DNA from: Streptomyces sp. RPT161
Lineage (GTDB): Bacteria; Actinomycetota; Actinomycetes; Streptomycetales; Streptomycetaceae
Direction of reading: 5' to 3'
DNA length: 64,000 bases
Assembly (NCBI RefSeq): GCF_027533845.1
Contig: NZ_JAPZVN010000001.1
Coordinates: 310,001 to 374,000, forward strand
In this document: positions 1 through 64,000 of the stretch, piece by piece
How positions within the stretch are numbered: the first letter of the stretch is position 1
How the letters are laid out: each line of letters opens with the position of its first letter
Notes under the pieces: generated by a model
The model's input: the letters and a program-made list of their open reading frames with translations, nothing else
Told to the model about the DNA's origin: nothing
Databases searched by the model: none
Made by a program: the position numbers and the translations under genes

Positions 1-1286
1 TCGGCTCGCTGAACCCCAACGACCTGGGCGCGGCCTTCCAGCAGCTCGGCCAGATGCTCTCCTTCGAGGGCGGCCCGGTGAACTGGGAGATGGCCAAGGA
101 CATCGCGCGTCAGACGGTCGCCCAGGGCGCCCAGAACGGCACCAAGGACGCCAGTGTGGGCGACAGTGAGCGCGCCGCCGTCGGGGAGGCGCTGCGCCTG
201 GCCGACCTGTGGCTCGACGGCGCGACGTCGCTGCCCTCCGGTTCCGGGGCGTCGGTGGCGTGGAGCCGGGCCGAGTGGGTCGAGGCGACGCTGCCCGCCT
301 GGAAGGAGCTGGTCGACCCGGTCGCCGAGCGCGTGGGCGCGGCCATGGGCGGTGTACTGCCGGAGGAGATGCAGGCCATGGCGGGCCCGCTGCTCGGCAT
401 GATGCGCTCCATGGGCGGCGCGATGTTCGGTACCCAGATCGGGCAGGCGCTCGGCGTGCTGGCGGGTGAGGTCGTCGGTTCCACCGACGTCGGGCTGCCG
501 TTGGGTCCGGCGGGCAAGGCCGCGCTGCTCCCGGTGAACATCGCGGCGTTCGGCTCCGGACTCGGCGTTCCCGAGGAGGAGGTGCGGCTCTACCTCGCCC
601 TGCGCGAGGCGGCGCACCAGCGGCTGTTCGCCCATGTCCCGTGGCTGCGGGCGCACTTGTTCGGCGCTGTCGAGGGCTACGCGCGCGGCATCAAGGTCGA
701 CACGGCCCGCCTGGAGGACGCGGTCGGCCAGCTCGACCCGGCGAACCCGGAGGCGCTTCAGGAGGCGCTCCAGCAGGGCATGTTCCAGCCCGAGGACACT
801 CCTGAGCAGAAGGCCGCGCTGGCCCGGCTGGAGACCGCGCTGGCGCTGGTCGAGGGCTGGGTGGACGCGGTGGTGCACTCCGCCGCCGCGCCGCATCTGC
901 CGTCGGCGGGCGCGCTGCGTGAGACGCTGCGGCGGCGCCGGGCGACCGGTGGCCCGGCCGAGCAGACCTTCGCCACGCTGATCGGTCTCGAACTGCGGCC
1001 GCGGCGGCTGCGGGACGCCTCCCGGCTGTGGGCGTCGCTGACCGACGCGCGCGGCATGGACGGGCGGGACGCGCTGTGGGCGCACCCGGACATGCTGCCG
1101 ACCGCCGAGGACCTCGACGACCCGGACGGCTTCGTGCACCGCGAGGAGGGCCTCGACTTCGACGCGCTGGACAAGATGCTCGGCGAGGCCGCCGAGGGCC
1201 GGGCGAGCGGCGAGGCCAAGCCCGAGGACGGCGAGAAGCCCGAGCACGGCGAGAAGGAAGACGGCAAGGGCGACGGCGACCGGTGA
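1..1286 (+). CDS. zinc-dependent metalloprotease-like protein, DUF2342 (5' partial)
   Basis: The reading frame is open from base 3, so the true start lies left of the window. The first visible residues lead into GQMLSFEGGPVNW, a signature I associate with the DUF2342 family (Rv3195-like, predicted zinc-dependent hydrolase of unknown substrate). The motif REAAHQRLF at nucleotides 601-630 matches the family's putative metal site, a degenerate HExxH. The C-terminal 40 residues are a charged tail rich in Glu, Lys and Gly and probably disordered. The stop overlaps the next gene's GTG start by 4 bases, so the two are probably translated together. The family call is good; the biochemical role is unknown. 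Confidence 0.85.
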   Translation, partial: GSLNPNDLGAAFQQLGQMLSFEGGPVNWEMAKDIARQTVAQGAQNGTKDASVGDSERAAVGEALRLADLWLDGATSLPSGSGASVAWSRAEWVEATLPAWKELVDPVAERVGAAMGGVLPEEMQAMAGPLLGMMRSMGGAMFGTQIGQALGVLAGEVVGSTDVGLPLGPAGKAALLPVNIAAFGSGLGVPEEEVRLYLALREAAHQRLFAHVPWLRAHLFGAVEGYARGIKVDTARLEDAVGQLDPANPEALQEALQQGMFQPEDTPEQKAALARLETALALVEGWVDAVVHSAAAPHLPSAGALRETLRRRRATGGPAEQTFATLIGLELRPRRLRDASRLWASLTDARGMDGRDALWAHPDMLPTAEDLDDPDGFVHREEGLDFDALDKMLGEAAEGRASGEAKPEDGEKPEHGEKEDGKGDGDR

Positions 1287-1816
1287 GTCTGCACGCGGAC
1301 GCGGCACGCGTCCTCAAGGAGTGGGCGCCACCGGTCGCCGCGCCTGATCAGGAGCAGCTGCGCCTGGCCTACCTGGAGCACCTCGCCGGCCACCCGGACG
1401 GAATGTGGAAGTCCTGCGGTGAGGGCCACATCACCGCCAGTGCCCTGGTGGTGGATCCGGCGCACGGCACCGTGCTGCTGACCCTGCACCGGAAGCTGCG
1501 CATGTGGTTGCAGATGGGCGGCCACTGCGAACCGGCCGATCCGGCGCTCGCGGGCGCGGCGTTGCGTGAGGCGACAGAGGAGTCCGGGGTGACCGGGCTC
1601 GCCCTGCTGCCGGGCGGGCCGGTCCGCCTCGACCGCCATCTGACGCCCTGCGCCTGGCACTTGGACGTGCAGTACGCGGCGATCGCCCCGCCCGGCGCGG
1701 TCGAGGCGATCAGCGACGAGTCGCTGGACCTGCGCTGGTTCCGCTACGACGAGGTGCCCTCGGTGGCCGACGAGTCGGTGGTCCGGCTGGTGGCCCGGGT
1801 GCGCGAACTGCTTTAG
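1283..1816 (+). CDS. Nudix hydrolase
   Basis: This encodes a 177-residue Nudix-fold pyrophosphohydrolase of unknown substrate. The Nudix box spans about residues 80-102: GGHCEP followed by REATEESG, so the catalytic REx2EExG core is intact. I chose the GTG at 1283 because it overlaps the upstream stop (GTGA) and gives a normal-length single-domain protein; the frame stays open further upstream, but that part lies inside the previous gene. It probably cleans up a nucleoside diphosphate derivative. The next gene is convergent. Confidence 0.85.
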   Translation: MSLHADAARVLKEWAPPVAAPDQEQLRLAYLEHLAGHPDGMWKSCGEGHITASALVVDPAHGTVLLTLHRKLRMWLQMGGHCEPADPALAGAALREATEESGVTGLALLPGGPVRLDRHLTPCAWHLDVQYAAIAPPGAVEAISDESLDLRWFRYDEVPSVADESVVRLVARVRELL

Positions 1817-1841
1817 TGCAAGCGGCAGTTCCGCTCGGCCG

Positions 1842-2444
1842 CTACTGCGCGTGCTCCTCGTCGCGGGCGGCGGGCAGATGGGGCAGCCGACCGGCCGCGA
1901 CGACACCCTCCAGGTATCCGCGCGCCCGCTCGGTGCGCGGATAGGCATCGAGGAGCTTCCAGAAGCGCGGTCCGTGGCCGGGCACGAGCAGGTGCGCCAG
2001 CTCGTGCAGCAGCACGTAGTCGATGACGTACTCGGGCATGCCCTGTAGCCGGTGCGACAGCCGGATGCTGCCCTCGGCGGGGGTGCACGAGCCCCATCGG
2101 GTGTTCTGGTTGGTCACCCACCGCACGCTGTCGGGCGCGGCGCGGCCCCCGAGGTACTGGGTGGAGAGCCACTCCGCGCGCTCGGCGAGCTCGGCGTCGC
2201 CCAGCATCCGCTTGCTCTCCTGGGCGGCGAGCTTGTCCAGCATCACCGTGACCCAGCGCTGCTCCTCAGCGGCGGACATCCGGGCCGGAATCAGGACGAT
2301 GGTGCGGTTTCCCTCGCGGTAGGCCGAGACCGTTCTACGGCGGCGCGCGCTACGGCGCACCTCCACCGCGCTCGCCCGGACGCCATGGGGCTGACTGCCG
2401 AGGGGTTGGCTACGGGAGACGTGATGGGCGGGGTCGGCGGGCAC
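1842..2444 (-). CDS. YgjP-like (M48-type) metal-dependent hydrolase
   Basis: This 200-residue protein has a zinc-metallopeptidase motif, HELAH at residues 147-151 followed by HGPRFW. It also has the conserved NTRWGSCTP element at 114-122 that typifies the YgjP/DUF45 family. No signal peptide or membrane segment is visible, so it should be cytosolic. The start is a GTG at 2444. The first 35 residues are basic and poorly conserved in character. Physiological substrates of this family are not known. Confidence 0.8.
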   Translation of the reverse strand: MPADPAHHVSRSQPLGSQPHGVRASAVEVRRSARRRRTVSAYREGNRTIVLIPARMSAAEEQRWVTVMLDKLAAQESKRMLGDAELAERAEWLSTQYLGGRAAPDSVRWVTNQNTRWGSCTPAEGSIRLSHRLQGMPEYVIDYVLLHELAHLLVPGHGPRFWKLLDAYPRTERARGYLEGVVAAGRLPHLPAARDEEHAQ

Positions 2445-2534
2445 GGGACGACGGTACCGGCTCGGGCGCGGTGAAGTCCCGTCTCCTCGACAGGTGGCCG
2501 CCGTAGGCGTATCAGACGACTATTCCCCACACCC

Positions 2535-2543
2535 TGTGGATAA
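2535..2543 (-). other. DnaA-box nonamer (TTATCCACA)
   Basis: The nonamer TGTGGATAA on the + strand is the reverse complement of TTATCCACA, a perfect match to the bacterial DnaA box. It lies in the divergent spacer between the YgjP-like gene and the ThiF-like gene. Two other spacers in this window carry further copies. No replication gene is adjacent, so this is not an origin; it could be a titration or regulatory site, or chance. Confidence 0.45.
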
Positions 2544-2612
2544 CTTTCGGCGGGTGTCGGCTCCGGCGGGCAAGATGAGTCCCGAGCGGGTCCGCACCGG
2601 ACCCGCGCCGAA

Positions 2613-2645
2613 CCCCAACTCCCAACAGCGCTAGGGGAGTTGGGG
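2613..2645 (+). other. stem-loop upstream of the ThiF-like gene
   Basis: Perfect 11-base arms (CCCCAACTCCC and GGGAGTTGGGG) flank an 11-base loop, ending 24 bases before the ThiF-like ATG. No T-run follows. It may be a leader structure or a terminator of upstream transcription. Confidence 0.45.
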
Positions 2646-2669
2646 CCTTGGACCACCACGGGGGTAGCC

Positions 2670-3857
2670 ATGTACAGCGTTCACACCGGACATCCCATGC
2701 TCAAGCCCGCCCTGCGCCGCGGCTGGCGGGACCCACAGACCCTCCAGTTCGGCATCGATCCGGCACACGCCGTGGCACTCGGACCGCTGGACGACCCCGC
2801 CGCCCGGTTCCTCGGCCTGCTGGACGGCACCCGCGGCCCCGGTCTGCTGCGCCAAGAGGCGGCGGCGCTGGGGCTCGCCCCGGCCCGCGCGGAGCGACTG
2901 CTCGGCACGCTCGCGGAGGGCGGAGTGCTGGACGACGCCGACAGCGCGGGCCGACTCGGCGCTGTGATGAGGCGCCAGGGCGGTGCGCTGGAGCGGCTGC
3001 GGCCGGATCTGGCGTCCCTGTCGGTGGTGCACCCCGAGCCGGGCGCGGCCGGCGCCCGGCTGGCGGCCCGGCGGGCGGCGCGGGTGAAGGTGTGCGGCGC
3101 CGGACGGGTCGGCGCCTCGGTGGCCGCCGTGCTGTCCGCCGCCGGGGTGGGCCGGGTGAATGTGGCGGACGGCGGCGAGGTCGAGCCGTGGGACGCGGCA
3201 CCCTGCGGGATCCCCGCGGCGGCGGTCGGCGAGCGCCGGGAGGCGGCGGCGCGTGGCGCGGTACGGCGGGCCTCGCCGGATCCGCGCCCGGCGGCCCGAC
3301 CGGCCGGCCCCGAGGCGGCCCTGGCGCTCGCGGTGGTCGCGCCACGGGAGGGCCTGGCGGCCTACGCGCCGGATCCCCGGGACGCCGAGCCGCTGCTGGC
3401 GGCGGGCATCCCGCATCTGTACGCCGGAGTGGTCGAGGGCATGGGGGTGGTGGGACCGCTGGTGCTACCGGGCCGGTCGGCGTGTGCGGGGTGCCTGGAG
3501 CGCGCCGGGGCCGAGGCCGATCCGGCATGGCCGCGGATACTCGCCCAGCTGCGGTCGGGACGGCCGCCCGGGGTGCAGCCCTGTGACGTCGCACTGGCCA
3601 CATTGGTCGCCGGGCTGGCCGCCGCACACGCGCTGGCCCTGGTGGACGGGCGGCTGCCGCCGAGTGTCGGCGGGCGGGCGGAATTCTCGCTGTCCGGACT
3701 GGGGATGCGGACAGTGGATGTGGCGCCCCACCCGGGGTGTGGATGCGGTGCGGTCGACGCATCGGCGGCGCGCGACAATGAGCGGGTGACCACCCCGCGC
3801 CGATCGCGGGCCACACGGGGATACGAAAGAGGGGCGCATGTCGGATCTTCCGCGTAA
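2670..3857 (+). CDS. ThiF/MoeB/E1-like family protein
   Basis: This 395-residue protein has an N-terminal winged-helix-like part (about residues 1-120) and then a Rossmann segment with GAGRVGAS near residue 140, as in the nucleotide-binding loop of E1-like adenylyltransferases. CAGC near residue 275 and CGCG close to the C-terminus could form the zinc site common to ThiF/MoeB proteins. Members activate a protein or peptide C-terminus as an acyl-adenylate, but no partner protein is visible here. The ATG at 2670 is preceded by GGGGTAGCC. The 3' end overlaps the next gene by 20 bases. The adenylation function is inferred; several key residues are not obvious. Confidence 0.65.
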   Translation: MYSVHTGHPMLKPALRRGWRDPQTLQFGIDPAHAVALGPLDDPAARFLGLLDGTRGPGLLRQEAAALGLAPARAERLLGTLAEGGVLDDADSAGRLGAVMRRQGGALERLRPDLASLSVVHPEPGAAGARLAARRAARVKVCGAGRVGASVAAVLSAAGVGRVNVADGGEVEPWDAAPCGIPAAAVGERREAAARGAVRRASPDPRPAARPAGPEAALALAVVAPREGLAAYAPDPRDAEPLLAAGIPHLYAGVVEGMGVVGPLVLPGRSACAGCLERAGAEADPAWPRILAQLRSGRPPGVQPCDVALATLVAGLAAAHALALVDGRLPPSVGGRAEFSLSGLGMRTVDVAPHPGCGCGAVDASAARDNERVTTPRRSRATRGYERGAHVGSSA

Positions 3858-5187
3858 GGCAGTGACCCGGACCGCGAAGCTCGCCGCGCTACCCCTCGGC
3901 TTCGCGGGCCGAGCCACCTTGGGTCTGGGCAAGCGAATCGGGGGGCGACCGGCCGAAGTTGTGGCCAGCGAGCTGCAGCAGCGCACCGCCGAGCAGCTGT
4001 TCAAGACGCTGGGCCAGCTGAAGGGGGGCGCCATGAAGTTCGGTCAGGCGCTGTCCGTCTTCGAGGCCGCGCTTCCGGAGGAGGTCGCGGGGCCCTACCG
4101 GGCGGCGCTGACCAAGCTCCAGGACGCCGCGCCGCCGATGCCCGCCCGTACCGTGCACGATGTGCTGGCCAAGCGGCTGGGCGACGGCTGGCGGGAGATG
4201 TTCGCGGAGTTCGAGGACAAGCCCGCCGCGGCGGCGTCCATCGGCCAGGTGCACCGCGCGGTGTGGCACGACGGCCGTGAGGTCGCGGTCAAGGTGCAGT
4301 ACCCGGGCGCGGGTGAGGCGCTGCTGTCCGATCTGTCGCAACTCGGCCGGGTGGCAAGGCTGTTCGGCCCGCTGATCCCGGGCATGGACATCAAGCCGTT
4401 GATCACCGAGCTGCGCGACCGGGTGTCCGAGGAGCTGGACTACGAGTTGGAGGCGGCGGCCCAGCACGCACACGCCGCCGAGTTCGCCGACGATCCCGAT
4501 GTGGTCGTGCCCGACGTGGTCTACCAGGCGGATCAGGTCCTGATCACCGAGTGGCTGGACGGTGTCCCACTGGCCGAGGTGATCTCCGGTGGCAGCAGGG
4601 AGGAGCGCGACCGGGCCGGACAACTGCTGGCGCGCTTCCTGTTCGCCGGGCCGGCCCGCACCGGGCTGCTGCACGCCGACCCGCATCCGGGCAACTTCCG
4701 GCTGCTGGTCGACGATGGCCCGGCCGACGGCTGGCGGCTGGGCGTGCTGGACTTCGGCACGGTGGACCGGCTCCCGGACGGGCTGCCGCTGCCGATCGGC
4801 GCGTCGCTGCGACTGGCGCTGGAGGACGACGCGGAGTCGGTGCACGCGATGCTGTGCCAGGAGGGGTTCGTCAAGCCGTCGGTCCAGCTCGATCCGGACG
4901 CGGTGCTGGACTATCTGCGGCCGATCATCGAACCGGCCCGGGCGGCGGAGTTCACCTTCGGGCGCGGCTGGATGCGCCACCAGGCGGCCCGGGTCGCCGA
5001 TCCGCGTTCACCCGCCTACCAGTTGGGCAAGCAGTTGAACCTGCCGCCGTCGTATCTGCTCATCCACCGGGTGACGCTGAGCACCATCGGGGTGCTCTGC
5101 CAGTTGGACGCCACGGTACGGCTGCGCGACGAACTGCTCGACTGGCTGCCGGGGTTCGCCGAGGAGGAGGAATCCGAGACGGCGTGA
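3838..5187 (+). CDS. ABC1/UbiB (AarF) family atypical kinase
   Basis: This 449-residue protein shows the family marks in order: KFGQ at 67-70 (the KxGQ motif that occludes the active site), AAASIGQVHRA at about 131-141 (Ala-rich nucleotide loop), VAVKVQYPG near 150, HADPHPGN near 280 (catalytic loop) and LDFGTVD near 304 (metal-binding DFG). Known UbiB-family proteins are ATPase/kinase-like factors linked to lipid or quinone metabolism. A ribosome site (GAAAGAGGGG) precedes the ATG. It ends one base from the end of the convergent small zinc-ribbon gene. Confidence 0.9.
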   Translation: MSDLPRKAVTRTAKLAALPLGFAGRATLGLGKRIGGRPAEVVASELQQRTAEQLFKTLGQLKGGAMKFGQALSVFEAALPEEVAGPYRAALTKLQDAAPPMPARTVHDVLAKRLGDGWREMFAEFEDKPAAAASIGQVHRAVWHDGREVAVKVQYPGAGEALLSDLSQLGRVARLFGPLIPGMDIKPLITELRDRVSEELDYELEAAAQHAHAAEFADDPDVVVPDVVYQADQVLITEWLDGVPLAEVISGGSREERDRAGQLLARFLFAGPARTGLLHADPHPGNFRLLVDDGPADGWRLGVLDFGTVDRLPDGLPLPIGASLRLALEDDAESVHAMLCQEGFVKPSVQLDPDAVLDYLRPIIEPARAAEFTFGRGWMRHQAARVADPRSPAYQLGKQLNLPPSYLLIHRVTLSTIGVLCQLDATVRLRDELLDWLPGFAEEEESETA

Positions 5188-5188
5188 G

Positions 5189-5398
5189 CTACCACCAGGC
5201 GGAGTCGAGGCGCCCCTCGATCCCCCGGATGTTGGCGCGGGCGCACTCGTCGCAGAAGTAGCGGCGGACACCGCCCTCGACGGAGCAGGTCCAGGTGATC
5301 GGCAGGGATTCGGCGGCGGTGCCGCACCGGGCACAGGCCACGGGCTCCGATGGCGCGGAAGCGTCGTCAGAAGCGGGTTGCTGAGTCTTCTGATCCAC
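5189..5398 (-). CDS. small zinc-ribbon protein
   Basis: This 69-residue protein has two CxxC pairs, CARC and CDEC, spaced as a treble-clef or zinc-ribbon motif, and no other domain. The start is a GTG at 5398. It is probably a conserved small actinobacterial protein of unknown function. It is convergent with the ABC1 kinase gene, with only one base between them. Confidence 0.7.
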   Translation of the reverse strand: MDQKTQQPASDDASAPSEPVACARCGTAAESLPITWTCSVEGGVRRYFCDECARANIRGIEGRLDSAWW

Positions 5399-5445
5399 CT
5401 ACCGACGATACCTCCGCCCGCCGGACGGAACGGGGCACAACGCAC

Positions 5446-5479
5446 CGCGGGACCGGTCCGTTGAGGAACCGGTCCCGCG
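5446..5479 (-). terminator. hairpin terminator after the wblC operon
   Basis: Perfect 12-base arms (CGCGGGACCGGT and ACCGGTCCCGCG) with a 10-base loop lie 13 bases past the last gene of the wblC unit on the minus strand. There is no T-run, which is common for streptomycete terminators. Confidence 0.6.
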
Positions 5480-5491
5480 TCACGGCGTGGG

Positions 5492-5803
5492 CTACTGCAT
5501 CACCACGAGGGCGAGCGCCCGCCGGGCCCGCAGCGAGGCGCGCTCGGCGCGCCGCGACAGCCGACGGGCCCGGACCAGCCGACGGGCGACCCGTTCGGAC
5601 TCGGCCTCGTAGAGCCTTTCCTGCACATGTGCCCGGGCCAGGGCTTCTTGGATGAGATGCATCTCATGGGTCCTGTTCTGGCGCGCTTGCGCGCCTGGGA
5701 AACGGGCTGGGGTCTCGGTGGCGGACGTGGTCATCGGGGCCTGCTTCTGAGGGTCGTGCGTCGGGGGGTTGTCGATGGTTCCAAGGGCGGCACGGAGCTT
5801 CAT
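5492..5803 (-). CDS. small basic helical protein coupled to WblC
   Basis: This protein of up to 103 residues ends in an Arg/Ala-rich stretch that looks like one long charged helix. An ATG at 5803 overlaps the wblC stop as ATGA, arguing for translational coupling and for this start. A second ATG at 5734 would give 80 residues (MTTSATETP...). No domain is recognised. Its position directly behind a stress regulator suggests co-expression under translation stress. It could be a nucleic-acid or ribosome-binding accessory, but that is inference from charge only. Confidence 0.7.
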   Translation of the reverse strand: MKLRAALGTIDNPPTHDPQKQAPMTTSATETPARFPGAQARQNRTHEMHLIQEALARAHVQERLYEAESERVARRLVRARRLSRRAERASLRARRALALVVMQ

Positions 5804-6165
5804 GCCATGACCTCGGTCTTGCGCGGACGACCACGCGGCCGCTTGCGCGGCACCACGACGCCCTGCACGAACAGCTCACCGCCCCAGACGCCCCACGGCT
5901 CGCGGCGCATCTTGGCGCCCTCAAGGCATGCCTCACGCACCGGGCAGGTCTGGCACAGCGACTTGGCGTACTCGACGTCGGCCGGGGTCTCGGCGAAGAA
6001 GACCTCCGGGTCGTACGACCGGCACGGGACGGGTACGCCGAGGCGCTCGATCTCGTCGTCGAGCGCGGTGAGGGGCAGCAACGGGGCCTCCGGGGATGCG
6101 GTCTGGATGGGCGGGGGGATCGTTTCGGAAGGCGGTACGGACGGGGCGTGCGGTTCGCGGTGCAC
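5800..6165 (-). CDS. wblC: WhiB-like iron-sulfur regulator WblC/WhiB7
   Basis: This 121-residue WhiB-family transcription factor has four cluster-binding cysteines in WhiB spacing: one in VPCRSYDP, then CQTCPVREAC. They are followed by the GVWGGE turn and a C-terminal RGRPRK AT-hook that is diagnostic of WhiB7/WblC. The family works with the principal sigma factor to activate intrinsic antibiotic-resistance and ribosome-stress genes. The start is a GTG at 6165 with GAGGAAG upstream. The neighbours (ABC1 kinase, UvrD2, mycoredoxin, NudC) match the order I recall around mycobacterial whiB7. The long structured leader fits attenuation control. Confidence 0.9.
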   Translation of the reverse strand: MHREPHAPSVPPSETIPPPIQTASPEAPLLPLTALDDEIERLGVPVPCRSYDPEVFFAETPADVEYAKSLCQTCPVREACLEGAKMRREPWGVWGGELFVQGVVVPRKRPRGRPRKTEVMA

Positions 6166-6269
6166 GGTCGTGTCTTCCTCGTCTGTAGGTCCGGCGGTCG
6201 GCCGGACGTGGTCGGTACCGGGTCGGCTTTTCCGAGGCCCCTTCGCCTGTCTCGCTTGCGCAAACAGAA

Positions 6270-6304
6270 GGGCCGCGGATCCCGGTTTGCGGGTTCCGCG
6301 GCCC
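6270..6304 (-). terminator. leader hairpin upstream of wblC (candidate attenuator)
   Basis: Fifteen-base arms with one mismatch and a 5-base loop are followed on the minus strand by TTCTGTTTG, a classic intrinsic-terminator layout. It lies about 105 bases before the wblC start and 25 bases after the stop of the preceding small gene. It can act as that gene's terminator and as the wblC attenuator. Attenuation by an upstream ORF and a terminator is known for whiB7/wblC; that this hairpin does it here is inference. Confidence 0.65.
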
Positions 6305-6329
6305 TGGAAGGTGCCGACCTGATGCTGGA

Positions 6330-6671
6330 TCAGGCTGGATCTCTCCAGGGTTTGAGCCCACGGAAGGCCCGCATCTTGCGGTGGTGCTGCGTCGCTACGG
6401 TCGTGCTGCCATTGGCCGCGAAGCCGCTGGCAAAGGCGGCGGAGCCGCCGAAGTCGCCATTCGCCTCAAGGAGTCCGGCACCGTTGGCCCACGACGCATA
6501 GGCGTGGGCCTGTGCCGCCGCTGCCGCCGATGCCTGGGTCGGTCGCTCGTTGATGACAGCGAGCAGACCGGTGCCGCGTTCGGCGGTGGCCGGAATGACG
6601 GTGGAGCCGGGCAGGCAGGAGGCGATGGCCGGACGACCGGTCATTTTCACGGTGTTGATGAAGCTGGTCAT
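6330..6671 (-). CDS. hypothetical Ala-rich protein between uvrD2 and wblC
   Basis: This 113-residue protein has an excellent ribosome site (GAGGAGG) before the ATG at 6671, so it is likely expressed. It is rich in Ala, Gly and Ser, contains one cysteine and shows no signal peptide or membrane helix. I do not recognise a family. It sits on the same strand upstream of wblC, with only the leader hairpin between them, so its transcript may form the wblC leader. A possible promoter (TTGCGC, 18 bases, TAGCCT) lies at the end of uvrD2. Confidence 0.6.
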   Translation of the reverse strand: MTSFINTVKMTGRPAIASCLPGSTVIPATAERGTGLLAVINERPTQASAAAAAQAHAYASWANGAGLLEANGDFGGSAAFASGFAANGSTTVATQHHRKMRAFRGLKPWRDPA

Positions 6672-6717
6672 TGGGCTCGCCTCCTCTCGGCGTCTCGTAG
6701 GGCTATGGAACTGGGTC

Positions 6718-6742
6718 GTACGAAGTCGTACTGCTTCAGTAC
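6718..6742. repeat. overlapping inverted repeats upstream of the 113-aa gene
   Basis: Two short palindromes overlap: GTACGA-AG-TCGTAC (6718-6731) and GTACTG-CTT-CAGTAC (6728-6742). They sit about 50-70 bases before the small gene's start, where a regulator could bind. Confidence 0.4.
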
Positions 6743-6823
6743 ATCACGGCCGCCTCGGCCCCTGGAAGGGGCCTCACTGACCGTGCTCCCGCAGGCTATG
6801 AGGATTTCCTCGGCCCGCGCAAA

Positions 6824-9094
6824 CTATTTTTCCAACGAATCCTCGTCAGGCTCATCAAGAGCCCCACCAGGCGTTTTTCCGGAACCGGCAGTTCCGCCCT
6901 CGCCGCCGTCCGAGCCGGGCTCCTCACCGGCGCACAACGCCAGGACATCTGCACCGAATCGCCGCAGCTTACGGGCCCCCACCCCGGCGATTCGGGTCAG
7001 CGCGGCCGCGTCCGACGGCACCGTCTCGGCGATCGCAAGCAGCGTCTTGTCGGTGAACACACAGTACGGCGGCTGGCCCAACTGCCGAGCCTGCTCGCTG
7101 CGCCATTCGCGCAGCCGCTCGTAGAGGCCCTCGTCCAGCTCGGAAGGGCAGTCCTCGCAGCGCATCAGCTTGATCTCGCCCGCCTCGGACAGGCTGCGCC
7201 CGCACACCCGGCAGTGCACCGGACCGCGTCTGCGCCGCCCACCCGCGGGCCGCTCGACCCCGGCCCGCACACCGCCGCCGGGCGCCCCGCCGCGCGCCGC
7301 CGACCCCGGGCGCAGCCCGGTCAGGAAGCGCGAAGGCCGACGGCCGGCACGCCCACCCGGAGCCCGGGACAGCGACCAGGACAGCGCGAGGTGGCTACGG
7401 GCACGGGTGACGCCCACATAGAGCAGTCGCCGTTCCTCCTCCACCTGCTCGTCGGTCCTGGCGTAGGTGATGGGCATCATGCCCTCGCTGAGCCCGACCA
7501 GGAACACCGCGTCCCACTCCAGGCCCTTGGCGGCGTGCAGCGAGGCGAGCGTGACGCCCTCGACGGTGGGGGCGTGCTGGGCGTTGGCCCGCTCGTCGAG
7601 TTCGGCCACCAGATCGGCGAGGGTGGCGTCCGGCCGGGCCCGTACGAAGTCCTCGGCGAGCCGGACCAGGGCGGCCAGCGACTCCCAGCGGTCCCGCACC
7701 GCGCCGGAACCGGCGGGCGGCTCGGGGGTCCAGCCGCGAGAGCCGAGCACCGCGCGCACCTGCGCGGGCACATCGGCCTCGTCCAGTCCGGCCCCCGCAC
7801 CTCCCCCGGCGCGGGCGGCGCCGCGCAGCAGCATTCCGGCCTCCCGCACCTCGGGGCGCTCGAAGAACCGCTCGGCGCCGCGCAGTTGGTACGGCACCCC
7901 GGCGTCCGCGAGGGCCTGCTCGTAGACCTCGGACTGGGCGTTGACCCGGTAGAGGATGGCGATCTCGCTGGGCCGGACCCCGCCGGCGACCAGGTCCCTG
8001 ATGCGCCGCGCGGTGCCCTCGGCCTCGGCGGGCTCGTCCGCGTACTCGGTGAAGGTGGGCTCCGGGCCCGGCTCGCGTTGCGAGACCAGCTCCAGCCGGT
8101 GGGCGGCGGCCTGGCCGCGCGCCTGCGCCAGCAGGCCGTTGGCCAGGTGGACCACCTGCGGGGTGGACCGGTAGTCGCGCACCAGCTTCACCACGGTGGC
8201 GTCCGGGTACCGGGCGCGGAAGCCCAGCAGGAACTCGGGGGTGGCGCCGGTGAAGGAGTAGATGGTCTGGCTGGCGTCGCCGACCACGCACAGGTTGCCG
8301 CGGCCGCCCACCCACAGGTCGAGCAGCCGCTGCTGGAGCGGGCTGACGTCCTGGTACTCGTCGACGACGAAGTGCTGGTACTGCGAGCGGACCTGTTCGG
8401 CCACGTCGTACCGCTCCTCCAGCACGCCGACTGTGAGCAACAGCACATCCTCGAAGTCGATCACCGAGCGTTCTCGCTTGAGTTGCTCGTAGGCGGTGTA
8501 GACGCGGGAGATCTCGGCGGGGTCGCGCGGCGCCTCGCGGCCGGACTTGGCGGCGGCGGCCGGGTAGTCCTCCGGAACCGTCTGGGTGACCTTGGCCCAC
8601 TCGATCTCACCCGCTACGTCCCGCAGTTCATTGCGGTCCAGCCGGATCCGTACCCGCGCCGCGGCCTCGGCCACCAACTGGATCTTGCGCTCCACCAGTT
8701 GGGGCAGCGGGCCGCCGACCGCGCGCGGCCAGAAGTACTGGAGCTGGCGCAGCGCCGCCGCGTGGAAGGTACGCGCCTGCACCCCGCCCGCGCCGAGCTG
8801 CCGCAGCCGTCCGCGCATCTCGCCCGCGGCCCGCGCGGTGAAGGTGACGGCCAGCACGCTGGCGGGCTGCACTATGCCCGCACGCACCCCGTAGGCGATC
8901 CGGTGGGTGATCGCCCTGGTCTTGCCGGTGCCCGCACCTGCGAGCACGCACACCGGACCGCGCAGCGCGGTCGCCACCGCGCGCTGCTCGGGGTCGAGAC
9001 CGGCCAGTACCGCGTCGGCCCCCTCCGGCGGTTCCGGGAACTGGGTCGACGGCGGCACGGCCGGGAACAGAGGGGAGTCCGTTGCTGCTGTCAC
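6824..9094 (-). CDS. uvrD2: UvrD2-type superfamily 1A DNA helicase with HRDC domain
   Basis: This 756-residue 3'-5' helicase has Walker A AGAGTGKT near residue 55, Walker B VDEYQD near 250 and the later SF1A motifs, including GLEWDAVF. After the helicase core comes a Cys4 cluster (CRVC and CEDC, about residues 630-655) and then a C-terminal HRDC domain ending with GVGARKL. This is the architecture described for mycobacterial UvrD2. It should unwind DNA during repair or replication. The gene is divergent from the mycoredoxin gene. The start is an ATG at 9094. Confidence 0.9.
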   Translation of the reverse strand: MTAATDSPLFPAVPPSTQFPEPPEGADAVLAGLDPEQRAVATALRGPVCVLAGAGTGKTRAITHRIAYGVRAGIVQPASVLAVTFTARAAGEMRGRLRQLGAGGVQARTFHAAALRQLQYFWPRAVGGPLPQLVERKIQLVAEAAARVRIRLDRNELRDVAGEIEWAKVTQTVPEDYPAAAAKSGREAPRDPAEISRVYTAYEQLKRERSVIDFEDVLLLTVGVLEERYDVAEQVRSQYQHFVVDEYQDVSPLQQRLLDLWVGGRGNLCVVGDASQTIYSFTGATPEFLLGFRARYPDATVVKLVRDYRSTPQVVHLANGLLAQARGQAAAHRLELVSQREPGPEPTFTEYADEPAEAEGTARRIRDLVAGGVRPSEIAILYRVNAQSEVYEQALADAGVPYQLRGAERFFERPEVREAGMLLRGAARAGGGAGAGLDEADVPAQVRAVLGSRGWTPEPPAGSGAVRDRWESLAALVRLAEDFVRARPDATLADLVAELDERANAQHAPTVEGVTLASLHAAKGLEWDAVFLVGLSEGMMPITYARTDEQVEEERRLLYVGVTRARSHLALSWSLSRAPGGRAGRRPSRFLTGLRPGSAARGGAPGGGVRAGVERPAGGRRRRGPVHCRVCGRSLSEAGEIKLMRCEDCPSELDEGLYERLREWRSEQARQLGQPPYCVFTDKTLLAIAETVPSDAAALTRIAGVGARKLRRFGADVLALCAGEEPGSDGGEGGTAGSGKTPGGALDEPDEDSLEK

Positions 9095-9133
9095 CCCGCC
9101 ATGCTGCCAGGTCCGCCGGGACGCCCGGGAAAG

Positions 9134-9158
9134 TTATCCACAGGCACGGTTGTCCACA
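9134..9158 (+). other. two DnaA-box nonamers in the uvrD2-mrx1 spacer
   Basis: TTATCCACA at 9134-9142 and TTGTCCACA at 9150-9158 are in the same orientation, 16 bases start to start. TTGTCCACA is the usual streptomycete box. Paired boxes in a divergent promoter region of a helicase gene could let DnaA affect its transcription. Confidence 0.5.
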
Positions 9159-9210
9159 GGCCCTGACCTGACGCTCTTCCTGCGGGCTACTGTCGGTCAG
9201 GCAGCCGTCT

Positions 9211-9237
9211 GGGAATGGTCCGCAATAGTTGCGCGTT
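9211..9237 (+). promoter_or_regulatory. SigR-type promoter of mrx1
   Basis: GGGAAT at 9211-9216 and GTT at 9235-9237 are separated by exactly 18 bases, the consensus layout for the thiol-stress sigma factor SigR/SigH. It lies about 85 bases upstream of the mycoredoxin start, a gene type expected in the SigR regulon. Confidence 0.7.
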
Positions 9238-9323
9238 CCAGTACTGCACTCACCCCACGGCCGCGCCGAGCGGTTCACCCACACCGAACGCGCCCGCCGA
9301 ACCCGCCAAGATCAGGAGGACCG

Positions 9324-9566
9324 ATGCCGGGGACCATCACGATGTACAGCACCACGTGGTGCGGCTACTGCCGCCGTCTCAAGAGCCAGATGGACCGCGA
9401 GGGAATCACGTACACCGAGATCAACATCGAGCAGGACCCGGAGTCGGCGGCCTTCGTCGAGAAGGCGAACGGCGGGAACCAGACCGTGCCGACCGTCCTC
9501 TTCGCGGACGGCAGCACGCTGACCAACCCCTCCCTCGCCCAGGTCAAGGCCAAGGTAGGGGTCTGA
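9324..9566 (+). CDS. mrx1: mycoredoxin (glutaredoxin-like, mycothiol-dependent)
   Basis: This 80-residue thioredoxin-fold protein has the active-site motif WCGYC at about residues 12-16 and the cis-Pro TVPT near 57. Mycoredoxin-1 reduces mixed disulfides between proteins and mycothiol, the actinobacterial counterpart of glutaredoxin. The start ATG follows AGGAGG closely. An 18-base-spaced SigR-type promoter sits upstream, which fits oxidative thiol stress control. It is divergent from uvrD2 and convergent with nudC. Confidence 0.92.
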   Translation: MPGTITMYSTTWCGYCRRLKSQMDREGITYTEINIEQDPESAAFVEKANGGNQTVPTVLFADGSTLTNPSLAQVKAKVGV

Positions 9567-9571
9567 TCCGG

Positions 9572-10555
9572 TCAGCCCCGCGGCAGCGGCTCGCCGAACC
9601 ACAGCTCGATCAGCCGGGCGGCGATCGAGATCCCGGTCGGTGGCAGCACGTCGCCCGTCCCGATGGCCCGCCGGTACTCCTCACGGGAGAACCAGCGGGC
9701 CTCGTGGATCTCCTCGCCGTCCACCCTGATCTCGGACGAGCTGGCCTTCGCCATGAAACCGAGCATCAGGCTGGACGGGAACGGCCAGGGCTGGCTGGCC
9801 ACGTACGACACCTCGCCGACGCGGACGCCCGCCTCCTCCAGGACCTCGCGGACCACCGCCTGCTCGATGGACTCGCCCGGCTCCACGAAGCCCGCCAGCG
9901 TGGAGAAGCGCCCCTCGGGCCAGTGCACCTGGCGGCCGAGCAGCGCCCGGTCCTGGTCGTCGGTGACCAGCATGATCACCGCCGGGTCGGTGCGCGGATA
10001 GTGTTCGGCGCCGCACGCCGGGCAGCGGCGCACATGGCCCGCGGCGGCGATCACCGTCCGCTGGCCGCAGCGCGAGCAGAACCGGTGCAGCCGCTGCCAG
10101 TTCTCCAGCGCCACGGCGTGCACCATCAAGCCCGCGTCCCGCTCGGAGAGCAGCCCACCGACCTCGCGCAGTCCGGCCGGCCGGGCGGCGGCGTCCATCC
10201 GGCCGGGCAGCGCGTCCTTCTGTAGCGCGAAGTAGCTCACGCCCTGCTCGTCGGTGCCCAGGAAGTAGCGGTGCTTCTCGGTCGTCGGCGCGTCGAAGGA
10301 CGGCACCAGCACGAGTTCGGTACGACCGTCCGCGGTGTCCTCGACCAGCACCTGGCCGTCGCAGACCACCAGAACCCGGGTGGACGGGTGGCTCCAGGCG
10401 GCGGCCAGCCAGGCCTCGTCCAGCCGGTGGTGGGCGGCCCGGTCGAGACCGGGGCGGGCGAGCACGAGCGGCTTGCCGCCCACCATGCCGATGGCTGCGG
10501 GGTTCTCCGTGCCCGGCGCGAGGGGCAGGTCACTTACGGACAAGACGGCTTCCAA
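9572..10555 (-). CDS. nudC: NAD(H) pyrophosphatase NudC
   Basis: This protein of about 327 residues has the NudC layout: an N-terminal part, a four-Cys zinc ribbon (CSRC and CPAC near 170-190), a Nudix box GFVEPGESIEQAVVREVLEE starting near 230, and the family marker SQPWPFPSS just after it. It hydrolyses NADH/NAD+ to NMNH/NMN and can remove NAD caps from RNA. The start is unsettled: a TTG at 10555 has no spacing from its GGGGAG, while a TTG at 10543 is better spaced behind GGAAG. Confidence 0.9.
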   Translation of the reverse strand: MEAVLSVSDLPLAPGTENPAAIGMVGGKPLVLARPGLDRAAHHRLDEAWLAAAWSHPSTRVLVVCDGQVLVEDTADGRTELVLVPSFDAPTTEKHRYFLGTDEQGVSYFALQKDALPGRMDAAARPAGLREVGGLLSERDAGLMVHAVALENWQRLHRFCSRCGQRTVIAAAGHVRRCPACGAEHYPRTDPAVIMLVTDDQDRALLGRQVHWPEGRFSTLAGFVEPGESIEQAVVREVLEEAGVRVGEVSYVASQPWPFPSSLMLGFMAKASSSEIRVDGEEIHEARWFSREEYRRAIGTGDVLPPTGISIAARLIELWFGEPLPRG

Positions 10556-10615
10556 CTCCCCGTATCGCGTGGATGTTTACTCACTCAGCGGAACACGAGC
10601 AGATCACACGGGTGC

Positions 10616-12013
10616 TCAGCGCTGCCAATTCTCGGCCAGGTCGCTCCACAGGTACGCGGTGGTTTCCACACCCTTGAGAAGCAGATCGAGTTCAACCTTC
10701 TCGTTCACCGAGTGCCAACCGTCCGACGGCACGGAAATTCCCAGGAACAGCACCGGGACGCCGAGCACGTCCTGAAGATCGGCGGCCGGTCCGGAGCCAC
10801 CCTCACGAGTGAACCGCACGGTCTTGCCGAACGCACGCTCCATCGCCCGCACCGTGGAGCGCAGCGCGGGGTGGTCCAGCGGGGTCAAGCAGGGGCGGGT
10901 GGTGCCCCAGAAGGTGATCTCGTGCCGGATCCCGGCGGGCAGCCGATCGGCCACCCAGTCCCGTACCGACTGCTGGATCTTGGCCGGATCCTGGCCCGCG
11001 ACCAGCCGGAACGACAGCTTCAGGTGGGCGGAGGCGGGGACGATGGTCTTGCCGCCGGGTCCGGTGTAACCGCCGTAGAAGCCGTTGACCTCGGCGGTCG
11101 GGCGGGCCCAGACGCGCTCCAGGGTGCTGTACCCGGACTCGCCCAGCACCCCGTGGGACTTGGCGGTGCGCAGCCAGGAGGCCTCGTCGAAGGGCAGTTC
11201 GGCGAACAGCTGCCGCTCGCGGTCGGTGAGTTCGGCCACGTCGTCGTAGAAGCCGGGGATGGTGACCCTGCGCTCCTCGTCGTGCAGCGCGGCCACCAGC
11301 CGGGCCGCCTCGGTGGCCGGGTTGGGCACCGCGCCGCCGAAGGAGCCGGAGTGGATGTCCTGGTCCGGCCCGTACAGGTCGACCTGGCAGTCGGCGAGGC
11401 CGCGCATGCCGGTGCACACGGTCGGGGTGTCCGCGGACCACATGCCGGTGTCGGAGACGACCACCGCGTCGCAGGCGAGGCGGTCGGCGCGCTCGCGCAG
11501 CAGGGCGGCGAAGTTCGGGGAGCCCGACTCCTCCTCGCCCTCGATCAGCAGCTTGAGGTTGACGGCGGGCGCGTGGCGGCCGGTGGCGGCGAGGTGCGCG
11601 CGCACCCCCAGGGTGTGGAAGAACACCTGGCCCTTGTCGTCGGCCGCGCCGCGCGCGTACATCCGGCCGTCGCGCACCACCGGCTCGAACGGCTCGCTGT
11701 CCCAGCCGTCCGCACGGGCGGCGGGCTGCACGTCGTGGTGCCCGTAGACCAGGACGGTCGGCGCGTCGGGGTCGCCGGACGGCCACTCCGCGTAGACCGC
11801 GGGCAGGCCCGCGGTCTGCCATACCTCGGCGATGGGGAAGCCGGTGGCGCTGAGCTCCGCCGCGAGCCACTCGGCACTGCGCGCCACGTCCTTCGAACGC
11901 TCCGGGTCGGCGGAGACGGAGGGGATCCGCAGCCACTCCACCAGGTCGTCGAGGAAGGCGGCGCGATGCGCCTCGATGTACGAGCGGACGGCGTTGTCCG
12001 GTGCGGTGCTCAT
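10616..12013 (-). CDS. M20-family dipeptidase/metallopeptidase
   Basis: This 465-residue protein has the M20 metal and catalytic motifs: YGHHDVQP near residue 90 (first zinc ligand and Asp), ADDKGQ near 125 (bridging Asp) and EGEEESGS near 157 (catalytic Glu pair). The remaining ligands are in the C-terminal half. It has a full-length dimerisation lid domain and no signal peptide, so it is cytosolic. It probably hydrolyses dipeptides or N-substituted amino acids. The start is an ATG at 12013. It lies between nudC and the adnB helicase gene on the same strand. Confidence 0.88.
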   Translation of the reverse strand: MSTAPDNAVRSYIEAHRAAFLDDLVEWLRIPSVSADPERSKDVARSAEWLAAELSATGFPIAEVWQTAGLPAVYAEWPSGDPDAPTVLVYGHHDVQPAARADGWDSEPFEPVVRDGRMYARGAADDKGQVFFHTLGVRAHLAATGRHAPAVNLKLLIEGEEESGSPNFAALLRERADRLACDAVVVSDTGMWSADTPTVCTGMRGLADCQVDLYGPDQDIHSGSFGGAVPNPATEAARLVAALHDEERRVTIPGFYDDVAELTDRERQLFAELPFDEASWLRTAKSHGVLGESGYSTLERVWARPTAEVNGFYGGYTGPGGKTIVPASAHLKLSFRLVAGQDPAKIQQSVRDWVADRLPAGIRHEITFWGTTRPCLTPLDHPALRSTVRAMERAFGKTVRFTREGGSGPAADLQDVLGVPVLFLGISVPSDGWHSVNEKVELDLLLKGVETTAYLWSDLAENWQR

Positions 12014-12045
12014 GAGGTGAGCCTAACGGGGACGTTCCGAACACT

Positions 12046-15000
12046 TCACCCCGCAGGGTCGTCGGCCACCTCACCGCGCAGCAGCCGCTCCAGCGCCGGG
12101 CGGTCCGGTAGCTCGGCGGGGCGGACGACCTGCCCGGTGCGTATGTGGACGAAGGCGGCCCTCACCCGCTCCGGGGGCAGGCCGTGCCGCTCGGCCCAGG
12201 CGAGCCGGTAGACGGCGAGCTGCAGCGGGTCGGCGGTCGGCCTGCGGCCGGTCTTCCAGTCGACGACCTCGAAGCCGTCCCCGTCCCGGTACACCGCGTC
12301 GATCCGGCCGCGCACCACCCGTCCGGCGAGCACCAGCTCGAAGGGCGCCTCGACCTGGTACGGGGTGCGGTGTGCGTAAGGGGTGCGCAGATAGGCCTCC
12401 TTGAGCACCGCGAGGTCCCGCTCGTCGGCGACCTCCTGGTCGCTGTCCGGCTCGACGCCGGGCAGTTCGTCCAGGCCGATCAGCGGCAGCTCCTCGTGGC
12501 GGGACTCGACCCAGGCGTGGAACAGGGTGCCGCGCCGGGCCTCGGGGCGCGGCTCGCGCGGCATGGGGCGGGCCAGCTCGCGGGCGAAGTCATCGGGGTC
12601 GGCGGCGAGCCGCAGCAGCTGCGAGGCGGACAGCGACGGCGGTACCGGCACCTCCCGTACGGTCGCGCGGGCGCGCCGCAGCTCCCCGGCGAGCGCTCCG
12701 AGGTCGCGGTCCCAGGACTCGACCAGCCGGGCCTCCTCCGGCGAGAGGGCGGCGCCGTCGGCCGGGTCGGGCGCGGGGTGCTCGCGGGCCCGGGGGGCCG
12801 GGTCAGCGGCGGGGGCGTGGTCCGGCTCGGCGTCCGGGGTGCGGTTGGTTTGCGCGGGTATGGGGCGGTTTGTCGACCAGTCGTCCCACTCCCCGTCCAA
12901 CGGAAGCTCGTCTTCCGGCGCGAACTCCTCGTTGGGCGGCGGGTTCTGGAATCCGTCCTCCGGCGCGAAGCCGTCGAAGTCCTCGTCCCACGGCACCGGC
13001 GGCCAGTCCGCGTCGTACGCGCCGTCCGGGGCAGGCGGCGCGTCGAGCAGGGCCAGCACCGTCTTGGCGGCCTGGCGGCGGCGCTCCAGGGCCTCGGGGT
13101 CCAGCGGCAGCGGCCAGACGTGGTCGGTGTCGCTCTCCAGTGCCGGGTTCTGCGCGTCGGCGGCCGGTTCGTCCGCCCAGTGCTCGATCTCGCCGTGGCC
13201 CGCCTCGCAGTGTGCGCGCAGCCGTAGCAGGAAGTCCGACGGGCAGCGCCGCTTCTTCTGTGTGGGCCCCCACCAGTGTCCGGAGGCGAGCAGCAGCGAG
13301 CGCGGCCGGGTGAACGTCACATAGCCCAGCCGGAGTTCCTCGGTGGTGTTGTGCTCCTTCATCGCCGCCTTGAACTCGTCAAGCCCGCGCTTGGTCCACT
13401 CGCCGACGTCGGGCAGCGTGGCCGCGTCGCCGCGCAGCGCGTGCGGCAGCACCTTGCCGTGCCATGGCCACAGTTCGCGCACCTTGGTGCTGGGGAAGGC
13501 GTCGCGCACCAGGCCCGGCACCGCCACCACGTCCCACTCCAGGCCCTTGGACTTGTGCGCGGTCAGCACCTTGACCGTGTTGTCGCCGCCGGGCAGCGAA
13601 CCGTCCAGCCCCTTCTCGTGCTGCTCGGCGGTGCGCAGGAAGGCGAGGAAGGCCAGCAGGGTGGCCTCACCGTCCAGCGAGGCGAAGTTGGCGGCGATGT
13701 CCAGGAACGACCGCAGCGTCTCCCGACGGCGGGCGGCCAGCGCGTGCGGCGACGCGGACAGTTCGACCTCGAGGCCGGTCACCGCCAGCACCCGGTGCAG
13801 CACGTCCATCAGCGGGTCGGCCAGCGAGCGCCGCAGATCGCGTATCTCGGCGGCGAGCCGGGCGAACCGCTCGCGGGCCTCCGGCGAGAACGGCAGCCCG
13901 TCGTCCGGCTGTTGGGCGTCCAGGAAGGTCTCCAGGGCGTCGGCCAGCGAGACCACCTCGGCCGGGTCGACACCCTCGACGGCCCGCGCCAGCCGGTCCT
14001 GTTCGCCCTCGCCCGGCCCGTACCGTACGAGCAGTCGGGCGCGGCGGCCGAGCAGGGCCAGGTCACGCGGGCCGATCCGCCAGCGCGGGCCGGTCAGCAG
14101 CCGGACCAGGGCGGAGTTGGCGGTCGGGTCGTGCAGTACCTGGCAGGTGGCGACGAGGTCCGCCACCTCCGGCAGGTGCAGCAGCCCGGACAGGCCGACG
14201 ACCTCGACGGGTACGTCCCGGGCCACCAGCGCGGCATGGATGTCGGCGAACTGGCCCGTGGTGCGGCACAGCACCGCGATCTCGCCGGGCGGTGTCCCGG
14301 TGGCCACCAGATGGCGGATCGAGTCGGCGAGCCAGTCGATCTCCTCGTTCCGCGTGTTCAGCAGTGCACAGCGCACCACACCGTCGCGCTCCGCACCGGG
14401 CGCGGGCCGCAGTGCCGCCACACCCGCGTGCCGCTCCCGCAGCGGCGCCGCCAGTTCGTTGGCGAAGTCCAGCAGCCGACCGCCGCTGCGCCGGTTCTCG
14501 CCCAGCGAGTAGCGGCGGGCCGGGGTGCCGTTGGCGGCGGGGAAGTGCTGGGGGAAGTCGTCCAGGTTGGCCACCGAGGCACCGCGCCAACCGTAGATCG
14601 CCTGGCAGGGGTCGCCGACCGCGGTGACCGGATGGCCCGTACCACCGCCGAACAGCCCGGCGAGCAGCAGGCGTTGGGCCACCGATGTGTCCTGGTACTC
14701 GTCGAGCAGCACCACGGCGAACTCGTCGCGCAGCAGGCCGCCGACCTCGGGGCGGGTGAGGGCGAGGGTCGCGGACAGGGCGATCTGGTCACCGAAGTCG
14801 ATCAGGCCGCGCTGTCTCTTCTGCTCGCGGTACGCCAGGACCAGGCCCGCGAGGTCGGCGCGGGCACGAGCGGCAGGCGCCACCTCGCGCACCCAGGCGA
14901 AGCCGCGCCGCTCCGGATCGAGCTGGTCCAGCCGCTCGGTGAGCGCGGTGTCATGGCCGCGCAGTCGCGGCACCGGCACCAGGTGTTCGGACAGTTCGCC

Positions 15001-15522
15001 GTCGAGCGCCAGCAGATCGGCGGTGAGCGCGGGCAGCCCCTTGGTGAGCGCCGGGTAGGGGCCGGGAGCGGCCTGAAGCACCCGGGCGGCCAGCTGGTAG
15101 CGGGTGGCGTCGGCGAGCAGCCGGGTGTCGGGCTCCAGGCCCATGCGCAGTCCGTGGTCCTTCAGCAGTTGCCCGGCGAAGGCGTGGTACGTCGAGACGC
15201 GCGGCTCTCCAGGCACTTCGTCCGGGTCTGCCGGATCCGGGTCGGTGATACCCGCCTGTACCAGGGCCCTGCGCACCCGCTCGGACAGCTCACCCGCCGC
15301 CTTGTTGGTGAACGTGAGCCCCAGCACCTGCTCGGGCGCGACCTGCCCGGTGCCGACCAGCCAGACCACCCGCGCCGCCATCACGGTGGTCTTCCCCGAT
15401 CCGGCCCCGGCCACGATGACGTTCGGGGCGAGGGGTGCGGTGACGCACGCCATCTGCTCCGCGGTGAACGGGATGCCGAGGAGCTCCTTGAGCTGCTCGG
15501 GGTCGGAGATACGGGAAGACAC
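12046..15522 (-). CDS. adnB: AdnB-like UvrD helicase-nuclease subunit
   Basis: This 1158-residue SF1A helicase is fused to a RecB-type nuclease. Walker A AGSGKTT lies near residue 45 and DEYQDTS near 270. The C-terminal 250 residues hold the PD-(D/E)xK nuclease: RGRIDAVY followed by VVDWKTG supplies the acidic residues and the lysine. An acidic, Pro-rich spacer of about 150 residues joins the halves. I chose the GTG at 15522, 44 bases after the upstream gene, because the frame before it is non-conserved in character. It should pair with the upstream gene product for double-strand-break end resection. Confidence 0.85.
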   Translation of the reverse strand: MSSRISDPEQLKELLGIPFTAEQMACVTAPLAPNVIVAGAGSGKTTVMAARVVWLVGTGQVAPEQVLGLTFTNKAAGELSERVRRALVQAGITDPDPADPDEVPGEPRVSTYHAFAGQLLKDHGLRMGLEPDTRLLADATRYQLAARVLQAAPGPYPALTKGLPALTADLLALDGELSEHLVPVPRLRGHDTALTERLDQLDPERRGFAWVREVAPAARARADLAGLVLAYREQKRQRGLIDFGDQIALSATLALTRPEVGGLLRDEFAVVLLDEYQDTSVAQRLLLAGLFGGGTGHPVTAVGDPCQAIYGWRGASVANLDDFPQHFPAANGTPARRYSLGENRRSGGRLLDFANELAAPLRERHAGVAALRPAPGAERDGVVRCALLNTRNEEIDWLADSIRHLVATGTPPGEIAVLCRTTGQFADIHAALVARDVPVEVVGLSGLLHLPEVADLVATCQVLHDPTANSALVRLLTGPRWRIGPRDLALLGRRARLLVRYGPGEGEQDRLARAVEGVDPAEVVSLADALETFLDAQQPDDGLPFSPEARERFARLAAEIRDLRRSLADPLMDVLHRVLAVTGLEVELSASPHALAARRRETLRSFLDIAANFASLDGEATLLAFLAFLRTAEQHEKGLDGSLPGGDNTVKVLTAHKSKGLEWDVVAVPGLVRDAFPSTKVRELWPWHGKVLPHALRGDAATLPDVGEWTKRGLDEFKAAMKEHNTTEELRLGYVTFTRPRSLLLASGHWWGPTQKKRRCPSDFLLRLRAHCEAGHGEIEHWADEPAADAQNPALESDTDHVWPLPLDPEALERRRQAAKTVLALLDAPPAPDGAYDADWPPVPWDEDFDGFAPEDGFQNPPPNEEFAPEDELPLDGEWDDWSTNRPIPAQTNRTPDAEPDHAPAADPAPRAREHPAPDPADGAALSPEEARLVESWDRDLGALAGELRRARATVREVPVPPSLSASQLLRLAADPDDFARELARPMPREPRPEARRGTLFHAWVESRHEELPLIGLDELPGVEPDSDQEVADERDLAVLKEAYLRTPYAHRTPYQVEAPFELVLAGRVVRGRIDAVYRDGDGFEVVDWKTGRRPTADPLQLAVYRLAWAERHGLPPERVRAAFVHIRTGQVVRPAELPDRPALERLLRGEVADDPAG

Positions 15523-15566
15523 CCCAGTGAGGCTAGCGGGCCCCACTGACAACCGGCGCCGAGCCG

Positions 15567-18500
15567 CTACTCCACCACCTGCCGCCCCTCGGGCCGGGCA
15601 CTGCACGCCCGGCGGAAGGCGCAGCGCTCGCAGTGCTGGCCCGGCGTGGGGGTGAAACGTTCGTCCAGTACCCGTCCCGCGGCGGTCGCCAGGAGGTCGG
15701 CTGCCCAGTCGCCGTCCAGCGGCGGCTGGGACTGCGCCTTCGGCAGGGCGTCGCCGCCCTCCTTGCGTACGGCGCCCTGGCGCAGGTGCACCAGTTCCGC
15801 GCCGCCCGGGAGGGTGCCGTGGTCGCCCAACGCGCCTTCGCGTACGGCGAGCTGGTAGACGGCGAGCTGCGGGTGCCGGGAGACCTCGGCGGCGGTCGGC
15901 GGCGCCCCCTTGCCGGTCTTGAAGTCGACCACGTAGAGGTGGCCTTCGGCGTCCCGCTCGACCCGGTCCATGCTGCCGCGGATCCGCACCGCGTACTCAC
16001 CCGCCTCCAGGGTGACGTCGAAGCCGTGCTCCGAGGCGACCGGTTGCCGACCGCGCTCCATGACGTGCCAGCGCAGGAAGCGTTCCAGCGCGGCCCGTGC
16101 CTGCTCCCGCTCCTGCCGCGACTTCCAGGGCGCGTCGAAGGCGAGCGCGTCCCACACCGAGTCCAGGCGCGCCATCAGCACGTCGAGGGCGGCCGGTGTG
16201 CGGCCGGTGGCGACCTCGTCGGCGAGCACATGGATGACGTTGCCGAAGCCCTGGGCGGCGGTCGACGGGTCGTCGGCCCGCACCTCTCGGCCCAGGAACC
16301 ACTGCAGCGCACAGGTGTTGACGAGCTGGTCGAGAGCGCTTCCGGACAGCGCCAGCGGGCGGTCCCGGTCGCGCAGGGGGACGGTGGCGCGGGTCGGCTC
16401 ATTAAGTCCCCACCAGCGGTCCGGATGCGCGGCCGGTACCAGGGCGTACCCCTCGTCGTCCCGGAGCGCCGCCAGCCGGGCCAGCCGGGTGGCGGCCGCG
16501 GCGCGCAGCGCGGGCGAGGCGGCGGGATCGACGGTGGTGGCGCGCAGTTCGGCGACGAGCGCGGCGACGGAGAGCGGGCGGCGCGGCCGATGCGTCACAT
16601 CGAGTGGCTCGACGCCCAGCTCGGTCAGGAAGCGCGACGGCTGGTCGCCGTCATCGGCCGGGGCCTTGACGGCGGTGACGACGAGCCGCTCCTTGGCGCG
16701 GGTGCAGGCGACGTAGAACAGCCGCCGCTCCTCGGCGAGCAGCGCGCCCGCCGGAAGCGGCTCGGCGAGTCCGTCGCGGCCGATCCGGTCGGCTTCGAGC
16801 AGCGAGCCGCGGCGGCGCACGTCGGGCCACAGGCCCTCCTGCACGCCCGCCACGACGACCAGCCGCCACTCAAGTCCCTTGCTGCGGTGGGCGGTCATCA
16901 AACTGACCGCCTCCGGGCGCACGGTCCTGCGGGACAGCACGTCCGCCGCGATGTCCTGGGCGTCCAGTTCTTCAAGGAAGTTCAGCGCGCCCCGGCCGCC
17001 GGTGCGCTGCTCGGCGCGGGCCGCGGTCTCGAACAGCGCGCAGACCGCGTCGAGGTCCCGGTCGGCGTTGCGCGCCGCGGCGCCGCCGCGCAGCGCGGCA
17101 CGCTCCAGCCGCTCCGGCCACGAGGTGCCGGACCACAGCCGCCACAACGCCGCTTCGGCGGTACCGCCGCGGGCGAGGATCTCCCGTGCCTCCCGCAGCA
17201 GCCCGCCCAGCAGGTGGGCGCGCCTGGCGTACGCGGGATCGTGGGCCACCAGCAGCTCGGGCCGCGCCAACGCCTCCGCGATCAGCACGTCCGACGGCCG
17301 CGGCACGGCCCGTCCCGCGGCCCGCTTCTCCTCCCGCAACGCCCGCCCGAGCCGCCGCAGTTCGGCGGCGTCCATGCCGCTCAGGGGGGAGGTGAGCAGG
17401 GTGATGGCGTCCTCGACGGGGAGCCAGTCGGCTTCTGCCGGGGTCTGCGGGGTGGGCGGCCCCTGCTCAAGCGCCGCCGTTACGGGGTCGTCGGCCGGAG
17501 TGTGGGCGGCCGCAAGCGCCGCCGCTTCGGGTGCGGGGTGCCCGTCCGGAACAAGAGCCTCCGATTCCGGTGCCGAAGGCGTGTCCGTCGCGCGTGGGGC
17601 GGGCAGGACCGGTTCGTCGTCGCCCTCCCCGGCCCGCGCCAGCGCCGCCCTCGCCGCGACCCGCAGCGCCAGCAGTAGCGGGGCCACCGCTGGTTCCTGG
17701 CGTAGCGGGAGGTCGTCGCCGGTGATCTCCACGGGGACCCCCGCGGTGGTCAGGGCGCGGCGCAGGGCGGGGAGGGAGCGGGCGCCCGCGCGGACCAGTA
17801 CGGCCATCTCCCGCCACGGAACGCCGTCCTCCAGGTGGGCGCGGCGCAGGATGTCGGCGATGTTGTCGGTCTCGGCGCCCGGCGTGGGGTACGTGACGAC
17901 CGCCACGCTCCCGCCGTTCCGTACCGCCGCCAGCTCGCGGTGGGCCCGTACCGCCTCCGCGGGGAGGCGGGTGAGCGGCATCCTGCGGGTGATCAGCCGG
18001 GTCGCGGCGAGCAGATCGGCGCCCGCGCGGCGGGAGACGCCGAGCACCTCGACGGGGGCCGGGCGGCCGTCCACGCGGCGGAAGTCGGTCGGGAAGTCGA
18101 GGATGCCGTTCACGTCGGCGCCGCGGAACGCGTAGATGGACTGGTCGGGGTCGCCGAACGCCACCAGGGTCCGGCCGCCGCCCGCGAGCGCGCGCAGCAA
18201 CCGCAACTGCGCCCGGTCGGTGTCCTGGTACTCGTCGACGAACACCGCGTCATACCGCCCGGCGCCCGGACCCAGCCGTTCCGCGAGCAGCGCCGCGCGG
18301 TGCACCAACTCCGCGTAGTCGATGGCGCCTTGGGCGTCCAGCACATCGAGGTACTGGGCGAGGAACCCGGCCGCCGCCGTCCAGTCCGGCCGCCCGGCTC
18401 CGCCCGCGAAGGCGGCCAGCTCATCGGGCCCGAGCCCCAGTTCGCGGCTGCGCGCCAGCACCGCCCGCACCTCGTCCGCGAAGCCCCGGGTGGTCAGGCA

Positions 18501-19022
18501 GGCGCGCAGTTCGTCGGGCCAGCGCAACGAGCCGAGGCCCGCCCGCTCCAACTCGGCCTGGCCCGCCAGCAGGTCCCGTACCACCAGGTCCTGCTCGGGG
18601 CCGGACAGCAGGCGCAGCGGATACGCGAACAGCTCGGGGTCCTGGTGGGCGCGGACGAACCCGTAGGCGAACGAGTGGAAGGTGGTGGCGCGCGGCGCGC
18701 CCGCACCGCCGAGCCGGGCCGCGATACGGTCACGCAACTCCACCGCGGCCCTGCGGCTGAAGGTCAGCACCAGGATCCGCTCGGCGTCGGTGCCCTGGCG
18801 CACCCGCCGCGCCACCGCCTCCACCAGCGTGGTCGTCTTGCCGGTGCCCGGGCCGGCGAGCACCAGAAGCGGTCCGCCCGCGTGGTCAACCACCGCGCGC
18901 TGTCTGGCGTCCAGAACAGGGAGCACGGACGGTTCCGGACGGGTGCGGACCAGCCGATAGCCGCCGGCGGCCGAGGTGCGGGCCGGCCGGTCGGCGGTGG
19001 GACGAGTGGACGAGGAGGTCAC
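15567..19022 (-). CDS. adnA: AdnA-like UvrD helicase-nuclease subunit with Fe-S staple
   Basis: This 1151-residue protein has Walker A AGPGTGKTTT near residue 55, VDEYQDTD near 250 and a C-terminal RecB-like nuclease with IRGSMDRV and VVDFKTGKG. One cysteine before the nuclease (NTCALQW) and three after it (CERCAFRRAC) match the four-Cys iron-sulfur staple known from AddB/AdnA-type nucleases. The start is a GTG at 19022. The AdnA-then-AdnB order on the same strand matches mycobacteria. Together they form a heterodimeric end-resection motor-nuclease. An Ala/Pro-rich insertion of about 100 residues near 460-560 is probably a flexible linker. Confidence 0.87.
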   Translation of the reverse strand: MTSSSTRPTADRPARTSAAGGYRLVRTRPEPSVLPVLDARQRAVVDHAGGPLLVLAGPGTGKTTTLVEAVARRVRQGTDAERILVLTFSRRAAVELRDRIAARLGGAGAPRATTFHSFAYGFVRAHQDPELFAYPLRLLSGPEQDLVVRDLLAGQAELERAGLGSLRWPDELRACLTTRGFADEVRAVLARSRELGLGPDELAAFAGGAGRPDWTAAAGFLAQYLDVLDAQGAIDYAELVHRAALLAERLGPGAGRYDAVFVDEYQDTDRAQLRLLRALAGGGRTLVAFGDPDQSIYAFRGADVNGILDFPTDFRRVDGRPAPVEVLGVSRRAGADLLAATRLITRRMPLTRLPAEAVRAHRELAAVRNGGSVAVVTYPTPGAETDNIADILRRAHLEDGVPWREMAVLVRAGARSLPALRRALTTAGVPVEITGDDLPLRQEPAVAPLLLALRVAARAALARAGEGDDEPVLPAPRATDTPSAPESEALVPDGHPAPEAAALAAAHTPADDPVTAALEQGPPTPQTPAEADWLPVEDAITLLTSPLSGMDAAELRRLGRALREEKRAAGRAVPRPSDVLIAEALARPELLVAHDPAYARRAHLLGGLLREAREILARGGTAEAALWRLWSGTSWPERLERAALRGGAAARNADRDLDAVCALFETAARAEQRTGGRGALNFLEELDAQDIAADVLSRRTVRPEAVSLMTAHRSKGLEWRLVVVAGVQEGLWPDVRRRGSLLEADRIGRDGLAEPLPAGALLAEERRLFYVACTRAKERLVVTAVKAPADDGDQPSRFLTELGVEPLDVTHRPRRPLSVAALVAELRATTVDPAASPALRAAAATRLARLAALRDDEGYALVPAAHPDRWWGLNEPTRATVPLRDRDRPLALSGSALDQLVNTCALQWFLGREVRADDPSTAAQGFGNVIHVLADEVATGRTPAALDVLMARLDSVWDALAFDAPWKSRQEREQARAALERFLRWHVMERGRQPVASEHGFDVTLEAGEYAVRIRGSMDRVERDAEGHLYVVDFKTGKGAPPTAAEVSRHPQLAVYQLAVREGALGDHGTLPGGAELVHLRQGAVRKEGGDALPKAQSQPPLDGDWAADLLATAAGRVLDERFTPTPGQHCERCAFRRACSARPEGRQVVE

Positions 19023-19310
19023 GTGGATCGGCGGTTCCGGTTCCGTGCGGGGTGGTACTGGGCGCGCTGGCGCGGTTGTTCGCGGGCAGCCCTCGACGCT
19101 ACGCGACGCGCCTCGGACGGTTCATCGCGGCTCTCTGCTTCAGCCTCCTCCCAGGACCGGTCCGCTGTCCCGGGAACCACTCGACGATCATCCGCCTCAC
19201 TCGTTCGGGGGCAGCGCAGGGCGGTGGCCTTGGCCGCTACTCCGTCCGGGCGGCGGCGAGCATGGCGGGTGCCCGAATGGCGGAAGCTGGATGGTGTGAA
19301 CAGCCGGTCG

Positions 19311-19709
19311 TCAGCCGCCCCCGCCCCTCCCGCGTGCCGGGGACTCCCCCGCGCGGCCGTCCCAGCGTGCCTGTGCCATGTCCAGCCGCGGTATGTGGTC
19401 GTCGGCGGCGCGCCCGGCGGAGCGCAGCGGGGTGCCCTCCTGGCGGTAGCGCGCGAGCGCGCGCAGTTCGTGTCCCGGCAGCAGCACGCCGTCCGCCCGC
19501 ACCACGCGCCACCAGGGCGCCGCGCCGCCGTACAGTGCCATCACCCGGCCCACCTGCCGGGGTCCCCCCTCCTCCAGCCACTCAGCGACGTCGCCGTACG
19601 TCATCACCCTGCCGGGCGGAATCAGTTCGGCGACGCCGAGCACCCGCTCCGCGTATTCGGGGAGCTCAGCGGGCTCCTCCAGGAACCGGTTCTCGCTCAC
19701 GTCCCCCAT
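19311..19709 (-). CDS. alkyltransferase-like (ATL/MGMT-fold) DNA repair protein
   Basis: This 132-residue protein has the MGMT DNA-binding fold (PPGRVMTYGDVAEWL, then VGRVMALYGG). The position of the alkyl-acceptor cysteine is Trp: PWWRVV replaces the usual PCHRV. This marks it as an ATL protein, which binds O6-alkylguanine and recruits nucleotide excision repair instead of reversing the lesion. Both an ATG at 19709 and a GTG at 19700 are possible starts; I prefer the ATG. The last 20 residues are a basic Gly/Arg tail. A 288-base spacer before adnA holds no gene I can support and probably the adnAB promoter. Confidence 0.87.
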   Translation of the reverse strand: MGDVSENRFLEEPAELPEYAERVLGVAELIPPGRVMTYGDVAEWLEEGGPRQVGRVMALYGGAAPWWRVVRADGVLLPGHELRALARYRQEGTPLRSAGRAADDHIPRLDMAQARWDGRAGESPARGRGGGG

Positions 19710-19739
19710 CCTGCCGCACCCCACCGACAGCTCCGGCGG

Positions 19740-19748
19740 TTGTCCACA
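19740..19748 (+). other. DnaA-box nonamer (TTGTCCACA)
   Basis: The perfect streptomycete-type nonamer lies in the divergent spacer between the ATL gene and the large membrane protein gene. It is the fourth such nonamer in the left part of the window. Confidence 0.4.
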
Positions 19749-19873
19749 GGCCGGTCCGCTGACCGGGCGGCACGGCGCGTCAGCGCATACCATCCGGGGT
19801 GCACACCCTCGAAATGCCCCCTCATGCCCCCATACGAGGTCCGGCCATGCCACCATCTTCCGGGCGGTGACTG

Positions 19874-22816
19874 GTGATACGAGATCAAGAACCAACGGCC
19901 GGAGAGCTGGGCGACAAGGCGCAGGACGCACTCCGCGCCGCCTCAGGGCTGCCCGCGACCATGGCGGCGGGTAACCCCCAGGGGCACGAGGACCCCGAGC
20001 GGCCCGGCCCGGACCGCACGGGCGGCGACCCCGCGCCCCCGCCACCGGACCAGACCGGCCCACCCCCGTCCACCGATCGACCGGACGACGTGGACCACGC
20101 CGGTCACCCCCCGCACCCCGAACCCCCCGCGAGCGCCGTGGACGAGGTCGTAAGGGCCGCCACCGCCGCCCAGCGGCGCCCGGCGGGACCGGCCGAGCCG
20201 CCGTCCGGCGCGCACCCGGTGAGCGGGCCACCCGCCGTGGAGCACGTCGACCAGCTGGCGGGCGACGAACCGCTGCTGGCCGCCCGGGTGCACCGCCCGG
20301 CGGACCTGCTCAGGTTCCTGATGGGCATCCTCGGGGTCGGCATCGTGCTGGCGATCGCCGGGTTCGCGCACGGCACCACGGCCGGTGTGGCCAACGACAT
20401 CGCGAACGGCGCCCGCCACGCGCCGTCCATCCTCACCAGCATCGCCGGGTTCACCGCGAGCGTCGCGGTGCTGATCGTGCCGGTCGCGTTCGCCGTGGAG
20501 CGGCTGATCAAGCGGGACGGACTACGGGTCGCCGACGGTGTGCTGGCGGCCGTGCTCGCGCATGGTGTGTCGCTCGCCGGTGACCTGTGGGTGACCAACT
20601 CCGCGCCCTCGGCGATCCGTGACGCGCTCACCAGGACCGCGCCGAGCGGTGGCATCACCGATCCCGTGCACGGCTATCTGGCGCCGGTCATCGCCTACAT
20701 GACCGCGGTGGGCATGGCCCGCAGGCCGCGCTGGCGGGTGGCGCTGTGGTTCGTGCTGCTGCTGGACTCCTTCGCGGTGCTCGTCGGCGGCTACACCACA
20801 CCGTTCTCCATCATCACCACGGTGCTGATCGGCTGGACCGTCGCCTACGGCACCGTCTACACGGTCGGCTCGCCCAACGTCCGGCCCACCGGGCGGACGC
20901 TGCTGGCCGGCCTGCAGCGGCTCGGCTTCAGCCCGGTCACCGCACAGCGGCTGGACGACGGTGGCCCGGAGGCCGCGGACTCCGAACGCGGCCGTCGCTA
21001 CCTGGTCACCCTGGAGGACGGCCGTCCGCTGGACATCACGGTGGTCGATCGCGAGCAGCAGGCGCACGGCTTCTTCTACCGGGTGTGGAGACGGCTGCAA
21101 CTGCGCGGCGTCAACGAGGAGCGGCACAGCCTCCAGTCGCTGCGCCAGGCACTTGAACAGGAGGCGCTGCTCGCCTACGCGGCGATCTCCGCCGGGGCGC
21201 ACGCCCCCAAGCTCATCGCCACCTCGGAGCTGGGCCCGGACGCGGTGATGCTGGTCTACGAGCACATCGACGGCCGCTCCCTGGACACCCTCAGCGACGA
21301 GGAGATCACCGACGCGGTGCTGGACGGAGCCTGGCAGCAGGTCAAGGCGCTGCAGTCGCGTCGCATTTCGCACCGCCGGCTGGTCGGTGAGTCACTGCTG
21401 GTAGATCGTTCCGGCACCCTCTATGTGACCGATCTGCGCAGCGGCGAGATCGCGGCGGGCGACATCGTGCTGCGGATGGACATCGCCCAGTTGCTCACCA
21501 CCTTCGCGCTGCGGGTCGGCCCGGAGCGGGCCGTCGCCTCCGCGGTGCGGGTACTCGGCCCGGACGCGGTGGCGGACAGCCTGCCGATGCTGCAACCGAT
21601 CGCGCTCAGCCGCTCCACCCGCGCCACCCTGCGGCAGCTCGCCAAGGAGCGGGCGGAGCGCGAGCGCGCAGCCGTCATCGAGGCCACCCGCACCAAGAAG
21701 ACCGTGGAGCCCGCCCAGCTCTCCGCGGACCGCAAGGTCGCCAAGGCGCAGCGGAAGGCGGAGAAGGACGCGGAGAAGCGCGCCATGGAGGAGGCGCTGG
21801 AGGCGGCCCGTGAGGAGGACCTGCTGTCGCAGATACGGCAGCAGGTGTTGCAGATCCGGCCGCAGGCGCCCGTACAGCCCGCCCGGCTGGAGCGCTTCAA
21901 GGCCCGCACCCTGGTCAGCTACATCGCCGGGGCGATCGCCGGATACTTCCTGCTCTCCCAGTTCGCCCAGCTCAAGTGGGGCGACCTGATCAGCCACGCC
22001 AACTGGGCCTGGGTGCTGGCGGTGTTGGCGCTGTCCGCGCTGACCTACATCCCCGCGTCGATGAGCCTGCTGGGCTTCGTCCCGGAGAAGGTGCCGTTCG
22101 GCCGTACCGTGCTGGCGCAGGTGGCGGGGAACTTCGTCAAGCTGGTGGCGCCCGCGGCGGTCGGCGGTGTGGCGCTCAACACCCGCTTCCTGCAGCGCAA
22201 CGGCGTCCGTCCGGGCCTGGCGGTGGCCAGCGTCGGCGCGTCCCAACTGGCCTCGCTCGGCGGCCACATCATGCTGCTGGCGACCTTCGGCTACCTCACC
22301 GGCACCCAGCACGCACCGTCCCTGTCCCCGTCCCGCACGGTGATCGCCGGGCTGCTGACCGCGGCCGTCCTGGTGCTGGTCGTCACGGCCGTGCCGCAGT
22401 TGCGCAAGTTCGTCTCCACCCGGATCCGGTCGCTGTTCGCCGGGGTCGTGCCGCGCATGCTGGACATGCTGCAACGGCCGAAGAAGCTGGCCACCGGCGC
22501 GGCCGGGGTGGTCCTGCTGACGCTGCTGAACGTGGCCTGCCTGGACGCCTCGATCCGCACCTTCGGCTTCAACTCGATGAGCTTCGCCAGCGTCGCGGTG
22601 GTCTTCCTGGTGGCCAACGCGGCCGGGTCCGCGGTGCCGTCACCGGGCGGTGTGGGCCCCATCGAGGCGGCTCTGTCCGGTGCCCTGACCTTCGCCGGGA
22701 TGCCCTACGACCGGGCGATCTCGGCGGTGCTGCTGTTCCGTCTCGCGACGTTCTGGCTGCCGGTGCTGCCCGGCTGGATCTCCTTCACCCACCTCACTCG
22801 CAAGGGCGCGCTATAG
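19874..22816 (+). CDS. multidomain membrane protein: kinase-like domain plus LPG-synthase-type flippase domain
   Basis: This protein of about 980 residues has four parts. A Pro-rich N-terminus (1-140) is probably disordered. About six membrane helices span 150-330. A soluble region at 370-590 resembles an aminoglycoside-phosphotransferase/kinase-like fold (YEHIDGRSL, ISHRRLVGESLLV, VTDLRSG). A charged coiled-coil (590-670) leads to a C-terminal multi-pass domain of the lysylphosphatidylglycerol-synthase transmembrane type with PSPGGVGPIEAAL. The last domain flips lipids in MprF; no aminoacyl-transferase domain is present. The kinase-like part has degenerate catalytic motifs. The start GTG at 19874 is uncertain because the N-terminus is not conserved in character. 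Confidence 0.75.
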   Translation: MIRDQEPTAGELGDKAQDALRAASGLPATMAAGNPQGHEDPERPGPDRTGGDPAPPPPDQTGPPPSTDRPDDVDHAGHPPHPEPPASAVDEVVRAATAAQRRPAGPAEPPSGAHPVSGPPAVEHVDQLAGDEPLLAARVHRPADLLRFLMGILGVGIVLAIAGFAHGTTAGVANDIANGARHAPSILTSIAGFTASVAVLIVPVAFAVERLIKRDGLRVADGVLAAVLAHGVSLAGDLWVTNSAPSAIRDALTRTAPSGGITDPVHGYLAPVIAYMTAVGMARRPRWRVALWFVLLLDSFAVLVGGYTTPFSIITTVLIGWTVAYGTVYTVGSPNVRPTGRTLLAGLQRLGFSPVTAQRLDDGGPEAADSERGRRYLVTLEDGRPLDITVVDREQQAHGFFYRVWRRLQLRGVNEERHSLQSLRQALEQEALLAYAAISAGAHAPKLIATSELGPDAVMLVYEHIDGRSLDTLSDEEITDAVLDGAWQQVKALQSRRISHRRLVGESLLVDRSGTLYVTDLRSGEIAAGDIVLRMDIAQLLTTFALRVGPERAVASAVRVLGPDAVADSLPMLQPIALSRSTRATLRQLAKERAERERAAVIEATRTKKTVEPAQLSADRKVAKAQRKAEKDAEKRAMEEALEAAREEDLLSQIRQQVLQIRPQAPVQPARLERFKARTLVSYIAGAIAGYFLLSQFAQLKWGDLISHANWAWVLAVLALSALTYIPASMSLLGFVPEKVPFGRTVLAQVAGNFVKLVAPAAVGGVALNTRFLQRNGVRPGLAVASVGASQLASLGGHIMLLATFGYLTGTQHAPSLSPSRTVIAGLLTAAVLVLVVTAVPQLRKFVSTRIRSLFAGVVPRMLDMLQRPKKLATGAAGVVLLTLLNVACLDASIRTFGFNSMSFASVAVVFLVANAAGSAVPSPGGVGPIEAALSGALTFAGMPYDRAISAVLLFRLATFWLPVLPGWISFTHLTRKGAL

Positions 22817-22866
22817 AGCTTCCTACGACGGACACGGCATCTGCCGGTCCCATCACCCGAACTTTG

Positions 22867-22910
22867 TTGCAGATGCGAGTGCGGCGGTTCTAACGTGCCG
22901 CATATGCGGC
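22867..22910 (+). promoter_or_regulatory. modA promoter with palindromic operator
   Basis: TTGCAG (22867) and TAACGT (22891) are spaced by 18 bases and followed at once by the perfect palindrome GCCGCATATGCGGC (22897-22910), which would cover the transcription start. It is 74 bases upstream of modA. A metal or molybdate repressor binding there is inference. Confidence 0.5.
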
Positions 22911-22984
22911 CCTACACCACCGGCCGGGCGGCCCGACGGGGCCGCACCATCGACCGCACTTGACGTGCAGCCCGGAGTCTCGCC

Positions 22985-23782
22985 ATGCCTCAGACCCTCG
23001 TCCGCCGTGTCGCCCTGCCAGCCGTCGCCGCCGCACTGCTGCTGCCGCTGGCCGCCTGCGGCGGTGGCAAGACCAGCGCCTCCAGCTCCCCCAGCGGCAG
23101 TGGCGGCAGCGGCGGAAGGACCACCCTCACCGTGCTCGCCGCGGCGTCGCTCACCGACGTGTTCAAGGCCGAGGGCGCGGCGTACGAGAAGTCGCACCCC
23201 GGCACCACGGTCAAGTTCTCCTTCGCCGGATCCCAGGACCTCGCCGCGCAGGTCAGCCAGGGCGCCCCGGCCGACGCGCTGGTCACCGCCGACACCAAGA
23301 CCATGGACGGCCTGAAGAAGGACACCGGCACCCCGACGGTCATCGCCAAGAACCGGCTCACCATCGCCACCGCGCCCGGCAACCCCAGGAAGATCCACGG
23401 CCTGGGCGACCTGTCGAACACGGGCCTCAAGGTGGTGCTCGCCGCCAAGCAGGTGCCGGTGGGCAACTACGGTGACAAGGTGCTGGCCGCCCAGCACGTC
23501 AACGTCAAGCCGGTGTCCGAGGAGGCCAGCGTGCGCGCCGTGCTGAGCAAGGTGGAACTCGGCGAGGCCGACGCGGGCATCGTCTACGTCACCGACGCGG
23601 AGTCCGCCAAGGGCAAGGTCGGCACCGTCACCATCCCCGACACACAGAACGCGATCGCCTCCTACCCCGCCGCCACCCTCAACGGCTCCCAGCACGCGGC
23701 CGCCGCGGCGGACTTCGTCAAGTGGCTGAGCAGCCCGCAGGCCCAGTCGATCCTGCGCTCCGCGGGCTTCCAGCAGCCGTGA
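22985..23782 (+). CDS. modA: molybdate ABC transporter substrate-binding lipoprotein ModA
   Basis: This 265-residue protein has an N-terminal lipoprotein signal: basic n-region, hydrophobic core and the lipobox LAAC at about residues 17-20. A Ser/Gly linker follows, then a periplasmic-binding-protein fold starting [12 protein letters not shown], the typical ModA opening, with GSQDLAAQV and [12 protein letters not shown] further on. It captures molybdate or tungstate outside the membrane for uptake. Its stop overlaps the next gene as GTGA, so it is coupled to the fused permease/ATPase. Confidence 0.93.
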
Positions 23783-25737
23783 CCAGCGACCGGCCAGCGC
23801 GGCGCCCCCGGCAGAGGACTCCCCTCGCCCTCGTCCTCCCCGCGGTGGCGGCGGTCGTCTTCCTGGCGCTGCCGCTGGCCGGTGTCCTCGTCCGCACCCC
23901 CTGGTCCAACCTGGGCTCCCGGCTGACGGCGCCCGACGTCACCGAGGCGCTGGGCCTGTCCCTCACCGTCTCCTTCTGGGCGCTGGCGCTGGCGCTGCTG
24001 GTGGGCGTACCGCTGGCGTGGGTGCTGGCCCGGGTGGACTTCCCCGGCAAGACGCTGGTGCGCGCCCTGGTAATGCTGCCCATGGTGCTGCCGCCCACGG
24101 TGGGCGGTGTCGCGCTCCTGCTCGGCTTCGGCCGAAGGGGCCTGCTGGGTCCGGCACTTGAGAACATGTTCGGGACAACGCTTCCGTTCTCCACCCCGGG
24201 CGCGGTGGTGGCGGCGGCGTTCGTCGCGATGCCGTTCCTGGTCATCAGTCTGGAGGGCACCCTGGTCGCCCTCCACCCGCGCTACGAGGAGACCGCCGCG
24301 TCCCTTGGGGCACGGCCGCTGCGGGCCTTCTTCACCGTGACGCTGCCCATGACGGCACCGGGCCTGCTCGCCGCCGCCGCACTGTGCTGGGCTCGCGCCC
24401 TGGGCGAGTTCGGGGCGACGATCACGTTCGCCGGAAACCTTCCGGGAGTCACCCAGACCCTCCCGCTCCAGGTCTATCTGATGCTTCAGGACGACCCGGA
24501 GGGTGCGACGGCGGTGTCGCTGCTGCTGCTCGCGGTGGCGATGGTGGTGCTGATCGCCCTACGGGGCAGGTGGACCGGCACGAAGCCCACCACGGTGACG
24601 ACCGCGCAGCCCCGGACCAGCGGGGGCGACGGGTCGAACGGCAGCGCCCCGGAACCCCCCGCCGCCCCCCGTACGCCGCCGCGCCGGGACGAGGCGTGGC
24701 CGCTCGCCGCCGAGGTGACCGGCTTCACCCAGCTCACGCTCACGGCGGAACCCGGTACCACGATCGCCGTCGTAGGACCCAACGGCGCGGGCAAGACCAC
24801 CCTGCTGCGGGCGCTGCTCGGCCTGACGCCACTGGCCACCGCGCACAGGCTGGCCCTCGGCGGCGAGGACGTCGCCGCCCAGGCCCCCCACCGGCGCCAT
24901 GTGGCCTGGGTACCGCAGGACGGCGCCCTCTTCCCGCATCTGACCGCCCTGGGCAACACGGCGTACGGCCTACGGGCCCAGGGCGTCCCCCGGCGCTCCG
25001 CCCGCGTCGAGGCGCAGGCGTGGCTGGACCGGCTGGCGGTGGGCGACCTGGCCTCCCGCAGACCGGGGCGGCTGAGCGGTGGCCAGGCCCAACGTGTGGC
25101 GCTGGCAAGGGCGTTGGCCGCCCGTCCCCGGCTGCTGCTGCTCGACGAGCCGTTGGCGGCGCTCGACCAGTCCACGCGCGCCCATGTGCGGCACACACTG
25201 CGCGAGCACCTGGCGGACTTCCCAGGGGTGTGCCTGATCGTCACCCACGATCCGGTCGAAGCGGTCTCGCTCGCCGATCAGGTGCTCGTACTGGAAGGTG
25301 GGCGTCCGGTGCAGTTCGCCCCGCCCGCCGAGGTCTCCCGGCATCCGCGCTCGCCCTGGGTGGCCCGGATGCTCGGGCGCAACGCCTGGTCCGGCCGGAT
25401 CAGGGACTCGGTGCTCGAACTGCCCGGTGGCGGCAGGCTGATGGCCGCCGAGCCGCTGCCCGACGGCGCGGACGGCGCGGGCGCACTGGCCGTGGCCGGG
25501 CCGGAGGCGGTCTCCTTGCACCGCGAACGGCCGACGGGCAGCCCGCGCAACGTCTGGCGCGGCCGGGTAAGGGAGTTGACGGCGCTCGGTGCGCGGATCC
25601 GCGTCCTGGTCACCGCGGACGGGCTGGACGCGATCTCCGAGATCACCACCGCGGCGGCGGCCGAACTCGCCCTCTCGGAGGGCGAGGAGGTCTGGGTCAG
25701 CGTCAAGGCCACCGAGATCACGTTGATCGCGCTGTAG
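23779..25737 (+). CDS. modBC: fused molybdate permease-ATPase (ModB-ModC)
   Basis: This 652-residue single polypeptide has a ModB permease half at about 1-260, with several membrane helices and the ABC-permease loop [12 protein letters not shown] Pro/Thr linker follows. The ModC half has Walker [10 protein letters not shown] near 335, signature [15 protein letters not shown] near 430, Walker B LLLLDEP near 455 and a C-terminal TOBE-like domain that binds molybdate. I chose the GTG at 23779 because it overlaps the modA stop and has the expected short N-terminus. Separate genes are the usual form; the fusion makes subunit stoichiometry one to one. Confidence 0.9.
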
Positions 25738-25872
25738 GACGCGGCGGCGGCCCTTGGCGCGACGCATACCGCGAAACCCCGACACCTGACTGACCTCTGT
25801 CAAATTTTGTTCAAGTTAACGCCGCCCGCTCCCCCTCCGCACACCTCCCGTGATCGGGTCTGCCTCGCATCG

Positions 25873-25910
25873 CGACACCACGAGCTGTGGTGACAGCGGC
25901 CGTGGTGTCG
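25873..25910 (+). other. stem-loop upstream of the secreted beta-propeller gene
   Basis: Perfect 10-base arms (CGACACCACG and CGTGGTGTCG) flank an 18-base interior and end 24 bases before the ATG. It may be a leader hairpin affecting translation or a dyad operator. Confidence 0.35.
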
Positions 25911-25934
25911 TCCCAACGCCCGTTCGGGGAGGCT

Positions 25935-28565
25935 ATGTTGAGAGCACCAACCCGCACACACCGCACCAGACGGTGGCTCACCATCTACGCCCTGGCCACC
26001 AGTGCGGCACTCGTCGCCGTACCCGCGACAGCCGCGTCCGGGCACGGCACGGCGCCGGGCCCGTACGGCAACCCGTACCGCGCGCACACCGCCAGGCCCT
26101 TGGACGACGGGGGTGACAAGGGCGGTGAGGCCGACGAGATCGCCGAGGGCGCCGCCCAGTACGCGGGGGCCCGCACCTCGCCCGGCACCCTCGCCCCCGG
26201 CGCCTACGGCGCCGCCTGGAACGCCCTGAACAAGTTGCCGTCAACCGGTGGCAGTTGGCGGCACGTCACCGGACTGACCTACAACTCGGACGACCCCCGC
26301 TACCGCGACACCGACTCCAACTCCAGCGGCGGTTACGGCGACGTCACCGGCCGCACCGCGGCGCTTGCCGCCGACAACGACGGCTACGTCTACGCGGGCA
26401 GCGCGGGCGGCGGCGTATGGCGGTCGCGCACCGGCGGCGGGCACTGGCAGCCGATCAGCGACGCGTTGCCGTCCCAGTCCACCGGCGCGCTCGCCCTCGA
26501 CCACGGACATCTGTGGCTGGGCACCGGCGAGGCGACCACCAACTCGGACGCGTTCCTGGGCAGCGGCGTCTATGTGCTGCGCGACCCCCGGAACGGCACG
26601 TTCAGCGCCCGGGGCCGGGTCGGCGGCGCCGAGTTGGACAGCACCACCGTGCACGAGCTGCGGTTCGGCGGCGGAAAGGTATGGGCGGCGACCAGTCGTG
26701 GGGTGTGGTCGCACTCCTCGACCGATCTGCGCGGACCGTGGAAGCTGGAGTTCGCCCCCAATCCCTCCTATCTGCCGGGCGGTTCACAGGCGGGCGACCC
26801 CGACGCCCCCTACAAGAACATCGCCAGTGACATCGCCATCGACCCCAAGGATCCCTCCAAGGTCCTGCTGGCGATCGGCTGGCGCAGCGGCGACGGCTAC
26901 AACGGCTTCTACGCGAAGGACGCCAGCGGCTCATGGCAGCGGGTCAACGCGCTCGGCGACCTGCCCACCACCAGCGACCAGGTGGGCGCGGTCACGTTCG
27001 CCAGGGCCGCCGACGGATCCCGCTACTACGCCATCGACCAGTCCCCGGCACAGTTGAGCGGGGGCGACCCGAACAGTTCGCTGGCCGGGATCTTCGTCTC
27101 GCCGTCCGGGTCCCCGCTCGGGCCGTGGACGAAGGTGACCGACTACAAGGCGCTCAGCGGTTCCGGATCCGCGCTGACCACGGCCAAGGACATGGTCGGC
27201 ATCCAGGCCTGGTACAACCAGTTCCTCCAGGTCGACCCCAACGATCCCAAGCATGTCTACGCCGGCCTTGAGGAGGTCTTCGAGTCCAAGGACGGCGGTG
27301 CCAAGTGGTCGGCGGTCGGCCCGTACTGGAACTTCAACTTCCCCTGCTGGAGCGTCGATCCGAGCAAGCAGACCGGTGACTGCCACCAGACCACCCACTC
27401 CGACCAGCACGCGGTGGCGGTGGGCAGCTACCACGGCCAGACCTACCTCTACGCGGGCAACGACGGCGGCGTCTACCGGCGCCCGCTGAACGGCAGCCAG
27501 GACGCCTCCGGGCACGCCACGGACTGGACCTCGCTCAACGACGGCACCATCGACACCCTGCAGTACTACTCGGTGGGCGTGGGCACGGACCGTGAGTTCG
27601 GCGGGGTCTCGGTCACCGGTGGGCTCCAGGACAACGGGCAGTCGCAGCTGCGTGGCAGGGACACCGTGATGGGCTCCAACTTCGGCGGAGACGGCGGCGA
27701 CACGCTCACCGATCCGGCCAACGGGTGCGACATCGCCCAGGAGTACGTCTACCTGGCGGTCAACGTCACGCAGAACTGCGCGGTGAACAACGGCGCCTGG
27801 GAGACCGACCCGTCCAAGGCCACCTCGTACGCGGTGGCGCCGCCGGACAACGCCACCAACGAGGCCCGGTTCATCGCACCGCTCACCACCGACCTGAAGA
27901 ACGGCAACACCTGGGTCGCTGGCGGACGCCACATCTGGGTGCAGACCCACGGCTACGCCATCCGTGACCCCAAGGAGTGGACCAGCGCCTTCGACCTCGG
28001 CGCCGGCCACACCGCGACGGCCGTCGCCGCCGAGGGCGGCAAGGTGTACGCGGCGTGGTGCGGGCCGTGCGACAGCGTGGGCTTCACCCGGGGCATCGCG
28101 GTGGGCAACGCGGACGGCACCGGCTGGCACCAGTTGAGCCTGCCGACGACCGGTGCCGCGGGCACCGTGCCCAACCGCTTCCTGGCGGGCTTCGCCCTGG
28201 ACCCCGGCAACGCCGACCACGTCTACCTGGCGGTCAACGGATTCTCCCGGCAGTGGACTTCAGGTCCGGGAGCGGGCGTCGGTCACCTCTACGAGTCCAG
28301 GGACGGCGGCGTGAGCTGGTCGGACATCTCGGCCAACCTGCCGGACGTACCGGCCAACTCGGTGCTCGCCCTGCCGGGCGGCGGGCTGGTCGTCGCCACC
28401 GACCTCGGAGTGCTGTACCGGGCCCCGCACGCCACGCGCTGGCAGCGGGTGGGGCGGCTTCCGGCTGTCGCCGTGCTCCAGGTCAAACTCGGCCCGGACG
28501 GGCGGCTGTACGCGGCCACGCACGGGCGCGGCATCTGGTCCATCAGCCTGCGGGCCTGCCACTAG
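25935..28565 (+). CDS. secreted BNR/Asp-box beta-propeller protein
   Basis: This protein of about 876 residues has an N-terminal signal peptide (Arg-rich start, hydrophobic core, cleavage near ATAASG) and a long series of beta-propeller repeats. Asp-box style motifs recur (SRTGGGHW, SKDGGAKW, SRDGGVSW), as in sialidases, sortilins and GH74 enzymes. Clear catalytic residues of a glycosidase family cannot be assigned by eye, so it is best called a WD40/YVTN/BNR-like repeat exoprotein. The ATG at 25935 sits only 2 bases after GGGGAGG; the TTG at 25938 is better spaced and equally possible. It is the last clearly core gene before the cluster. Confidence 0.78.
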   Translation: MLRAPTRTHRTRRWLTIYALATSAALVAVPATAASGHGTAPGPYGNPYRAHTARPLDDGGDKGGEADEIAEGAAQYAGARTSPGTLAPGAYGAAWNALNKLPSTGGSWRHVTGLTYNSDDPRYRDTDSNSSGGYGDVTGRTAALAADNDGYVYAGSAGGGVWRSRTGGGHWQPISDALPSQSTGALALDHGHLWLGTGEATTNSDAFLGSGVYVLRDPRNGTFSARGRVGGAELDSTTVHELRFGGGKVWAATSRGVWSHSSTDLRGPWKLEFAPNPSYLPGGSQAGDPDAPYKNIASDIAIDPKDPSKVLLAIGWRSGDGYNGFYAKDASGSWQRVNALGDLPTTSDQVGAVTFARAADGSRYYAIDQSPAQLSGGDPNSSLAGIFVSPSGSPLGPWTKVTDYKALSGSGSALTTAKDMVGIQAWYNQFLQVDPNDPKHVYAGLEEVFESKDGGAKWSAVGPYWNFNFPCWSVDPSKQTGDCHQTTHSDQHAVAVGSYHGQTYLYAGNDGGVYRRPLNGSQDASGHATDWTSLNDGTIDTLQYYSVGVGTDREFGGVSVTGGLQDNGQSQLRGRDTVMGSNFGGDGGDTLTDPANGCDIAQEYVYLAVNVTQNCAVNNGAWETDPSKATSYAVAPPDNATNEARFIAPLTTDLKNGNTWVAGGRHIWVQTHGYAIRDPKEWTSAFDLGAGHTATAVAAEGGKVYAAWCGPCDSVGFTRGIAVGNADGTGWHQLSLPTTGAAGTVPNRFLAGFALDPGNADHVYLAVNGFSRQWTSGPGAGVGHLYESRDGGVSWSDISANLPDVPANSVLALPGGGLVVATDLGVLYRAPHATRWQRVGRLPAVAVLQVKLGPDGRLYAATHGRGIWSISLRACH

Positions 28566-28654
28566 TGAGTCGGCGTGGCCGGGGCTCGCGGTCGGGGTCC
28601 TTGTGCTTCCCGCCGGGTTCGGCGCGCTGCCGCCCGGGATGGGAATCTTGAGAC

Positions 28655-29060
28655 GAAGACCTCCGGTGTGGTGGAGCTGTCTAGGAACGCACCGCACGGA
28701 GGTCTTCGTGTCCCACCGTAATGCCCGACTGACTGTTCACGGCAGGCGGTTGCTGGTCGACCGTGTCCGCTGTGGCCGCCCTGTGGCCATGCGGCCGCCG
28801 AGATGGGCGTCTCACGCACCACGGCTGACAAGTGGTCCGCTCTTGCGGGCCGAGGGCGAGGCAGGCTTGCAGGACCGGTCCAGCCGGACCCGCACAACAC
28901 CGCACCGCACCCCGGCCGATACCGAGGCGCAGGTGTGCCGACTGCGACAGGCCCGCAAGCTCCGCCCTCCCGTATCGGCCGGAATTCTGAAGGCCGGACC
29001 GGCAGCGCGCGGTGATGGCTTGATAGGGACTCGGGACTGCTCCAGCTCGCCGATCGGATC
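28655..29060 (+). pseudogene. decayed IS481-family transposase remnant
   Basis: The fragment starts with a GTG at 28708 (VSHRNARLTVHGRRLLV), the usual N-terminus of IS481-type transposases. The HTH continuation MGVSRTTADKW is in a different frame, and RAEGEAGLQDRSSR is back in the first frame. At least two frameshifts and loss of the DDE domain make it non-functional. An 11-base inverted repeat (GAAGACCTCCG at 28655 and CGGAGGTCTTC at 28697) ends exactly at the start codon. The rest of the spacer up to 29213 contains no gene I can support. It marks the core-to-cluster junction. Confidence 0.7.
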
Positions 29061-29213
29061 GACGGCACGGGCTGGCTCAGCACGTGGCGCCAGTCGTTGG
29101 CCAGCTGCACCGCACGGTGCAGGCGCTGCTCGATCAGTGCGCGAGTGGATTCCGGTTCGATGCCCTCTGCCGTACGGCGTGACCGAACCCCCACTCCACC
29201 GGAGGTGTCCGAT

Positions 29214-29453
29214 ATGCAGGTGAGCGTCGACAAGGACCGGTGCTGCGGCGCCGGCCAGTGCGTCATGGCAGCTCCCGACGTCTTCGACCAGAGCGAGGAC
29301 GACGGCCTGGTCCTGCTGCGCCCGGGCGCCGTCGAGCAGGCCGCCCGCACCGACCTGGAGCTGGCCGCCGGCCTGTGCCCGGCCGGTGCCATCACCGTGC
29401 GCGAAGACCCTCGCACCGGGTCCGGGGACGCCGACGGCACCGTCGATGCCTGA
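29214..29453 (+). CDS. ferredoxin (3Fe-4S type), P450 partner
   Basis: This 79-residue ferredoxin has CCGAGQC near residues 10-16 and a distal CPAGAI near 54, a pattern with three cluster ligands typical of streptomycete P450-associated 3Fe-4S ferredoxins. The ATG follows GGAGGTG. It is 55 bases upstream of a P450 on the same strand and should carry electrons from a ferredoxin reductase encoded elsewhere to that P450. Another possible client in the cluster is the iron-sulfur sugar dehydratase at 38.4-39.7 kb. Confidence 0.88.
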   Translation: MQVSVDKDRCCGAGQCVMAAPDVFDQSEDDGLVLLRPGAVEQAARTDLELAAGLCPAGAITVREDPRTGSGDADGTVDA

Positions 29454-29508
29454 CCGCAGCGCCCCAGCCCCGTTCGTCTCACCCTCGTCCGTGCAAGGAG
29501 CCCGTCGT

Positions 29509-30720
29509 ATGACTCCCGCCCCCAGTGCCGTCGCCGGCCAGGAACTGACCCTGCCCGCCCCCCGGGGTGCCTGCCCTTTCTCCCCGCCGCCCGCCTATCT
29601 CGACGCCCACCGCGCCGCCCCGCTCACCAAGATGAGTCTGTGGGACGGCGAACCCTGCTGGCTGGTGACCGGCCATCAGCAGATGCGTACGATCCTGCAG
29701 GACAAGCGGTTCAGCGCCGACGCGCGGGTCCCGGGCTTCCCCTTCCTCTCCCCCGGCCGCCGCCAGCTGCTCACCAAGGCCCAACCCAGCTTCCTGCGGC
29801 TGGACGACCCCGAGCACGCCCGGCTGCGCCGGATGCTCACCGGCGACTTCATCGTCAAGCGCGCCGAGGCCCAGCGCCCGCAGCTCCAGAAGATCGTCGA
29901 CGAGGCCCTGGACCGCATGATCGCCAAGGGCTCCCCCGCGGACCTGGTCCGGGACTTCGCCCTGCCGGTGCCCTCCCGCGTGATCTGCCTGCTGCTCGGC
30001 GTCCCGTACGCCGACCACGAGTTCTTCGAGGGCCAGACCAGCATGCTGGTGGACCTCAGCACCCCGCCGGAGCAGATCAAGGCGGCCATGGGCACGCTGA
30101 ACGGGTATCTGACCGAACTAGCCGAGCGCAAGCGGCGCGAGCCGGACGACAGCCTGCTGAGCCGACTGGTCGCACGTGGTGAGCTGAATGAGGCCGAGTG
30201 TGCGGCCATGGGCATGGTGCTGCTGGTGGCGGGCCACGAAACCACCGCCAACATGATCTCCTTCGGCACGCTGGCACTGCTGCGCAACCCCGCCCAGCTG
30301 GCCAGACTGCGGGCCGAGCCGCAGCTGATCAAGGGTGCGGTCGAGGAGCTGCTGCGCTATCTGTCCGTCGTCCACTTCGGGCTGCCGCGCGCGGCGCTGG
30401 AGGACGTCGAGATCGACGGCACGCTGATCCGGGCGGGCGAGGGCGTGCTGTGCATGCTGTCCGCGGCCAACTGGGACGAGCAGGTGTTCTCCGGCGGCGC
30501 CGAGCTGGACATCACCCGCGACGCCCGCCGTCACCTCGCCTTCGGCTTCGGTGGGCACCAGTGCATCGGCCAGCCGCTGGCCCGCGCCGAGCTCCAGATC
30601 GCGCTGGGCACGCTGCTGCGCCGACTGCCGGACCTGCGGCTGGCGGTGCCGTACGAGGAGCTGGAGTACCGCACGGACAAGGCGGTCTACGGTGTGCGCT
30701 CGCTGCCCGTGACCTGGTGA
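29509..30720 (+). CDS. cytochrome P450 monooxygenase
   Basis: This soluble bacterial P450 of 403 residues has the I-helix oxygen-activation motif AGHETT near residue 243, ExxR in EELLRYL near 280 and the heme loop FGFGGHQCIGQPLARAE near 345, whose cysteine binds heme. It lies directly downstream of its ferredoxin. By cluster context it should hydroxylate or epoxidise the aromatic polyketide or oxidise a sugar; the substrate cannot be read from sequence. It is followed by two strong hairpins that separate it from the convergent E1-beta gene. Confidence 0.9.
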   Translation: MTPAPSAVAGQELTLPAPRGACPFSPPPAYLDAHRAAPLTKMSLWDGEPCWLVTGHQQMRTILQDKRFSADARVPGFPFLSPGRRQLLTKAQPSFLRLDDPEHARLRRMLTGDFIVKRAEAQRPQLQKIVDEALDRMIAKGSPADLVRDFALPVPSRVICLLLGVPYADHEFFEGQTSMLVDLSTPPEQIKAAMGTLNGYLTELAERKRREPDDSLLSRLVARGELNEAECAAMGMVLLVAGHETTANMISFGTLALLRNPAQLARLRAEPQLIKGAVEELLRYLSVVHFGLPRAALEDVEIDGTLIRAGEGVLCMLSAANWDEQVFSGGAELDITRDARRHLAFGFGGHQCIGQPLARAELQIALGTLLRRLPDLRLAVPYEELEYRTDKAVYGVRSLPVTW

Positions 30721-30738
30721 GCCGGAACGGCGGCACCG

Positions 30739-30792
30739 GGTGGTACGGCGTGGGGCCGGCGGAGGTCTCCGCCGGCCCCACGCCGTACCACC
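30739..30792. terminator. perfect 26-bp hairpin terminator after the P450
   Basis: Arms of 26 bases pair without mismatch around a 2-base loop (centre 30765/30766), starting 18 bases after the P450 stop. Being symmetrical, it can stop transcription from both sides. Confidence 0.8.
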
Positions 30793-30838
30793 GCTTCCCC
30801 GCCAGGCGCGCCCGGTCGGACAGTGCCGCGGGGACGCG

Positions 30839-30869
30839 TACGCCCCTCGGGCTGGGCCCGAGGGGCGTA
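30839..30869. terminator. perfect 14-bp hairpin terminator after the E1-beta gene
   Basis: Arms TACGCCCCTCGGGC and GCCCGAGGGGCGTA surround a TGG loop, 15 bases past the E1-beta stop on the minus strand. It forms the second half of a double terminator between convergent units. Confidence 0.75.
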
Positions 30870-30884
30870 GGGGGTGGCGTCGGG

Positions 30885-31919
30885 TCAGTACGGGCCGACG
30901 AAGCCGGCTGTGACGTCCGACAGCTTGCGCACCTGGGACGGGCCGCCGTCGACCATCTCCAGGCAGGCCGCCGCGATCCGGTCCGCGGTGGGGTGGAACG
31001 CCTCCTCCAACGGGTGCGACACCGGTGCCGGGCAGTCCGGCGGGGTGACCCGGCGCACCGGCCGGCGCAGCGCGTCGAACACGTTCTCCGCGACGACGGC
31101 CGCGACCTCGGCGGCCAGGCCGTACCGGGCCCAGCTGGTGTCCGCGACCACCAGCCGGCCCGTGCGCGCGACCGAGGCGCAGATGAGTTCCTCGTCCAGC
31201 GGGCGGACGCTGCGCACGTCGACGACCTCGACGCTGATGCCCTGTTCGGCCAGCAGGTCGGCGGCGCGCTCGGCCTCGTGCACCATCAGCGAGGCGGCGA
31301 CCACGGTCACGTCCGTGCCAGGCCGGGCGATCCGGCCGCGTCCGAAGGGGACGGCCACCGCTTCCTCGGGCACCTCGCCCGCCATGCGGTACAGGCCGCG
31401 GTTCTCCAGCAGCAGGGTCGGCGTCTGCGCACGCAGGGCCTGGACGAGCAGGCCCTTGGCGTCGGCGGGGGACGCGGGCATCGCAACGTGCAGCCCGGGG
31501 AAGTGCCCGAAGACGGACTGCAGGCTCTGCGAGTGGGTGGCGCCCTGGCCCCAGCCGCGGCCCACGACGGCGCGGGTGACCACGGGCACACCGCCCTGGT
31601 CGCCGTACATGTAGCGCCACTTGGCGGCGAGGTTCACCAGCGCGTCCATGGCTAGGAACAGGAAGTCCGCGCGGGAGTGCACGATCAGCGGGCGGCGGCC
31701 CATGGCGGCGGCCCCGACAGCGATGCCGGCGGTGGCGTTCTCGGAGTTGGGGACGTCGATGACCCGGGTGGGGCCGAACCGTTCGAAGGCCGCGCGGGTC
31801 GTGCCGTAGATGCCCTTGTCATCGTCGACGCCCTCACCCGCGACGAAGACGGCCGGGTCCTCGGCCATGCACTGCACGGTGGCCTCGCTGATGGCCTGCC
31901 AGTACGTGAGCTTGCGCAT
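30885..31919 (-). CDS. thiamine-dependent 2-oxoacid dehydrogenase E1 beta-like subunit
   Basis: This 344-residue transketolase-like pyrimidine-binding protein carries the thiamine-activating Glu in PNSENATAG near residue 60 and the active-site His in GATHSQSL near 129, followed by the C-terminal transketolase domain. It lies 4 bases after the alpha-subunit gene. No lipoyl E2 or flavin E3 gene is present in the window. Pairs like this (for example AviB1/AviB2 in the avilamycin cluster) are thought to put a two-carbon unit on a ketosugar, and this operon is full of sugar genes. The alternative is production of an acyl-CoA starter with housekeeping E2/E3. Confidence 0.85.
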   Translation of the reverse strand: MRKLTYWQAISEATVQCMAEDPAVFVAGEGVDDDKGIYGTTRAAFERFGPTRVIDVPNSENATAGIAVGAAAMGRRPLIVHSRADFLFLAMDALVNLAAKWRYMYGDQGGVPVVTRAVVGRGWGQGATHSQSLQSVFGHFPGLHVAMPASPADAKGLLVQALRAQTPTLLLENRGLYRMAGEVPEEAVAVPFGRGRIARPGTDVTVVAASLMVHEAERAADLLAEQGISVEVVDVRSVRPLDEELICASVARTGRLVVADTSWARYGLAAEVAAVVAENVFDALRRPVRRVTPPDCPAPVSHPLEEAFHPTADRIAAACLEMVDGGPSQVRKLSDVTAGFVGPY

Positions 31920-31923
31920 CGGT

Positions 31924-32925
31924 TCAGTTCCTCCCGGTGGTCGCGGCGAGCGGCTGCGGCTCGTACACGCCCGAGAGCAGGTCGGTCACGTCGGGGAAGG
32001 CGCCGGCGCGCGCGAAGTCCACGGCCCGGGCGACCTCCTCGGCGCACTCGGCCCGCCAGGTGTCGATACGGGCGTCGATGGAGGGGGCCTCGGCGCGCAG
32101 CGCGTCGGCGGCGACACGGATCGGGCAGCGCCCCATCCAGGACGCCACCTCGGCGTGGGTGCGGTAGGCGCCGTCCTCGTCCCAGTTGGGTCCGACGTGC
32201 TCGCGCCAGCGGTAGGTGTCCAGCTCCAGCAGGTGCGGGCCGTGCCCGGCGCGGGCGGCCTCGACGGCGCCGCGGGCCGCCTCGTGGACGGCAAAGACGT
32301 CGTTGCCGTCGATCCGGCTCGCCGCCATGCCGTAGCCGAGGGCCCGCTGCCAGATGCTGGTGCCCGCGGGCTGCCGGGCGGAGAGCGGCGAGGCGATGGA
32401 GTACTGGTTGTTCTCGCACACGAAGACCACCGGCAGCCGGTGCAGCGCGGCGAAGTTCAGCGACTCGTGGAAGACGCCCTCCTCCGAGGCGCCGTCGCCG
32501 AAGAAGGTGAGGGCTACGCGCGGCGCGCCTTCCATTGCGAACGCCCAGGCCGCGCCGACCGCGACGGGGATCATCTCGCCGAGGATGGCCGCCGATCCAC
32601 CGAAGCCCGCTGCGTGGTCCACCAGGTGTACCGAGCCGCCGCGGCCGCCCGCGCAGCCCGTCGCCTTGCCGTACAGCTCGGCGACCAGGGCGTGCAGGTC
32701 GCCGCCCTTGGCGAGGTAGGGCGCGTGGGAGCGGTGGGCGCTGTAGACCACGTCGGTGCGCCGGGTCGCCGCGCACACCCCGACCGCGGTGGCTTCCTGT
32801 CCGATGGAGAAGTGCGTCGGGGTGCGCATCAGCTGTTCGTCGCGGTACAGGTCCGCGAGCGTCTCCTCGGCACAGCGGATGCGCACCATGTCGCGCACCA
32901 GCCGCAGCCGGTCGTTGGTCGTCAT
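31924..32925 (-). CDS. thiamine-dependent 2-oxoacid dehydrogenase E1 alpha-like subunit
   Basis: This 333-residue protein has the thiamine-diphosphate motif GDGASEEG near residue 155 closing with CENNQYS near 186, and the histidine loop YSAHRSHAPYLAKGG near 65. These are the complete alpha-subunit features of the PDH/acetoin-dehydrogenase class. The ATG at 32925 follows AAAGGAAA. It forms a heterotetramer with the next gene's product. Position between carboxylase and beta subunit, in an operon headed by deoxysugar enzymes, suggests use of pyruvate or a similar keto acid as a two-carbon donor. The exact donor is unknown. Confidence 0.87.
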   Translation of the reverse strand: MTTNDRLRLVRDMVRIRCAEETLADLYRDEQLMRTPTHFSIGQEATAVGVCAATRRTDVVYSAHRSHAPYLAKGGDLHALVAELYGKATGCAGGRGGSVHLVDHAAGFGGSAAILGEMIPVAVGAAWAFAMEGAPRVALTFFGDGASEEGVFHESLNFAALHRLPVVFVCENNQYSIASPLSARQPAGTSIWQRALGYGMAASRIDGNDVFAVHEAARGAVEAARAGHGPHLLELDTYRWREHVGPNWDEDGAYRTHAEVASWMGRCPIRVAADALRAEAPSIDARIDTWRAECAEEVARAVDFARAGAFPDVTDLLSGVYEPQPLAATTGRN

Positions 32926-32939
32926 TGCTCTGTTTCCTT

Positions 32940-33161
32940 TCAGTGGGAGCACCAGCCGGGCCGGGCGCCGCCCGCCCACTGCCCGGCAGCGGGTACGGGA
33001 TCGGCGCCGCGCGGCCAGCGCGGCCGGGCGTCGGTCTGGTTGCCCGCGCACTGCGCGGCCTGGCGGGAGACCGCGAGCAGGGCGAGGGTGAGGACGGCGA
33101 CTTCCTCGGGCATCGGGTTGCCGCGCAGGACGCGCAGCGCCTGGGGGTCCTGGCCGGTCAC
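32940..33161 (-). CDS. acyl-CoA carboxylase epsilon subunit
   Basis: This small 73-residue protein opens with the element LRVLRGNPMPEEVAVLTLAL typical of actinobacterial AccE/PccE subunits and ends in a basic Trp-containing tail. The GTG at 33161 overlaps the beta-subunit stop as GTGA, which fixes the start. Epsilon subunits bind the beta hexamer and raise the activity of the alpha-beta carboxylase. It is in the same operon between the beta subunit and E1-alpha. Confidence 0.85.
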   Translation of the reverse strand: MTGQDPQALRVLRGNPMPEEVAVLTLALLAVSRQAAQCAGNQTDARPRWPRGADPVPAAGQWAGGARPGWCSH

Positions 33162-34813
33162 TGGGGCTGGTTCCCGTGCTTGCGGCTGGGCAACGCGCTG
33201 TACTTGGCGCGCAGCATCTTCAGTGCGGTGATCAGCTTGATGCGGGTCTCGCCGGGGTGGATGACGTCGTCGACGAGCCCGTGCTCGGCCGCGTAGTAGG
33301 GGTGCATCAGCTTGTTCTGGTACTCCTCGATCAGCCGGGCGCGGGTGCCCTCGGGGTCGTCGGACGCGGCGATCTCGCGGCGGAAGATGACGTTGGCCGC
33401 GCCCTCGGCGCCCATGACGGCGATCTCGTTGGTGGGCCAGGCCAGCGTCAGGTCGGCGCCGATGGACTGGGAGTCCATGACGATGTACGCGCCCCCGTAC
33501 GCCTTGCGCAGTACGACGGAGATGCGGGGCACGGTGGCGTTGCAGTACGCGTACAGCAGCTTGGCGCCGTGCCGGATGACGCCGCCGTGCTCCTGGTCGA
33601 CGCCCGGCAGAAAGCCCGGCACGTCGACGAGGGTAACCAGCGGGATGTTGAACGCGTCGCAGAACTGCACGAAGCGCGCGGCCTTTTCGGAGGAGGAGAT
33701 GTCGAGCACGCCCGCGAGGTCGCTCGGCTGGTTGGCGACGATGCCGGCGACCTGGCCGCCCATCCGGGTCAGCGCGCAGATGACGTTGCCGGCCCAGCGC
33801 TCGTGCACCTCGAAGTACTCGCCGTCGTCGGCGATCTCCTCGATGACCCGGCGCATGTCGTAGGAGCGGCCGCGCTCGGCGGGCACCAGGTTCACGAGGG
33901 AGTCGGTGCGCCGGTCCTCGGGGTCGTCCACCGCGGTGCGCGGCGGCAGTTCGCGGTTGTTGGCGGGCAGCAGCGACAGCAGGTAGCGCACCTCCTGCAG
34001 GCACTCCTCCTCGGTGTCGTAGGCGAACTGGGCGACTCCGGAGACACCGGTGTGCACATCGGCGCCGCCCAGCTCGTTCTGGGTGATCTGCTCGCCGGTG
34101 ACCGCCTGGACCACGTCGGGTCCGGTGATGAACATCTGCGAGGTCTCGCGCACCATGAACACGAAGTCGGTGAGCGCGGGGGAGTAGGCGGCGCCGCCCG
34201 CGCACGGGCCCATGATGACGCTGATCTGCGGAATCACTCCGGAGTTGCGGACGTTGCGCTGGAAAATACCGCCGTATCCGGCGAGCGCGGTCACGCCCTC
34301 CTGGATGCGGGCGCCGGCCCCGTCGCACAGTCCGACGATGGGCGCGCCGGCCGCGGAGGCCATGTCCATGATCTTGTGGATCTTGGTGGCGTGGGCCTCG
34401 CCGAGCGCCCCGCCGAAGATCCTGAAGTCATGGGCGTAGACGAAGACCTCGCGGCCATCGACCAGGCCCCAGCCGGTGATCACGCCGTCGGAGTGGGGGC
34501 GCTTGGCCTCCATGCCGAAGCCGGTGGCCCGGTGCCGGCGCAGCCCCTCCACCTCGGTGAAGGTGCCCTTGTCGAAGAGCAGGTCGATGCGTTCCCGGGC
34601 GGTCAGCTTGCCCTTGGCGTGCTGGGCCTCGGTGGCCTTGGCGCTGGGGCCGCGCACCACCTTCTCCTGGAGTTCCACCAGGTCGGCGACGCGGTCCTGG
34701 GTGGACCTGACCGGTTTGTCGCCGATGGGGTAGGGCGGGGCGGCGGGGGCGGACCGGCGTGCGGTCACGTCCGACGTCCGCTGCGCGACCGGGGCGTCCT
34801 CGATGATGGTCAT
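33158..34813 (-). CDS. acyl-CoA carboxylase beta subunit (PccB-like carboxyltransferase)
   Basis: This 551-residue biotin-dependent carboxyltransferase has two crotonase-like halves. Gly-rich oxyanion-hole regions are seen at GARIQEGV near 170 with MGPCAGGAAYSPAL, and in the second half at VDVPGFLPG, KAYGGAY and AWPTNEIAVMG. It transfers CO2 from biotin to acetyl- or propionyl-CoA, giving malonyl- or methylmalonyl-CoA. No biotin carboxylase/carrier alpha subunit is in the window, so it must borrow a housekeeping one. The ATG overlaps the upstream oxidoreductase stop (ATGA). It probably boosts extender supply for the polyketide. Confidence 0.93.
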   Translation of the reverse strand: MTIIEDAPVAQRTSDVTARRSAPAAPPYPIGDKPVRSTQDRVADLVELQEKVVRGPSAKATEAQHAKGKLTARERIDLLFDKGTFTEVEGLRRHRATGFGMEAKRPHSDGVITGWGLVDGREVFVYAHDFRIFGGALGEAHATKIHKIMDMASAAGAPIVGLCDGAGARIQEGVTALAGYGGIFQRNVRNSGVIPQISVIMGPCAGGAAYSPALTDFVFMVRETSQMFITGPDVVQAVTGEQITQNELGGADVHTGVSGVAQFAYDTEEECLQEVRYLLSLLPANNRELPPRTAVDDPEDRRTDSLVNLVPAERGRSYDMRRVIEEIADDGEYFEVHERWAGNVICALTRMGGQVAGIVANQPSDLAGVLDISSSEKAARFVQFCDAFNIPLVTLVDVPGFLPGVDQEHGGVIRHGAKLLYAYCNATVPRISVVLRKAYGGAYIVMDSQSIGADLTLAWPTNEIAVMGAEGAANVIFRREIAASDDPEGTRARLIEEYQNKLMHPYYAAEHGLVDDVIHPGETRIKLITALKMLRAKYSALPSRKHGNQPQ

Positions 34814-35922
34814 CTGCGTCCTTCCGCTGCGTACGGGGTGGGGTCGTCGACTGCGGTCTGCGAAGCGGTGCGGGGCGGGCGCTGCGGCGCTGCCGAGCGG
34901 CGCACCGCGTCCAGGAGGTCGGCCTGCCGCAGACAGGCGCGCGCGTCGGGGAGACCCGCCAGGTCGGTGCCGGGGGCGGCCTCTCGCCGACGGGGATCCG
35001 GGGCGGCCGCGGAGCGGCAGGCGGTCTCGAAGGCCCGGACGGTCAGGGCGACCTGGTCGGCGGGCGGCAGCTCGATCCGCTCGGTGGTTTCGCGACGCTC
35101 AAGATGGATCACCGGGCGGCGGCCGGGCGGCGGGGTGAAGGCGCGGTCCAGGGTGATCCGCCCCTCGCTGCCCCACAGTTCGTAGGCCGACCGGTAGGCG
35201 TGGTCCATGCCGAAGGTCAACTGGGCGCTGACGCCGTGCTCGTCACGCAGCAGGGCGGCACCCGCGGTCTCCACGGCGCTGCCGGGTCTCGCGTGCAGAG
35301 TCGCGGCGACGGTGTGCAGCCGCTCGCCGAGGAAGTGGACGGCGGCCCTGACCGGGTACACGCCGATGTCGAACAGCGCGCCGCCGCCGAGTTCGGGTAC
35401 GTGGCGGATGTCGTCGGCGGGCAGCCGGGGCACGGCGAACGCGGCGCTGAAGGAGCGCAGTTCGCCGATCGCCCCGTCGGCAACCAGGGCGCGCACGGCC
35501 TGGTGCTGGGGGTGATGGACGAACATGACATTCTCCATCAGCGCCAGCGAACGCTCCGCCGCCAGCGTCAGCAGCGCGCGCGTGCGCGCGGGCTCGCAGG
35601 TCAGCGGCTTCTCGGCGAGAACGTGCTTGCCGGCCAGCAGCGCCGCTTCCGCCCAGGTGGCGTGCAGCACGGCGGGCAGCGGTATGTACACCGCGTCCAC
35701 GTCGTCCAGGCCGAGCAGATGCGCATAGCCAGTGACGGGGCGGCAGCCGTACCGGCCCGCGACGTCGGTGGCCTGTGCCGCGTCACGGCTGGCGACCGCG
35801 GCGATCTCAATGCCGTCGGCAGCCGCGAAGGCGGGCAGCATCCGCCGCCGGGCGATGTCCGCACACCCCAGCACCCCTATGCGCAGGGGACGTCCGGAGA
35901 GGTCGCGTGCGGGCTCAGCCAT
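34810..35922 (-). CDS. Gfo/Idh/MocA oxidoreductase, NDP-hexose 3-ketoreductase
   Basis: This 370-residue protein has an N-terminal Rossmann domain (IGVLGCADIARR near 15-26) and EKPL near 103, whose Lys is catalytic in the family. Homologues such as UrdT/LanT/TylC-type enzymes reduce the 3-keto group left by the 2,3-dehydratase to give a TDP-4-keto-2,6-dideoxyhexose. The start ATG at 35922 overlaps the stop of the 2,3-dehydratase by 8 bases (ATGGCTGA), matching functional pairing of the two steps. The C-terminal 30 residues are Arg/Pro-rich and look dispensable. Confidence 0.87.
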   Translation of the reverse strand: MAEPARDLSGRPLRIGVLGCADIARRRMLPAFAAADGIEIAAVASRDAAQATDVAGRYGCRPVTGYAHLLGLDDVDAVYIPLPAVLHATWAEAALLAGKHVLAEKPLTCEPARTRALLTLAAERSLALMENVMFVHHPQHQAVRALVADGAIGELRSFSAAFAVPRLPADDIRHVPELGGGALFDIGVYPVRAAVHFLGERLHTVAATLHARPGSAVETAGAALLRDEHGVSAQLTFGMDHAYRSAYELWGSEGRITLDRAFTPPPGRRPVIHLERRETTERIELPPADQVALTVRAFETACRSAAAPDPRRREAAPGTDLAGLPDARACLRQADLLDAVRRSAAPQRPPRTASQTAVDDPTPYAAEGRR

Positions 35923-37315
35923 GGTCGCCCAGCTCCGCCGCCAGGCAGGCCGCCAGGGTACGGGCCTGGACGTTGACACAGTGCCCCTGCTGGATGAACC
36001 AGGACAGCTGACCGGGCGTCAGCCAACGGTAGCCGGGCGGTTCGTCCAGCGGTGCCTGCGTCTCGTCGGCGTCGATCAGCAGGTAGCGGCTGACGGCGTC
36101 GAGGAAGCGCCCGCCCTCCTCGGAGTGCAGCGCCTCGTAGCGGATGCGGGAGGGGTCGGCCCGCAGCGCTAGGTCCAGGAACGGGGGCCGTTCGTGAGCG
36201 GGCAGGCCCGCGTAGTTGTCCGGCGTACACATCACGGTCGGCGACAGCTCGACGGTCTCCCGCAGCCCGCCCTCTCTCCTGGCGTGCGCGAGCAGGTGCG
36301 GCACACCGTCGATGCGGCGGGTCAGCATGGCGGCGATGCCCTGCCCGCGCGGGCGGAACAGCGGCTGAGTCCAGTAGGTGACCTCACGGCTGCCGGCCTC
36401 CACGGACGCGGCCACTACGTCGAAGTAGCGGCCGTGGATCTGGTGGATGGTGTGCGCGTCGCGCTCCCAGCCCGGCAGTCCCGCTAGCGGCACGCGGTCG
36501 GTGCGGACGTCGTGCCGGGAGCGCGACTCGGTCAGCCAGAAGGCGAGTTCGGCGTCGGAGTGCAGCGCGCTGGTACCGGCCTCGGCGTCCGTCATGGGCA
36601 CGCAGGACAGGACCGTACGGGCGTCCATGTTCACCAGGTTGTCCAGCCGGAGCAGTTGCGCGATCTGCCCGAAGGTGAGCCAGCAAAAGTCGTCGTACAG
36701 CGGTACGTCGTCCGTCGTCTCCACGATCATGTTGCGGTTGTGCTTGCCGTGGAACCAGGAGCCGTGCTCGGACTGGAGGACGTCGGCGAGGACCGTGGCG
36801 CGTCCGGTGCGGGTGAAGTACTCGAGGTACTTCACGTCCGCGCCCCGGTGCACCTTCGTGTAGTTGGAGCGGGTGGCTTGGACGGTCGGCGACAGCTGGA
36901 GCAGGTTGGGATTGCCTGGCTCCATCTTGGCCTGCATCAGGCAGTGCAGCACCCCGTCGAACTCCTTGACGAGGATGCCGAGGACCCCGATCTCCGGCTG
37001 CCTGATGATGGGCTGGTACCAGCCGCCGGGGCCTGAGTCGACGGTCACCCGCAGCCCTTCGACGCTGAAGAAGCGCCCGCTGTGGTGGCGGAGGTTTCCC
37101 GTGCCCTCCTCGGTGTACCAGCCCTCCAACTCGGCGAACGGGATGGTGCCGACCCGGAAGGGGTGGGCCGCGCGCCGCCAGGCGAACCAGCGGTGGAACT
37201 GCCCGAGATCCAGGTGCGCGCCCTGGGCGGCCGCGGCGGAACGAGCGATCCGGGCGGCCGGGGCCGCGTCGTACCGCGGCCGCAACGCGGTGGGCACTGC
37301 GAGCATGGGTGACAT
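35915..37315 (-). CDS. NDP-hexose 2,3-dehydratase (EvaA/UrdS/TylX3 family)
   Basis: This 466-residue protein is built of two homologous halves. The first contains WYQPIIRQPEIGVLG and LQLSPTVQATRSNY. The second contains TYWTQPLFRPRGQGIAAML and VELSPTVMCTPDNY. This internal duplication is the hallmark of the family. It removes the C2 hydroxyl of TDP-4-keto-6-deoxyglucose, committing the sugar to a 2-deoxy series. The start is an ATG at 37315; the 265-base spacer upstream is GC-rich and holds no gene I can support. It overlaps the 3-ketoreductase downstream. Confidence 0.93.
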   Translation of the reverse strand: MSPMLAVPTALRPRYDAAPAARIARSAAAAQGAHLDLGQFHRWFAWRRAAHPFRVGTIPFAELEGWYTEEGTGNLRHHSGRFFSVEGLRVTVDSGPGGWYQPIIRQPEIGVLGILVKEFDGVLHCLMQAKMEPGNPNLLQLSPTVQATRSNYTKVHRGADVKYLEYFTRTGRATVLADVLQSEHGSWFHGKHNRNMIVETTDDVPLYDDFCWLTFGQIAQLLRLDNLVNMDARTVLSCVPMTDAEAGTSALHSDAELAFWLTESRSRHDVRTDRVPLAGLPGWERDAHTIHQIHGRYFDVVAASVEAGSREVTYWTQPLFRPRGQGIAAMLTRRIDGVPHLLAHARREGGLRETVELSPTVMCTPDNYAGLPAHERPPFLDLALRADPSRIRYEALHSEEGGRFLDAVSRYLLIDADETQAPLDEPPGYRWLTPGQLSWFIQQGHCVNVQARTLAACLAAELGDHG

Positions 37316-37580
37316 GCCGGGGGTCTCCTCGACGTCGTACGGACGGTTGAACGGGTCGGGTTGAGGGCGGGACGGGCGGGGCCCGGCCGAGGCGGCGCGG
37401 GCGGCCCTCGGTGCCGCAGGCCGACGGGGGGCCAGCGGACGGGGTCCGCGTGCAACGGGCCGAGGCGGCCGAAGTCAGCGCTGTGGTCGGCGGGTTGCGG
37501 ACGTGGCCGAGCGAGCCGCCCGGCGAATCCCGGGCCGGCCGACGGCGCCGACGTCGGCGAGCCGCCGGGCGGGTCCGGGA

Positions 37581-38342
37581 TCAGCGGCCGCCCGCCACCG
37601 TCAGGGACTCGCCGGTGATGTTGCCGTTGGCCCCCGAGCACAGGAACACCACGGCGGCGGCCACGTCCTCGGGGTCGCTCAGCCGTCCGGTGGGCGTCGC
37701 GGCGATCTCCCGCGCGCGGACCGGCTCCGGCAGTCCCTTGAGCATCCGCTCGGTCACCGTCAGCCCCGGGCAGACCACGTTGACCAGCAGACCGTCACCG
37801 CCGAGGTCCCACATGAGGCTGCGGGCAAGGCCGTGCAGCCCCGCCTTGGCAGCCCCGTAGAACTCCTGGCCGCGGTTGCCGCCCAGCGCGTTGTGCGAGG
37901 AGATCAGTGCGATCCGGCCCCAGCCCCGCCGCCGCATGCCGGGCACGGCCTGCTGGACGGTACGGATCACGGGCGCGAGGTTGCCGTCCACGACCGGCAG
38001 CCAGTCCTCCTCGGGCACGTTCTCGAACGGGGTGCCGGGCGCCCTGCGCACGCCCCAGCGCACCGCGTTGGCCACCAGGACGTCCAGGGATCCCCAGCGC
38101 TCCTCGACGGCGGCCACCACGTGCCGGGGCGAGGCGGGGTCGTCCAGGGCGTAGGCGACGGGGAAGGCCCGGTCCTGCGCGGCGCCCAGCTCCTGCGCCA
38201 ACTCCTCCGCCGCGTCACCGTCGTTGCGGTACGACACCGCGACGCGGGCGCCCTCCTGGGAGAAGGCGCGGGCCACCGCCCGGCCGATTCCACTGGTGGC
38301 CCCCGTGACCAGCACGGTGCGTTCCCTCAGGCCAAGGTCCAT
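37581..38342 (-). CDS. short-chain dehydrogenase/reductase
   Basis: This 253-residue classical SDR has the cofactor loop TGATSGIG near residue 14, NAVRWG near 93, catalytic Ser in ALISSHN near 146 and YGAAK near 162, all intact and NADPH-type in appearance. The ATG at 38342 follows AAAGGA. Its position between the 3,4-dehydratase and 2,3-dehydratase genes suggests a ketoreduction in deoxysugar assembly. It could equally be a polyketide ketoreductase, since it resembles FabG-type reductases. Confidence 0.82.
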   Translation of the reverse strand: MDLGLRERTVLVTGATSGIGRAVARAFSQEGARVAVSYRNDGDAAEELAQELGAAQDRAFPVAYALDDPASPRHVVAAVEERWGSLDVLVANAVRWGVRRAPGTPFENVPEEDWLPVVDGNLAPVIRTVQQAVPGMRRRGWGRIALISSHNALGGNRGQEFYGAAKAGLHGLARSLMWDLGGDGLLVNVVCPGLTVTERMLKGLPEPVRAREIAATPTGRLSDPEDVAAAVVFLCSGANGNITGESLTVAGGR

Positions 38343-38392
38343 GTCCGATCCTTTGCGTCCTTGTCGTACGGGTGCGAGCGGCGGGCAGACGG

Positions 38393-39697
38393 TCATCCGC
38401 GGGCCGCGACGAATTCCTTGATCGTGCCGATGACGTAATCGAGCATTTCGTCGGTGAGGGCGGGATAGACGCCGATCCAGAAGGTGTGCTCGGTGATGAC
38501 GTCACTGTTGGTGAGGTCGCCGACGACGCGGTGGGGCTGGTTGACGTAGGCGGGCTGGCGGGTGAGGTTGCCAGCGAAGAGGCGGCGGGTGCCGATCTTG
38601 CGCTCCTCCAGGTGCGCGACGAGTTCGGCGCGGCTGAAAGGAGCGTCGGGGAGGACCGTGAGGACGAAGCCGAACCAGCTCGGGTCGCTGCCCGCAGTCG
38701 GCACCGGGAGCAACAGGTGGGGCAGGCCGTCCAGTCCCTCGCGCAGCCGGCGCCAGTTGTGCTTGCGGGCGGCGGTGAACTCCTCCAGGCGGTTGAGCTG
38801 GCTCAGGCCGAGGGCGGCCTGGAGGTCGGTCGCCTTCAGGTTGTAACCGATGTGGGAGAAAATGTACTTGTGGTCGTAGCCATGGGGCAGGGCGCCCATC
38901 TGGTGGTCGAACCGCTTGAAGCAGGTGTTGTTCTTGCCAGGTTCGCACCAGCAGTCCCGGCCCCAGTCGCGCAGGGACTCCACGATCCGGGCCAGCTGGA
39001 GGTTGGACGTCAGCACGCAGCCGCCCTCGCCCATGGTGAGGTGGTGGGCGGGGTAGAAACTGACGGTGGTCACGTCGCCGAACGTGCCGGTGACCTGGCC
39101 CTGGTAGGTGGTGCCGACCGCGTCGCAGTTGTCCTCGACGAAGTAGAGGTCGTGGGCGCGGGCCAGCTCGGCGATCTCTGCGGCCTCGAAGGGGTTGCCG
39201 AGGGCGTGGGCGATCATGATGGCCCGGGTCTTGGGGCCGATGGCCTGGGCGACGCGGTCCGCGGTGGTGTTGTACGTCCCCAGTTCCACGTCGACGAAGA
39301 CGGGCACGAGGCCGTTCTGGACGATGGGGTTGACGGTGGTGGGGAAGCCTGCCGCCACGGTGATGACCTCGTCGCCCGGCTTGAGGCGCCGGTCCCCCAG
39401 GGTGTGGGAGGTCAGGGCGGTAAGGGCGAGGAGGTTGGCGGATGACCCGGAGTTGGTCAGATGGGCCTTGCGGCGCCTGAGGGCCTTGGCGAAGCGTGAT
39501 TCGAAGCTGCGGGAGCTGGCCCCGGCCGCGATGCGCAGGTCGAGGGCGGCTTCCACCAGCGCGACCCGGTCATCGGCGTTCAGGGTCGCCCCGGACGGCC
39601 AGATCTCGGTCACCCCCGGCTCGAACGGCCGGTTGTCCGTGACGTCCTCGTGGTACCTGCGGACCTGGTCGAGAATGAGCGCCTTGTCGCCGCGCAT
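38393..39697 (-). CDS. NDP-hexose 3,4-dehydratase (SpnQ/UrdQ/RfbH-like, PMP and [2Fe-2S])
   Basis: This 434-residue DegT-family protein is specialised for C3 deoxygenation. The PLP lysine is replaced by His in YPAHHLTMGEGG near 217, so it uses PMP. A cysteine set in DCWCEPGKNNTC near 246-256 matches the iron-sulfur ligands of RfbH/ColD-type E1 enzymes. Together with a reductase it makes TDP-4-keto-2,3,6-trideoxyhexose, the precursor of rhodinose, amicetose and similar sugars. No dedicated E3 reductase is adjacent; the ferredoxin at 29.2 kb could serve. AAGGAGG precedes the ATG. It is the first gene of the leftward operon. Confidence 0.93.
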   Translation of the reverse strand: MRGDKALILDQVRRYHEDVTDNRPFEPGVTEIWPSGATLNADDRVALVEAALDLRIAAGASSRSFESRFAKALRRRKAHLTNSGSSANLLALTALTSHTLGDRRLKPGDEVITVAAGFPTTVNPIVQNGLVPVFVDVELGTYNTTADRVAQAIGPKTRAIMIAHALGNPFEAAEIAELARAHDLYFVEDNCDAVGTTYQGQVTGTFGDVTTVSFYPAHHLTMGEGGCVLTSNLQLARIVESLRDWGRDCWCEPGKNNTCFKRFDHQMGALPHGYDHKYIFSHIGYNLKATDLQAALGLSQLNRLEEFTAARKHNWRRLREGLDGLPHLLLPVPTAGSDPSWFGFVLTVLPDAPFSRAELVAHLEERKIGTRRLFAGNLTRQPAYVNQPHRVVGDLTNSDVITEHTFWIGVYPALTDEMLDYVIGTIKEFVAARG

Positions 39698-39886
39698 CCC
39701 TGCCTCCTTCGTTCTTGGGCCTCGGCGCATCCCCGCACCTGTGGTGGACACCGGTCAGTACGCTTCGAGGCTGATCCGCCGACCTCGAACCCGGCTCGAC
39801 AGGGGATGGACACCGAATGGACCGGCCACGCTCCCAAGGCGCCCGGCACGGCGCCCAGCCGGAGCGGACCGCGTGGGCCGACTGCG

Positions 39887-39925
39887 CGAGCGGCATTCGA
39901 GCGGGGCCGTCTAGCGTCCGCGGTG
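39887..39925 (+). promoter_or_regulatory. promoter for a leaderless epimerase transcript
   Basis: TAGCGT (39912-39917) lies 8 bases before the ATG, placing the transcription start at or next to the start codon. The upstream part (AGCGGCATTC, 13 bases from TTC to TAGC) closely matches the segment before the SDR at 55.0 kb. Confidence 0.5.
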
Positions 39926-40540
39926 ATGGACATCCATGACACGGCCGTGCCCGATGCCTACCGGATCGTGCCGCGTGTGCTCACCGACGCCCGCGGCAGC
40001 TTCCACGAGTCGTTCCGCCACGAGGAGCTGGCGCGCGCCACCGGACACTGGCTGCTTCCGCGGCAGGTCAACTACTCCTCGTCCCGGCGCGGCACGGTGC
40101 GCGGTCTGCACTCGGTGCTGCTGCCACCCGGCCAGGCGAAGTACGTCACCTGTGTGCGCGGCGCGGTACGGGACTTCGTCGTCGACGTACGCCTGGGCTC
40201 GCCCGCCTTCGGCGCGTACACCACGGCGGTGCTCGACCCCCGCGAGGGCACCGGCATGTACGTGGCCGAGGGGCTCGCCCATGGGTTCGTGGCGCTGACC
40301 GACGACGCGTGTGTGAGTTACCTGTGCTCCACCGAGTACGTGCCCGGCACCCAGGTCGACATCTTCCCCTTCGACCCGGAACTCGGCGTGCCCTGGCATC
40401 TGGGGGTCGCCGGGGAGCCGCTGCTGTCGGAGAAGGACGCGGCGGCCCCCTCGCTGGCCCGCGCCGCCGACCTGGGTCTGCTCGCTCCGTACGACGCATG
40501 TCTGGCCCACTACGCGGCCCGGCGGCGAGCGGCACGGTAG
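39926..40540 (+). CDS. TDP-4-keto-6-deoxyhexose 3,5-epimerase (RmlC family)
   Basis: This 204-residue RmlC-type cupin has the catalytic His region GTVRGLHSV near residue 61 and a second conserved segment GLAHGFVAL near 119, with VVDVRLGSPAFG between them. It epimerises C5, or C3 and C5, of a 4-keto sugar and so turns the D-series into the L-series. It points away from the main sugar operon across a 228-base promoter spacer. The sequence suggests a leaderless mRNA, which supports the ATG at 39926. It is followed by IS debris. Confidence 0.9.
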   Translation: MDIHDTAVPDAYRIVPRVLTDARGSFHESFRHEELARATGHWLLPRQVNYSSSRRGTVRGLHSVLLPPGQAKYVTCVRGAVRDFVVDVRLGSPAFGAYTTAVLDPREGTGMYVAEGLAHGFVALTDDACVSYLCSTEYVPGTQVDIFPFDPELGVPWHLGVAGEPLLSEKDAAAPSLARAADLGLLAPYDACLAHYAARRRAAR

Positions 40541-40599
40541 GGATGTCCGCCGCGTGCGCGCCCGTTGACGACGGATGGGGCGACGCCGGCGTGATCCGG

Positions 40600-40935
40600 C
40601 GGACGGTGCTGCACTGCTCGCAGGCGTCCGCGTCGAAGACTGTTCGCTTCGGTGCGACGCAAGGACACTCGCGGGTGGGGCGAGTGCTACCTGCGCGGGT
40701 TGATGCTGGACGGCCGCAGGAAGTCGATCCAGCCGATGGCGATCGGCTGCCGGACGGCGACATGCAGTCCTTGCAGCAGTTCGTGAACCAGTCGGTACCG
40801 ACCTCCGGGCGGCTGTTCGTGCCTCAGGAGCGGGATGGCGACATCGAGCGCCGGGCGAAGACCGGCGTGACCGACAAGATCGGGCACCGGGAGGAGTGGC
40901 GCCTTGCTGCGGACCTGATCGAGGAAGCCATCTGA
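40600..40935 (+). pseudogene. IS701-type transposase remnant and IS debris
   Basis: In one frame (about 40655-40740) the sequence reads RRKDTRGWGECYLRGLMLDG, like the N-terminus of IS701-family DDE transposases. In another frame it continues DMQSLQQFVNQS and then LFVPQERDGDIERRAKTG with KIGHREEWRL, later parts of the same protein with the middle missing. It is frameshifted and internally deleted. Bases 40936-41031 (with GTGTCCGGAAAA and a weak 8-base inverted repeat at 40968/40997) may be another IS end. No intact gene lies between 40541 and 41031. Confidence 0.65.
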
Positions 40936-41031
40936 AGTAGAGCGTGTCCGGAAAATCGTGTGTGACAGGCTGGCCCAGGCCTGGCCGTGGTCCTTTGGCC
41001 AGCCGGGACGGACGAACATGAAAGACAAAGG

Positions 41032-42255
41032 CTAGCCGCGGGCAGCGAGTTCGGTGAGGTCGCTGGCCACGCGGGACGGGGCGGGCAGGGAGCGGACCTC
41101 GTCCCGCAGCGCCAGCGCCGCGTCCCGCGCGGGCCCGGCCAGCAGGTCCAGGACCGCGTCCCGCACCCGGGCCGCGGCCTTCTCGTCGCCCGTCAGGTCA
41201 CCGCCGGACAGGTGCCGGCCCGCGCCGACGGCGCGCAGCCGCTCCCCGGTGAGCATCTGCTCGGGGCGGGGGGACACCACGAGCTGCGGCGTTCCGACGG
41301 CCGCCGCGGTCATGGCCGTACCGCCGCTGCCCTGGTGGGCGACGGCCTCGCAGGTGGCGAGGAGCAGATGCAGCGCGGAGGTGTCCATCGCCCGCACTCC
41401 GTCGGGCAGCCGGGTGAGCGCGGCGCGCTGGGCGGGGCCGAGGGCCAGGAACACCTCCAGACCGTCGGCGGCCAGCAGCCCGGCCGCGGCCAGCAGCGGG
41501 TCGGGGCCGTCTCCGGGCGGGCCGGCCGGGCGGGCGCCAGCCTCCCAGGTGACGCACACCCGGGGTCGCGCCGGCTTCCCGAGCAGCCCGGCCGGCAACT
41601 CGGCGGGGCCGCTGTACGGAACGTGCCGCACCGACAACCGGCGCTCTTCAGTAGGAAGTTGGAGCATCGGCGGGCAGGGGTCCAGCCAGCCGAGGGGGGT
41701 GTGCACGGGGTCCGCGCCGTAGTGCTCGAACAGGTGGCGGTAGCCGGGCAGCGGGCTGCCTCCCGGACCGCTGTGCTCCAGTCTGAGCACGGCCGCGCCG
41801 CCCCACAGGTGGGCGGCCAGCGGCACATCCAGCAGCTGCGACACGACCGTGCCCGCGTAGGTGGAGCCGTCGGCGACGATCAGATCGGGACGCCAGGTGC
41901 GGGCGAATTCCAGTAGGCCGGGCACCATGTCGCCCGCGATCCGCAACTGCCGGTCCACCAGGGAGCCGAGCATCCGTCGCCGTTCCGCGCCCAGTTCCGC
42001 GAGCCGCAGCGGCCAGTCCGCGGGCCAGTCCCGCAGGACGGCGGCGGCCCGCGGACCGCCCATCGCGGGGGGCGCGGCAGGCGGCGCGGTGACGCCGACG
42101 GCCACCGCGGTCAGCCCGGCGGCGCCCACCGCGGGAGCGCAGTCGGACGGTACGGCGACGAGCACCTCGTGCCCCGCTGCCCGGCAGGCCCAGGCGAGCG
42201 GCACCATCGGGAAGAGATGCGCGGACGCGGACCAGGTGGTGAAGAGAATGCGCAC
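41032..42255 (-). CDS. GT1-family glycosyltransferase
   Basis: This 407-residue GT-B enzyme resembles polyketide glycosyltransferases of the UrdGT/LanGT kind. It has the N-terminal ILFTTWSASAHLFPMVPLAWA acceptor-domain opening and, in the C-terminal domain, HQGSGGTAMTA near 310, which binds the nucleotide sugar. I chose the GTG at 42255 (GGAGGAG precedes it) because upstream sequence belongs to the antisense of the cyclase gene. It should attach a TDP-deoxyhexose to the aglycone or extend a sugar chain. It is last in the operon with the cyclase and a second glycosyltransferase. Confidence 0.9.
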   Translation of the reverse strand: MRILFTTWSASAHLFPMVPLAWACRAAGHEVLVAVPSDCAPAVGAAGLTAVAVGVTAPPAAPPAMGGPRAAAVLRDWPADWPLRLAELGAERRRMLGSLVDRQLRIAGDMVPGLLEFARTWRPDLIVADGSTYAGTVVSQLLDVPLAAHLWGGAAVLRLEHSGPGGSPLPGYRHLFEHYGADPVHTPLGWLDPCPPMLQLPTEERRLSVRHVPYSGPAELPAGLLGKPARPRVCVTWEAGARPAGPPGDGPDPLLAAAGLLAADGLEVFLALGPAQRAALTRLPDGVRAMDTSALHLLLATCEAVAHQGSGGTAMTAAAVGTPQLVVSPRPEQMLTGERLRAVGAGRHLSGGDLTGDEKAAARVRDAVLDLLAGPARDAALALRDEVRSLPAPSRVASDLTELAARG

Positions 42256-42289
42256 GGTGCTCCTCCAGAGGGTCGAAGTGGTGCGCGTA

Positions 42290-43216
42290 TCAGCCCACGA
42301 GGTGGCCGGCGCCCTCGGGCAAGTCCTGCTCCGCGCCCTCGCCGAGCCAGGCCAGCAGCTCGGCGCGGCGCTCGTCCCCGACGCCCTCGGCAAGGGTCTC
42401 GGGACGGGCGACGGCGAGCCGCTCGGCGGTGACGCGGACGCCGTCCGCCTCCTGGGCCAGCCGCCACGAGCGCCGGTACAGGGCGAACTCGCGGGGCGGA
42501 TCGAGGTGCTTGACGACGATGGTGTGCGGGGCGCGGCCGATGTGCACGGTGCGGCCGCTGCCGGTGGATCCGTCGAGGTGCGGTGTGTCCGCGGTGCCGA
42601 ACACAGCGGTCTCCTCGGCGGTTCCATCCTGGCCGAGGGCGGCGGACAGGCGCGCGTGGACGTCCCCGACCGTGCCGGGCAGCAGCGCCCGGCGCTCGGC
42701 GCGCAGCAGTAGCGGCCCGTCCTGCTCACGGCCCTCGACGGCGGCCTTGAGGGTACGCATCTGCAGGGCGCCGTGCCGGTCCAGCTCCCCGGCGGTGGTC
42801 GCCGGGTCCTGGTCGGTGGTGAACCAGTGGTGCGACTCGACGCGGCAGCCGCCGCCCTCCAGGGCGATGAACAGCCACTCGCCGCCGAGCCTGCGGATCG
42901 CGCCCACGGTGCCCTGCTGCTCGAAGACCATGCGCAGCGTGTCGTCGTGGAGGCGGCGCCGGGACTGCCAGATCCGCAGCCCGCCCTCGGGTCCCGGGCG
43001 CACCGCCCAGAACTTCGACAGGTCCTCGCTGCCGCGCTGCTCGACGATCTCGGTGTGCACGATCCACGGGTAGAGCAGCGGCCAGCCGCCCACGTCCGTG
43101 AGCGTGCGGTAGACAAGCTCGGCGGGCGCGTCGACGGTGATCTCGGCCTTGGTGCGGTGGATCTCCTCCGTCGCGGGGCCCGTCCGCCGCGCGGCCTCGG
43201 TGGTGGTCTGGGTCAT
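42290..43216 (-). CDS. didomain polyketide aromatase/cyclase (SRPBCC)
   Basis: This 308-residue protein has two START/SRPBCC-like domains. The first begins KAEITVDAPAELVYRTLTDV with WPLLYPW near 45. The second starts near 155 and includes HARLSAAL and FALYRRSWRL. This two-domain form is typical of type II polyketide aromatase/cyclases that fold and dehydrate the first ring. It is the best evidence in the window that the product is an aromatic polyketide. The ATG at 43216 has GAGGAGC upstream. It is flanked on both sides by glycosyltransferase genes in one operon. Confidence 0.88.
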   Translation of the reverse strand: MTQTTTEAARRTGPATEEIHRTKAEITVDAPAELVYRTLTDVGGWPLLYPWIVHTEIVEQRGSEDLSKFWAVRPGPEGGLRIWQSRRRLHDDTLRMVFEQQGTVGAIRRLGGEWLFIALEGGGCRVESHHWFTTDQDPATTAGELDRHGALQMRTLKAAVEGREQDGPLLLRAERRALLPGTVGDVHARLSAALGQDGTAEETAVFGTADTPHLDGSTGSGRTVHIGRAPHTIVVKHLDPPREFALYRRSWRLAQEADGVRVTAERLAVARPETLAEGVGDERRAELLAWLGEGAEQDLPEGAGHLVG

Positions 43217-43253
43217 GGTCAGGGTGCTCCTCGCAGGGGATCGGGCAGCGGGT

Positions 43254-44429
43254 TCAGGAGGTGGCGCGGGCTTCCAGGTAGCCGACCAGTTCACCGGGTA
43301 GCGGCATGGCCTCGATCTCCTGGCGGACCTGCCGGGCGCGCTCGGCGTAGCGGGGCTCGCCCAGGACGTCCTCGATAGCGGTGCGCAGCGCGCCGGGTGT
43401 GGACTGGCGGTCGGGCTCGACGATGGTCCCGGCCTGCGCCTGCTCGACGAGTTCGCCCCACAGCCACTGCGTGGACTCGGTGTTGTCGGGCACCGTGACC
43501 TGCGGGACGCCGTGGGCGAAGCCCGTCATGCCGGTGCCCGCGCCACCGTGGTGCACGAGAAGGTCGCAGGTGGGCAGCAGGGCGCCCAGCGGCAGCCAGC
43601 CGGTGGTGCGTACGTTGGCGGGCAGCGGGCCGGCGGCGTCCTCGGCGCCAGCCACGGCCAGCACGACCTCGGCGTCCACGCCGGCCACCTCATCGAGGAG
43701 CTGGCGGCGGCGGTCGGCGAAGTTGCTGGTGGTGATGCCGCCGGACAGGCACACCCGCGGCCGGCCGGGGCGGTCGAGCAGCCAGTCGGGGACCGTGCCC
43801 GGGCCGTTGTAGGGGATGTAGCGCACGGGGACGCGCGGGACGCGGGAGGGGCGGCGCAGCGCGGGAGGGCAGGTGTCGATCCAGGTGTCGGTGCCGATCC
43901 GGGGCTCGACGCCGAAGCGCTCGAACATTCGGACGTAGGCGGGCGGCACTTCCTTCTCGTCGAGGAAGTAGATGCCAATGGGCTGGCACCAGTTGTAGCC
44001 CACGGCCGGGACGCCGACCGCCGCGGCGGTGACCAGGCCGACGACCGCGCCGATGTCGTACACGACGAGGTCGGGGCGCCAGGCGCGGGCGAAGGCGACG
44101 AGGTCGTCGGCGAGCGAGTCGGCGAGTCCGATGAGCTGCGACGCCCAGCTCAGGCGGCGCTTCTCGGGCCAGGGCAGCGGCCCCATCGGCCAGTCCGCGG
44201 GGACCCGTTCGGGGCGCTCGGCGCTGTCGGGGATGCGCCATGCGGCGAAGGCGTCACCGGCCGCGCGGTCGCCGATGGGCACGGCGATCAGGCCGGCGGC
44301 CTTGACGTGGTCGACGGACTGCGGCCGGGCCGCGACCCGCACCTCGTGGCCCGCCAGTTGGGTGGCCCAGGCCAGGGGTACGGCCCAGGGGACATGGCTG
44401 GCCCCGTGGGCGACAAAGAGGACACGCAT
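43254..44429 (-). CDS. GT1-family glycosyltransferase
   Basis: This 391-residue GT-B glycosyltransferase begins RVLFVAHGASHVPWAVPLAW and carries VHHGGAGTGMTG near 297, the sugar-nucleotide binding motif with the conserved His. It is similar in layout to the second glycosyltransferase at 41.0-42.3 kb, but the two are clearly different in sequence, so they likely transfer different sugars or act on different positions. The start is an ATG at 44429. The cyclase gene begins 37 bases downstream. Confidence 0.9.
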   Translation of the reverse strand: MRVLFVAHGASHVPWAVPLAWATQLAGHEVRVAARPQSVDHVKAAGLIAVPIGDRAAGDAFAAWRIPDSAERPERVPADWPMGPLPWPEKRRLSWASQLIGLADSLADDLVAFARAWRPDLVVYDIGAVVGLVTAAAVGVPAVGYNWCQPIGIYFLDEKEVPPAYVRMFERFGVEPRIGTDTWIDTCPPALRRPSRVPRVPVRYIPYNGPGTVPDWLLDRPGRPRVCLSGGITTSNFADRRRQLLDEVAGVDAEVVLAVAGAEDAAGPLPANVRTTGWLPLGALLPTCDLLVHHGGAGTGMTGFAHGVPQVTVPDNTESTQWLWGELVEQAQAGTIVEPDRQSTPGALRTAIEDVLGEPRYAERARQVRQEIEAMPLPGELVGYLEARATS

Positions 44430-44505
44430 GCTGTCTTCACCTGCCTGAGGTTGAGTGACGTAGGACGTGCTGCCGTCCCGGGAAGAGGGCGCCGGCGATC
44501 GCCGG

Positions 44506-45918
44506 TCAGTCGCGGGGACGTCCGGGCAGCGCGAGCGCCGGGACGAGGGTCAGCGCACTGATGGCCAGGGCCCACCAGAAGGCCGTACCGAAGGAGTCGG
44601 CCAGGCTGCCGCCGTGCTGGGCGATCTGGTGCTGCAGGACGATGACGAGGGTGGCGGTGCCCAGCGAGCCGCCGATGCGGTGTACGACGTTGTTGATGCC
44701 TGCGGCCTGCGGCATCTGGTGCGGTTCGACGCTCTGGAAGACGGCGGTGATCATCGGGGACATGGCCCCGCCCAGGCCCATGCCGCGCACGAACAGGGCA
44801 GCGCTGAGCAGGAGTTCACCGGGTGCCTCGCCGACCTGGGTGTAGGCGAGGGTGCCGGCCATGGACAGCGCGATGCCCACCAGGATGACGGTGCGCAGAC
44901 CGAGGCGGCCGGTGAGCTTGCCCGCGAAGAACATGGCGACCGCGATGCCGAGGTCCTGCGGGATCAGCAGCAAACCCGCGTGCAGGGCGTCCTGGCCGCG
45001 GGCCTGCTGGTAGTACAGCGGCAGCATGAACATCGCGCTGAACAGGGCGGCGCCGACCAGGAACGAGGTGAGAATCGCGTTGGAGAAGGCGCGGCGGCCG
45101 AACAGCCGCAGATCCAGTACGGGCCTGGCGCCGGGGCGCAGGGCGTGCACCGCGTAGGCGATCAGCAGGAGCGCGCCGACGGCGATGGGGGCGTGCACGA
45201 TGGTGTCGGCGAAGCCGTGGCCGTTGCCTGTCTCGGAGAAGCCGTAGATGAGCGCGGCGAGTCCGGGTGAGATCAGCAGCAGCCCGAGAACGTCGAGCCG
45301 CTGGCCGCCCTCGGGTGTGCTCCGGGGCAGTACGCGGGCGGCCAGTAGCAGGGTGAGCGCGCCGAGCGGCACGTTGATGTAGAAGATCCACTGCCAGCTG
45401 AGCAGTCCGATGAGGACGCCGCCGACGACCGGGCCGAGCGCGGGCGCGAAGGTCAGCGGGATGATCAGCAGGCTCATCACCCGGCCGATGCGCTGCGGAC
45501 CGGCGGCCTGGGCGATCATCGACTGGCCGATGGGCTGGATGAGTCCGCCGCCGAGGCCCTGGAGCACCCGGAAGACGATCAGTGAGGCGGCCGACCAGGC
45601 CAGGCCGCACAGCGCGGAGCCGAGGACGAAGCAGGCCACCGAGGCCATCCAGACGCGCCGGGCGCCGAAGCGGTTGGTGGCCCAGCCGCTGATCGGGGCG
45701 ACCAGCGCGAAGGCGAGCAGGTAGCCGGTGCTGATCCACTGCACCGTGGCCAGGGAGCTGCCGAAGTCGCTGCGGATGGCCTCGATGCCGACGTTGACGA
45801 TGGTGGAGTCGAGCACGGCGAGGATCGTGCCGAGCACGAGGACGATGCCGAGTTTGAGTACTGCGGGTTCGATCCGGTCGCTCGGTTGTGCCGCCGTGGC
45901 CCGCACGGTCGTGGACAT
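44506..45918 (-). CDS. DHA2-family (EmrB/QacA) MFS drug exporter
   Basis: This 470-residue, very hydrophobic protein is predicted to have 14 transmembrane segments. Motifs are DSTIVNVGIEAIRSDF in TM1 (the DHA2 D-x-TIVNVA type signature), a motif-A-like loop NRFGARRVW between TM2 and TM3, and motif C (LTFAPALGPVVGG) in TM5. It should export the glycosylated product or a toxic intermediate using the proton gradient. I chose the ATG at 45918, which begins a normal N-terminus. It is closely related in layout to the exporter at 48.2-49.6 kb, suggesting an old duplication. Confidence 0.9.
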   Translation of the reverse strand: MSTTVRATAAQPSDRIEPAVLKLGIVLVLGTILAVLDSTIVNVGIEAIRSDFGSSLATVQWISTGYLLAFALVAPISGWATNRFGARRVWMASVACFVLGSALCGLAWSAASLIVFRVLQGLGGGLIQPIGQSMIAQAAGPQRIGRVMSLLIIPLTFAPALGPVVGGVLIGLLSWQWIFYINVPLGALTLLLAARVLPRSTPEGGQRLDVLGLLLISPGLAALIYGFSETGNGHGFADTIVHAPIAVGALLLIAYAVHALRPGARPVLDLRLFGRRAFSNAILTSFLVGAALFSAMFMLPLYYQQARGQDALHAGLLLIPQDLGIAVAMFFAGKLTGRLGLRTVILVGIALSMAGTLAYTQVGEAPGELLLSAALFVRGMGLGGAMSPMITAVFQSVEPHQMPQAAGINNVVHRIGGSLGTATLVIVLQHQIAQHGGSLADSFGTAFWWALAISALTLVPALALPGRPRD

Positions 45919-46025
45919 GACTGTGTTCCCTTGGGTAGGTGGGAAAAGGGAGCTGCGGCCCGCGGGGGAACGGGCCGCAGCGGCTCGGGGGGCGGCCGAG
46001 GCGGGGCCGCCGGGGGGCGCAGGGG

Positions 46026-47003
46026 TCAGGGGACGAGGACGACCCGGCCCAGCTGCACGCGGTCCTCCATCAGCTGGTGGGCCTTGGCGGCCTCCTCCAG
46101 CGGCAGTTCGGTGTGGACGACGGGGCGCACCTTGCCGCTGAGCACCATCTCGCACACCTCCTCGACGATCTTGTCGAAGTTGTCGACCTGGCTGTCCATG
46201 ACGCCCATGGAGAAGTGGGTGACGTACTTGCCCGCCAGGTCCTCCAGCGGGATCCTGGGCAGCTCGAGACCGCCGCCGGCCGAGCCATAGAAGACCAGCC
46301 GGCCGAACGGCTTGAGCAGGACGATGCTCTTGGGGGTGATGTCGGCACCGACGCTGTCGAGTACGACGTCGACCCCGGCGCCGCCGGTGAGCGCGCGGAC
46401 CTGCTCCTCCCAACCCTCCTGGCTGTAGTCGACAGCGTGGTCCGCGCCCAGCTCCTTGGCGAACGCCAGCTTGGCGGGGTCCTTGGCGGTGGCGATGACG
46501 GTGCCGGCGCCCAGTGCCTTGACCATCTGGACCACGAGGTGGCCGATGGCCCCTGCCGCAGCGTGCACCAGGACGCTCTCCCCCTTCTTCAGGTGGGCGG
46601 CCTGGATGACCTCGAGGCCGACCTGGGCGGGCGAGCTGAGCATGGTGGCCTGGGCTGCGTCCATCTCCGCGGGGACGCGGACCAGGTCCTTGACGCGGGC
46701 CAGGGAGTACTCGGCGAAGGCGTCCTTGAAGATGACGCTGGCCACCCGCTCGCCGACCTGCCAGCCCTCGACGCCGGGGCCGAGGGCGTCGATGAAGCCG
46801 ACGGCGTCGCCACCGGGGCAGGCGGGCAGCTGCAGGCGTTCACCGTAGTAGAACTCTCCGGCCCGCTCCTGGATCCCGGCGAAGTTGACGCCGATGGCCT
46901 CGGCGCGGATCCGTACCTGACCTGGGCCCGGCTCGGGCTTGGCGACCTCGTCGACCTGCAGTACCTCCGGCGTTCCGTGCTGGTGGTAGCGGACGATGCG
47001 CAT
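46026..47003 (-). CDS. quinone oxidoreductase (MDR family, zinc-free)
   Basis: This 325-residue NADPH-dependent medium-chain reductase is of the QOR type. It has a catalytic domain with GVNFAGIQERAGEF near 38, then the Rossmann domain HAAAGAIGHLVVQMVKALGA near 145, the AxxGxxG loop of zeta-crystallin-like enzymes. The structural and catalytic zinc cysteines of alcohol dehydrogenases are absent. It could reduce a quinone or an enone of the aromatic product, or protect the cell from redox cycling. The start is an ATG at 47003. It sits between mca and an exporter. Confidence 0.87.
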   Translation of the reverse strand: MRIVRYHQHGTPEVLQVDEVAKPEPGPGQVRIRAEAIGVNFAGIQERAGEFYYGERLQLPACPGGDAVGFIDALGPGVEGWQVGERVASVIFKDAFAEYSLARVKDLVRVPAEMDAAQATMLSSPAQVGLEVIQAAHLKKGESVLVHAAAGAIGHLVVQMVKALGAGTVIATAKDPAKLAFAKELGADHAVDYSQEGWEEQVRALTGGAGVDVVLDSVGADITPKSIVLLKPFGRLVFYGSAGGGLELPRIPLEDLAGKYVTHFSMGVMDSQVDNFDKIVEEVCEMVLSGKVRPVVHTELPLEEAAKAHQLMEDRVQLGRVVLVP

Positions 47004-47211
47004 GGGTCTCTCTTTCTGTAGCTGCAGGGACCGCGGCTGCCGGCTCCCGCGGGGGTGGGGTTCCCGGGCCCGGCCGCGGGCACGGTGGAGTCGGCCCGCG
47101 GCCGGTGAGGGAAACCGCGCCGCTCGTCGCGGTGTCGGTGTGCCCAGCCTCGCTCCCGCCGCTGGAGTCGGCTCGGAGCGCCGGTGGACCCTTCGGGGCT
47201 CGCCGCCGGGC

Positions 47212-48096
47212 TCAGGCTTCGCGGGTGATGCCCGCGAACAGGTCGTCCTCCGGCAGGTCGGTGTCCACCAGGCTGCGCGCGAGGTGGTAGTCCTCGGTGG
47301 GCCATGCCTGCTGCTCGATCTCCAGCGGGCAGGACCGCTCGGGACCGTTGGGGTTGACCTGGGTCTCGTGGGCGAGCAGCGCCCGCAGCCGGGTCGGGAA
47401 CCACTCGGCGCACTGCACCCGCGTTGTGATCTCCCACTTCTCCTCCATCCCTTCGAGCTCCTTGAGCACCTCACCGTGCGGCGAGTCGAGCCCGGCGGCC
47501 GTCATGGCCTCGTAGATGGCCTTGAAGTAGGCCTTGCTGAAAGCGCGCGTGTAGTAGAGCTTCAGCGGCTGCCAGGGCTCACCGGTACCGGGGTAGCGGT
47601 CGGGGTCGCCGGCCGCGTCGAACGCATCAACCGAGACCTGGTGGACCTTGATGTGGTCGGGGTGCGGGTAGCCGCCGTTCTCGTCGTAGGTAACGACGAC
47701 GTGCGGTCGGAAGGCGCGCATCGCGGCGACCAGCGGGCGGGCGGCGGTCTGAAGCGGCTGCACGGCGAAGCAGTCCTCGGGCAGCGGCTCGCCGTTCTTG
47801 GGCAGTCCGGAGTCGGTGAAGCCGAGGAACTCCTGCCCCACGCCCAGGATCTCGCGGGCCCGCTCCATCTCAAGGCGACGCAGCCGGGGCAGGTCGGCCC
47901 ACACCTCGGGGCGGTCCATAGCCGGGTTCAGGACATCGCCGCGCTCACCGCCGGTCATAGTGGCGACCAGGACGTCCGCGCCCTCGGCCTGGTAGCGGGC
48001 GAGGGTGGCCGCCCCCTTGCTCGACTCGTCGTCCGGGTGGGCGTGCACGGCCATCAGGCGCAGCCCGGTGCGCGGGAGTGAGGTGGACTTGATCAT
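47212..48096 (-). CDS. mca: mycothiol S-conjugate amidase Mca
   Basis: This 294-residue PIG-L/LmbE-fold zinc amidase has HAHPDDESSKGA at 18-29 (zinc ligands His and Asp) and YPHPDHIKVHQ near 141, as expected for Mca. The length and the C-terminal LLAHETQVNP segment fit Mca better than the deacetylase MshB. Mca cleaves mycothiol adducts into a mercapturic acid that is exported and the GlcN-inositol half that is recycled. A housekeeping copy normally exists elsewhere, so this copy inside the cluster next to exporters suggests pathway-specific handling of thiol-reactive metabolites. GAGGAG precedes the ATG. Confidence 0.9.
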   Translation of the reverse strand: MIKSTSLPRTGLRLMAVHAHPDDESSKGAATLARYQAEGADVLVATMTGGERGDVLNPAMDRPEVWADLPRLRRLEMERAREILGVGQEFLGFTDSGLPKNGEPLPEDCFAVQPLQTAARPLVAAMRAFRPHVVVTYDENGGYPHPDHIKVHQVSVDAFDAAGDPDRYPGTGEPWQPLKLYYTRAFSKAYFKAIYEAMTAAGLDSPHGEVLKELEGMEEKWEITTRVQCAEWFPTRLRALLAHETQVNPNGPERSCPLEIEQQAWPTEDYHLARSLVDTDLPEDDLFAGITREA

Positions 48097-48171
48097 GGGA
48101 CATCTCCTCGACGGCTGGTTGGTAACAGGGGACTGAGGGGTGGTGGTAGGTGTCGGGTGGCGGGGCGAGTG

Positions 48172-49611
48172 TCACTCCTTGCCGGGCGCTCGGCGGGGGT
48201 ACAGGGCCGCGGGCAGGAGGGTCAGCGCGCCGAAGAACAGGACCCAGCGGAACGTGTGGGCGTAGGCGCTCGCCGCACCGGCGCCGTGTGCCGCGGCGTC
48301 GGCGAGGGCGCTCTGCAGGATGACGGCGAGCAGGGCGGTGCCCACCGATCCTCCGACGCGGTTGAGGACGGTACGGGCACTGGTGGCGGCCGGCGCCTGG
48401 CTGCGGTCGACGGAGGTGTAGGTCGCGGCCACGTTGGGTGGAACCACGGCCCCGAGTCCGACGCCGCGCACGAACAGGGCCGCTGCCAGCAGGAGTTCGC
48501 CGGGTGCGCCGCCGTCCAGGGCGAAGGGCAGGGTGCCGAGGACGGTGAGCGCAATGCCCGCGAGGACGACGGTGCGCGGCCCGTGGCGGTCGGTAAGCCT
48601 GCCGGCGAGCGGGGTGATCAGCGCGCTGCCGAGCGCCTGGGGGGCGAGCATCAGGCCGGCCTGGAGCGCGCTCACGCCCTCGACCTGCATGAAGTACAGC
48701 GGCAGCAGCATCATCGACGAGTACAGGGCGGCGCCCAGCAGGAAGGTGTTGATGCCGGCCAGCGTGAAGCCGCGGCCCGCGAACAGCCTTAGGTCGAGCA
48801 GCGGGGTACGGCTGGTGCGCAGCGCGTGCACGACGTATCCGGTAAGGAAGGCGGCGCCTACGGCGAGGGCCACGCCCTGGGTGAGACCGGAGCCATCGCC
48901 CTGCCCGTACTGGGCCAGTCCGTAGACGAGGGCGGCGAGTCCGGTGGGCAGCAGGGTCAGGCCGATGCCGTCGGGGCGTACGGAGGTGTCGCGTTCGCCG
49001 GTGTCGGACGGGACGATGCGCGCCGCGAGGGCTAGCGCGATCAGCCCGACGGGGACGTTGACGAGGAACAGCCAGCGCCAGCCCGCCCACTGGACGAGGA
49101 CGCCGCCGAGGACGGGGCCGAGGATCGGCGCGACGGAGACCGGCACGGTGATGATGCCGACCAGGCGTCCGATGCGCTTCGGGCCCGCGTGCCGGGCGAC
49201 CAGGGACTGGCCGACCGGCTGCATCAGCCCGCCACCGACCCCCTGCAGCAGCCGGAAGGCGACGAGCGAGCCGCCGGACCAGGCCAGGCCGCTGAGCGCG
49301 GAGGCGGCGATGAACAGGGCGACCGAGGCGAGCCAGACGCGCTTGCCGCCATACCTCTTCTGCAGCCAGCCCGAGAGCGGGGCCACGAAGGCGACGGTGA
49401 GCAGGTATCCGGCGCTCACCCACTGCACGGTCGCCATGGAGGTGTCCAGGCCGTCGGCGATCGGGCCGAGGCCGACGTTGACGATCGTCGCGTCGAGCTG
49501 GGCGAGCACGGCGCCCAGGACCAGCACCGAGCCGAGCCGGATCAGGGCCGGGTCGAGGCGCTCCGGCTGCGGACGGGATGCGGTGTCGCGGCGTGCGACC
49601 GTGGGGTCCAA
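48172..49611 (-). CDS. DHA2-family (EmrB/QacA) MFS drug exporter
   Basis: This transporter of about 479 residues should have 14 transmembrane segments, with LDATIVNVGLGPIADGL in TM1 and VSVAPILGPVLGG (motif C) in TM5. I prefer a TTG start at 49611, since AGGAGG stands just before it; the open frame runs a little further upstream. A strong consensus promoter lies 48 bases upstream, and a TetR gene is divergent, a layout typical of a repressor-controlled exporter induced by its own substrate. Mca follows 75 bases downstream in the same direction. Confidence 0.88.
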   Translation of the reverse strand: MDPTVARRDTASRPQPERLDPALIRLGSVLVLGAVLAQLDATIVNVGLGPIADGLDTSMATVQWVSAGYLLTVAFVAPLSGWLQKRYGGKRVWLASVALFIAASALSGLAWSGGSLVAFRLLQGVGGGLMQPVGQSLVARHAGPKRIGRLVGIITVPVSVAPILGPVLGGVLVQWAGWRWLFLVNVPVGLIALALAARIVPSDTGERDTSVRPDGIGLTLLPTGLAALVYGLAQYGQGDGSGLTQGVALAVGAAFLTGYVVHALRTSRTPLLDLRLFAGRGFTLAGINTFLLGAALYSSMMLLPLYFMQVEGVSALQAGLMLAPQALGSALITPLAGRLTDRHGPRTVVLAGIALTVLGTLPFALDGGAPGELLLAAALFVRGVGLGAVVPPNVAATYTSVDRSQAPAATSARTVLNRVGGSVGTALLAVILQSALADAAAHGAGAASAYAHTFRWVLFFGALTLLPAALYPRRAPGKE

Positions 49612-49658
49612 GAGGCCTCCTGTGCGGTGCCGGTGGGGTGTTCTTGCGGACGAACACA

Positions 49659-49687
49659 AACTTAGGTAGCGCCAAATATTTTGTCAA
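49659..49687 (-). promoter_or_regulatory. sigma-70/HrdB-type promoter of the exporter-mca operon
   Basis: Read on the minus strand, a perfect TTGACA -35 (49682-49687) and TAAGTT -10 (49659-49664) are spaced by 17 bases. The spacer holds the AT-rich near-palindrome CCAAATATTTTG (49672-49683). GCCAAAT recurs at 49704. A TetR operator overlapping this promoter is likely but inferred. Confidence 0.65.
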
Positions 49688-49731
49688 TCCAATATCTATG
49701 ATGGCCAAATTAAACCGGTAGGATGGGGCAC

Positions 49732-50397
49732 ATGACCGAGGTGAGAACGACCCAGGCGGCCCCCCCGAAGGAGGGCCGGCGAGGGCGCAAAAAGCGCGAG
49801 ACCCGCGAACGGCTGGCCCATGTCGCGACGCTGATGTTCATCGAGCGCGGCTTCGAGAACGTGACAATCACCGAGATCGCCGAAGCCGCCGACGTCTCGA
49901 AGATGACGGTCAGCAACTACTTCCCGCTCAAGGAAGACCTCGTCTTCGACGCCCACGAGGGCGTCGTGGATAGCCTCGCTCAGGTGGTGCGCGAACGCGC
50001 CGTGGGAGAGTCCGCGCTAAACGCCCTGCACCGTGTCTTCGTCTCCTCCCTCGACCGGCCGCACCCGGTCAACGGGCGCTGCACGCCCGGCTTCGCCTGG
50101 CTCGTGTACGACAGCCCGCGGCTGCGCGACCGCGAGCGGGAGATGGACGAGCAGCGCGAGGCGGCGCTCGCCGCGGCCCTGGCCGACGCGACACAGACCG
50201 GCCCAGAGGATCCCGTGCCGCACCTGAGCGCGGCTCAACTCGCGGGTGTCCACCGTGTGCTGTGCCGCCGCGTACGGGCCCTGTGCCGCGCCGCGACCCC
50301 GGCGGCGCAGCTGCGCGAGGAGGTCACCGAGCTGGCCGGCACGGCCTTCGGCATGCTGGAGCCCATCCTCGGCGACTACTGCGTACGGGACCGGTAG
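49732..50397 (+). CDS. TetR-family transcriptional regulator
   Basis: This protein of about 221 residues has an N-terminal TetR HTH: RETRERLAHVATLMFIERG then TITEIAEAADVSKMTVSNYF. The C-terminal ligand-binding domain is not conserved in character. Two starts are possible, 49723 and 49732; the second has GGATGGGG upstream. It is divergent from the exporter operon across an AT-rich spacer, so it probably represses the exporter, mca and perhaps itself until the product or an intermediate binds. Confidence 0.9.
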   Translation: MTEVRTTQAAPPKEGRRGRKKRETRERLAHVATLMFIERGFENVTITEIAEAADVSKMTVSNYFPLKEDLVFDAHEGVVDSLAQVVRERAVGESALNALHRVFVSSLDRPHPVNGRCTPGFAWLVYDSPRLRDREREMDEQREAALAAALADATQTGPEDPVPHLSAAQLAGVHRVLCRRVRALCRAATPAAQLREEVTELAGTAFGMLEPILGDYCVRDR

Positions 50398-50484
50398 TCG
50401 AGTCGGCCTCCACCGCTCCGCGGCAGGCTCCCCCACACGAGCGCCTGCCGGGCGTACCGGCGGCCGGCACGAGAGGAGTGGGCG

Positions 50485-51213
50485 TTGTCCGCGACGACCG
50501 ACACGACACAGCCCAGCAGCACGCCAGCTCCCCGGGCCGGGGCCCCCGCCCCCGGCCCGGGCAACAACCTCACCGGGTTCACCATCACGCACGACCTGAT
50601 CCGCCGGGTGATCCCGGAGCTGCATCGGCGGCTGGCCGGCGCCGCGGCGGCCGGCTGTCTGGACGCTGCCACGGTACGGCGGCTGACCAGCTGGTGGCAG
50701 ATGTTCACCACCATCCTCGAGGGACACCACACCAGCGAGGACTCGCACGTCTGGCCGGTCGTCCTGGATACCGAGCCGGACCTGGCCGGGGTCGCGCGCA
50801 CGCTGGAGGAACAGCACGCGTCGCTGGACGACCACCTCGCCGGCATCGACGAGGGCCTGCGCAGGCTCGCCGCCGGCACGGGCGAGCGCGAGGTGGTGCT
50901 CACCGGTCTGCTGGCCCGCGTCGCCGAGTTCGACGCCCTGATGCACGACCACCTCAGGCTCGAGGAGCGCACCATGGTGCCGGTCCTGCGGGAGAAGGTG
51001 ACCGCCGAGGGGTACCGGGCGATGCTCGCCTCCCTCGCCCTGGGCCACGACCCCATGGACTTCGTGCCGACGATGCCGCTGCTGCTGGAGAAGGCGGCCC
51101 CCGAGGCCAGGGAGTTCATGCTCGGCGGCATGCCGCCCGCGCTCCGCGCCCGTTATGACGCCGAGTTCGAGCCCGCCTACCGGGCGCTGGTGGCGTCTTT
51201 GCCCTCCGGCTGA
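50485..51213 (+). CDS. hemerythrin-like HHE-domain protein
   Basis: This 242-residue four-helix protein has His/Glu clusters expected for a di-iron HHE site: HDLIRR near 36, GHHTSEDSHVWP near 80, EEQHASLDDHL near 108 and LMHDHLRLEERTMVP near 154. The TTG at 50485 has GAGAGGAG upstream and is the only good start. It may bind oxygen or scavenge it, or sense redox state. Location 87 bases after the TetR gene on the same strand suggests a joint unit. The role in the pathway is unknown. Confidence 0.8.
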   Translation: MSATTDTTQPSSTPAPRAGAPAPGPGNNLTGFTITHDLIRRVIPELHRRLAGAAAAGCLDAATVRRLTSWWQMFTTILEGHHTSEDSHVWPVVLDTEPDLAGVARTLEEQHASLDDHLAGIDEGLRRLAAGTGEREVVLTGLLARVAEFDALMHDHLRLEERTMVPVLREKVTAEGYRAMLASLALGHDPMDFVPTMPLLLEKAAPEAREFMLGGMPPALRARYDAEFEPAYRALVASLPSG

Positions 51214-51267
51214 ACCCGCCCGGCACAGCTTTCCTCACAGCTCTCCGACAGAAACGGTGTATCTGGC

Positions 51268-52290
51268 ATGAGACTTCTGGTCATCGGTGGAACGGTCTTC
51301 CTGGGCAAGGCCTTCGTGGCCGACGCCCTCGCCCGCGGCTGGGAGGTCACCACCTTCCACCGCGGCCGCTCCGGCGCCGACCTGCCCGGCGTCGAGACGA
51401 TCACGGGCGACCGCGAGAACGAGGCCGATCTCGCGCGGCTGGCCGCAGCGGGACCCTGGGACGCGGTGGTCGACGTGTGCGGCTATGTGCCCCGCGTGGT
51501 CGGCGCCTCGGCCCGCGAGCTGAGCCGTCAGGCCGGCACCTACCTGTACGTCTCCTCCATCAACGCCCTGCAGCCCTGGCCCGCGGCCCCCGTCGACGAG
51601 TCCTCGCCGCGCTTCGCGTGCTCCCCCGAGGCCGGCCCAGACGACGGCCAGTACCCCGCGCTGAAGGCCGGCTGCGAGCGCGCCGTCGAACGGGACTTCG
51701 ACGGCCGGGTGCTGGTGCTGCGCCCCGGTGTGGTCATCGGCCCCGGCGACCGCATGCGGCGCATCCCCTACTGGCTGCGGCGGGCCGCGCAGGGCGGGCG
51801 GATGCTCGCCGCGGGCTCCCCCGGCCGCACGATGCAGCTGATCGACGCCCGGGACATCGCGGCCTTCGGCCTGGACCGCATCGCGGCGTGCGGCTCCGGC
51901 ACCTATCTGACCACCGGTGAGCCCGGCAACGCCACGTGGGGTGAACTCATCGAGCAGGTGGTGTCGTTGACGGACGCAGGCACTGAGCCGGTGTGGGTGG
52001 AGGACGCGTTCCTCTCCGCCCAGCAGATCCCGCCGTTCGTGACCGTGCCGTTCTGGGCGCCGCCCACGGAACAGCTCGCCAGTGTCTGGGACTTCTCCTC
52101 GAAGAAGGCGCTGGAGGACGGGCTGCGCTGCCGCCCCTTCGCCGAGTCCGTGCGCGACACCTGGACCTGGATGACGGAACAGGGCGGTATGGAGGAGGCG
52201 TTCGCGGAGTACCGCTACCCGGACCAGACGCTGACCCGCGAGCGGGAGGCGCAGATCCTGGCGGCCTGGGACGCGCGCGAGTCGGGCTGA
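51268..52290 (+). CDS. NAD(P)-dependent epimerase/reductase (extended or atypical SDR)
   Basis: This 340-residue protein has the cofactor loop VIGGTVFLGKAF near residue 5, as in atypical SDRs. The expected YxxxK is present as YPALK near 128. It resembles bacterial NAD-epimerase/reductase proteins seen in polyketide and sugar pathways; a sugar 4-ketoreductase or a tailoring reductase are both possible. Reaction and substrate cannot be fixed by eye. It is convergent with a flavin monooxygenase gene across a 21-bp perfect hairpin. Confidence 0.75.
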   Translation: MRLLVIGGTVFLGKAFVADALARGWEVTTFHRGRSGADLPGVETITGDRENEADLARLAAAGPWDAVVDVCGYVPRVVGASARELSRQAGTYLYVSSINALQPWPAAPVDESSPRFACSPEAGPDDGQYPALKAGCERAVERDFDGRVLVLRPGVVIGPGDRMRRIPYWLRRAAQGGRMLAAGSPGRTMQLIDARDIAAFGLDRIAACGSGTYLTTGEPGNATWGELIEQVVSLTDAGTEPVWVEDAFLSAQQIPPFVTVPFWAPPTEQLASVWDFSSKKALEDGLRCRPFAESVRDTWTWMTEQGGMEEAFAEYRYPDQTLTREREAQILAAWDARESG

Positions 52291-52332
52291 CCGCAGGCGG
52301 GGACCCATCTGTTGCGAGAACGCCCGGATAAT

Positions 52333-52378
52333 GCCGTGGGGCGCCGGGCAGGGAGACCCCTGCCCGGCGCCCCACGGC
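52333..52378. terminator. perfect 21-bp bidirectional hairpin terminator
   Basis: Twenty-one-base arms without mismatch surround the loop AGAC, between the convergent stops at 52290 and 52390. The dyad can serve both transcripts. Confidence 0.8.
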
Positions 52379-52389
52379 GTTCGGCTGGC

Positions 52390-54027
52390 TCAGCGGCCGG
52401 CGGCCACGAACAGCCGGGGCAGCGCGAGGACTCGGGCCAGCACCCCGGGCAGCTCCCGCGCGGCCCCCGCGTCCCAGACGGGCGCGCGCCACGCGACGAA
52501 GCCGTCCGGCCGTACGAGCACCGCCCCGCCGCTGCCAACGCCGTGCGCGGCGGCCCAGCGCCCGGACGGGTCGGCCAACTCCCGGCCGATCCGCAGCACT
52601 TCCAGGCGCCCGTCCCCCGCCACGCACCCGTCCGGTGCCGGAAGGGCGTCCGGCGCCGAGGGGGCGTCATCTGCCGTGTCAGGGCCGAGGACGAGGGTGA
52701 AGTCCGGCCCGTACAGATCGATGCTGGAACACGCGCGGCCGTCCCGCACCAGGTCCAGATGCGGGGCCCGGGTGCCCGGTCGCCCCGACTCGCCGAGCCC
52801 GTCCTCGCCGTCCGCCGCCACCACCGCCTCGGAGTCGTACCGGTAGCCCAGTCCCAGGGCGATGCGGCCGGCCCGGGCGGCCGCGTCCTCCCCGCCAGCC
52901 CCGGCCCGCTCCTCCTGGAGCCGGGTGGACAGGGCGCAGGTCAGCTCGGCCACGGGGCGGCGTTCGGGCTCGTAGGTGTCCAGGAGTCCGGCGCCGGCGC
53001 GGCCCTGGAGGACCGCGGCCAGCTTCCAGGCAAGGTTGTGCACGTCCTGGATGCCGGTGTTGGCGCCGAGCCCGCCGGATGGCGGCATCACATGGACCGC
53101 GTCCCCGGCCAGCAGGATGCGGCCGCGGCGGTACTCCTCGGCGACCCAGGAGGCCAGCTCCCAGGTGTGCACGGCGCGCCCGGTGCCCGGCACTGCGGGC
53201 AGCACCCGCACCGGAAGGTCGGGAGCACCGACCGCCGCCCGTACGTCCGCCGCACAGCGCTCGGGGGTGAAGTCCGCGGGTCCCTCACCGCGTTCGGGGT
53301 CGTACGGCACCATCAGCACCCAGCGGTCGGCGCCGTCCAGCCGGGCCAGCAGCGTGCCGGGCACCGGACGGGCCAAGTAGGCCAGGCCGACGGGGCGGCC
53401 GCGCAGCGCGGCACCGAGGTCGGCCTCGAATGCGATGTTGACTACGTGAGCCAGCCGCCTGCCCCGGGTGCGGATGCCCAGCGCGCCGCGCAGCGGGGAG
53501 CGATGGCCGTCCGCGGCGATCAGATAGCGCGCCCGTACCGTGTACCGGCGCCCGCTCGCGCGGTCGGTGACGCCCGCGGTGACGCCGTCGGCGTCCTGGG
53601 CGACCTCGCCGAGCTCGGTGTGGAACCTGACGTCGGCGCCCAGTTCCTCGGCGCGGGCCCGCACCAGCGGCTCCACGGTGCTCTGCTCGACCAGGGCCGG
53701 CGGGCAGGGGCTGGCCCAGCCGACCGACTCGCCCGGCGGCCTGCTGCCGCGGTACTCCTCGGGCCCGGCCAGGGTGGTGGCCCGCACGACGTCGGTGGCG
53801 GCCAGGAAGACCGAGGGCGGTGCGGCGCGCACCGCCTCCTCCAGGCCGTGCCCGCGGTACAGCTCCATCGTGCGCGGGCTGAGCACCCGCGCCTTGGCGA
53901 GCATCGACGTGCCGGGGTGGCGCTCCACCAGCAGTACGGGCACGTGGTGGCGGCGCAGGAACACCGCCGCCGACAGGCCGACGATGCCGCCACCCGCGAT
54001 CAGCACCGCGGTGTTCTCCTCGCTCAT
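52390..54027 (-). CDS. class A flavin monooxygenase (polyketide hydroxylase)
   Basis: This 545-residue enzyme of the PHBH/phenol-hydroxylase fold has GGGIVGLSAAVFL near residue 12 (FAD Rossmann loop), AADGHRSPLR near 170 (DG motif) and LLAGDAVHVMPPSGG near 290 (GD motif), plus a thioredoxin-like C-terminal domain. The overall layout matches aromatic polyketide hydroxylases such as RdmE, PgaE or UrdE. It should hydroxylate the aglycone using NAD(P)H and oxygen. AAGGAAG lies before the ATG. It is divergent from the PadR-like regulator. Confidence 0.9.
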   Translation of the reverse strand: MSEENTAVLIAGGGIVGLSAAVFLRRHHVPVLLVERHPGTSMLAKARVLSPRTMELYRGHGLEEAVRAAPPSVFLAATDVVRATTLAGPEEYRGSRPPGESVGWASPCPPALVEQSTVEPLVRARAEELGADVRFHTELGEVAQDADGVTAGVTDRASGRRYTVRARYLIAADGHRSPLRGALGIRTRGRRLAHVVNIAFEADLGAALRGRPVGLAYLARPVPGTLLARLDGADRWVLMVPYDPERGEGPADFTPERCAADVRAAVGAPDLPVRVLPAVPGTGRAVHTWELASWVAEEYRRGRILLAGDAVHVMPPSGGLGANTGIQDVHNLAWKLAAVLQGRAGAGLLDTYEPERRPVAELTCALSTRLQEERAGAGGEDAAARAGRIALGLGYRYDSEAVVAADGEDGLGESGRPGTRAPHLDLVRDGRACSSIDLYGPDFTLVLGPDTADDAPSAPDALPAPDGCVAGDGRLEVLRIGRELADPSGRWAAAHGVGSGGAVLVRPDGFVAWRAPVWDAGAARELPGVLARVLALPRLFVAAGR

Positions 54028-54229
54028 CAACTTCCTTCCCTCGTACGGGGCCTGCCGGTTGTGCTGGCTTCTCCGGCCCCGGGCCGCGTGCCCGGGGGGG
54101 GGCGGCCAGCATGCGGCCGGGGTATCGGGTGGCGCTCGAAGGCGGCCGGAGCACGGGCACCGCCGAGCCCGCAACGGGCGGTGCTCCGGCGGCACTACAG
54201 CGCGGTGGGTCAGGCTCGCGCCTCGGGCT

Positions 54230-54255
54230 CGATACGGAGCCGGGCCCGATACGGA
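54230..54255 (+). promoter_or_regulatory. tandem CGATACGGA repeats before the PadR-like gene
   Basis: CGATACGGA occurs at 54230 and again at 54247, 17 bases apart; the first copy is also inside a dyad (GGCTC...GAGCC). They sit 18-43 bases before the regulator's start, so they may be its operator. This is inference. Confidence 0.4.
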
Positions 54256-54272
54256 AGGTGGAGGAGACGTAC

Positions 54273-54953
54273 GTGGAGAAGTCGGAGACGGAGACGGTAG
54301 ACGTGGACACATCGAGCGCGCCGGCAGGGGGGACAGCCGGGACGGCGCCCGCCGCGGCCTCGCCCCTCGCCTTGCTGTCCCTCGGCCTGCTGCTGGAGCG
54401 GCCGATGACCCCGCGGGAGTTCGCCCGGACCGTGGCCGAGCGGGCCGCGGACAGCCCTGTGGAGGGGCCGCCCACGCCGGGGCCGCAGGAGTTCGCGGCG
54501 GTGGCGCGTGCGCTCGGCGAGGCGGGCCTGACCGAGACCGTGGCGCACGCCGACGGCCCGGCGTACGCACTAACCGACCGCGGCAGGAGCGAGTTCGCCC
54601 GGCACGTCGTCGCCCAGCTGGCCACTCCGGACCGGCAGCCGCCCGCCTTCCTTACGGCGGTCGGCTACCTGGGAGCGCTCGATGAGGACCGTGCGACGGG
54701 GGCGCTGCGGGAGCGCTCGGGACGGCTGCGCGAGCGGGCCGCGCGGATCGAGCAGGCGCTGGCCGCGAGCGGCAGCATTCCCCGGCTGTTCGTGATCGAG
54801 AACGAGTACGCGCTGCGCATGTGCCGGGCCGAACTGGGCTGGACCGAGGAGGTGCTGGCCGAGATCGGCGCCGGAACGCTGGCCTGGCCACGGGTCCGGG
54901 TCACGGAGAACGGCTGGGAGTGGGCGCCGGAGGAAGGCGCCGGTGCCCGCTGA
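54273..54953 (+). CDS. PadR-like winged-helix regulator
   Basis: This 226-residue protein has a winged-helix region (about 30-110) with SLGLLLERPMTPREFARTV and GPAYALTDRGRSEF, where the second is a PadR-type wing. The C-terminal helical part (RSGRLRERAARIEQAL) resembles a PadR dimerisation helix. The N-terminal 30 residues are a low-complexity Thr/Ala linker. The GTG at 54273 is chosen because GGAGGAG precedes it. It is divergent from a monooxygenase gene and followed by an SDR; these are its likely targets. Confidence 0.65.
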   Translation: MEKSETETVDVDTSSAPAGGTAGTAPAAASPLALLSLGLLLERPMTPREFARTVAERAADSPVEGPPTPGPQEFAAVARALGEAGLTETVAHADGPAYALTDRGRSEFARHVVAQLATPDRQPPAFLTAVGYLGALDEDRATGALRERSGRLRERAARIEQALAASGSIPRLFVIENEYALRMCRAELGWTEEVLAEIGAGTLAWPRVRVTENGWEWAPEEGAGAR

Positions 54954-54981
54954 CCCCACCGCCACCCGCTCCTGAATCGCT

Positions 54982-55019
54982 CAAGTGGCGTTCAGGCGCG
55001 CATTTCTAGCCTCGGCGGC
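54982..55019 (+). promoter_or_regulatory. promoter for a leaderless SDR transcript
   Basis: TAGCCT (55007-55012) is 7 bases before the ATG, and AGTGGCGTTC lies upstream with the same 13-base gap seen before the epimerase at 39.9 kb. Downstream bases (CTAGC-TC-GCGG) are also shared. Confidence 0.5.
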
Positions 55020-55802
55020 ATGATTGAACTCTCTCTCAAGGGCAGGACCGCGCTGGTGACCGGCGCCAGCCGGGGCATCGGCGCGGCCATCGCCGCCGAG
55101 CTGGGCCGACGGGGCGCCGCGGTCGCGGTGAACTACCTCAGCTCCGAGGAGGCCGCGCAGAAGGTCGTCGCGGGCATCGAGGAGCAGGGCGGCCGCGCCG
55201 TCACCGCACAGGCCGACATCTCCGACGGCGAGAGCACCAAAGCCATGGTCGAGCGGGTCGAGCAGCAGCTCGGCCCGATCGACATCCTCGTCCTCAACTC
55301 CAGCGGATACCGCGACGTGCTGCGTGGCCCGGCCCTCAACCACCCGGTCGAGGCGCTGGTCGACAAGATGGCCACCCAGGCCCGCGCCACCCTCGGCCCG
55401 GCCTACGCGGTGCTGCCCGGCATGATCGAGCGGGAGCAGGGCACCGTCATCCTGATCTCGGACAGCTTCTCGCGCCAGGCCGCGGCCGGCGCCATCGGCC
55501 ACGCGGTGGCCAAGGCCCCGATGGAGGCCGCGATGAAGCACCTGGCGATCGAGCTGGGCCCGAAGAACATCCGCTTCAACACGGTCATCCCGGGCGCTAC
55601 CCGCAGCGAGAACCTGATGAAGAAGTGGAACGCCAAGGACGAGTGGGGCCGCACCCTCGCCTCCGTCATCGACCAGACCCCGCTGCGCCGCATCGGCGAG
55701 CCGGAGGACGTGGCCCGTGCCGTCGCCGTCCTCGCGGGCGACGAACTGTCGTATGTGACTGGCGCGTTTCTGCCGGTCAGCGGCGGCCACCTCATCATCT
55801 GA
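55020..55802 (+). CDS. SDR-family protein lacking the catalytic tyrosine
   Basis: This 260-residue classical SDR has TGASRGIGAAIA near residue 14 and NSSG near 95. At the active site the usual YxxxK is HAVAK near 160-164, so Tyr is replaced by His while Lys and an upstream Ser are kept. The protein otherwise looks intact, including the C-terminal GGHLII. It may use a different acid, work as a non-reductive enzyme (for example a cyclase or dehydratase helper) or be a partner subunit. It probably starts as a leaderless transcript. It is followed by a strong hairpin. Confidence 0.82.
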   Translation: MIELSLKGRTALVTGASRGIGAAIAAELGRRGAAVAVNYLSSEEAAQKVVAGIEEQGGRAVTAQADISDGESTKAMVERVEQQLGPIDILVLNSSGYRDVLRGPALNHPVEALVDKMATQARATLGPAYAVLPGMIEREQGTVILISDSFSRQAAAGAIGHAVAKAPMEAAMKHLAIELGPKNIRFNTVIPGATRSENLMKKWNAKDEWGRTLASVIDQTPLRRIGEPEDVARAVAVLAGDELSYVTGAFLPVSGGHLII

Positions 55803-55850
55803 CCTTAGGGTGTCCCCGTCTCCTTCCGGCGGGCCGCCGATCGCCTTCCC

Positions 55851-55898
55851 GTGCCGTCAGGCCGCCCGCACCCGTCTGCGGACCGCCTGACGGCACGC
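55851..55898 (+). terminator. hairpin terminator after the SDR
   Basis: Perfect 13-base arms CGTGCCGTCAGGC and GCCTGACGGCACG with a 22-base interior lie 49 bases past the SDR stop and before the exporter gene. Confidence 0.6.
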
Positions 55899-56021
55899 CC
55901 GTTGCGGGGCGCCGCGCGGCGCCCGTCAGACCATCCCTCGGACCACGACAAGAACACCTGGCCCATGAGACCCGTGGCCCGGCAGGCCATGGGCCCATGG
56001 GACCTGAACGAAGGAACACCA

Positions 56022-57488
56022 ATGAATGCTGTGCCGTCCGCCGACCGCTCCGGGCCGGCGCCCGGGTGGGCCGTGGCGGTGGTGGCCTGTGCCGCCCAGT
56101 TCATGGTGGTGCTGGACACCACCATCGTGAACGTCGCCCTGCCGTCGATGCGCGAGGACCTCGGGCTCGGCGCCGGGGGCCAGCAGTGGGTCGTCAACGC
56201 CTACCTGCTGGCCTTCGCTGGCTTCCTGATGCTGGGCGGGCGCGCCGCCGATCTCTTCGGGCGGCGCCGGATGTTCACCGCCGGACTCGTCCTGTTCACC
56301 GCCGCCAGCCTGCTGGGCGGCCTGGCCCCCGGCGGCGGGCTGCTGATCGCCGCCCGTACCCTGCAGGGCCTGGGTGCGGCGTTCCTCGCCCCGGCCCCGC
56401 TGGCCCTGATCAACGCCACCTACGAGGACCTGCAGGCGCGCACCAAGGCGATCGCGGCCTGGGGCGCCACCGCGACCGCGGCCGGCAGCTGCGGCATCCT
56501 GCTCGGCGGAGTGCTGACAGACGCGCTGGGCTGGCGTTGGGTGCTGTTCGTCAACGTGCCCATAGGCGCGGTGCTGGTGGTGGTCGCGCTGCGCGCGCTG
56601 CCGGCCTTCCCCGGGCACGCACGCGGCCGGGCCCTGGACGTTACGGGTGCCGTCCTGGTCACCGCGGCCCTGGCCTGTGCGTCGTACGGCCTCTCCGAGC
56701 TGGAGACCCACCCGTTCGCCGCCCCGCTGACCGGCGGGGTCCTCGCGGTCGCCGTGGTGCTGCTGGTGGCCTTCGTCCTCGTGGAGGCGCGCACCGCGCA
56801 GCCGCTGATGCCGCTGCGGATCTTCCGCAGCCGCGCCCTGACGCTGGGAAACGTGGCCGCGCTGGTAATCGGTGCCGTGACCACCTCGGTGATGTTCTTC
56901 GTCACGCTCTACCTCCAGCGCGTGCTCGGCTACACGCCGCTCCAGGCGGGCCTGGCCATGCTGCCGCTGACCCTCGCGATCGCCGTGGCCTCGCTACTGG
57001 TGCGGCGCTTGGTGCAGGCCATGGGGCCGCGGGTGCCGCTGGCGCTGGGCTGGTTGCTGACGGCGGGCGGGCTGCTGTGGCAGTCGCGTTTCTCGCCCGA
57101 CGGCTCGTTCACCGTCGATGTCCTCGGCCCCGGCGTTCTGCTGGGCCTGGGCCTCGGTGCGGTCGTACTGCCGATGACGGCCGCCGCGACCTCCGGGGTC
57201 GCGGCCCAGGACGCGGGGCTGGCCTCCGCCCTGATGAACACCGCGCGCCAGATGGGCGGCGGCCTCGGTCTCGCCGTGCTCAGCGCGGTCGCCGGGACCG
57301 CGGCGGGAGCGGCCGCACTCACCCACGGCTACGCCAAGGCCCTTCTCATGGCGACCGTGCTGGCGCTGGTGGCGGGCGCGCTGGCGCTGTTCATGCCGCG
57401 CCCCGCCGCCGCTGCCGCCCCGCCCGCGGTGGGCGGGAAGGAGCCCGGGCAGCGCCCGGCGCCGGTGGCCGCCGAGCCGGCCGAGTGA
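56022..57488 (+). CDS. DHA2-family (EmrB/QacA) MFS exporter
   Basis: This 488-residue MFS protein should have 14 transmembrane helices. It has LDTTIVNVALPSMRED in TM1 and the motif-A loop GRAADLFGRRRMF between TM2 and TM3. AAGGA precedes the ATG at 56022. It is a third exporter in the cluster and differs from the two in the 44-50 kb operon, so it may export a different congener or provide self-resistance. The C-terminal 40 residues are Pro/Ala-rich and cytosolic. It is convergent with an aldo/keto reductase gene. Confidence 0.9.
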   Translation: MNAVPSADRSGPAPGWAVAVVACAAQFMVVLDTTIVNVALPSMREDLGLGAGGQQWVVNAYLLAFAGFLMLGGRAADLFGRRRMFTAGLVLFTAASLLGGLAPGGGLLIAARTLQGLGAAFLAPAPLALINATYEDLQARTKAIAAWGATATAAGSCGILLGGVLTDALGWRWVLFVNVPIGAVLVVVALRALPAFPGHARGRALDVTGAVLVTAALACASYGLSELETHPFAAPLTGGVLAVAVVLLVAFVLVEARTAQPLMPLRIFRSRALTLGNVAALVIGAVTTSVMFFVTLYLQRVLGYTPLQAGLAMLPLTLAIAVASLLVRRLVQAMGPRVPLALGWLLTAGGLLWQSRFSPDGSFTVDVLGPGVLLGLGLGAVVLPMTAAATSGVAAQDAGLASALMNTARQMGGGLGLAVLSAVAGTAAGAAALTHGYAKALLMATVLALVAGALALFMPRPAAAAAPPAVGGKEPGQRPAPVAAEPAE

Positions 57489-57519
57489 TCCGCGTCCCGC
57501 GGCGGCCGCGCCTCTGAGG

Positions 57520-57560
57520 TGCGAGGGTCTCCTCTCCCGGCGGGAGGGGAGACCCTCGCA
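57520..57560. terminator. 19-bp bidirectional hairpin terminator
   Basis: Nineteen-base arms with one mismatch around a GGC loop separate convergent stops at 57488 and 57575. Confidence 0.75.
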
Positions 57561-57574
57561 CGTCGCGTACCGGA

Positions 57575-58600
57575 TCAGGCCGCGGCTGTCCGCTTGGCCC
57601 GCAGCATCCGGCTCAGCGTGAGCTGCGGATCCCGGACCACCGCATCGCCCAGCACCTCGTCGATGCGGGCCGTCAGACCCGGATCCAGTACGGCGTCCAC
57701 GGCGCGCAGGTTCCGCTCGATCTGCTCCGGCGCGGAGGCGCCGATGACGGCCGAGACGACCTGCGGCTGGTGCAGCACCCAGGCCAGCGCGAGCTGAGGA
57801 AGCGTCAACCCCGCCTCCTCGGCGAGCGGTTGGAGCGCCTGCACCCGTTCCAGGACCCGGTCCTCCAGGAAGCGCCAGCGACGCAGCGAGACGTCGCCGC
57901 CCTGGGCGGCCACTGCCCGCGAGCCCTCGGGGAGTTCGGCGCCCGGCCGGTACTTTCCGGTCAGGACGCCGCCGGCCAGCGGTGACCACACCATCTGCCC
58001 GATGCCCAGCGGCACGCAGGCGGGGATCACCTCGTCCTCGATGACCCGCCACAGCAGGTTGTACTGCGGCTGGTTGGACACCAGCGGGGCCCCTGCCTCC
58101 CGGGCCAGCCGGCCGGCCTCGGCCAGTTCGGGGGCGGCCCACTCCGAGACGCCCACGTAGCGCACCTTGCCCGCCTCGACCGCGTCGGCGAAGGCCGCCA
58201 TGGTCTCCTCCAGCGGGGTGGCGTCGTCGTAGAGGTGCGCCTGGTACACGTCGATGTGGTCGGTGCCCAGCCGCCGCAGTGAGGCGTCCAGGCAGGCGCG
58301 GATCCGGGCGCGGCTCAGGCCGCCGGGCCCGTTGGAGTCGCCGCCAGCGCCCCGGCCGACCTTGGTGCAGAGGACCACCTGGTCGCGGGGGACGGCCGCC
58401 AGGGCCCGGCCGAGGACTTCCTCGGCCCGGCCTCCGGCGTAGACGTCCGCGGTGTCGAAGGTGGTGATGCCCGCGTCCAGCGCCGCGCGGACGCAGGCCA
58501 CGGCCGCGCTGTCATCGAGCTGGTTGCCCGCGGTCAGCGAGTTGCCGAAGGCGACCCGGCTCACGACAGGCCCGTGGTCACCCAGTCGCCGGTACTGCAT
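57575..58600 (-). CDS. aldo/keto reductase (possible deoxysugar reductase)
   Basis: This 341-residue TIM-barrel AKR has an intact tetrad: Asp and Tyr in DTADVY near 52-57, Lys in CTKVG near 84 and His in QAHLYDD near 117. The cofactor end has VIGASAPEQIERN near 293. Family AKR12 enzymes (TylCII, EryBII, AveBVIII) act on TDP-deoxysugars, and this gene is in a sugar operon, so a role in a 3- or 4-keto reduction is plausible. A substrate on the polyketide is an alternative. GGAGGAAGGGG stands before the ATG. Its start overlaps the upstream gene's 3' end by 23 bases. Confidence 0.88.
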   Translation of the reverse strand: MQYRRLGDHGPVVSRVAFGNSLTAGNQLDDSAAVACVRAALDAGITTFDTADVYAGGRAEEVLGRALAAVPRDQVVLCTKVGRGAGGDSNGPGGLSRARIRACLDASLRRLGTDHIDVYQAHLYDDATPLEETMAAFADAVEAGKVRYVGVSEWAAPELAEAGRLAREAGAPLVSNQPQYNLLWRVIEDEVIPACVPLGIGQMVWSPLAGGVLTGKYRPGAELPEGSRAVAAQGGDVSLRRWRFLEDRVLERVQALQPLAEEAGLTLPQLALAWVLHQPQVVSAVIGASAPEQIERNLRAVDAVLDPGLTARIDEVLGDAVVRDPQLTLSRMLRAKRTAAA

Positions 58601-60308
58601 GGTTCTCCCCTTCCTCCGCCTGTGTGTCCAGTCGACCCGCCGGATGGATGCCGAGCGTGGCCAGCGCCCGCTCGGGGGCGTCCGCCCGGCCACCGCTCGC
58701 GGCCGCGTAGCCGTCCGGGCGGATCAGCAGCCAGCCGCCTGGCTCCAGCCCCAGGTCGGCGGCGAGCCGCCCGTCCGGGTCGACCAGCGGGGTGACCGAC
58801 CCCTCCGCGCTCCGCGGCCGTGGTACGAAGCTGCGGACGTGGACGACTCCCTGGTAGGTACGCGTCAGTCCGGCGAGCGGGGTGAACTCCCCGGCTCCGC
58901 CCGCCCGGTCGGTGTCCGGCCGGGTCAGCAGCGTCCAGCCGGGGCGGCGCAGTTCCTCGATCAGTTCGCGCCAGCCGGCCGACTCGGCGGCGCGGCAGGC
59001 GGTGACCCGGCTCGCCCGGTCGCCGGCCGGGAGCGCGGCCCCCGCGCTCAGCGCGTCGCTCGTGCCGGCGCCCTCGTCGGCCGCAAGGGCCAGCGGCCCG
59101 TCGCCGTACCCGAGGTCGAGCGCCGACATCCCGCCCATGATCTTCTGCTCGATGCGAGACTTCAGCGGCGGCACCGACCGGACGAAGGTGAACAGCGCGC
59201 GCAGTGCCGCGGCCGCGTAACGGCTGCGCAGCTGCACCAGCAGCGTGGCGAACTTGGTGGACTTCAGCAGGGCGGCGCCCACCGGGACGCGCTCGGCGCT
59301 GTAGCTGTCCAGCAGGCTCTCGTCGGCCGAGCCGTGGATGACGGACGCCAGCTTCCAGGAGAGGTTGACGGCGTCCTGGACACCGGTGTTCATGCCCTGC
59401 CCGGAGGCGGGGCTGTGGACATGGGCGGCGTCGCCGGCCAGCAGGCAGCGGCCCTTGCGCATGCACGGGATCATGCGCTGCTGAATGGTGAAGACGGACA
59501 CCCACGTGGGGTTCTCCACCCGCACCTCGCGGCCCGTACCGGTGCGGATCTTGCGCTCGAACCGGCGTGCCACGGCCGCGTCGTCGCCGCCGTAGGACAC
59601 CTCGGCGGTGTCCAGCAGCCGCCACTTGCCCGGGTCCGGGAAGGGCACCATCATCACGGTGCCGGTCGGGGTGCGCATCCAGTGGATGCTGTCCCGGGGC
59701 AGGTCGCAGTGCACGACCGCGTCCGCGATCAGCCAGGTCTCGCTGCTCTCGCCGACCAGCTTGAGGCCGAGCTGCTTGCGTACGGTGCTGTGCCCGCCGT
59801 CGCAGCCCACCAGCCAGCCCGCCTCGAAGGTCTCGGTGCGGCCGTCCGCGTGCTCCAACTCGGCGCGTACGCCCGCGCCGTGGTCGGTGAAGCCGGTCAG
59901 GCGCACCCCCCACTCCACCTCGACGCCCTGGCGGGCGGCCGCGGCGCGCAGCGCCCCCTCGGTGATGACCTGGTCGACCATCAGCGTGAAGGGATAGCGG
60001 GTGGGCAGCTTGCGGTAGTCGGTGTCGAAGCGGATCAGCCGGCGGCCGTTCTGGTGCAGCGTGAAGTGCTCCACCCGCTGGCCGCGCGGCAGCACGTCGT
60101 CGAGCACGCCCATCTGGTCGTAGGTCTCCAGGGTGCGGGCGTGGGTGGCCAGCGCGCGGCTGGTGGTGGCCGGTCCCGGCGCCGCGTCCACCAGCCTCAC
60201 GCGCACGCCGCGGCGGGCGAGTTCGTGGGCCGCGGTCAGCCCGACCGGACCCGCGCCCACCACCAGCACCGGCGCACCGGTCGGCTGCGGGCGTCCTTCG
60301 GCGGTCAT
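58578..60308 (-). CDS. class A flavin monooxygenase
   Basis: This 576-residue FAD enzyme has VVGAGPVGLTAAHEL near residue 14, VGCDGGHSTVRKQ near 155 and LLAGDAAHVHSPASGQ near 285, then a full C-terminal domain. It resembles hydroxylases and Baeyer-Villiger-type oxygenases of aromatic polyketide pathways. The ATG overlaps the RmlB stop (ATGA), so it is translated with the sugar genes. It should oxidise the polycyclic core; position and outcome cannot be told. Confidence 0.9.
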   Translation of the reverse strand: MTAEGRPQPTGAPVLVVGAGPVGLTAAHELARRGVRVRLVDAAPGPATTSRALATHARTLETYDQMGVLDDVLPRGQRVEHFTLHQNGRRLIRFDTDYRKLPTRYPFTLMVDQVITEGALRAAAARQGVEVEWGVRLTGFTDHGAGVRAELEHADGRTETFEAGWLVGCDGGHSTVRKQLGLKLVGESSETWLIADAVVHCDLPRDSIHWMRTPTGTVMMVPFPDPGKWRLLDTAEVSYGGDDAAVARRFERKIRTGTGREVRVENPTWVSVFTIQQRMIPCMRKGRCLLAGDAAHVHSPASGQGMNTGVQDAVNLSWKLASVIHGSADESLLDSYSAERVPVGAALLKSTKFATLLVQLRSRYAAAALRALFTFVRSVPPLKSRIEQKIMGGMSALDLGYGDGPLALAADEGAGTSDALSAGAALPAGDRASRVTACRAAESAGWRELIEELRRPGWTLLTRPDTDRAGGAGEFTPLAGLTRTYQGVVHVRSFVPRPRSAEGSVTPLVDPDGRLAADLGLEPGGWLLIRPDGYAAASGGRADAPERALATLGIHPAGRLDTQAEEGENHAVPATG

Positions 60309-61288
60309 CGGTTCTCCTCCTCGGTTTTTTTCAGGGGCTTCCACCAGCCGGGGTTGTCGCGGTACCAGGCGGCGGTGTCCGCGAGGCCGCGCTCGAAGGG
60401 GATGCGCGGCGCGTAACCCAGTTCCCCGCGGATCTTGGTGTCGTCGATGGCGTAGCGGCGGTCGTGGCCCTTGCGGTCGGCGACCCGCTCGACCATCCCG
60501 GGTCCCGCGCCGCACAGCCTCAGCAGTTCCTCGGTCAGGGCGGCGTTGGTGCGGTCGTCGCCGCCGCCGATGTTGTAGATTTCGCCCGCCCGGCCGCCGG
60601 TGAGCACCAGTTGGAGGGCACGGCAGTGGTCGTCCACATGCAGCCACTCACGGACGTTCAGCCCGTCCCCGTACAGCGGCACCCGGCGGCCTTCCAGGAG
60701 GTGGGTGACGAAGCGCGGGATGAGCTTCTCGGGGTGCTGGTAGGGGCCGTAGTTGTTCGAGCAGCGGGTGATCGACAGGTCGATGCCGTGCGTCTGGAAG
60801 TAGGCGCGGGCGATCAGGTCGGACGCGGCCTTGGACGCCGCGTAGGGCGAGTTGGGCAGCAGCGGGCTGTGCTCGGTCCAGGAGCCTTCGTCGAGGGAGC
60901 CGTACACCTCGTCGGTGGAGACGTGCACCACCCGCTCGACGCCCGTGCGCAGCACGGCCTCCAGCAGGGTCTGGGTGCCGCCGGCGTTGGTTCGGACGAA
61001 CTCCGCGGCCGCGTGCAGCGAGCGGTCGACGTGCGACTCGGCGGCGAAGTGCACCACCGCGTCATGGCCGGGCAGCAGGTCCAGCAGCAGCGGCAGATCG
61101 CACACGTCGCCGTACACGAAGGTCAGCCGGGGGTGCCGCTCGGGCAGGTTGTCGCGGTTGCCGGCGTAGGTGAGTTTGTCCAGGACGGTGACGTCGGCGT
61201 CCTCGTAGCCGGGGTGGCGTCCGTCGAGCAGTCCGCGTGCGTAGTGCGAGCCGATGAACCCCGCCCCGCCGGTGACCAGGATCTTCAC
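60305..61288 (-). CDS. rmlB: dTDP-glucose 4,6-dehydratase (RmlB)
   Basis: This 327-residue extended SDR has TGGAGFIGSHY at 6-16 and STDEVYGSL near 123, with the YAASKAASD active-site motif (Tyr and Lys) near 147. NNYGPYQHPEKL near 172 is the typical RmlB sugar-nucleotide segment. It converts dTDP-glucose to dTDP-4-keto-6-deoxyglucose, the branch point for all deoxyhexoses here. The GTG at 61288 overlaps the RmlA stop as GTGA. It is transcribed with rmlA and two flavin monooxygenases. Confidence 0.95.
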   Translation of the reverse strand: MKILVTGGAGFIGSHYARGLLDGRHPGYEDADVTVLDKLTYAGNRDNLPERHPRLTFVYGDVCDLPLLLDLLPGHDAVVHFAAESHVDRSLHAAAEFVRTNAGGTQTLLEAVLRTGVERVVHVSTDEVYGSLDEGSWTEHSPLLPNSPYAASKAASDLIARAYFQTHGIDLSITRCSNNYGPYQHPEKLIPRFVTHLLEGRRVPLYGDGLNVREWLHVDDHCRALQLVLTGGRAGEIYNIGGGDDRTNAALTEELLRLCGAGPGMVERVADRKGHDRRYAIDDTKIRGELGYAPRIPFERGLADTAAWYRDNPGWWKPLKKTEEENR

Positions 61289-62352
61289 GCGGCCACCTCC
61301 ACCTGGGTGTGGTCGCCGACCACGAGGCGGTGGTGCACCGTGCCGCCGCCCGCGGAGGAGACAGCGGCGGAGCGGCCGATGAGGGAGCCGCGCAGCGCGG
61401 GCACCCGGGAGACGGAGGCGCCGTCCAGCACGATGGAGTCCTCCACGGCGGTGTCGCGCAGTCGGCAGTCCCGTCCGATGGAGGTGTACGGGCCGACGCG
61501 GGAGTCGACCACCTGACTGCCGGCGCCCACGATGGCCGGGCCGACGATCCGCGAGCGCACCACGCGCGCGCCGGGCTCGACCACGACTGGGCCGGTGAGC
61601 TCGCTGTCGTCGTCCACTAGGCCGGCCACCGACCGCTCGACACCGCGCAGGAGCTCGCGGTTGCAGTCCAGCACGTCCTCGGCGCGTCCGGTGTCCTTCC
61701 AGTACCCGGTGTACTCCCGGGCCCGGACGGTGGCACCGTACGAGACCAGCCACTGGAGGGCGTCGGTGATCTCCAGTTCGCCGCGCGCACTGGGAGTGAT
61801 CTTGTCGATGGCCTGGTGGATGACGGGGGTGAAGAAGTAGACGCCGGTCAGCGCGAGATCGCTGCGCGGCTGCTCGGGCTTCTCCACCAGCCGCGTCACC
61901 CGGCCGTCCGGCGCGACCTCGACCACGCCGAATGCCCGCGGGTCGGCGACGCGCTGCACGACGACCTGCGCGGTGGGGCGGTGCTCGGTGAACTCCCGCG
62001 CCATCTCCTTGACGCCCTGCGGCAGCATGTTGTCGCCGAGGTACATCACGAAGTCTTCCTCGCCCAGGAACTCCCGGGCGATCTTGACGCAGTGGGCCAG
62101 CCCGAGCGGCTGCTCCTGCCGGATGTAGGTGAGGCGCAGACCGAGGCGGGCACCGTCGCCCAGCACGGCGGCGATCTCCGGGGCACGGTCGCCGACGACG
62201 ACGGCGACCTCGCTGACGCCCAGCTCCCGGATGTTCTCCAGGACGTGCTCGAGCACCGGCCGGTTGGCCACGGGCATGAGCTGCTTGGGCATGGAATAGG
62301 TGAACGGGCGCAGTCGGGTGCCCGACCCGCCTGACAGCACCAGGGCCTTCAC
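61285..62352 (-). CDS. rmlA: glucose-1-phosphate thymidylyltransferase (RmlA, long form)
   Basis: This 355-residue nucleotidyltransferase has the activation loop LSGGSGTRLRPFT at 5-17, LGDNMLP near 108 and EKPEQP near 151. A C-terminal left-handed beta-helix region (about 250-345) with hexapeptide-like repeats such as GPVVVEPGARVV distinguishes this long form (StrD/UrdG type) from the short housekeeping RmlA. It makes dTDP-glucose. The GTG at 62352 overlaps the upstream stop (GTGA). Confidence 0.93.
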   Translation of the reverse strand: MKALVLSGGSGTRLRPFTYSMPKQLMPVANRPVLEHVLENIRELGVSEVAVVVGDRAPEIAAVLGDGARLGLRLTYIRQEQPLGLAHCVKIAREFLGEEDFVMYLGDNMLPQGVKEMAREFTEHRPTAQVVVQRVADPRAFGVVEVAPDGRVTRLVEKPEQPRSDLALTGVYFFTPVIHQAIDKITPSARGELEITDALQWLVSYGATVRAREYTGYWKDTGRAEDVLDCNRELLRGVERSVAGLVDDDSELTGPVVVEPGARVVRSRIVGPAIVGAGSQVVDSRVGPYTSIGRDCRLRDTAVEDSIVLDGASVSRVPALRGSLIGRSAAVSSAGGGTVHHRLVVGDHTQVEVAA

Positions 62353-63689
62353 CGATTCCTCCTCTCGGGAACGTCGGGTACGAAGCACTCCTCGGCGACG
62401 CGGATTGAGGGGTTGCCGAAGGCGATGCGGTCGAGCACCTTGCGGTAGGCCGGTGTGCGCCGGAGCAGCGCGGCCAGCTTCGGCCGTACGCGGGTGGCGA
62501 AGGTGCCGTGCGAGAGCATCGCCCGGCTCTGCAGCCGCTGCAGCCGCATGACCTGCTCTATGTCTGCGGAACGGGTTCGTTCGAACGCCGACAGGAAGCG
62601 CCCGCTCGCGTCCCTCGCACGGTGCGAGGCGACCAGCAGCGGGTGCAGCAGCACCGCGTCCTGGATGGCCAGGTTGATGCCCTGCGCGCCGATGGGGCTG
62701 TGGGTGTGGGCGGCGTCGCCGATCAGGACCAGGCCGTCGTCCGCCCAGCGCTCGGCCCGCCCGGAGAAGACGTCCAGCAGGCTGAGGTCGCGCATCGAGC
62801 GTATCTGCTCGCGTATCAGGCCCGCGTAGGGCGGGACCGCCAGCGCCAGCTGTTCCTTGACGTGGTCGAGCCCCTTGGCGGCCACGTCCCTGAACCCCTT
62901 GTGGGGCAAGGTCCAGCCGATCTGGACGCGGTCGGGCCAGGAGTCGTAGACCAGGACGGGGCTCTGGCCCGCCCGGAACACCTGGACGTCCCTGACGGCC
63001 TCGCGGTCGCGGCTGCCGGGCCCATCGTCGGTCAGCTTGAACCACAGCACGTCCAGGTCGAACGCCTCGGTGCGGCCCGCTTCGATGCCGGCCAGGCGGC
63101 GCACCTTGGAGAAGCGGCCGTCCGCGCCGACCACGACGTGCGCCTGCACCGTGCAGGCCCCGCCAGGCCCGTCGGCGGCCACGCCGGTGATCCGGCCGTC
63201 CGTGCGCAGTAGTGCGCCGACCCGCCGCCCGTCGAGGTAGGTGAAGCCCTCGTACTTCTCGCAGTGCAGCAGCAGTTCGTCCAGGACGTGCGCCTGCGGG
63301 ATGCTCAGCAGGTAGTCGTGGGGCGCGGGCAGCGCCCGGTAGTCGATGTCGAGCAGCGCGCGGCCGCCCTCCACCAGCCGGAAGCGGGTGTGCTCGTGGG
63401 CGCCGCGGGCCCGGGCGCCGCCGAGCACACCGAGGTGGTCCAGCAGCCTGAGCGCGCCCGGCTGCAGGATCTCGCCGCGGAACTCCCGCTGGTGGGCACG
63501 GGCGCGTTCGACGACCGCGACCCGCAGCCCGGACTTCAGCAGCAGCAGCGCCAGCACCAGGCCGGCGGGTCCGGCGCCGACGACACAGATGTCGGCCGTG
63601 AACTCCTCGTCGGCCAGGGCCGGTCGGGATCGGGGGGCCTGTTCGGTCCGTTCGGTCTGTTCGGTTGCTTCGGTCCGTGGGCTCTCCAT
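62349..63689 (-). CDS. class A FAD-dependent monooxygenase
   Basis: This 446-residue flavoprotein has VVGAGPAGLVLALLL near residue 34, VVGADGRFSKVRR near 187 and VLIGDAAHTHSPIGAQGIN near 315. The first 30 residues are a Glu/Thr-rich tail. It is shorter than the two other monooxygenases and lacks the thioredoxin-like C-terminal extension, so it may belong to a separate hydroxylase subgroup. The start is an ATG at 63689. It overlaps rmlA and lies 14 bases after an SDR. Confidence 0.88.
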   Translation of the reverse strand: MESPRTEATEQTERTEQAPRSRPALADEEFTADICVVGAGPAGLVLALLLLKSGLRVAVVERARAHQREFRGEILQPGALRLLDHLGVLGGARARGAHEHTRFRLVEGGRALLDIDYRALPAPHDYLLSIPQAHVLDELLLHCEKYEGFTYLDGRRVGALLRTDGRITGVAADGPGGACTVQAHVVVGADGRFSKVRRLAGIEAGRTEAFDLDVLWFKLTDDGPGSRDREAVRDVQVFRAGQSPVLVYDSWPDRVQIGWTLPHKGFRDVAAKGLDHVKEQLALAVPPYAGLIREQIRSMRDLSLLDVFSGRAERWADDGLVLIGDAAHTHSPIGAQGINLAIQDAVLLHPLLVASHRARDASGRFLSAFERTRSADIEQVMRLQRLQSRAMLSHGTFATRVRPKLAALLRRTPAYRKVLDRIAFGNPSIRVAEECFVPDVPERRNR

Positions 63690-63703
63690 CGTCGCGTTCC
63701 TCC

Positions 63704-64000
63704 CTAGCCCCGCAGGCCGAGGCCGCCGTCGGCCCTGATCACCTGGCCGTGGATCCAGCCGGCCTCCGCCGTGCACAGCAGGGCCACCGTGTCCGCGATG
63801 TCCTCGGGCGTGGTGAGGCGTCCGGCCGGGGTGCGTGCTGCGAGGGCGGCGGCCACCTCCGGCTGGGGTGTGCCGGGCCCCTTGTCGATCTTCGAGGTGG
63901 AGACGGCGTTGACGGCGATGTCTCGCCCTGCCAGCTCCACCGCGAGATAGCGCACCAGGCTTTCCAGCGCCGCCTTGGCCACGCCGAGGCCCACATAGCG
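63704..64000 (-). CDS. SDR/enoyl-reductase-like protein (partial, runs off the right edge)
   Basis: Only the last 98 residues are inside the window. The first visible residues read RYVGLGVAK, giving a Tyr-six residues-Lys spacing as in FabI/FabL enoyl reductases rather than the YxxxK of classical SDRs. The C-terminus has GGLGLRG after IRADG, as in FabG/FabL proteins. Function may be enoyl or keto reduction in the polyketide or starter pathway. The frame stays open to base 64000. It is the upstream gene of the rmlA/rmlB operon. Confidence 0.75.
   Translation of the reverse strand, partial: RYVGLGVAKAALESLVRYLAVELAGRDIAVNAVSTSKIDKGPGTPQPEVAAALAARTPAGRLTTPEDIADTVALLCTAEAGWIHGQVIRADGGLGLRG

Follow-up and report, generated by a model that had tools for sequence, protein, structure and literature searches.

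A predicted sugar-branching E1-type carboligase pair in a deoxysugar operon of a Streptomyces type II polyketide glycoside cluster

Does a pair of E1-type genes that lies among deoxysugar genes serve a 2-oxoacid dehydrogenase, or does it attach a two-carbon branch to a sugar, and if so, to which sugar? This question is raised by the minus-strand operon at 30885-39697 of the 64,000-nt stretch of Streptomyces DNA analysed here (hereafter the window), which belongs to a type II polyketide glycoside cluster. Judging from sequence comparisons, we consider the pair to be probably an E2-independent, sugar-branching ThDP carboligase, and we place the probability of this reading at roughly 85%.

The E1-alpha and E1-beta genes are adjacent, separated by 4 bases (Table 1). 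A first-pass annotation had described both genes as complete and as co-directional with genes for a 2,3-dehydratase, a 3-ketoreductase and a SpnQ-type 3-dehydrase, and both statements are confirmed: the Pfam domains are present, E1-alpha carries an intact GDG..NN sequence that we take to be its ThDP motif, E1-beta carries NSENA and HSQS motifs, and all of these genes are encoded on the minus strand. Two carboxylase genes and an SDR gene of the operon are absent from the gene list of that annotation. The carboxyltransferase presumably supplies malonyl-CoA for the polyketide, and the SDR is possibly a 4-ketoreductase or a polyketide reductase. The hairpin that directly follows E1-beta possibly represents the end of the operon.

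Table 1. Features of the operon and the surrounding cluster. Coordinates are positions in the window; genes were called with a simple GC-position scorer, and their starts are approximate.
Feature	Position	Strand	Basis and remarks
Small ferredoxin	29205..29453	+	PF13459 45.2 bits
Cytochrome P450, convergent with E1-beta	29509..30720	+	PF00067; PDB matches include several CYP105 enzymes
Hairpin directly 3' of E1-beta	30838..30870	-	MFE -38.2 kcal/mol for 30820-30890, z -4.45; no T run after hairpin
E1-beta subunit, predicted ThDP carboligase, 344 aa	30885..31919	-	Pfam Transket_pyr 98.9 bits, Transketolase_C 132.6 bits
E1-alpha subunit, 333 aa	31924..32925	-	Pfam E1_dh 214.7 bits; GDG..NN starts at residue 143 and loop EHVGP at residue 242
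Acyl-CoA carboxylase epsilon subunit, 73 aa	32940..33161	-	PF13822 35.6 bits; 57% identity in G250
Acyl-CoA carboxylase carboxyltransferase (beta) subunit	33158..34813	-	PF01039 643.6 bits
NDP-hexose 3-ketoreductase, Gfo/Idh/MocA family	34810..35979 (alternative start 35874)	-	PDB sugar 3-ketoreductase 3rbv 308 bits
NDP-hexose 2,3-dehydratase	35915..37315	-	PF03559 506.7 bits; PDB EvaA 4j7g 571 bits
FabG-like SDR	37581..38396 (or 37581..38342)	-	Pfam adh_short_C2
SpnQ/AscC-type PMP and [2Fe-2S] NDP-4-keto-hexose 3-dehydrase	38393..39697	-	NCBIfam RfbH 673.1 bits (family cut-off 423); PDB 3bcx 521 bits
RmlC-like dTDP-4-ketohexose 3,5- or 5-epimerase	39923..40540	+	PF00908 172.4 bits
EryCIII-like glycosyltransferase 1	41032..42255	-	Domain scan of cluster proteins
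EryCIII-like glycosyltransferase 2	43254..44429	-	Counterpart close to E1 pair in G017
NAD-epimerase-like protein, weak candidate 4-ketoreductase	51268..52290	+	PF01370 40.6 bits, limited to N-terminal part; PDB search at 1e-6 without a match
Aldo/keto reductase	57575..58600	-	PF00248 252.2 bits
RmlB-like dTDP-glucose 4,6-dehydratase	60305..61288	-	Scan of cluster proteins
RmlA-like glucose-1-phosphate thymidylyltransferase	61285..62352	-	Scan of cluster proteins

The fold and family of the pair, together with the acyl-CoA carboxylase genes that adjoin it, would be consistent with the E1 component of a PDH or branched-chain 2-oxoacid dehydrogenase that makes acyl-CoA precursors or starter units. 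A scan for E2 (PF00198) and E3-type (PF02852) domains across the whole genome detected neither in the window, as had been claimed. On the contig, the closest E2 domain lies at a distance of about 107 kb, in a 1301-aa ORF that also contains an E1 domain, and the closest PF02852 domain at about 291 kb; each of the two other E1 pairs of the genome has an E2 about 2 kb away. The E1-alpha subunit falls short of the cut-off in each of the two PDH E1-alpha equivalog models (297.6 versus 393.85 for TIGR03182, and 227.6 versus 411.35 for TIGR03181), and E1-beta reaches 301.9 bits with PRK09212, under the cut-off of 321. Around the conserved His, where human PDH reads YHGHSMSDP, the E1-alpha of the window has WREHVGPNWDED.

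The window pair was compared with others in a tree that comprised 112 E1 pairs in total. In a scan of genome contigs, 578 loci were confirmed and the best 80 kept; among these 80, the one Streptomyces locus (S. noursei A-2-1) is 69% identical and the others are at most 54% identical. Six of 117 loci (L004, L025, L077, L091, L092 and L116) were left out before tree building for lack of a hit or an incomplete subunit, three weak E1_dh matches from the same genome (L005-L007) were not entered, and the G866 and G814 pairs are not in the tree. The G701 pair was kept, with an E1-beta that reads as two pieces, perhaps through a frameshift.

The window pair sits in a group of 44 members with a support of 1.0, and the E2-linked pairs of its own genome fall outside this group. 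The members are uncharacterised pairs, most of which adjoin sugar genes; an E2 was not detected beside any of the 44, and nucleotide-sugar genes are located within 6 kb in 34 of them. When only loci with at least 4 kb on both sides are counted, the window itself among them, an E2 lies within 6 kb in 0/29 group members and a nucleotide-sugar gene in 25/29, compared with 12/18 and 0/18 for the remaining pairs. The E1-alpha loop after the conserved His position reads H-x-G-P in 43 of the 44 members versus 0 of the 68 pairs outside, one of which (L099) reads HFGS.

Given the tree position, the lack of E2 and E3 genes nearby, the loop signature and the sugar-gene neighbours, the pair appears to branch a ketosugar rather than to serve a PDH or branched-chain dehydrogenase, in agreement with the first-pass annotation. 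The dehydrogenase reading is rejected on the basis of the missing E2 and E3 nearby, the tree, the replaced loop and the scores below the PDH cut-offs, and we consider it extremely unlikely. It is also very unlikely that a ketone of the polyketide aglycone, rather than a sugar, receives the two-carbon unit: type II polyketide genes do share the cluster, but members of the same group from other phyla adjoin sugar genes.

Genes for making 4-keto-2,3,6-trideoxyhexose co-occur with the E1 pair in the cluster, where glycosyltransferase genes are also present. The 3-dehydrase has the cysteine spacing C-x57-C-x1-C-x7-C and a YPAHH sequence in which His replaces the PLP Lys, both presumably marks of the SpnQ/AscC-type family. 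These marks, along with family and PDB matches for this enzyme, the 2,3-dehydratase and the 3-ketoreductase, bear out the proposal that the operon supplies enzymes for TDP-4-keto-2,3,6-trideoxyhexose.

We think it somewhat probable that this 4-keto-2,3,6-trideoxyhexose is the acceptor, and favour it over other candidates. Searches of the whole genome found one 2,3-dehydratase, a two-domain protein, and one SpnQ-type 3-dehydrase, and among the 39 cluster proteins scanned a strong canonical 4-ketoreductase is not evident. Several SDRs or the aldo/keto reductase could nonetheless be an unrecognised 4-ketoreductase. A role of the aldo/keto reductase as a Pau7-like octose ketoreductase is not supported: the NCBIfam models that it matches best, those for glyceraldehyde 3-phosphate reductase and Kv-beta, both stay below their cut-offs. 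Further points in favour of a trideoxy acceptor are the paulomycin precedent discussed below and the arrangement in G476, a member of another family, in which SpnQ, 2,3-dehydratase, RmlA-like and RmlB genes are located together with an E1 pair.

Relatives speak both for and against this acceptor. E1-beta is 70-85% identical in 11 relatives. In favour, the gene set is kept nearly whole in G250 and is spread over two loci in G017. The SDR (89% identity in G250 and 74% in G017) occurs in the same gene order, and the P450 is 85% and 84% identical, respectively. Against it, the E1 pair of G017 is on a different contig from the sugar genes. Moreover, SpnQ is mostly not close to the pair: among 14 actinobacterial pairs, it lies in the same fetched stretch for three and at another locus for four, and it was not found in five whole genomes (G142 and G116 at 1e-30; G866, G814 and S. 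noursei at 1e-100) and two plasmid records. The pairs of these relatives therefore need no trideoxy acceptor.

SpnQ may therefore lead to a second sugar that stays unbranched, an option which the two glycosyltransferases of the cluster would allow. Octoses of the quinocycline and trioxacarcin type arise by branching of TDP-4-keto-2,6-dideoxyhexose, and the pair could likewise act on this compound before the 3-dehydrase, with SpnQ leading to an unbranched 2,3,6-trideoxyhexose such as rhodinose or amicetose and each sugar having its own glycosyltransferase. The unmatched SpnQ in the five genomes and the presence of a 2,3-dehydratase in 9/9 genomes tested are consistent with this arrangement. However, an unbranched sugar requires a 4-ketoreductase, none of which is clearly recognised, and one 2,3-dehydratase and one SpnQ would have to serve both sugars. 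We regard this two-sugar arrangement as unlikely.

With 4-keto-2,3,6-trideoxyhexose as the favoured acceptor, we infer the following donor, branch position and product. RmlA, RmlB, the 2,3-dehydratase, the 3-ketoreductase and the SpnQ-type 3-dehydrase would yield TDP-4-keto-2,3,6-trideoxyhexose, with the RmlC-like epimerase acting for the L series. The pair would then decarboxylate pyruvate and add a hydroxyethyl carbanion equivalent to the C4 ketone of the deoxysugar, which would leave a 4-C-acetyl tertiary alcohol. The predicted product is a 4-C-acetyl-2,3,6-trideoxyhexose on a type II polyketide. The P450 is a candidate hydroxylase of the branch or the aglycone; a subsequent oxidation of the branch to glycoloyl by this enzyme, as in pillarose, would be a guess.

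Branching might instead follow glycosyl transfer, such that the substrate is a glycoside rather than a nucleotide sugar. This order, which is compatible with either the trideoxy acceptor or the two-sugar arrangement and so does not compete with them for likelihood, seems to us possible but rather doubtful. It has been proposed for avilamycin and paulomycin (PMC4425429), and the G017 pair is near glycosyltransferase and tailoring genes rather than nucleotide-sugar genes. On the other hand, the pair lies between 2,3-dehydratase and RmlC genes in G351 and G814 and adjoins an RmlA-like gene in G476, and in PMC4802897 the branching step is drawn at the level of the nucleotide sugar. Gene order cannot by itself separate the two substrates.

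More broadly, we suggest, with slightly more doubt than belief, that the pair belongs to a distinct and large family of E1-type sugar carboligases whose E1-alpha carries H-x-G-P in place of the E2-docking loop, that this family reaches beyond antibiotics and, in many bacterial phyla and in archaea, makes sugars with two-carbon branches at surface-polysaccharide loci, and that the natural branching of a 2,3,6-trideoxyhexose here is a gene-level pillarose-type pathway. The wider group includes culturable bacteria such as Methylomonas sp. LW13. If the loop signature holds true in a wider sample, it offers a simple means to discriminate sugar-branching from dehydrogenase E1 pairs in genomes, and it points to possible unrecognised branched sugars outside actinomycetes. 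An operon that naturally combines 3-deoxygenation with an E1 branching pair puts a carboligase with a possible trideoxyhexose acceptor within easy reach, which is useful for making branched-sugar antibiotics.

Pillarose is a 4-C-glycoloyl-2,3,6-trideoxyhexose and the hibarimicin sugar is a 4-C-acetyl-2,3,6-trideoxyhexose; pillaromycin A and hibarimicin thus carry two-carbon branched sugars as proposed for the window cluster. No gene cluster for either compound was found among the matches listed in the literature. A close counterpart is the type II polyketide cluster on plasmid pSGRIFU1 of S. griseofuscus, whose E1 pair is 70/73% identical to the window pair, with RmlA and 2,3-dehydratase genes also on the plasmid, about 29 kb from the pair on the far side of the polyketide genes. 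This plasmid is without a SpnQ homologue, whereas the window operon has the SpnQ-type 3-dehydrase.

The paulomycin pair Pau11/Pau12 (Plm8/Plm9), which is proposed to attach a two-carbon chain at C4 (PMC4425429, PMC4753412), likewise belongs to a deoxysugar cluster with 2,3-dehydratase, RmlA, RmlB and RmlC functions. Its natural substrate is a 2,6-dideoxyhexose and its aglycone is chorismate-derived, unlike the window cluster with its 3-dehydrase in the operon and its type II polyketide. The products of an engineered strain, in which a plasmid provided the trideoxy route, led the authors of PMC4802897 to conclude that Plm8/Plm9 adds a two-carbon chain to a 2,3,6-trideoxyhexose in vivo. Because of this report, the suggestion in the first-pass annotation that the combination may be undescribed is weakened: the setting of the genes is uncommon, but the two-carbon branching chemistry is already known.

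The avilamycin pair AviB1/AviB2 likewise resembles PDH and is described as responsible for a two-carbon branch on a sugar (PMC4425429, PMC4753412), although it acts toward eurekanate rather than a trideoxyhexose, and Pau11 is only 37% identical to AviB1 (PMC4425429). By description, the kibdelomycin pair KbDH-alpha/beta and the aldgamycin pair are alphaKADH2 carboligases like the predicted window pair, and pyruvate-dependent ketone coupling in vitro is reported for KbDH (PMC12247030). According to the same source, alphaKADH2 enzymes still lack an experimental structure, and pillaromycin A is presumably made by such an enzyme, with the branch oxidised. The KbDH and aldgamycin pairs branch their sugars at C3, whereas the window pair would do so at C4.

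The genome of Streptomyces sp. RPT161 (7.69 Mb) encodes two E1 pairs besides the candidate sugar-branching ThDP carboligase studied here (hereafter the pair), and each of these has an E2 acyltransferase gene (PF00198) approximately 2 kb away. On the contig that carries the pair, of which the window is positions 310,001-374,000, the nearest E2 gene is located about 107 kb off and the nearest E3-type domain (PF02852) about 291 kb off. Both subunits of the pair also score below the curated cut-offs for pyruvate dehydrogenase (PDH), and on sequence grounds the pair is predicted not to be a dehydrogenase E1.

A single tree was built from both subunits, in which neighbourhood data played no part. 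Of 117 input loci matching E1-alpha, 111 carried a usable pair, and the window was added to these. The loci came from the window's own genome, from its family (the 23 loci with less than 50% identity), from close relatives, from named genome contigs and from plasmids; they are a non-random sample, because the named loci are the 80 best of the 578 confirmed hits to the window protein. Twelve close actinobacterial pairs form one clade (support 1.0), nested in a group of 44 members (support 1.0). For loci flanked by 4 kb or more on each side, E2 is present within 6 kb in 0 of 29 group members versus 12 of 18 outside (Fisher p 3.6e-7, kinship ignored), although the E2 search, which used three E2 proteins of the same genome as queries, is not fully sensitive given that 6 of the 18 outside loci yielded none. 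Under the same filter and again ignoring kinship, a nucleotide-sugar gene adjoins 25 of 29 group pairs versus 0 of 18 others (Fisher p 1.6e-9), where the sugar queries were window proteins and the window itself was counted. With the filter off, the corresponding fractions are 34/44 versus 0/68 for sugar genes and 0/44 versus 25/68 for E2. Together with the separate group in the tree, these counts support the proposal of the first-pass annotation, a ketosugar-branching pair, over a PDH/BKD-type E1 enzyme.

A loop of E1-alpha reflects the same division. The alignment places TYRYHGHSMSDP of human PDH against TYRWREHVGPNWDED of the window, and the motif H-x-G-P is shared by 43 of the 44 pairs in the group versus 0 of 68 others, and also by two additional pairs identified later; H-x-G-S occurs once within the group (L061) and once outside (L099). 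In true E1 enzymes this loop aids contact with E2, and we infer that its loss may mark E2 independence. Five actinobacterial pairs (L027, L029, L036, L037 and L039) carry a DHQGV loop and belong with neither the PDH-like enzymes nor the sugar group.

Adjacent genes of the operon that ends with the pair (see table) overlap or are separated by about 50 bases at most, except for a gap of approximately 270 bases between the SDR and 2,3-dehydratase genes, and a strong hairpin (z -4.45) without a T run is located 3' of E1-beta. The operon is embedded in a type II polyketide cluster with KS-alpha, KS-beta, ACP, ketoreductase, aromatase/cyclases and three flavin hydroxylases, which also holds sugar genes for RmlA, RmlB, an RmlC-like epimerase and two EryCIII-like glycosyltransferases. 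Mycothiol conjugate amidase Mca, likewise encoded within the cluster and kept in two genomes with close relatives of the pair (G250 and G017), may point to a product or intermediate that is electrophilic. Just past the window, YcaO and oxidase genes and a 52-aa ORF (DDLVIEDL...FVCWAE) adjoin the polyketide synthase, and a peptide-polyketide hybrid is possible. Both G250 and G017 keep YcaO. G250 also retains the oxidase and the small ORF; in G017 under half of the oxidase's length is conserved, and no match to the small ORF was found.

Features discussed in the text (window positions unless a locus is named)
Feature	Location	Strand	Description
Operon	39697 -> 30885	minus	SpnQ/RfbH-type 3-dehydrase, SDR, 2,3-dehydratase, Gfo/Idh 3-ketoreductase, carboxyltransferase, acyl-CoA carboxylase epsilon subunit, E1-alpha, E1-beta
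3-dehydrase	38393-39697	minus	SpnQ/AscC/RfbH-type
E1-alpha	32925..31924	minus	pair
E1-beta	31919..30885	minus	pair
Mca	47212-48096		412.9 bits vs cut-off 277.15
Epimerase-family candidate	51268-52290		weak PF01370 match
YcaO region	L009:15339-19376		YcaO cyclodehydratase, ThcOx-type oxidase, 52-aa ORF
Archaeal operon	L048:7874-13036		glycosyltransferase, GDP-mannose dehydratase-like epimerase, E1-alpha, E1-beta, DegT aminotransferase

The 3-dehydrase matches AscC (PDB 3bcx) with 521 bits, has His at the aminotransferase Lys position and displays the spacing C-x57-C-x1-C-x7-C, which we take to be the SpnQ iron-sulphur motif. The 2,3-dehydratase matches EvaA (571 bits) and the 3-ketoreductase a solved sugar 3-ketoreductase (308 bits). 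With RmlA and RmlB, these enzymes yield TDP-4-keto-2,3,6-trideoxyhexose in the established pathway. No 4-ketoreductase was clearly recognised in the cluster, where the sole epimerase-family candidate besides RmlB found no PDB match at 1e-6; an SDR or AKR could fill this role.

We judge this trideoxy intermediate to be the acceptor of the pair, either before or after glycosyl transfer, with a probability of roughly 0.6. In its favour, the pair and 3-dehydrase are naturally linked in the RPT161 genome, G250 and G476 (a genome from another family), and RPT161 encodes a single 2,3-dehydratase and a single 3-dehydrase genome-wide. A precedent comes from an S. albus J1074 strain from which the native sugar genes had been deleted and which, given a plasmid for L-amicetose and L-olivose, produced 3'-demethoxyl-paulomycins; in PMC4802897, the authors conclude that 2,3,6-trideoxyhexoses too receive the two-carbon chain from Plm8/Plm9. 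That the pair instead branches a sugar towards a separate 2,6-dideoxy octose is less probable. What counts against the trideoxy acceptor is that the 3-dehydrase shares a stretch with the pair in 3 of 14 carriers. It lies elsewhere in four more genomes (G017, G263, G351 and G701), including sugar cassettes on other contigs of G263 and G351 with their own RmlA, RmlB and RmlC, and was not found in five whole genomes and two plasmid records. Trideoxy sugars are thus no requirement of the clade as a whole. In the family sample, 3-dehydrase occurs in 5 of 7 pair carriers, including RPT161, versus 80 of 387 others (85/394 overall; Fisher p 0.006, small sample, kinship ignored).

Among three genomes of the genus, a match to the pair's E1-alpha at 1e-60 exists only in RPT161 and in neither of the other two. 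E1-alpha homologues with 66-78% identity were found in 6 of the 393 other genomes sampled from the family, the next among the matches listed being at most 48% identical. The class sample (E 1e-100) added carriers in 2 of 393 other genomes, from two other families; the genus of G250 has 3 in 392 (G250 included), and that of G142 has 2 in 70, neither new to the set. The 14 close pairs count the window, S. noursei and two plasmids.

G250 retains the cluster nearly whole and in nearly unchanged order. In G017, contig C11 holds the pair, one glycosyltransferase, tailoring genes, a P450 and a ferredoxin, and C22 holds the polyketide synthase and sugar genes including 3-dehydrase, SDR, 2,3-dehydratase, 3-ketoreductase and carboxyltransferase; this division of one biosynthetic set looks real because both loci are far from contig ends. 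In G476, approximately 11 kb spans 2,3-dehydratase, 3-dehydrase, glycosyltransferase, the pair, RmlA-like and RmlB genes, and type II polyketide synthase genes lie in the same region. A 2,3-dehydratase gene accompanies the pair within the stretch retrieved in 9 of 14 cases and lies on another contig in three (G017, G263 and G701); it was not found in the stretches examined of S. noursei (21 kb) and S. albogriseolus (81 kb).

The other 32 members of the 44-pair group (L043-L071, L074, L102 and L145), which fall beyond the twelve-pair actinobacterial clade and have no E2 detected, represent Planctomycetota, Omnitrophota, Acidobacteria, Nitrospirae, Chloroflexi, Alpha- and Gammaproteobacteria, two archaea and others; many come from MAGs and many adjoin nucleotide-sugar genes. 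On an Azospirillum oryzae plasmid, the annotated surroundings include a PfkB kinase, a SIS protein, SDRs, two DegT aminotransferases and glycosyltransferases. A tight operon in a Nitrososphaeria archaeon MAG (L048) suggests a branched and aminated sugar. For Gram-negative branched sugars, PMC4425429 and PMC12247030 name YerE.

PMC12247030 describes such pairs, termed alphaKADH2, for aldgamycin, kosinostatin and kibdelomycin, places them in about 120 clusters and lists pillaromycin A with a branch that is oxidised; PMC4425429 and PMC4753412 concern paulomycin. In the part of the literature covered, judged by titles and abstract openings, no natural cluster combining a 3-dehydrase with an E1 pair was found, which leaves absence unproven. 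The RPT161 operon thus holds a known kind of enzyme pair, and its combination with a 3-dehydrase gene is uncommon.
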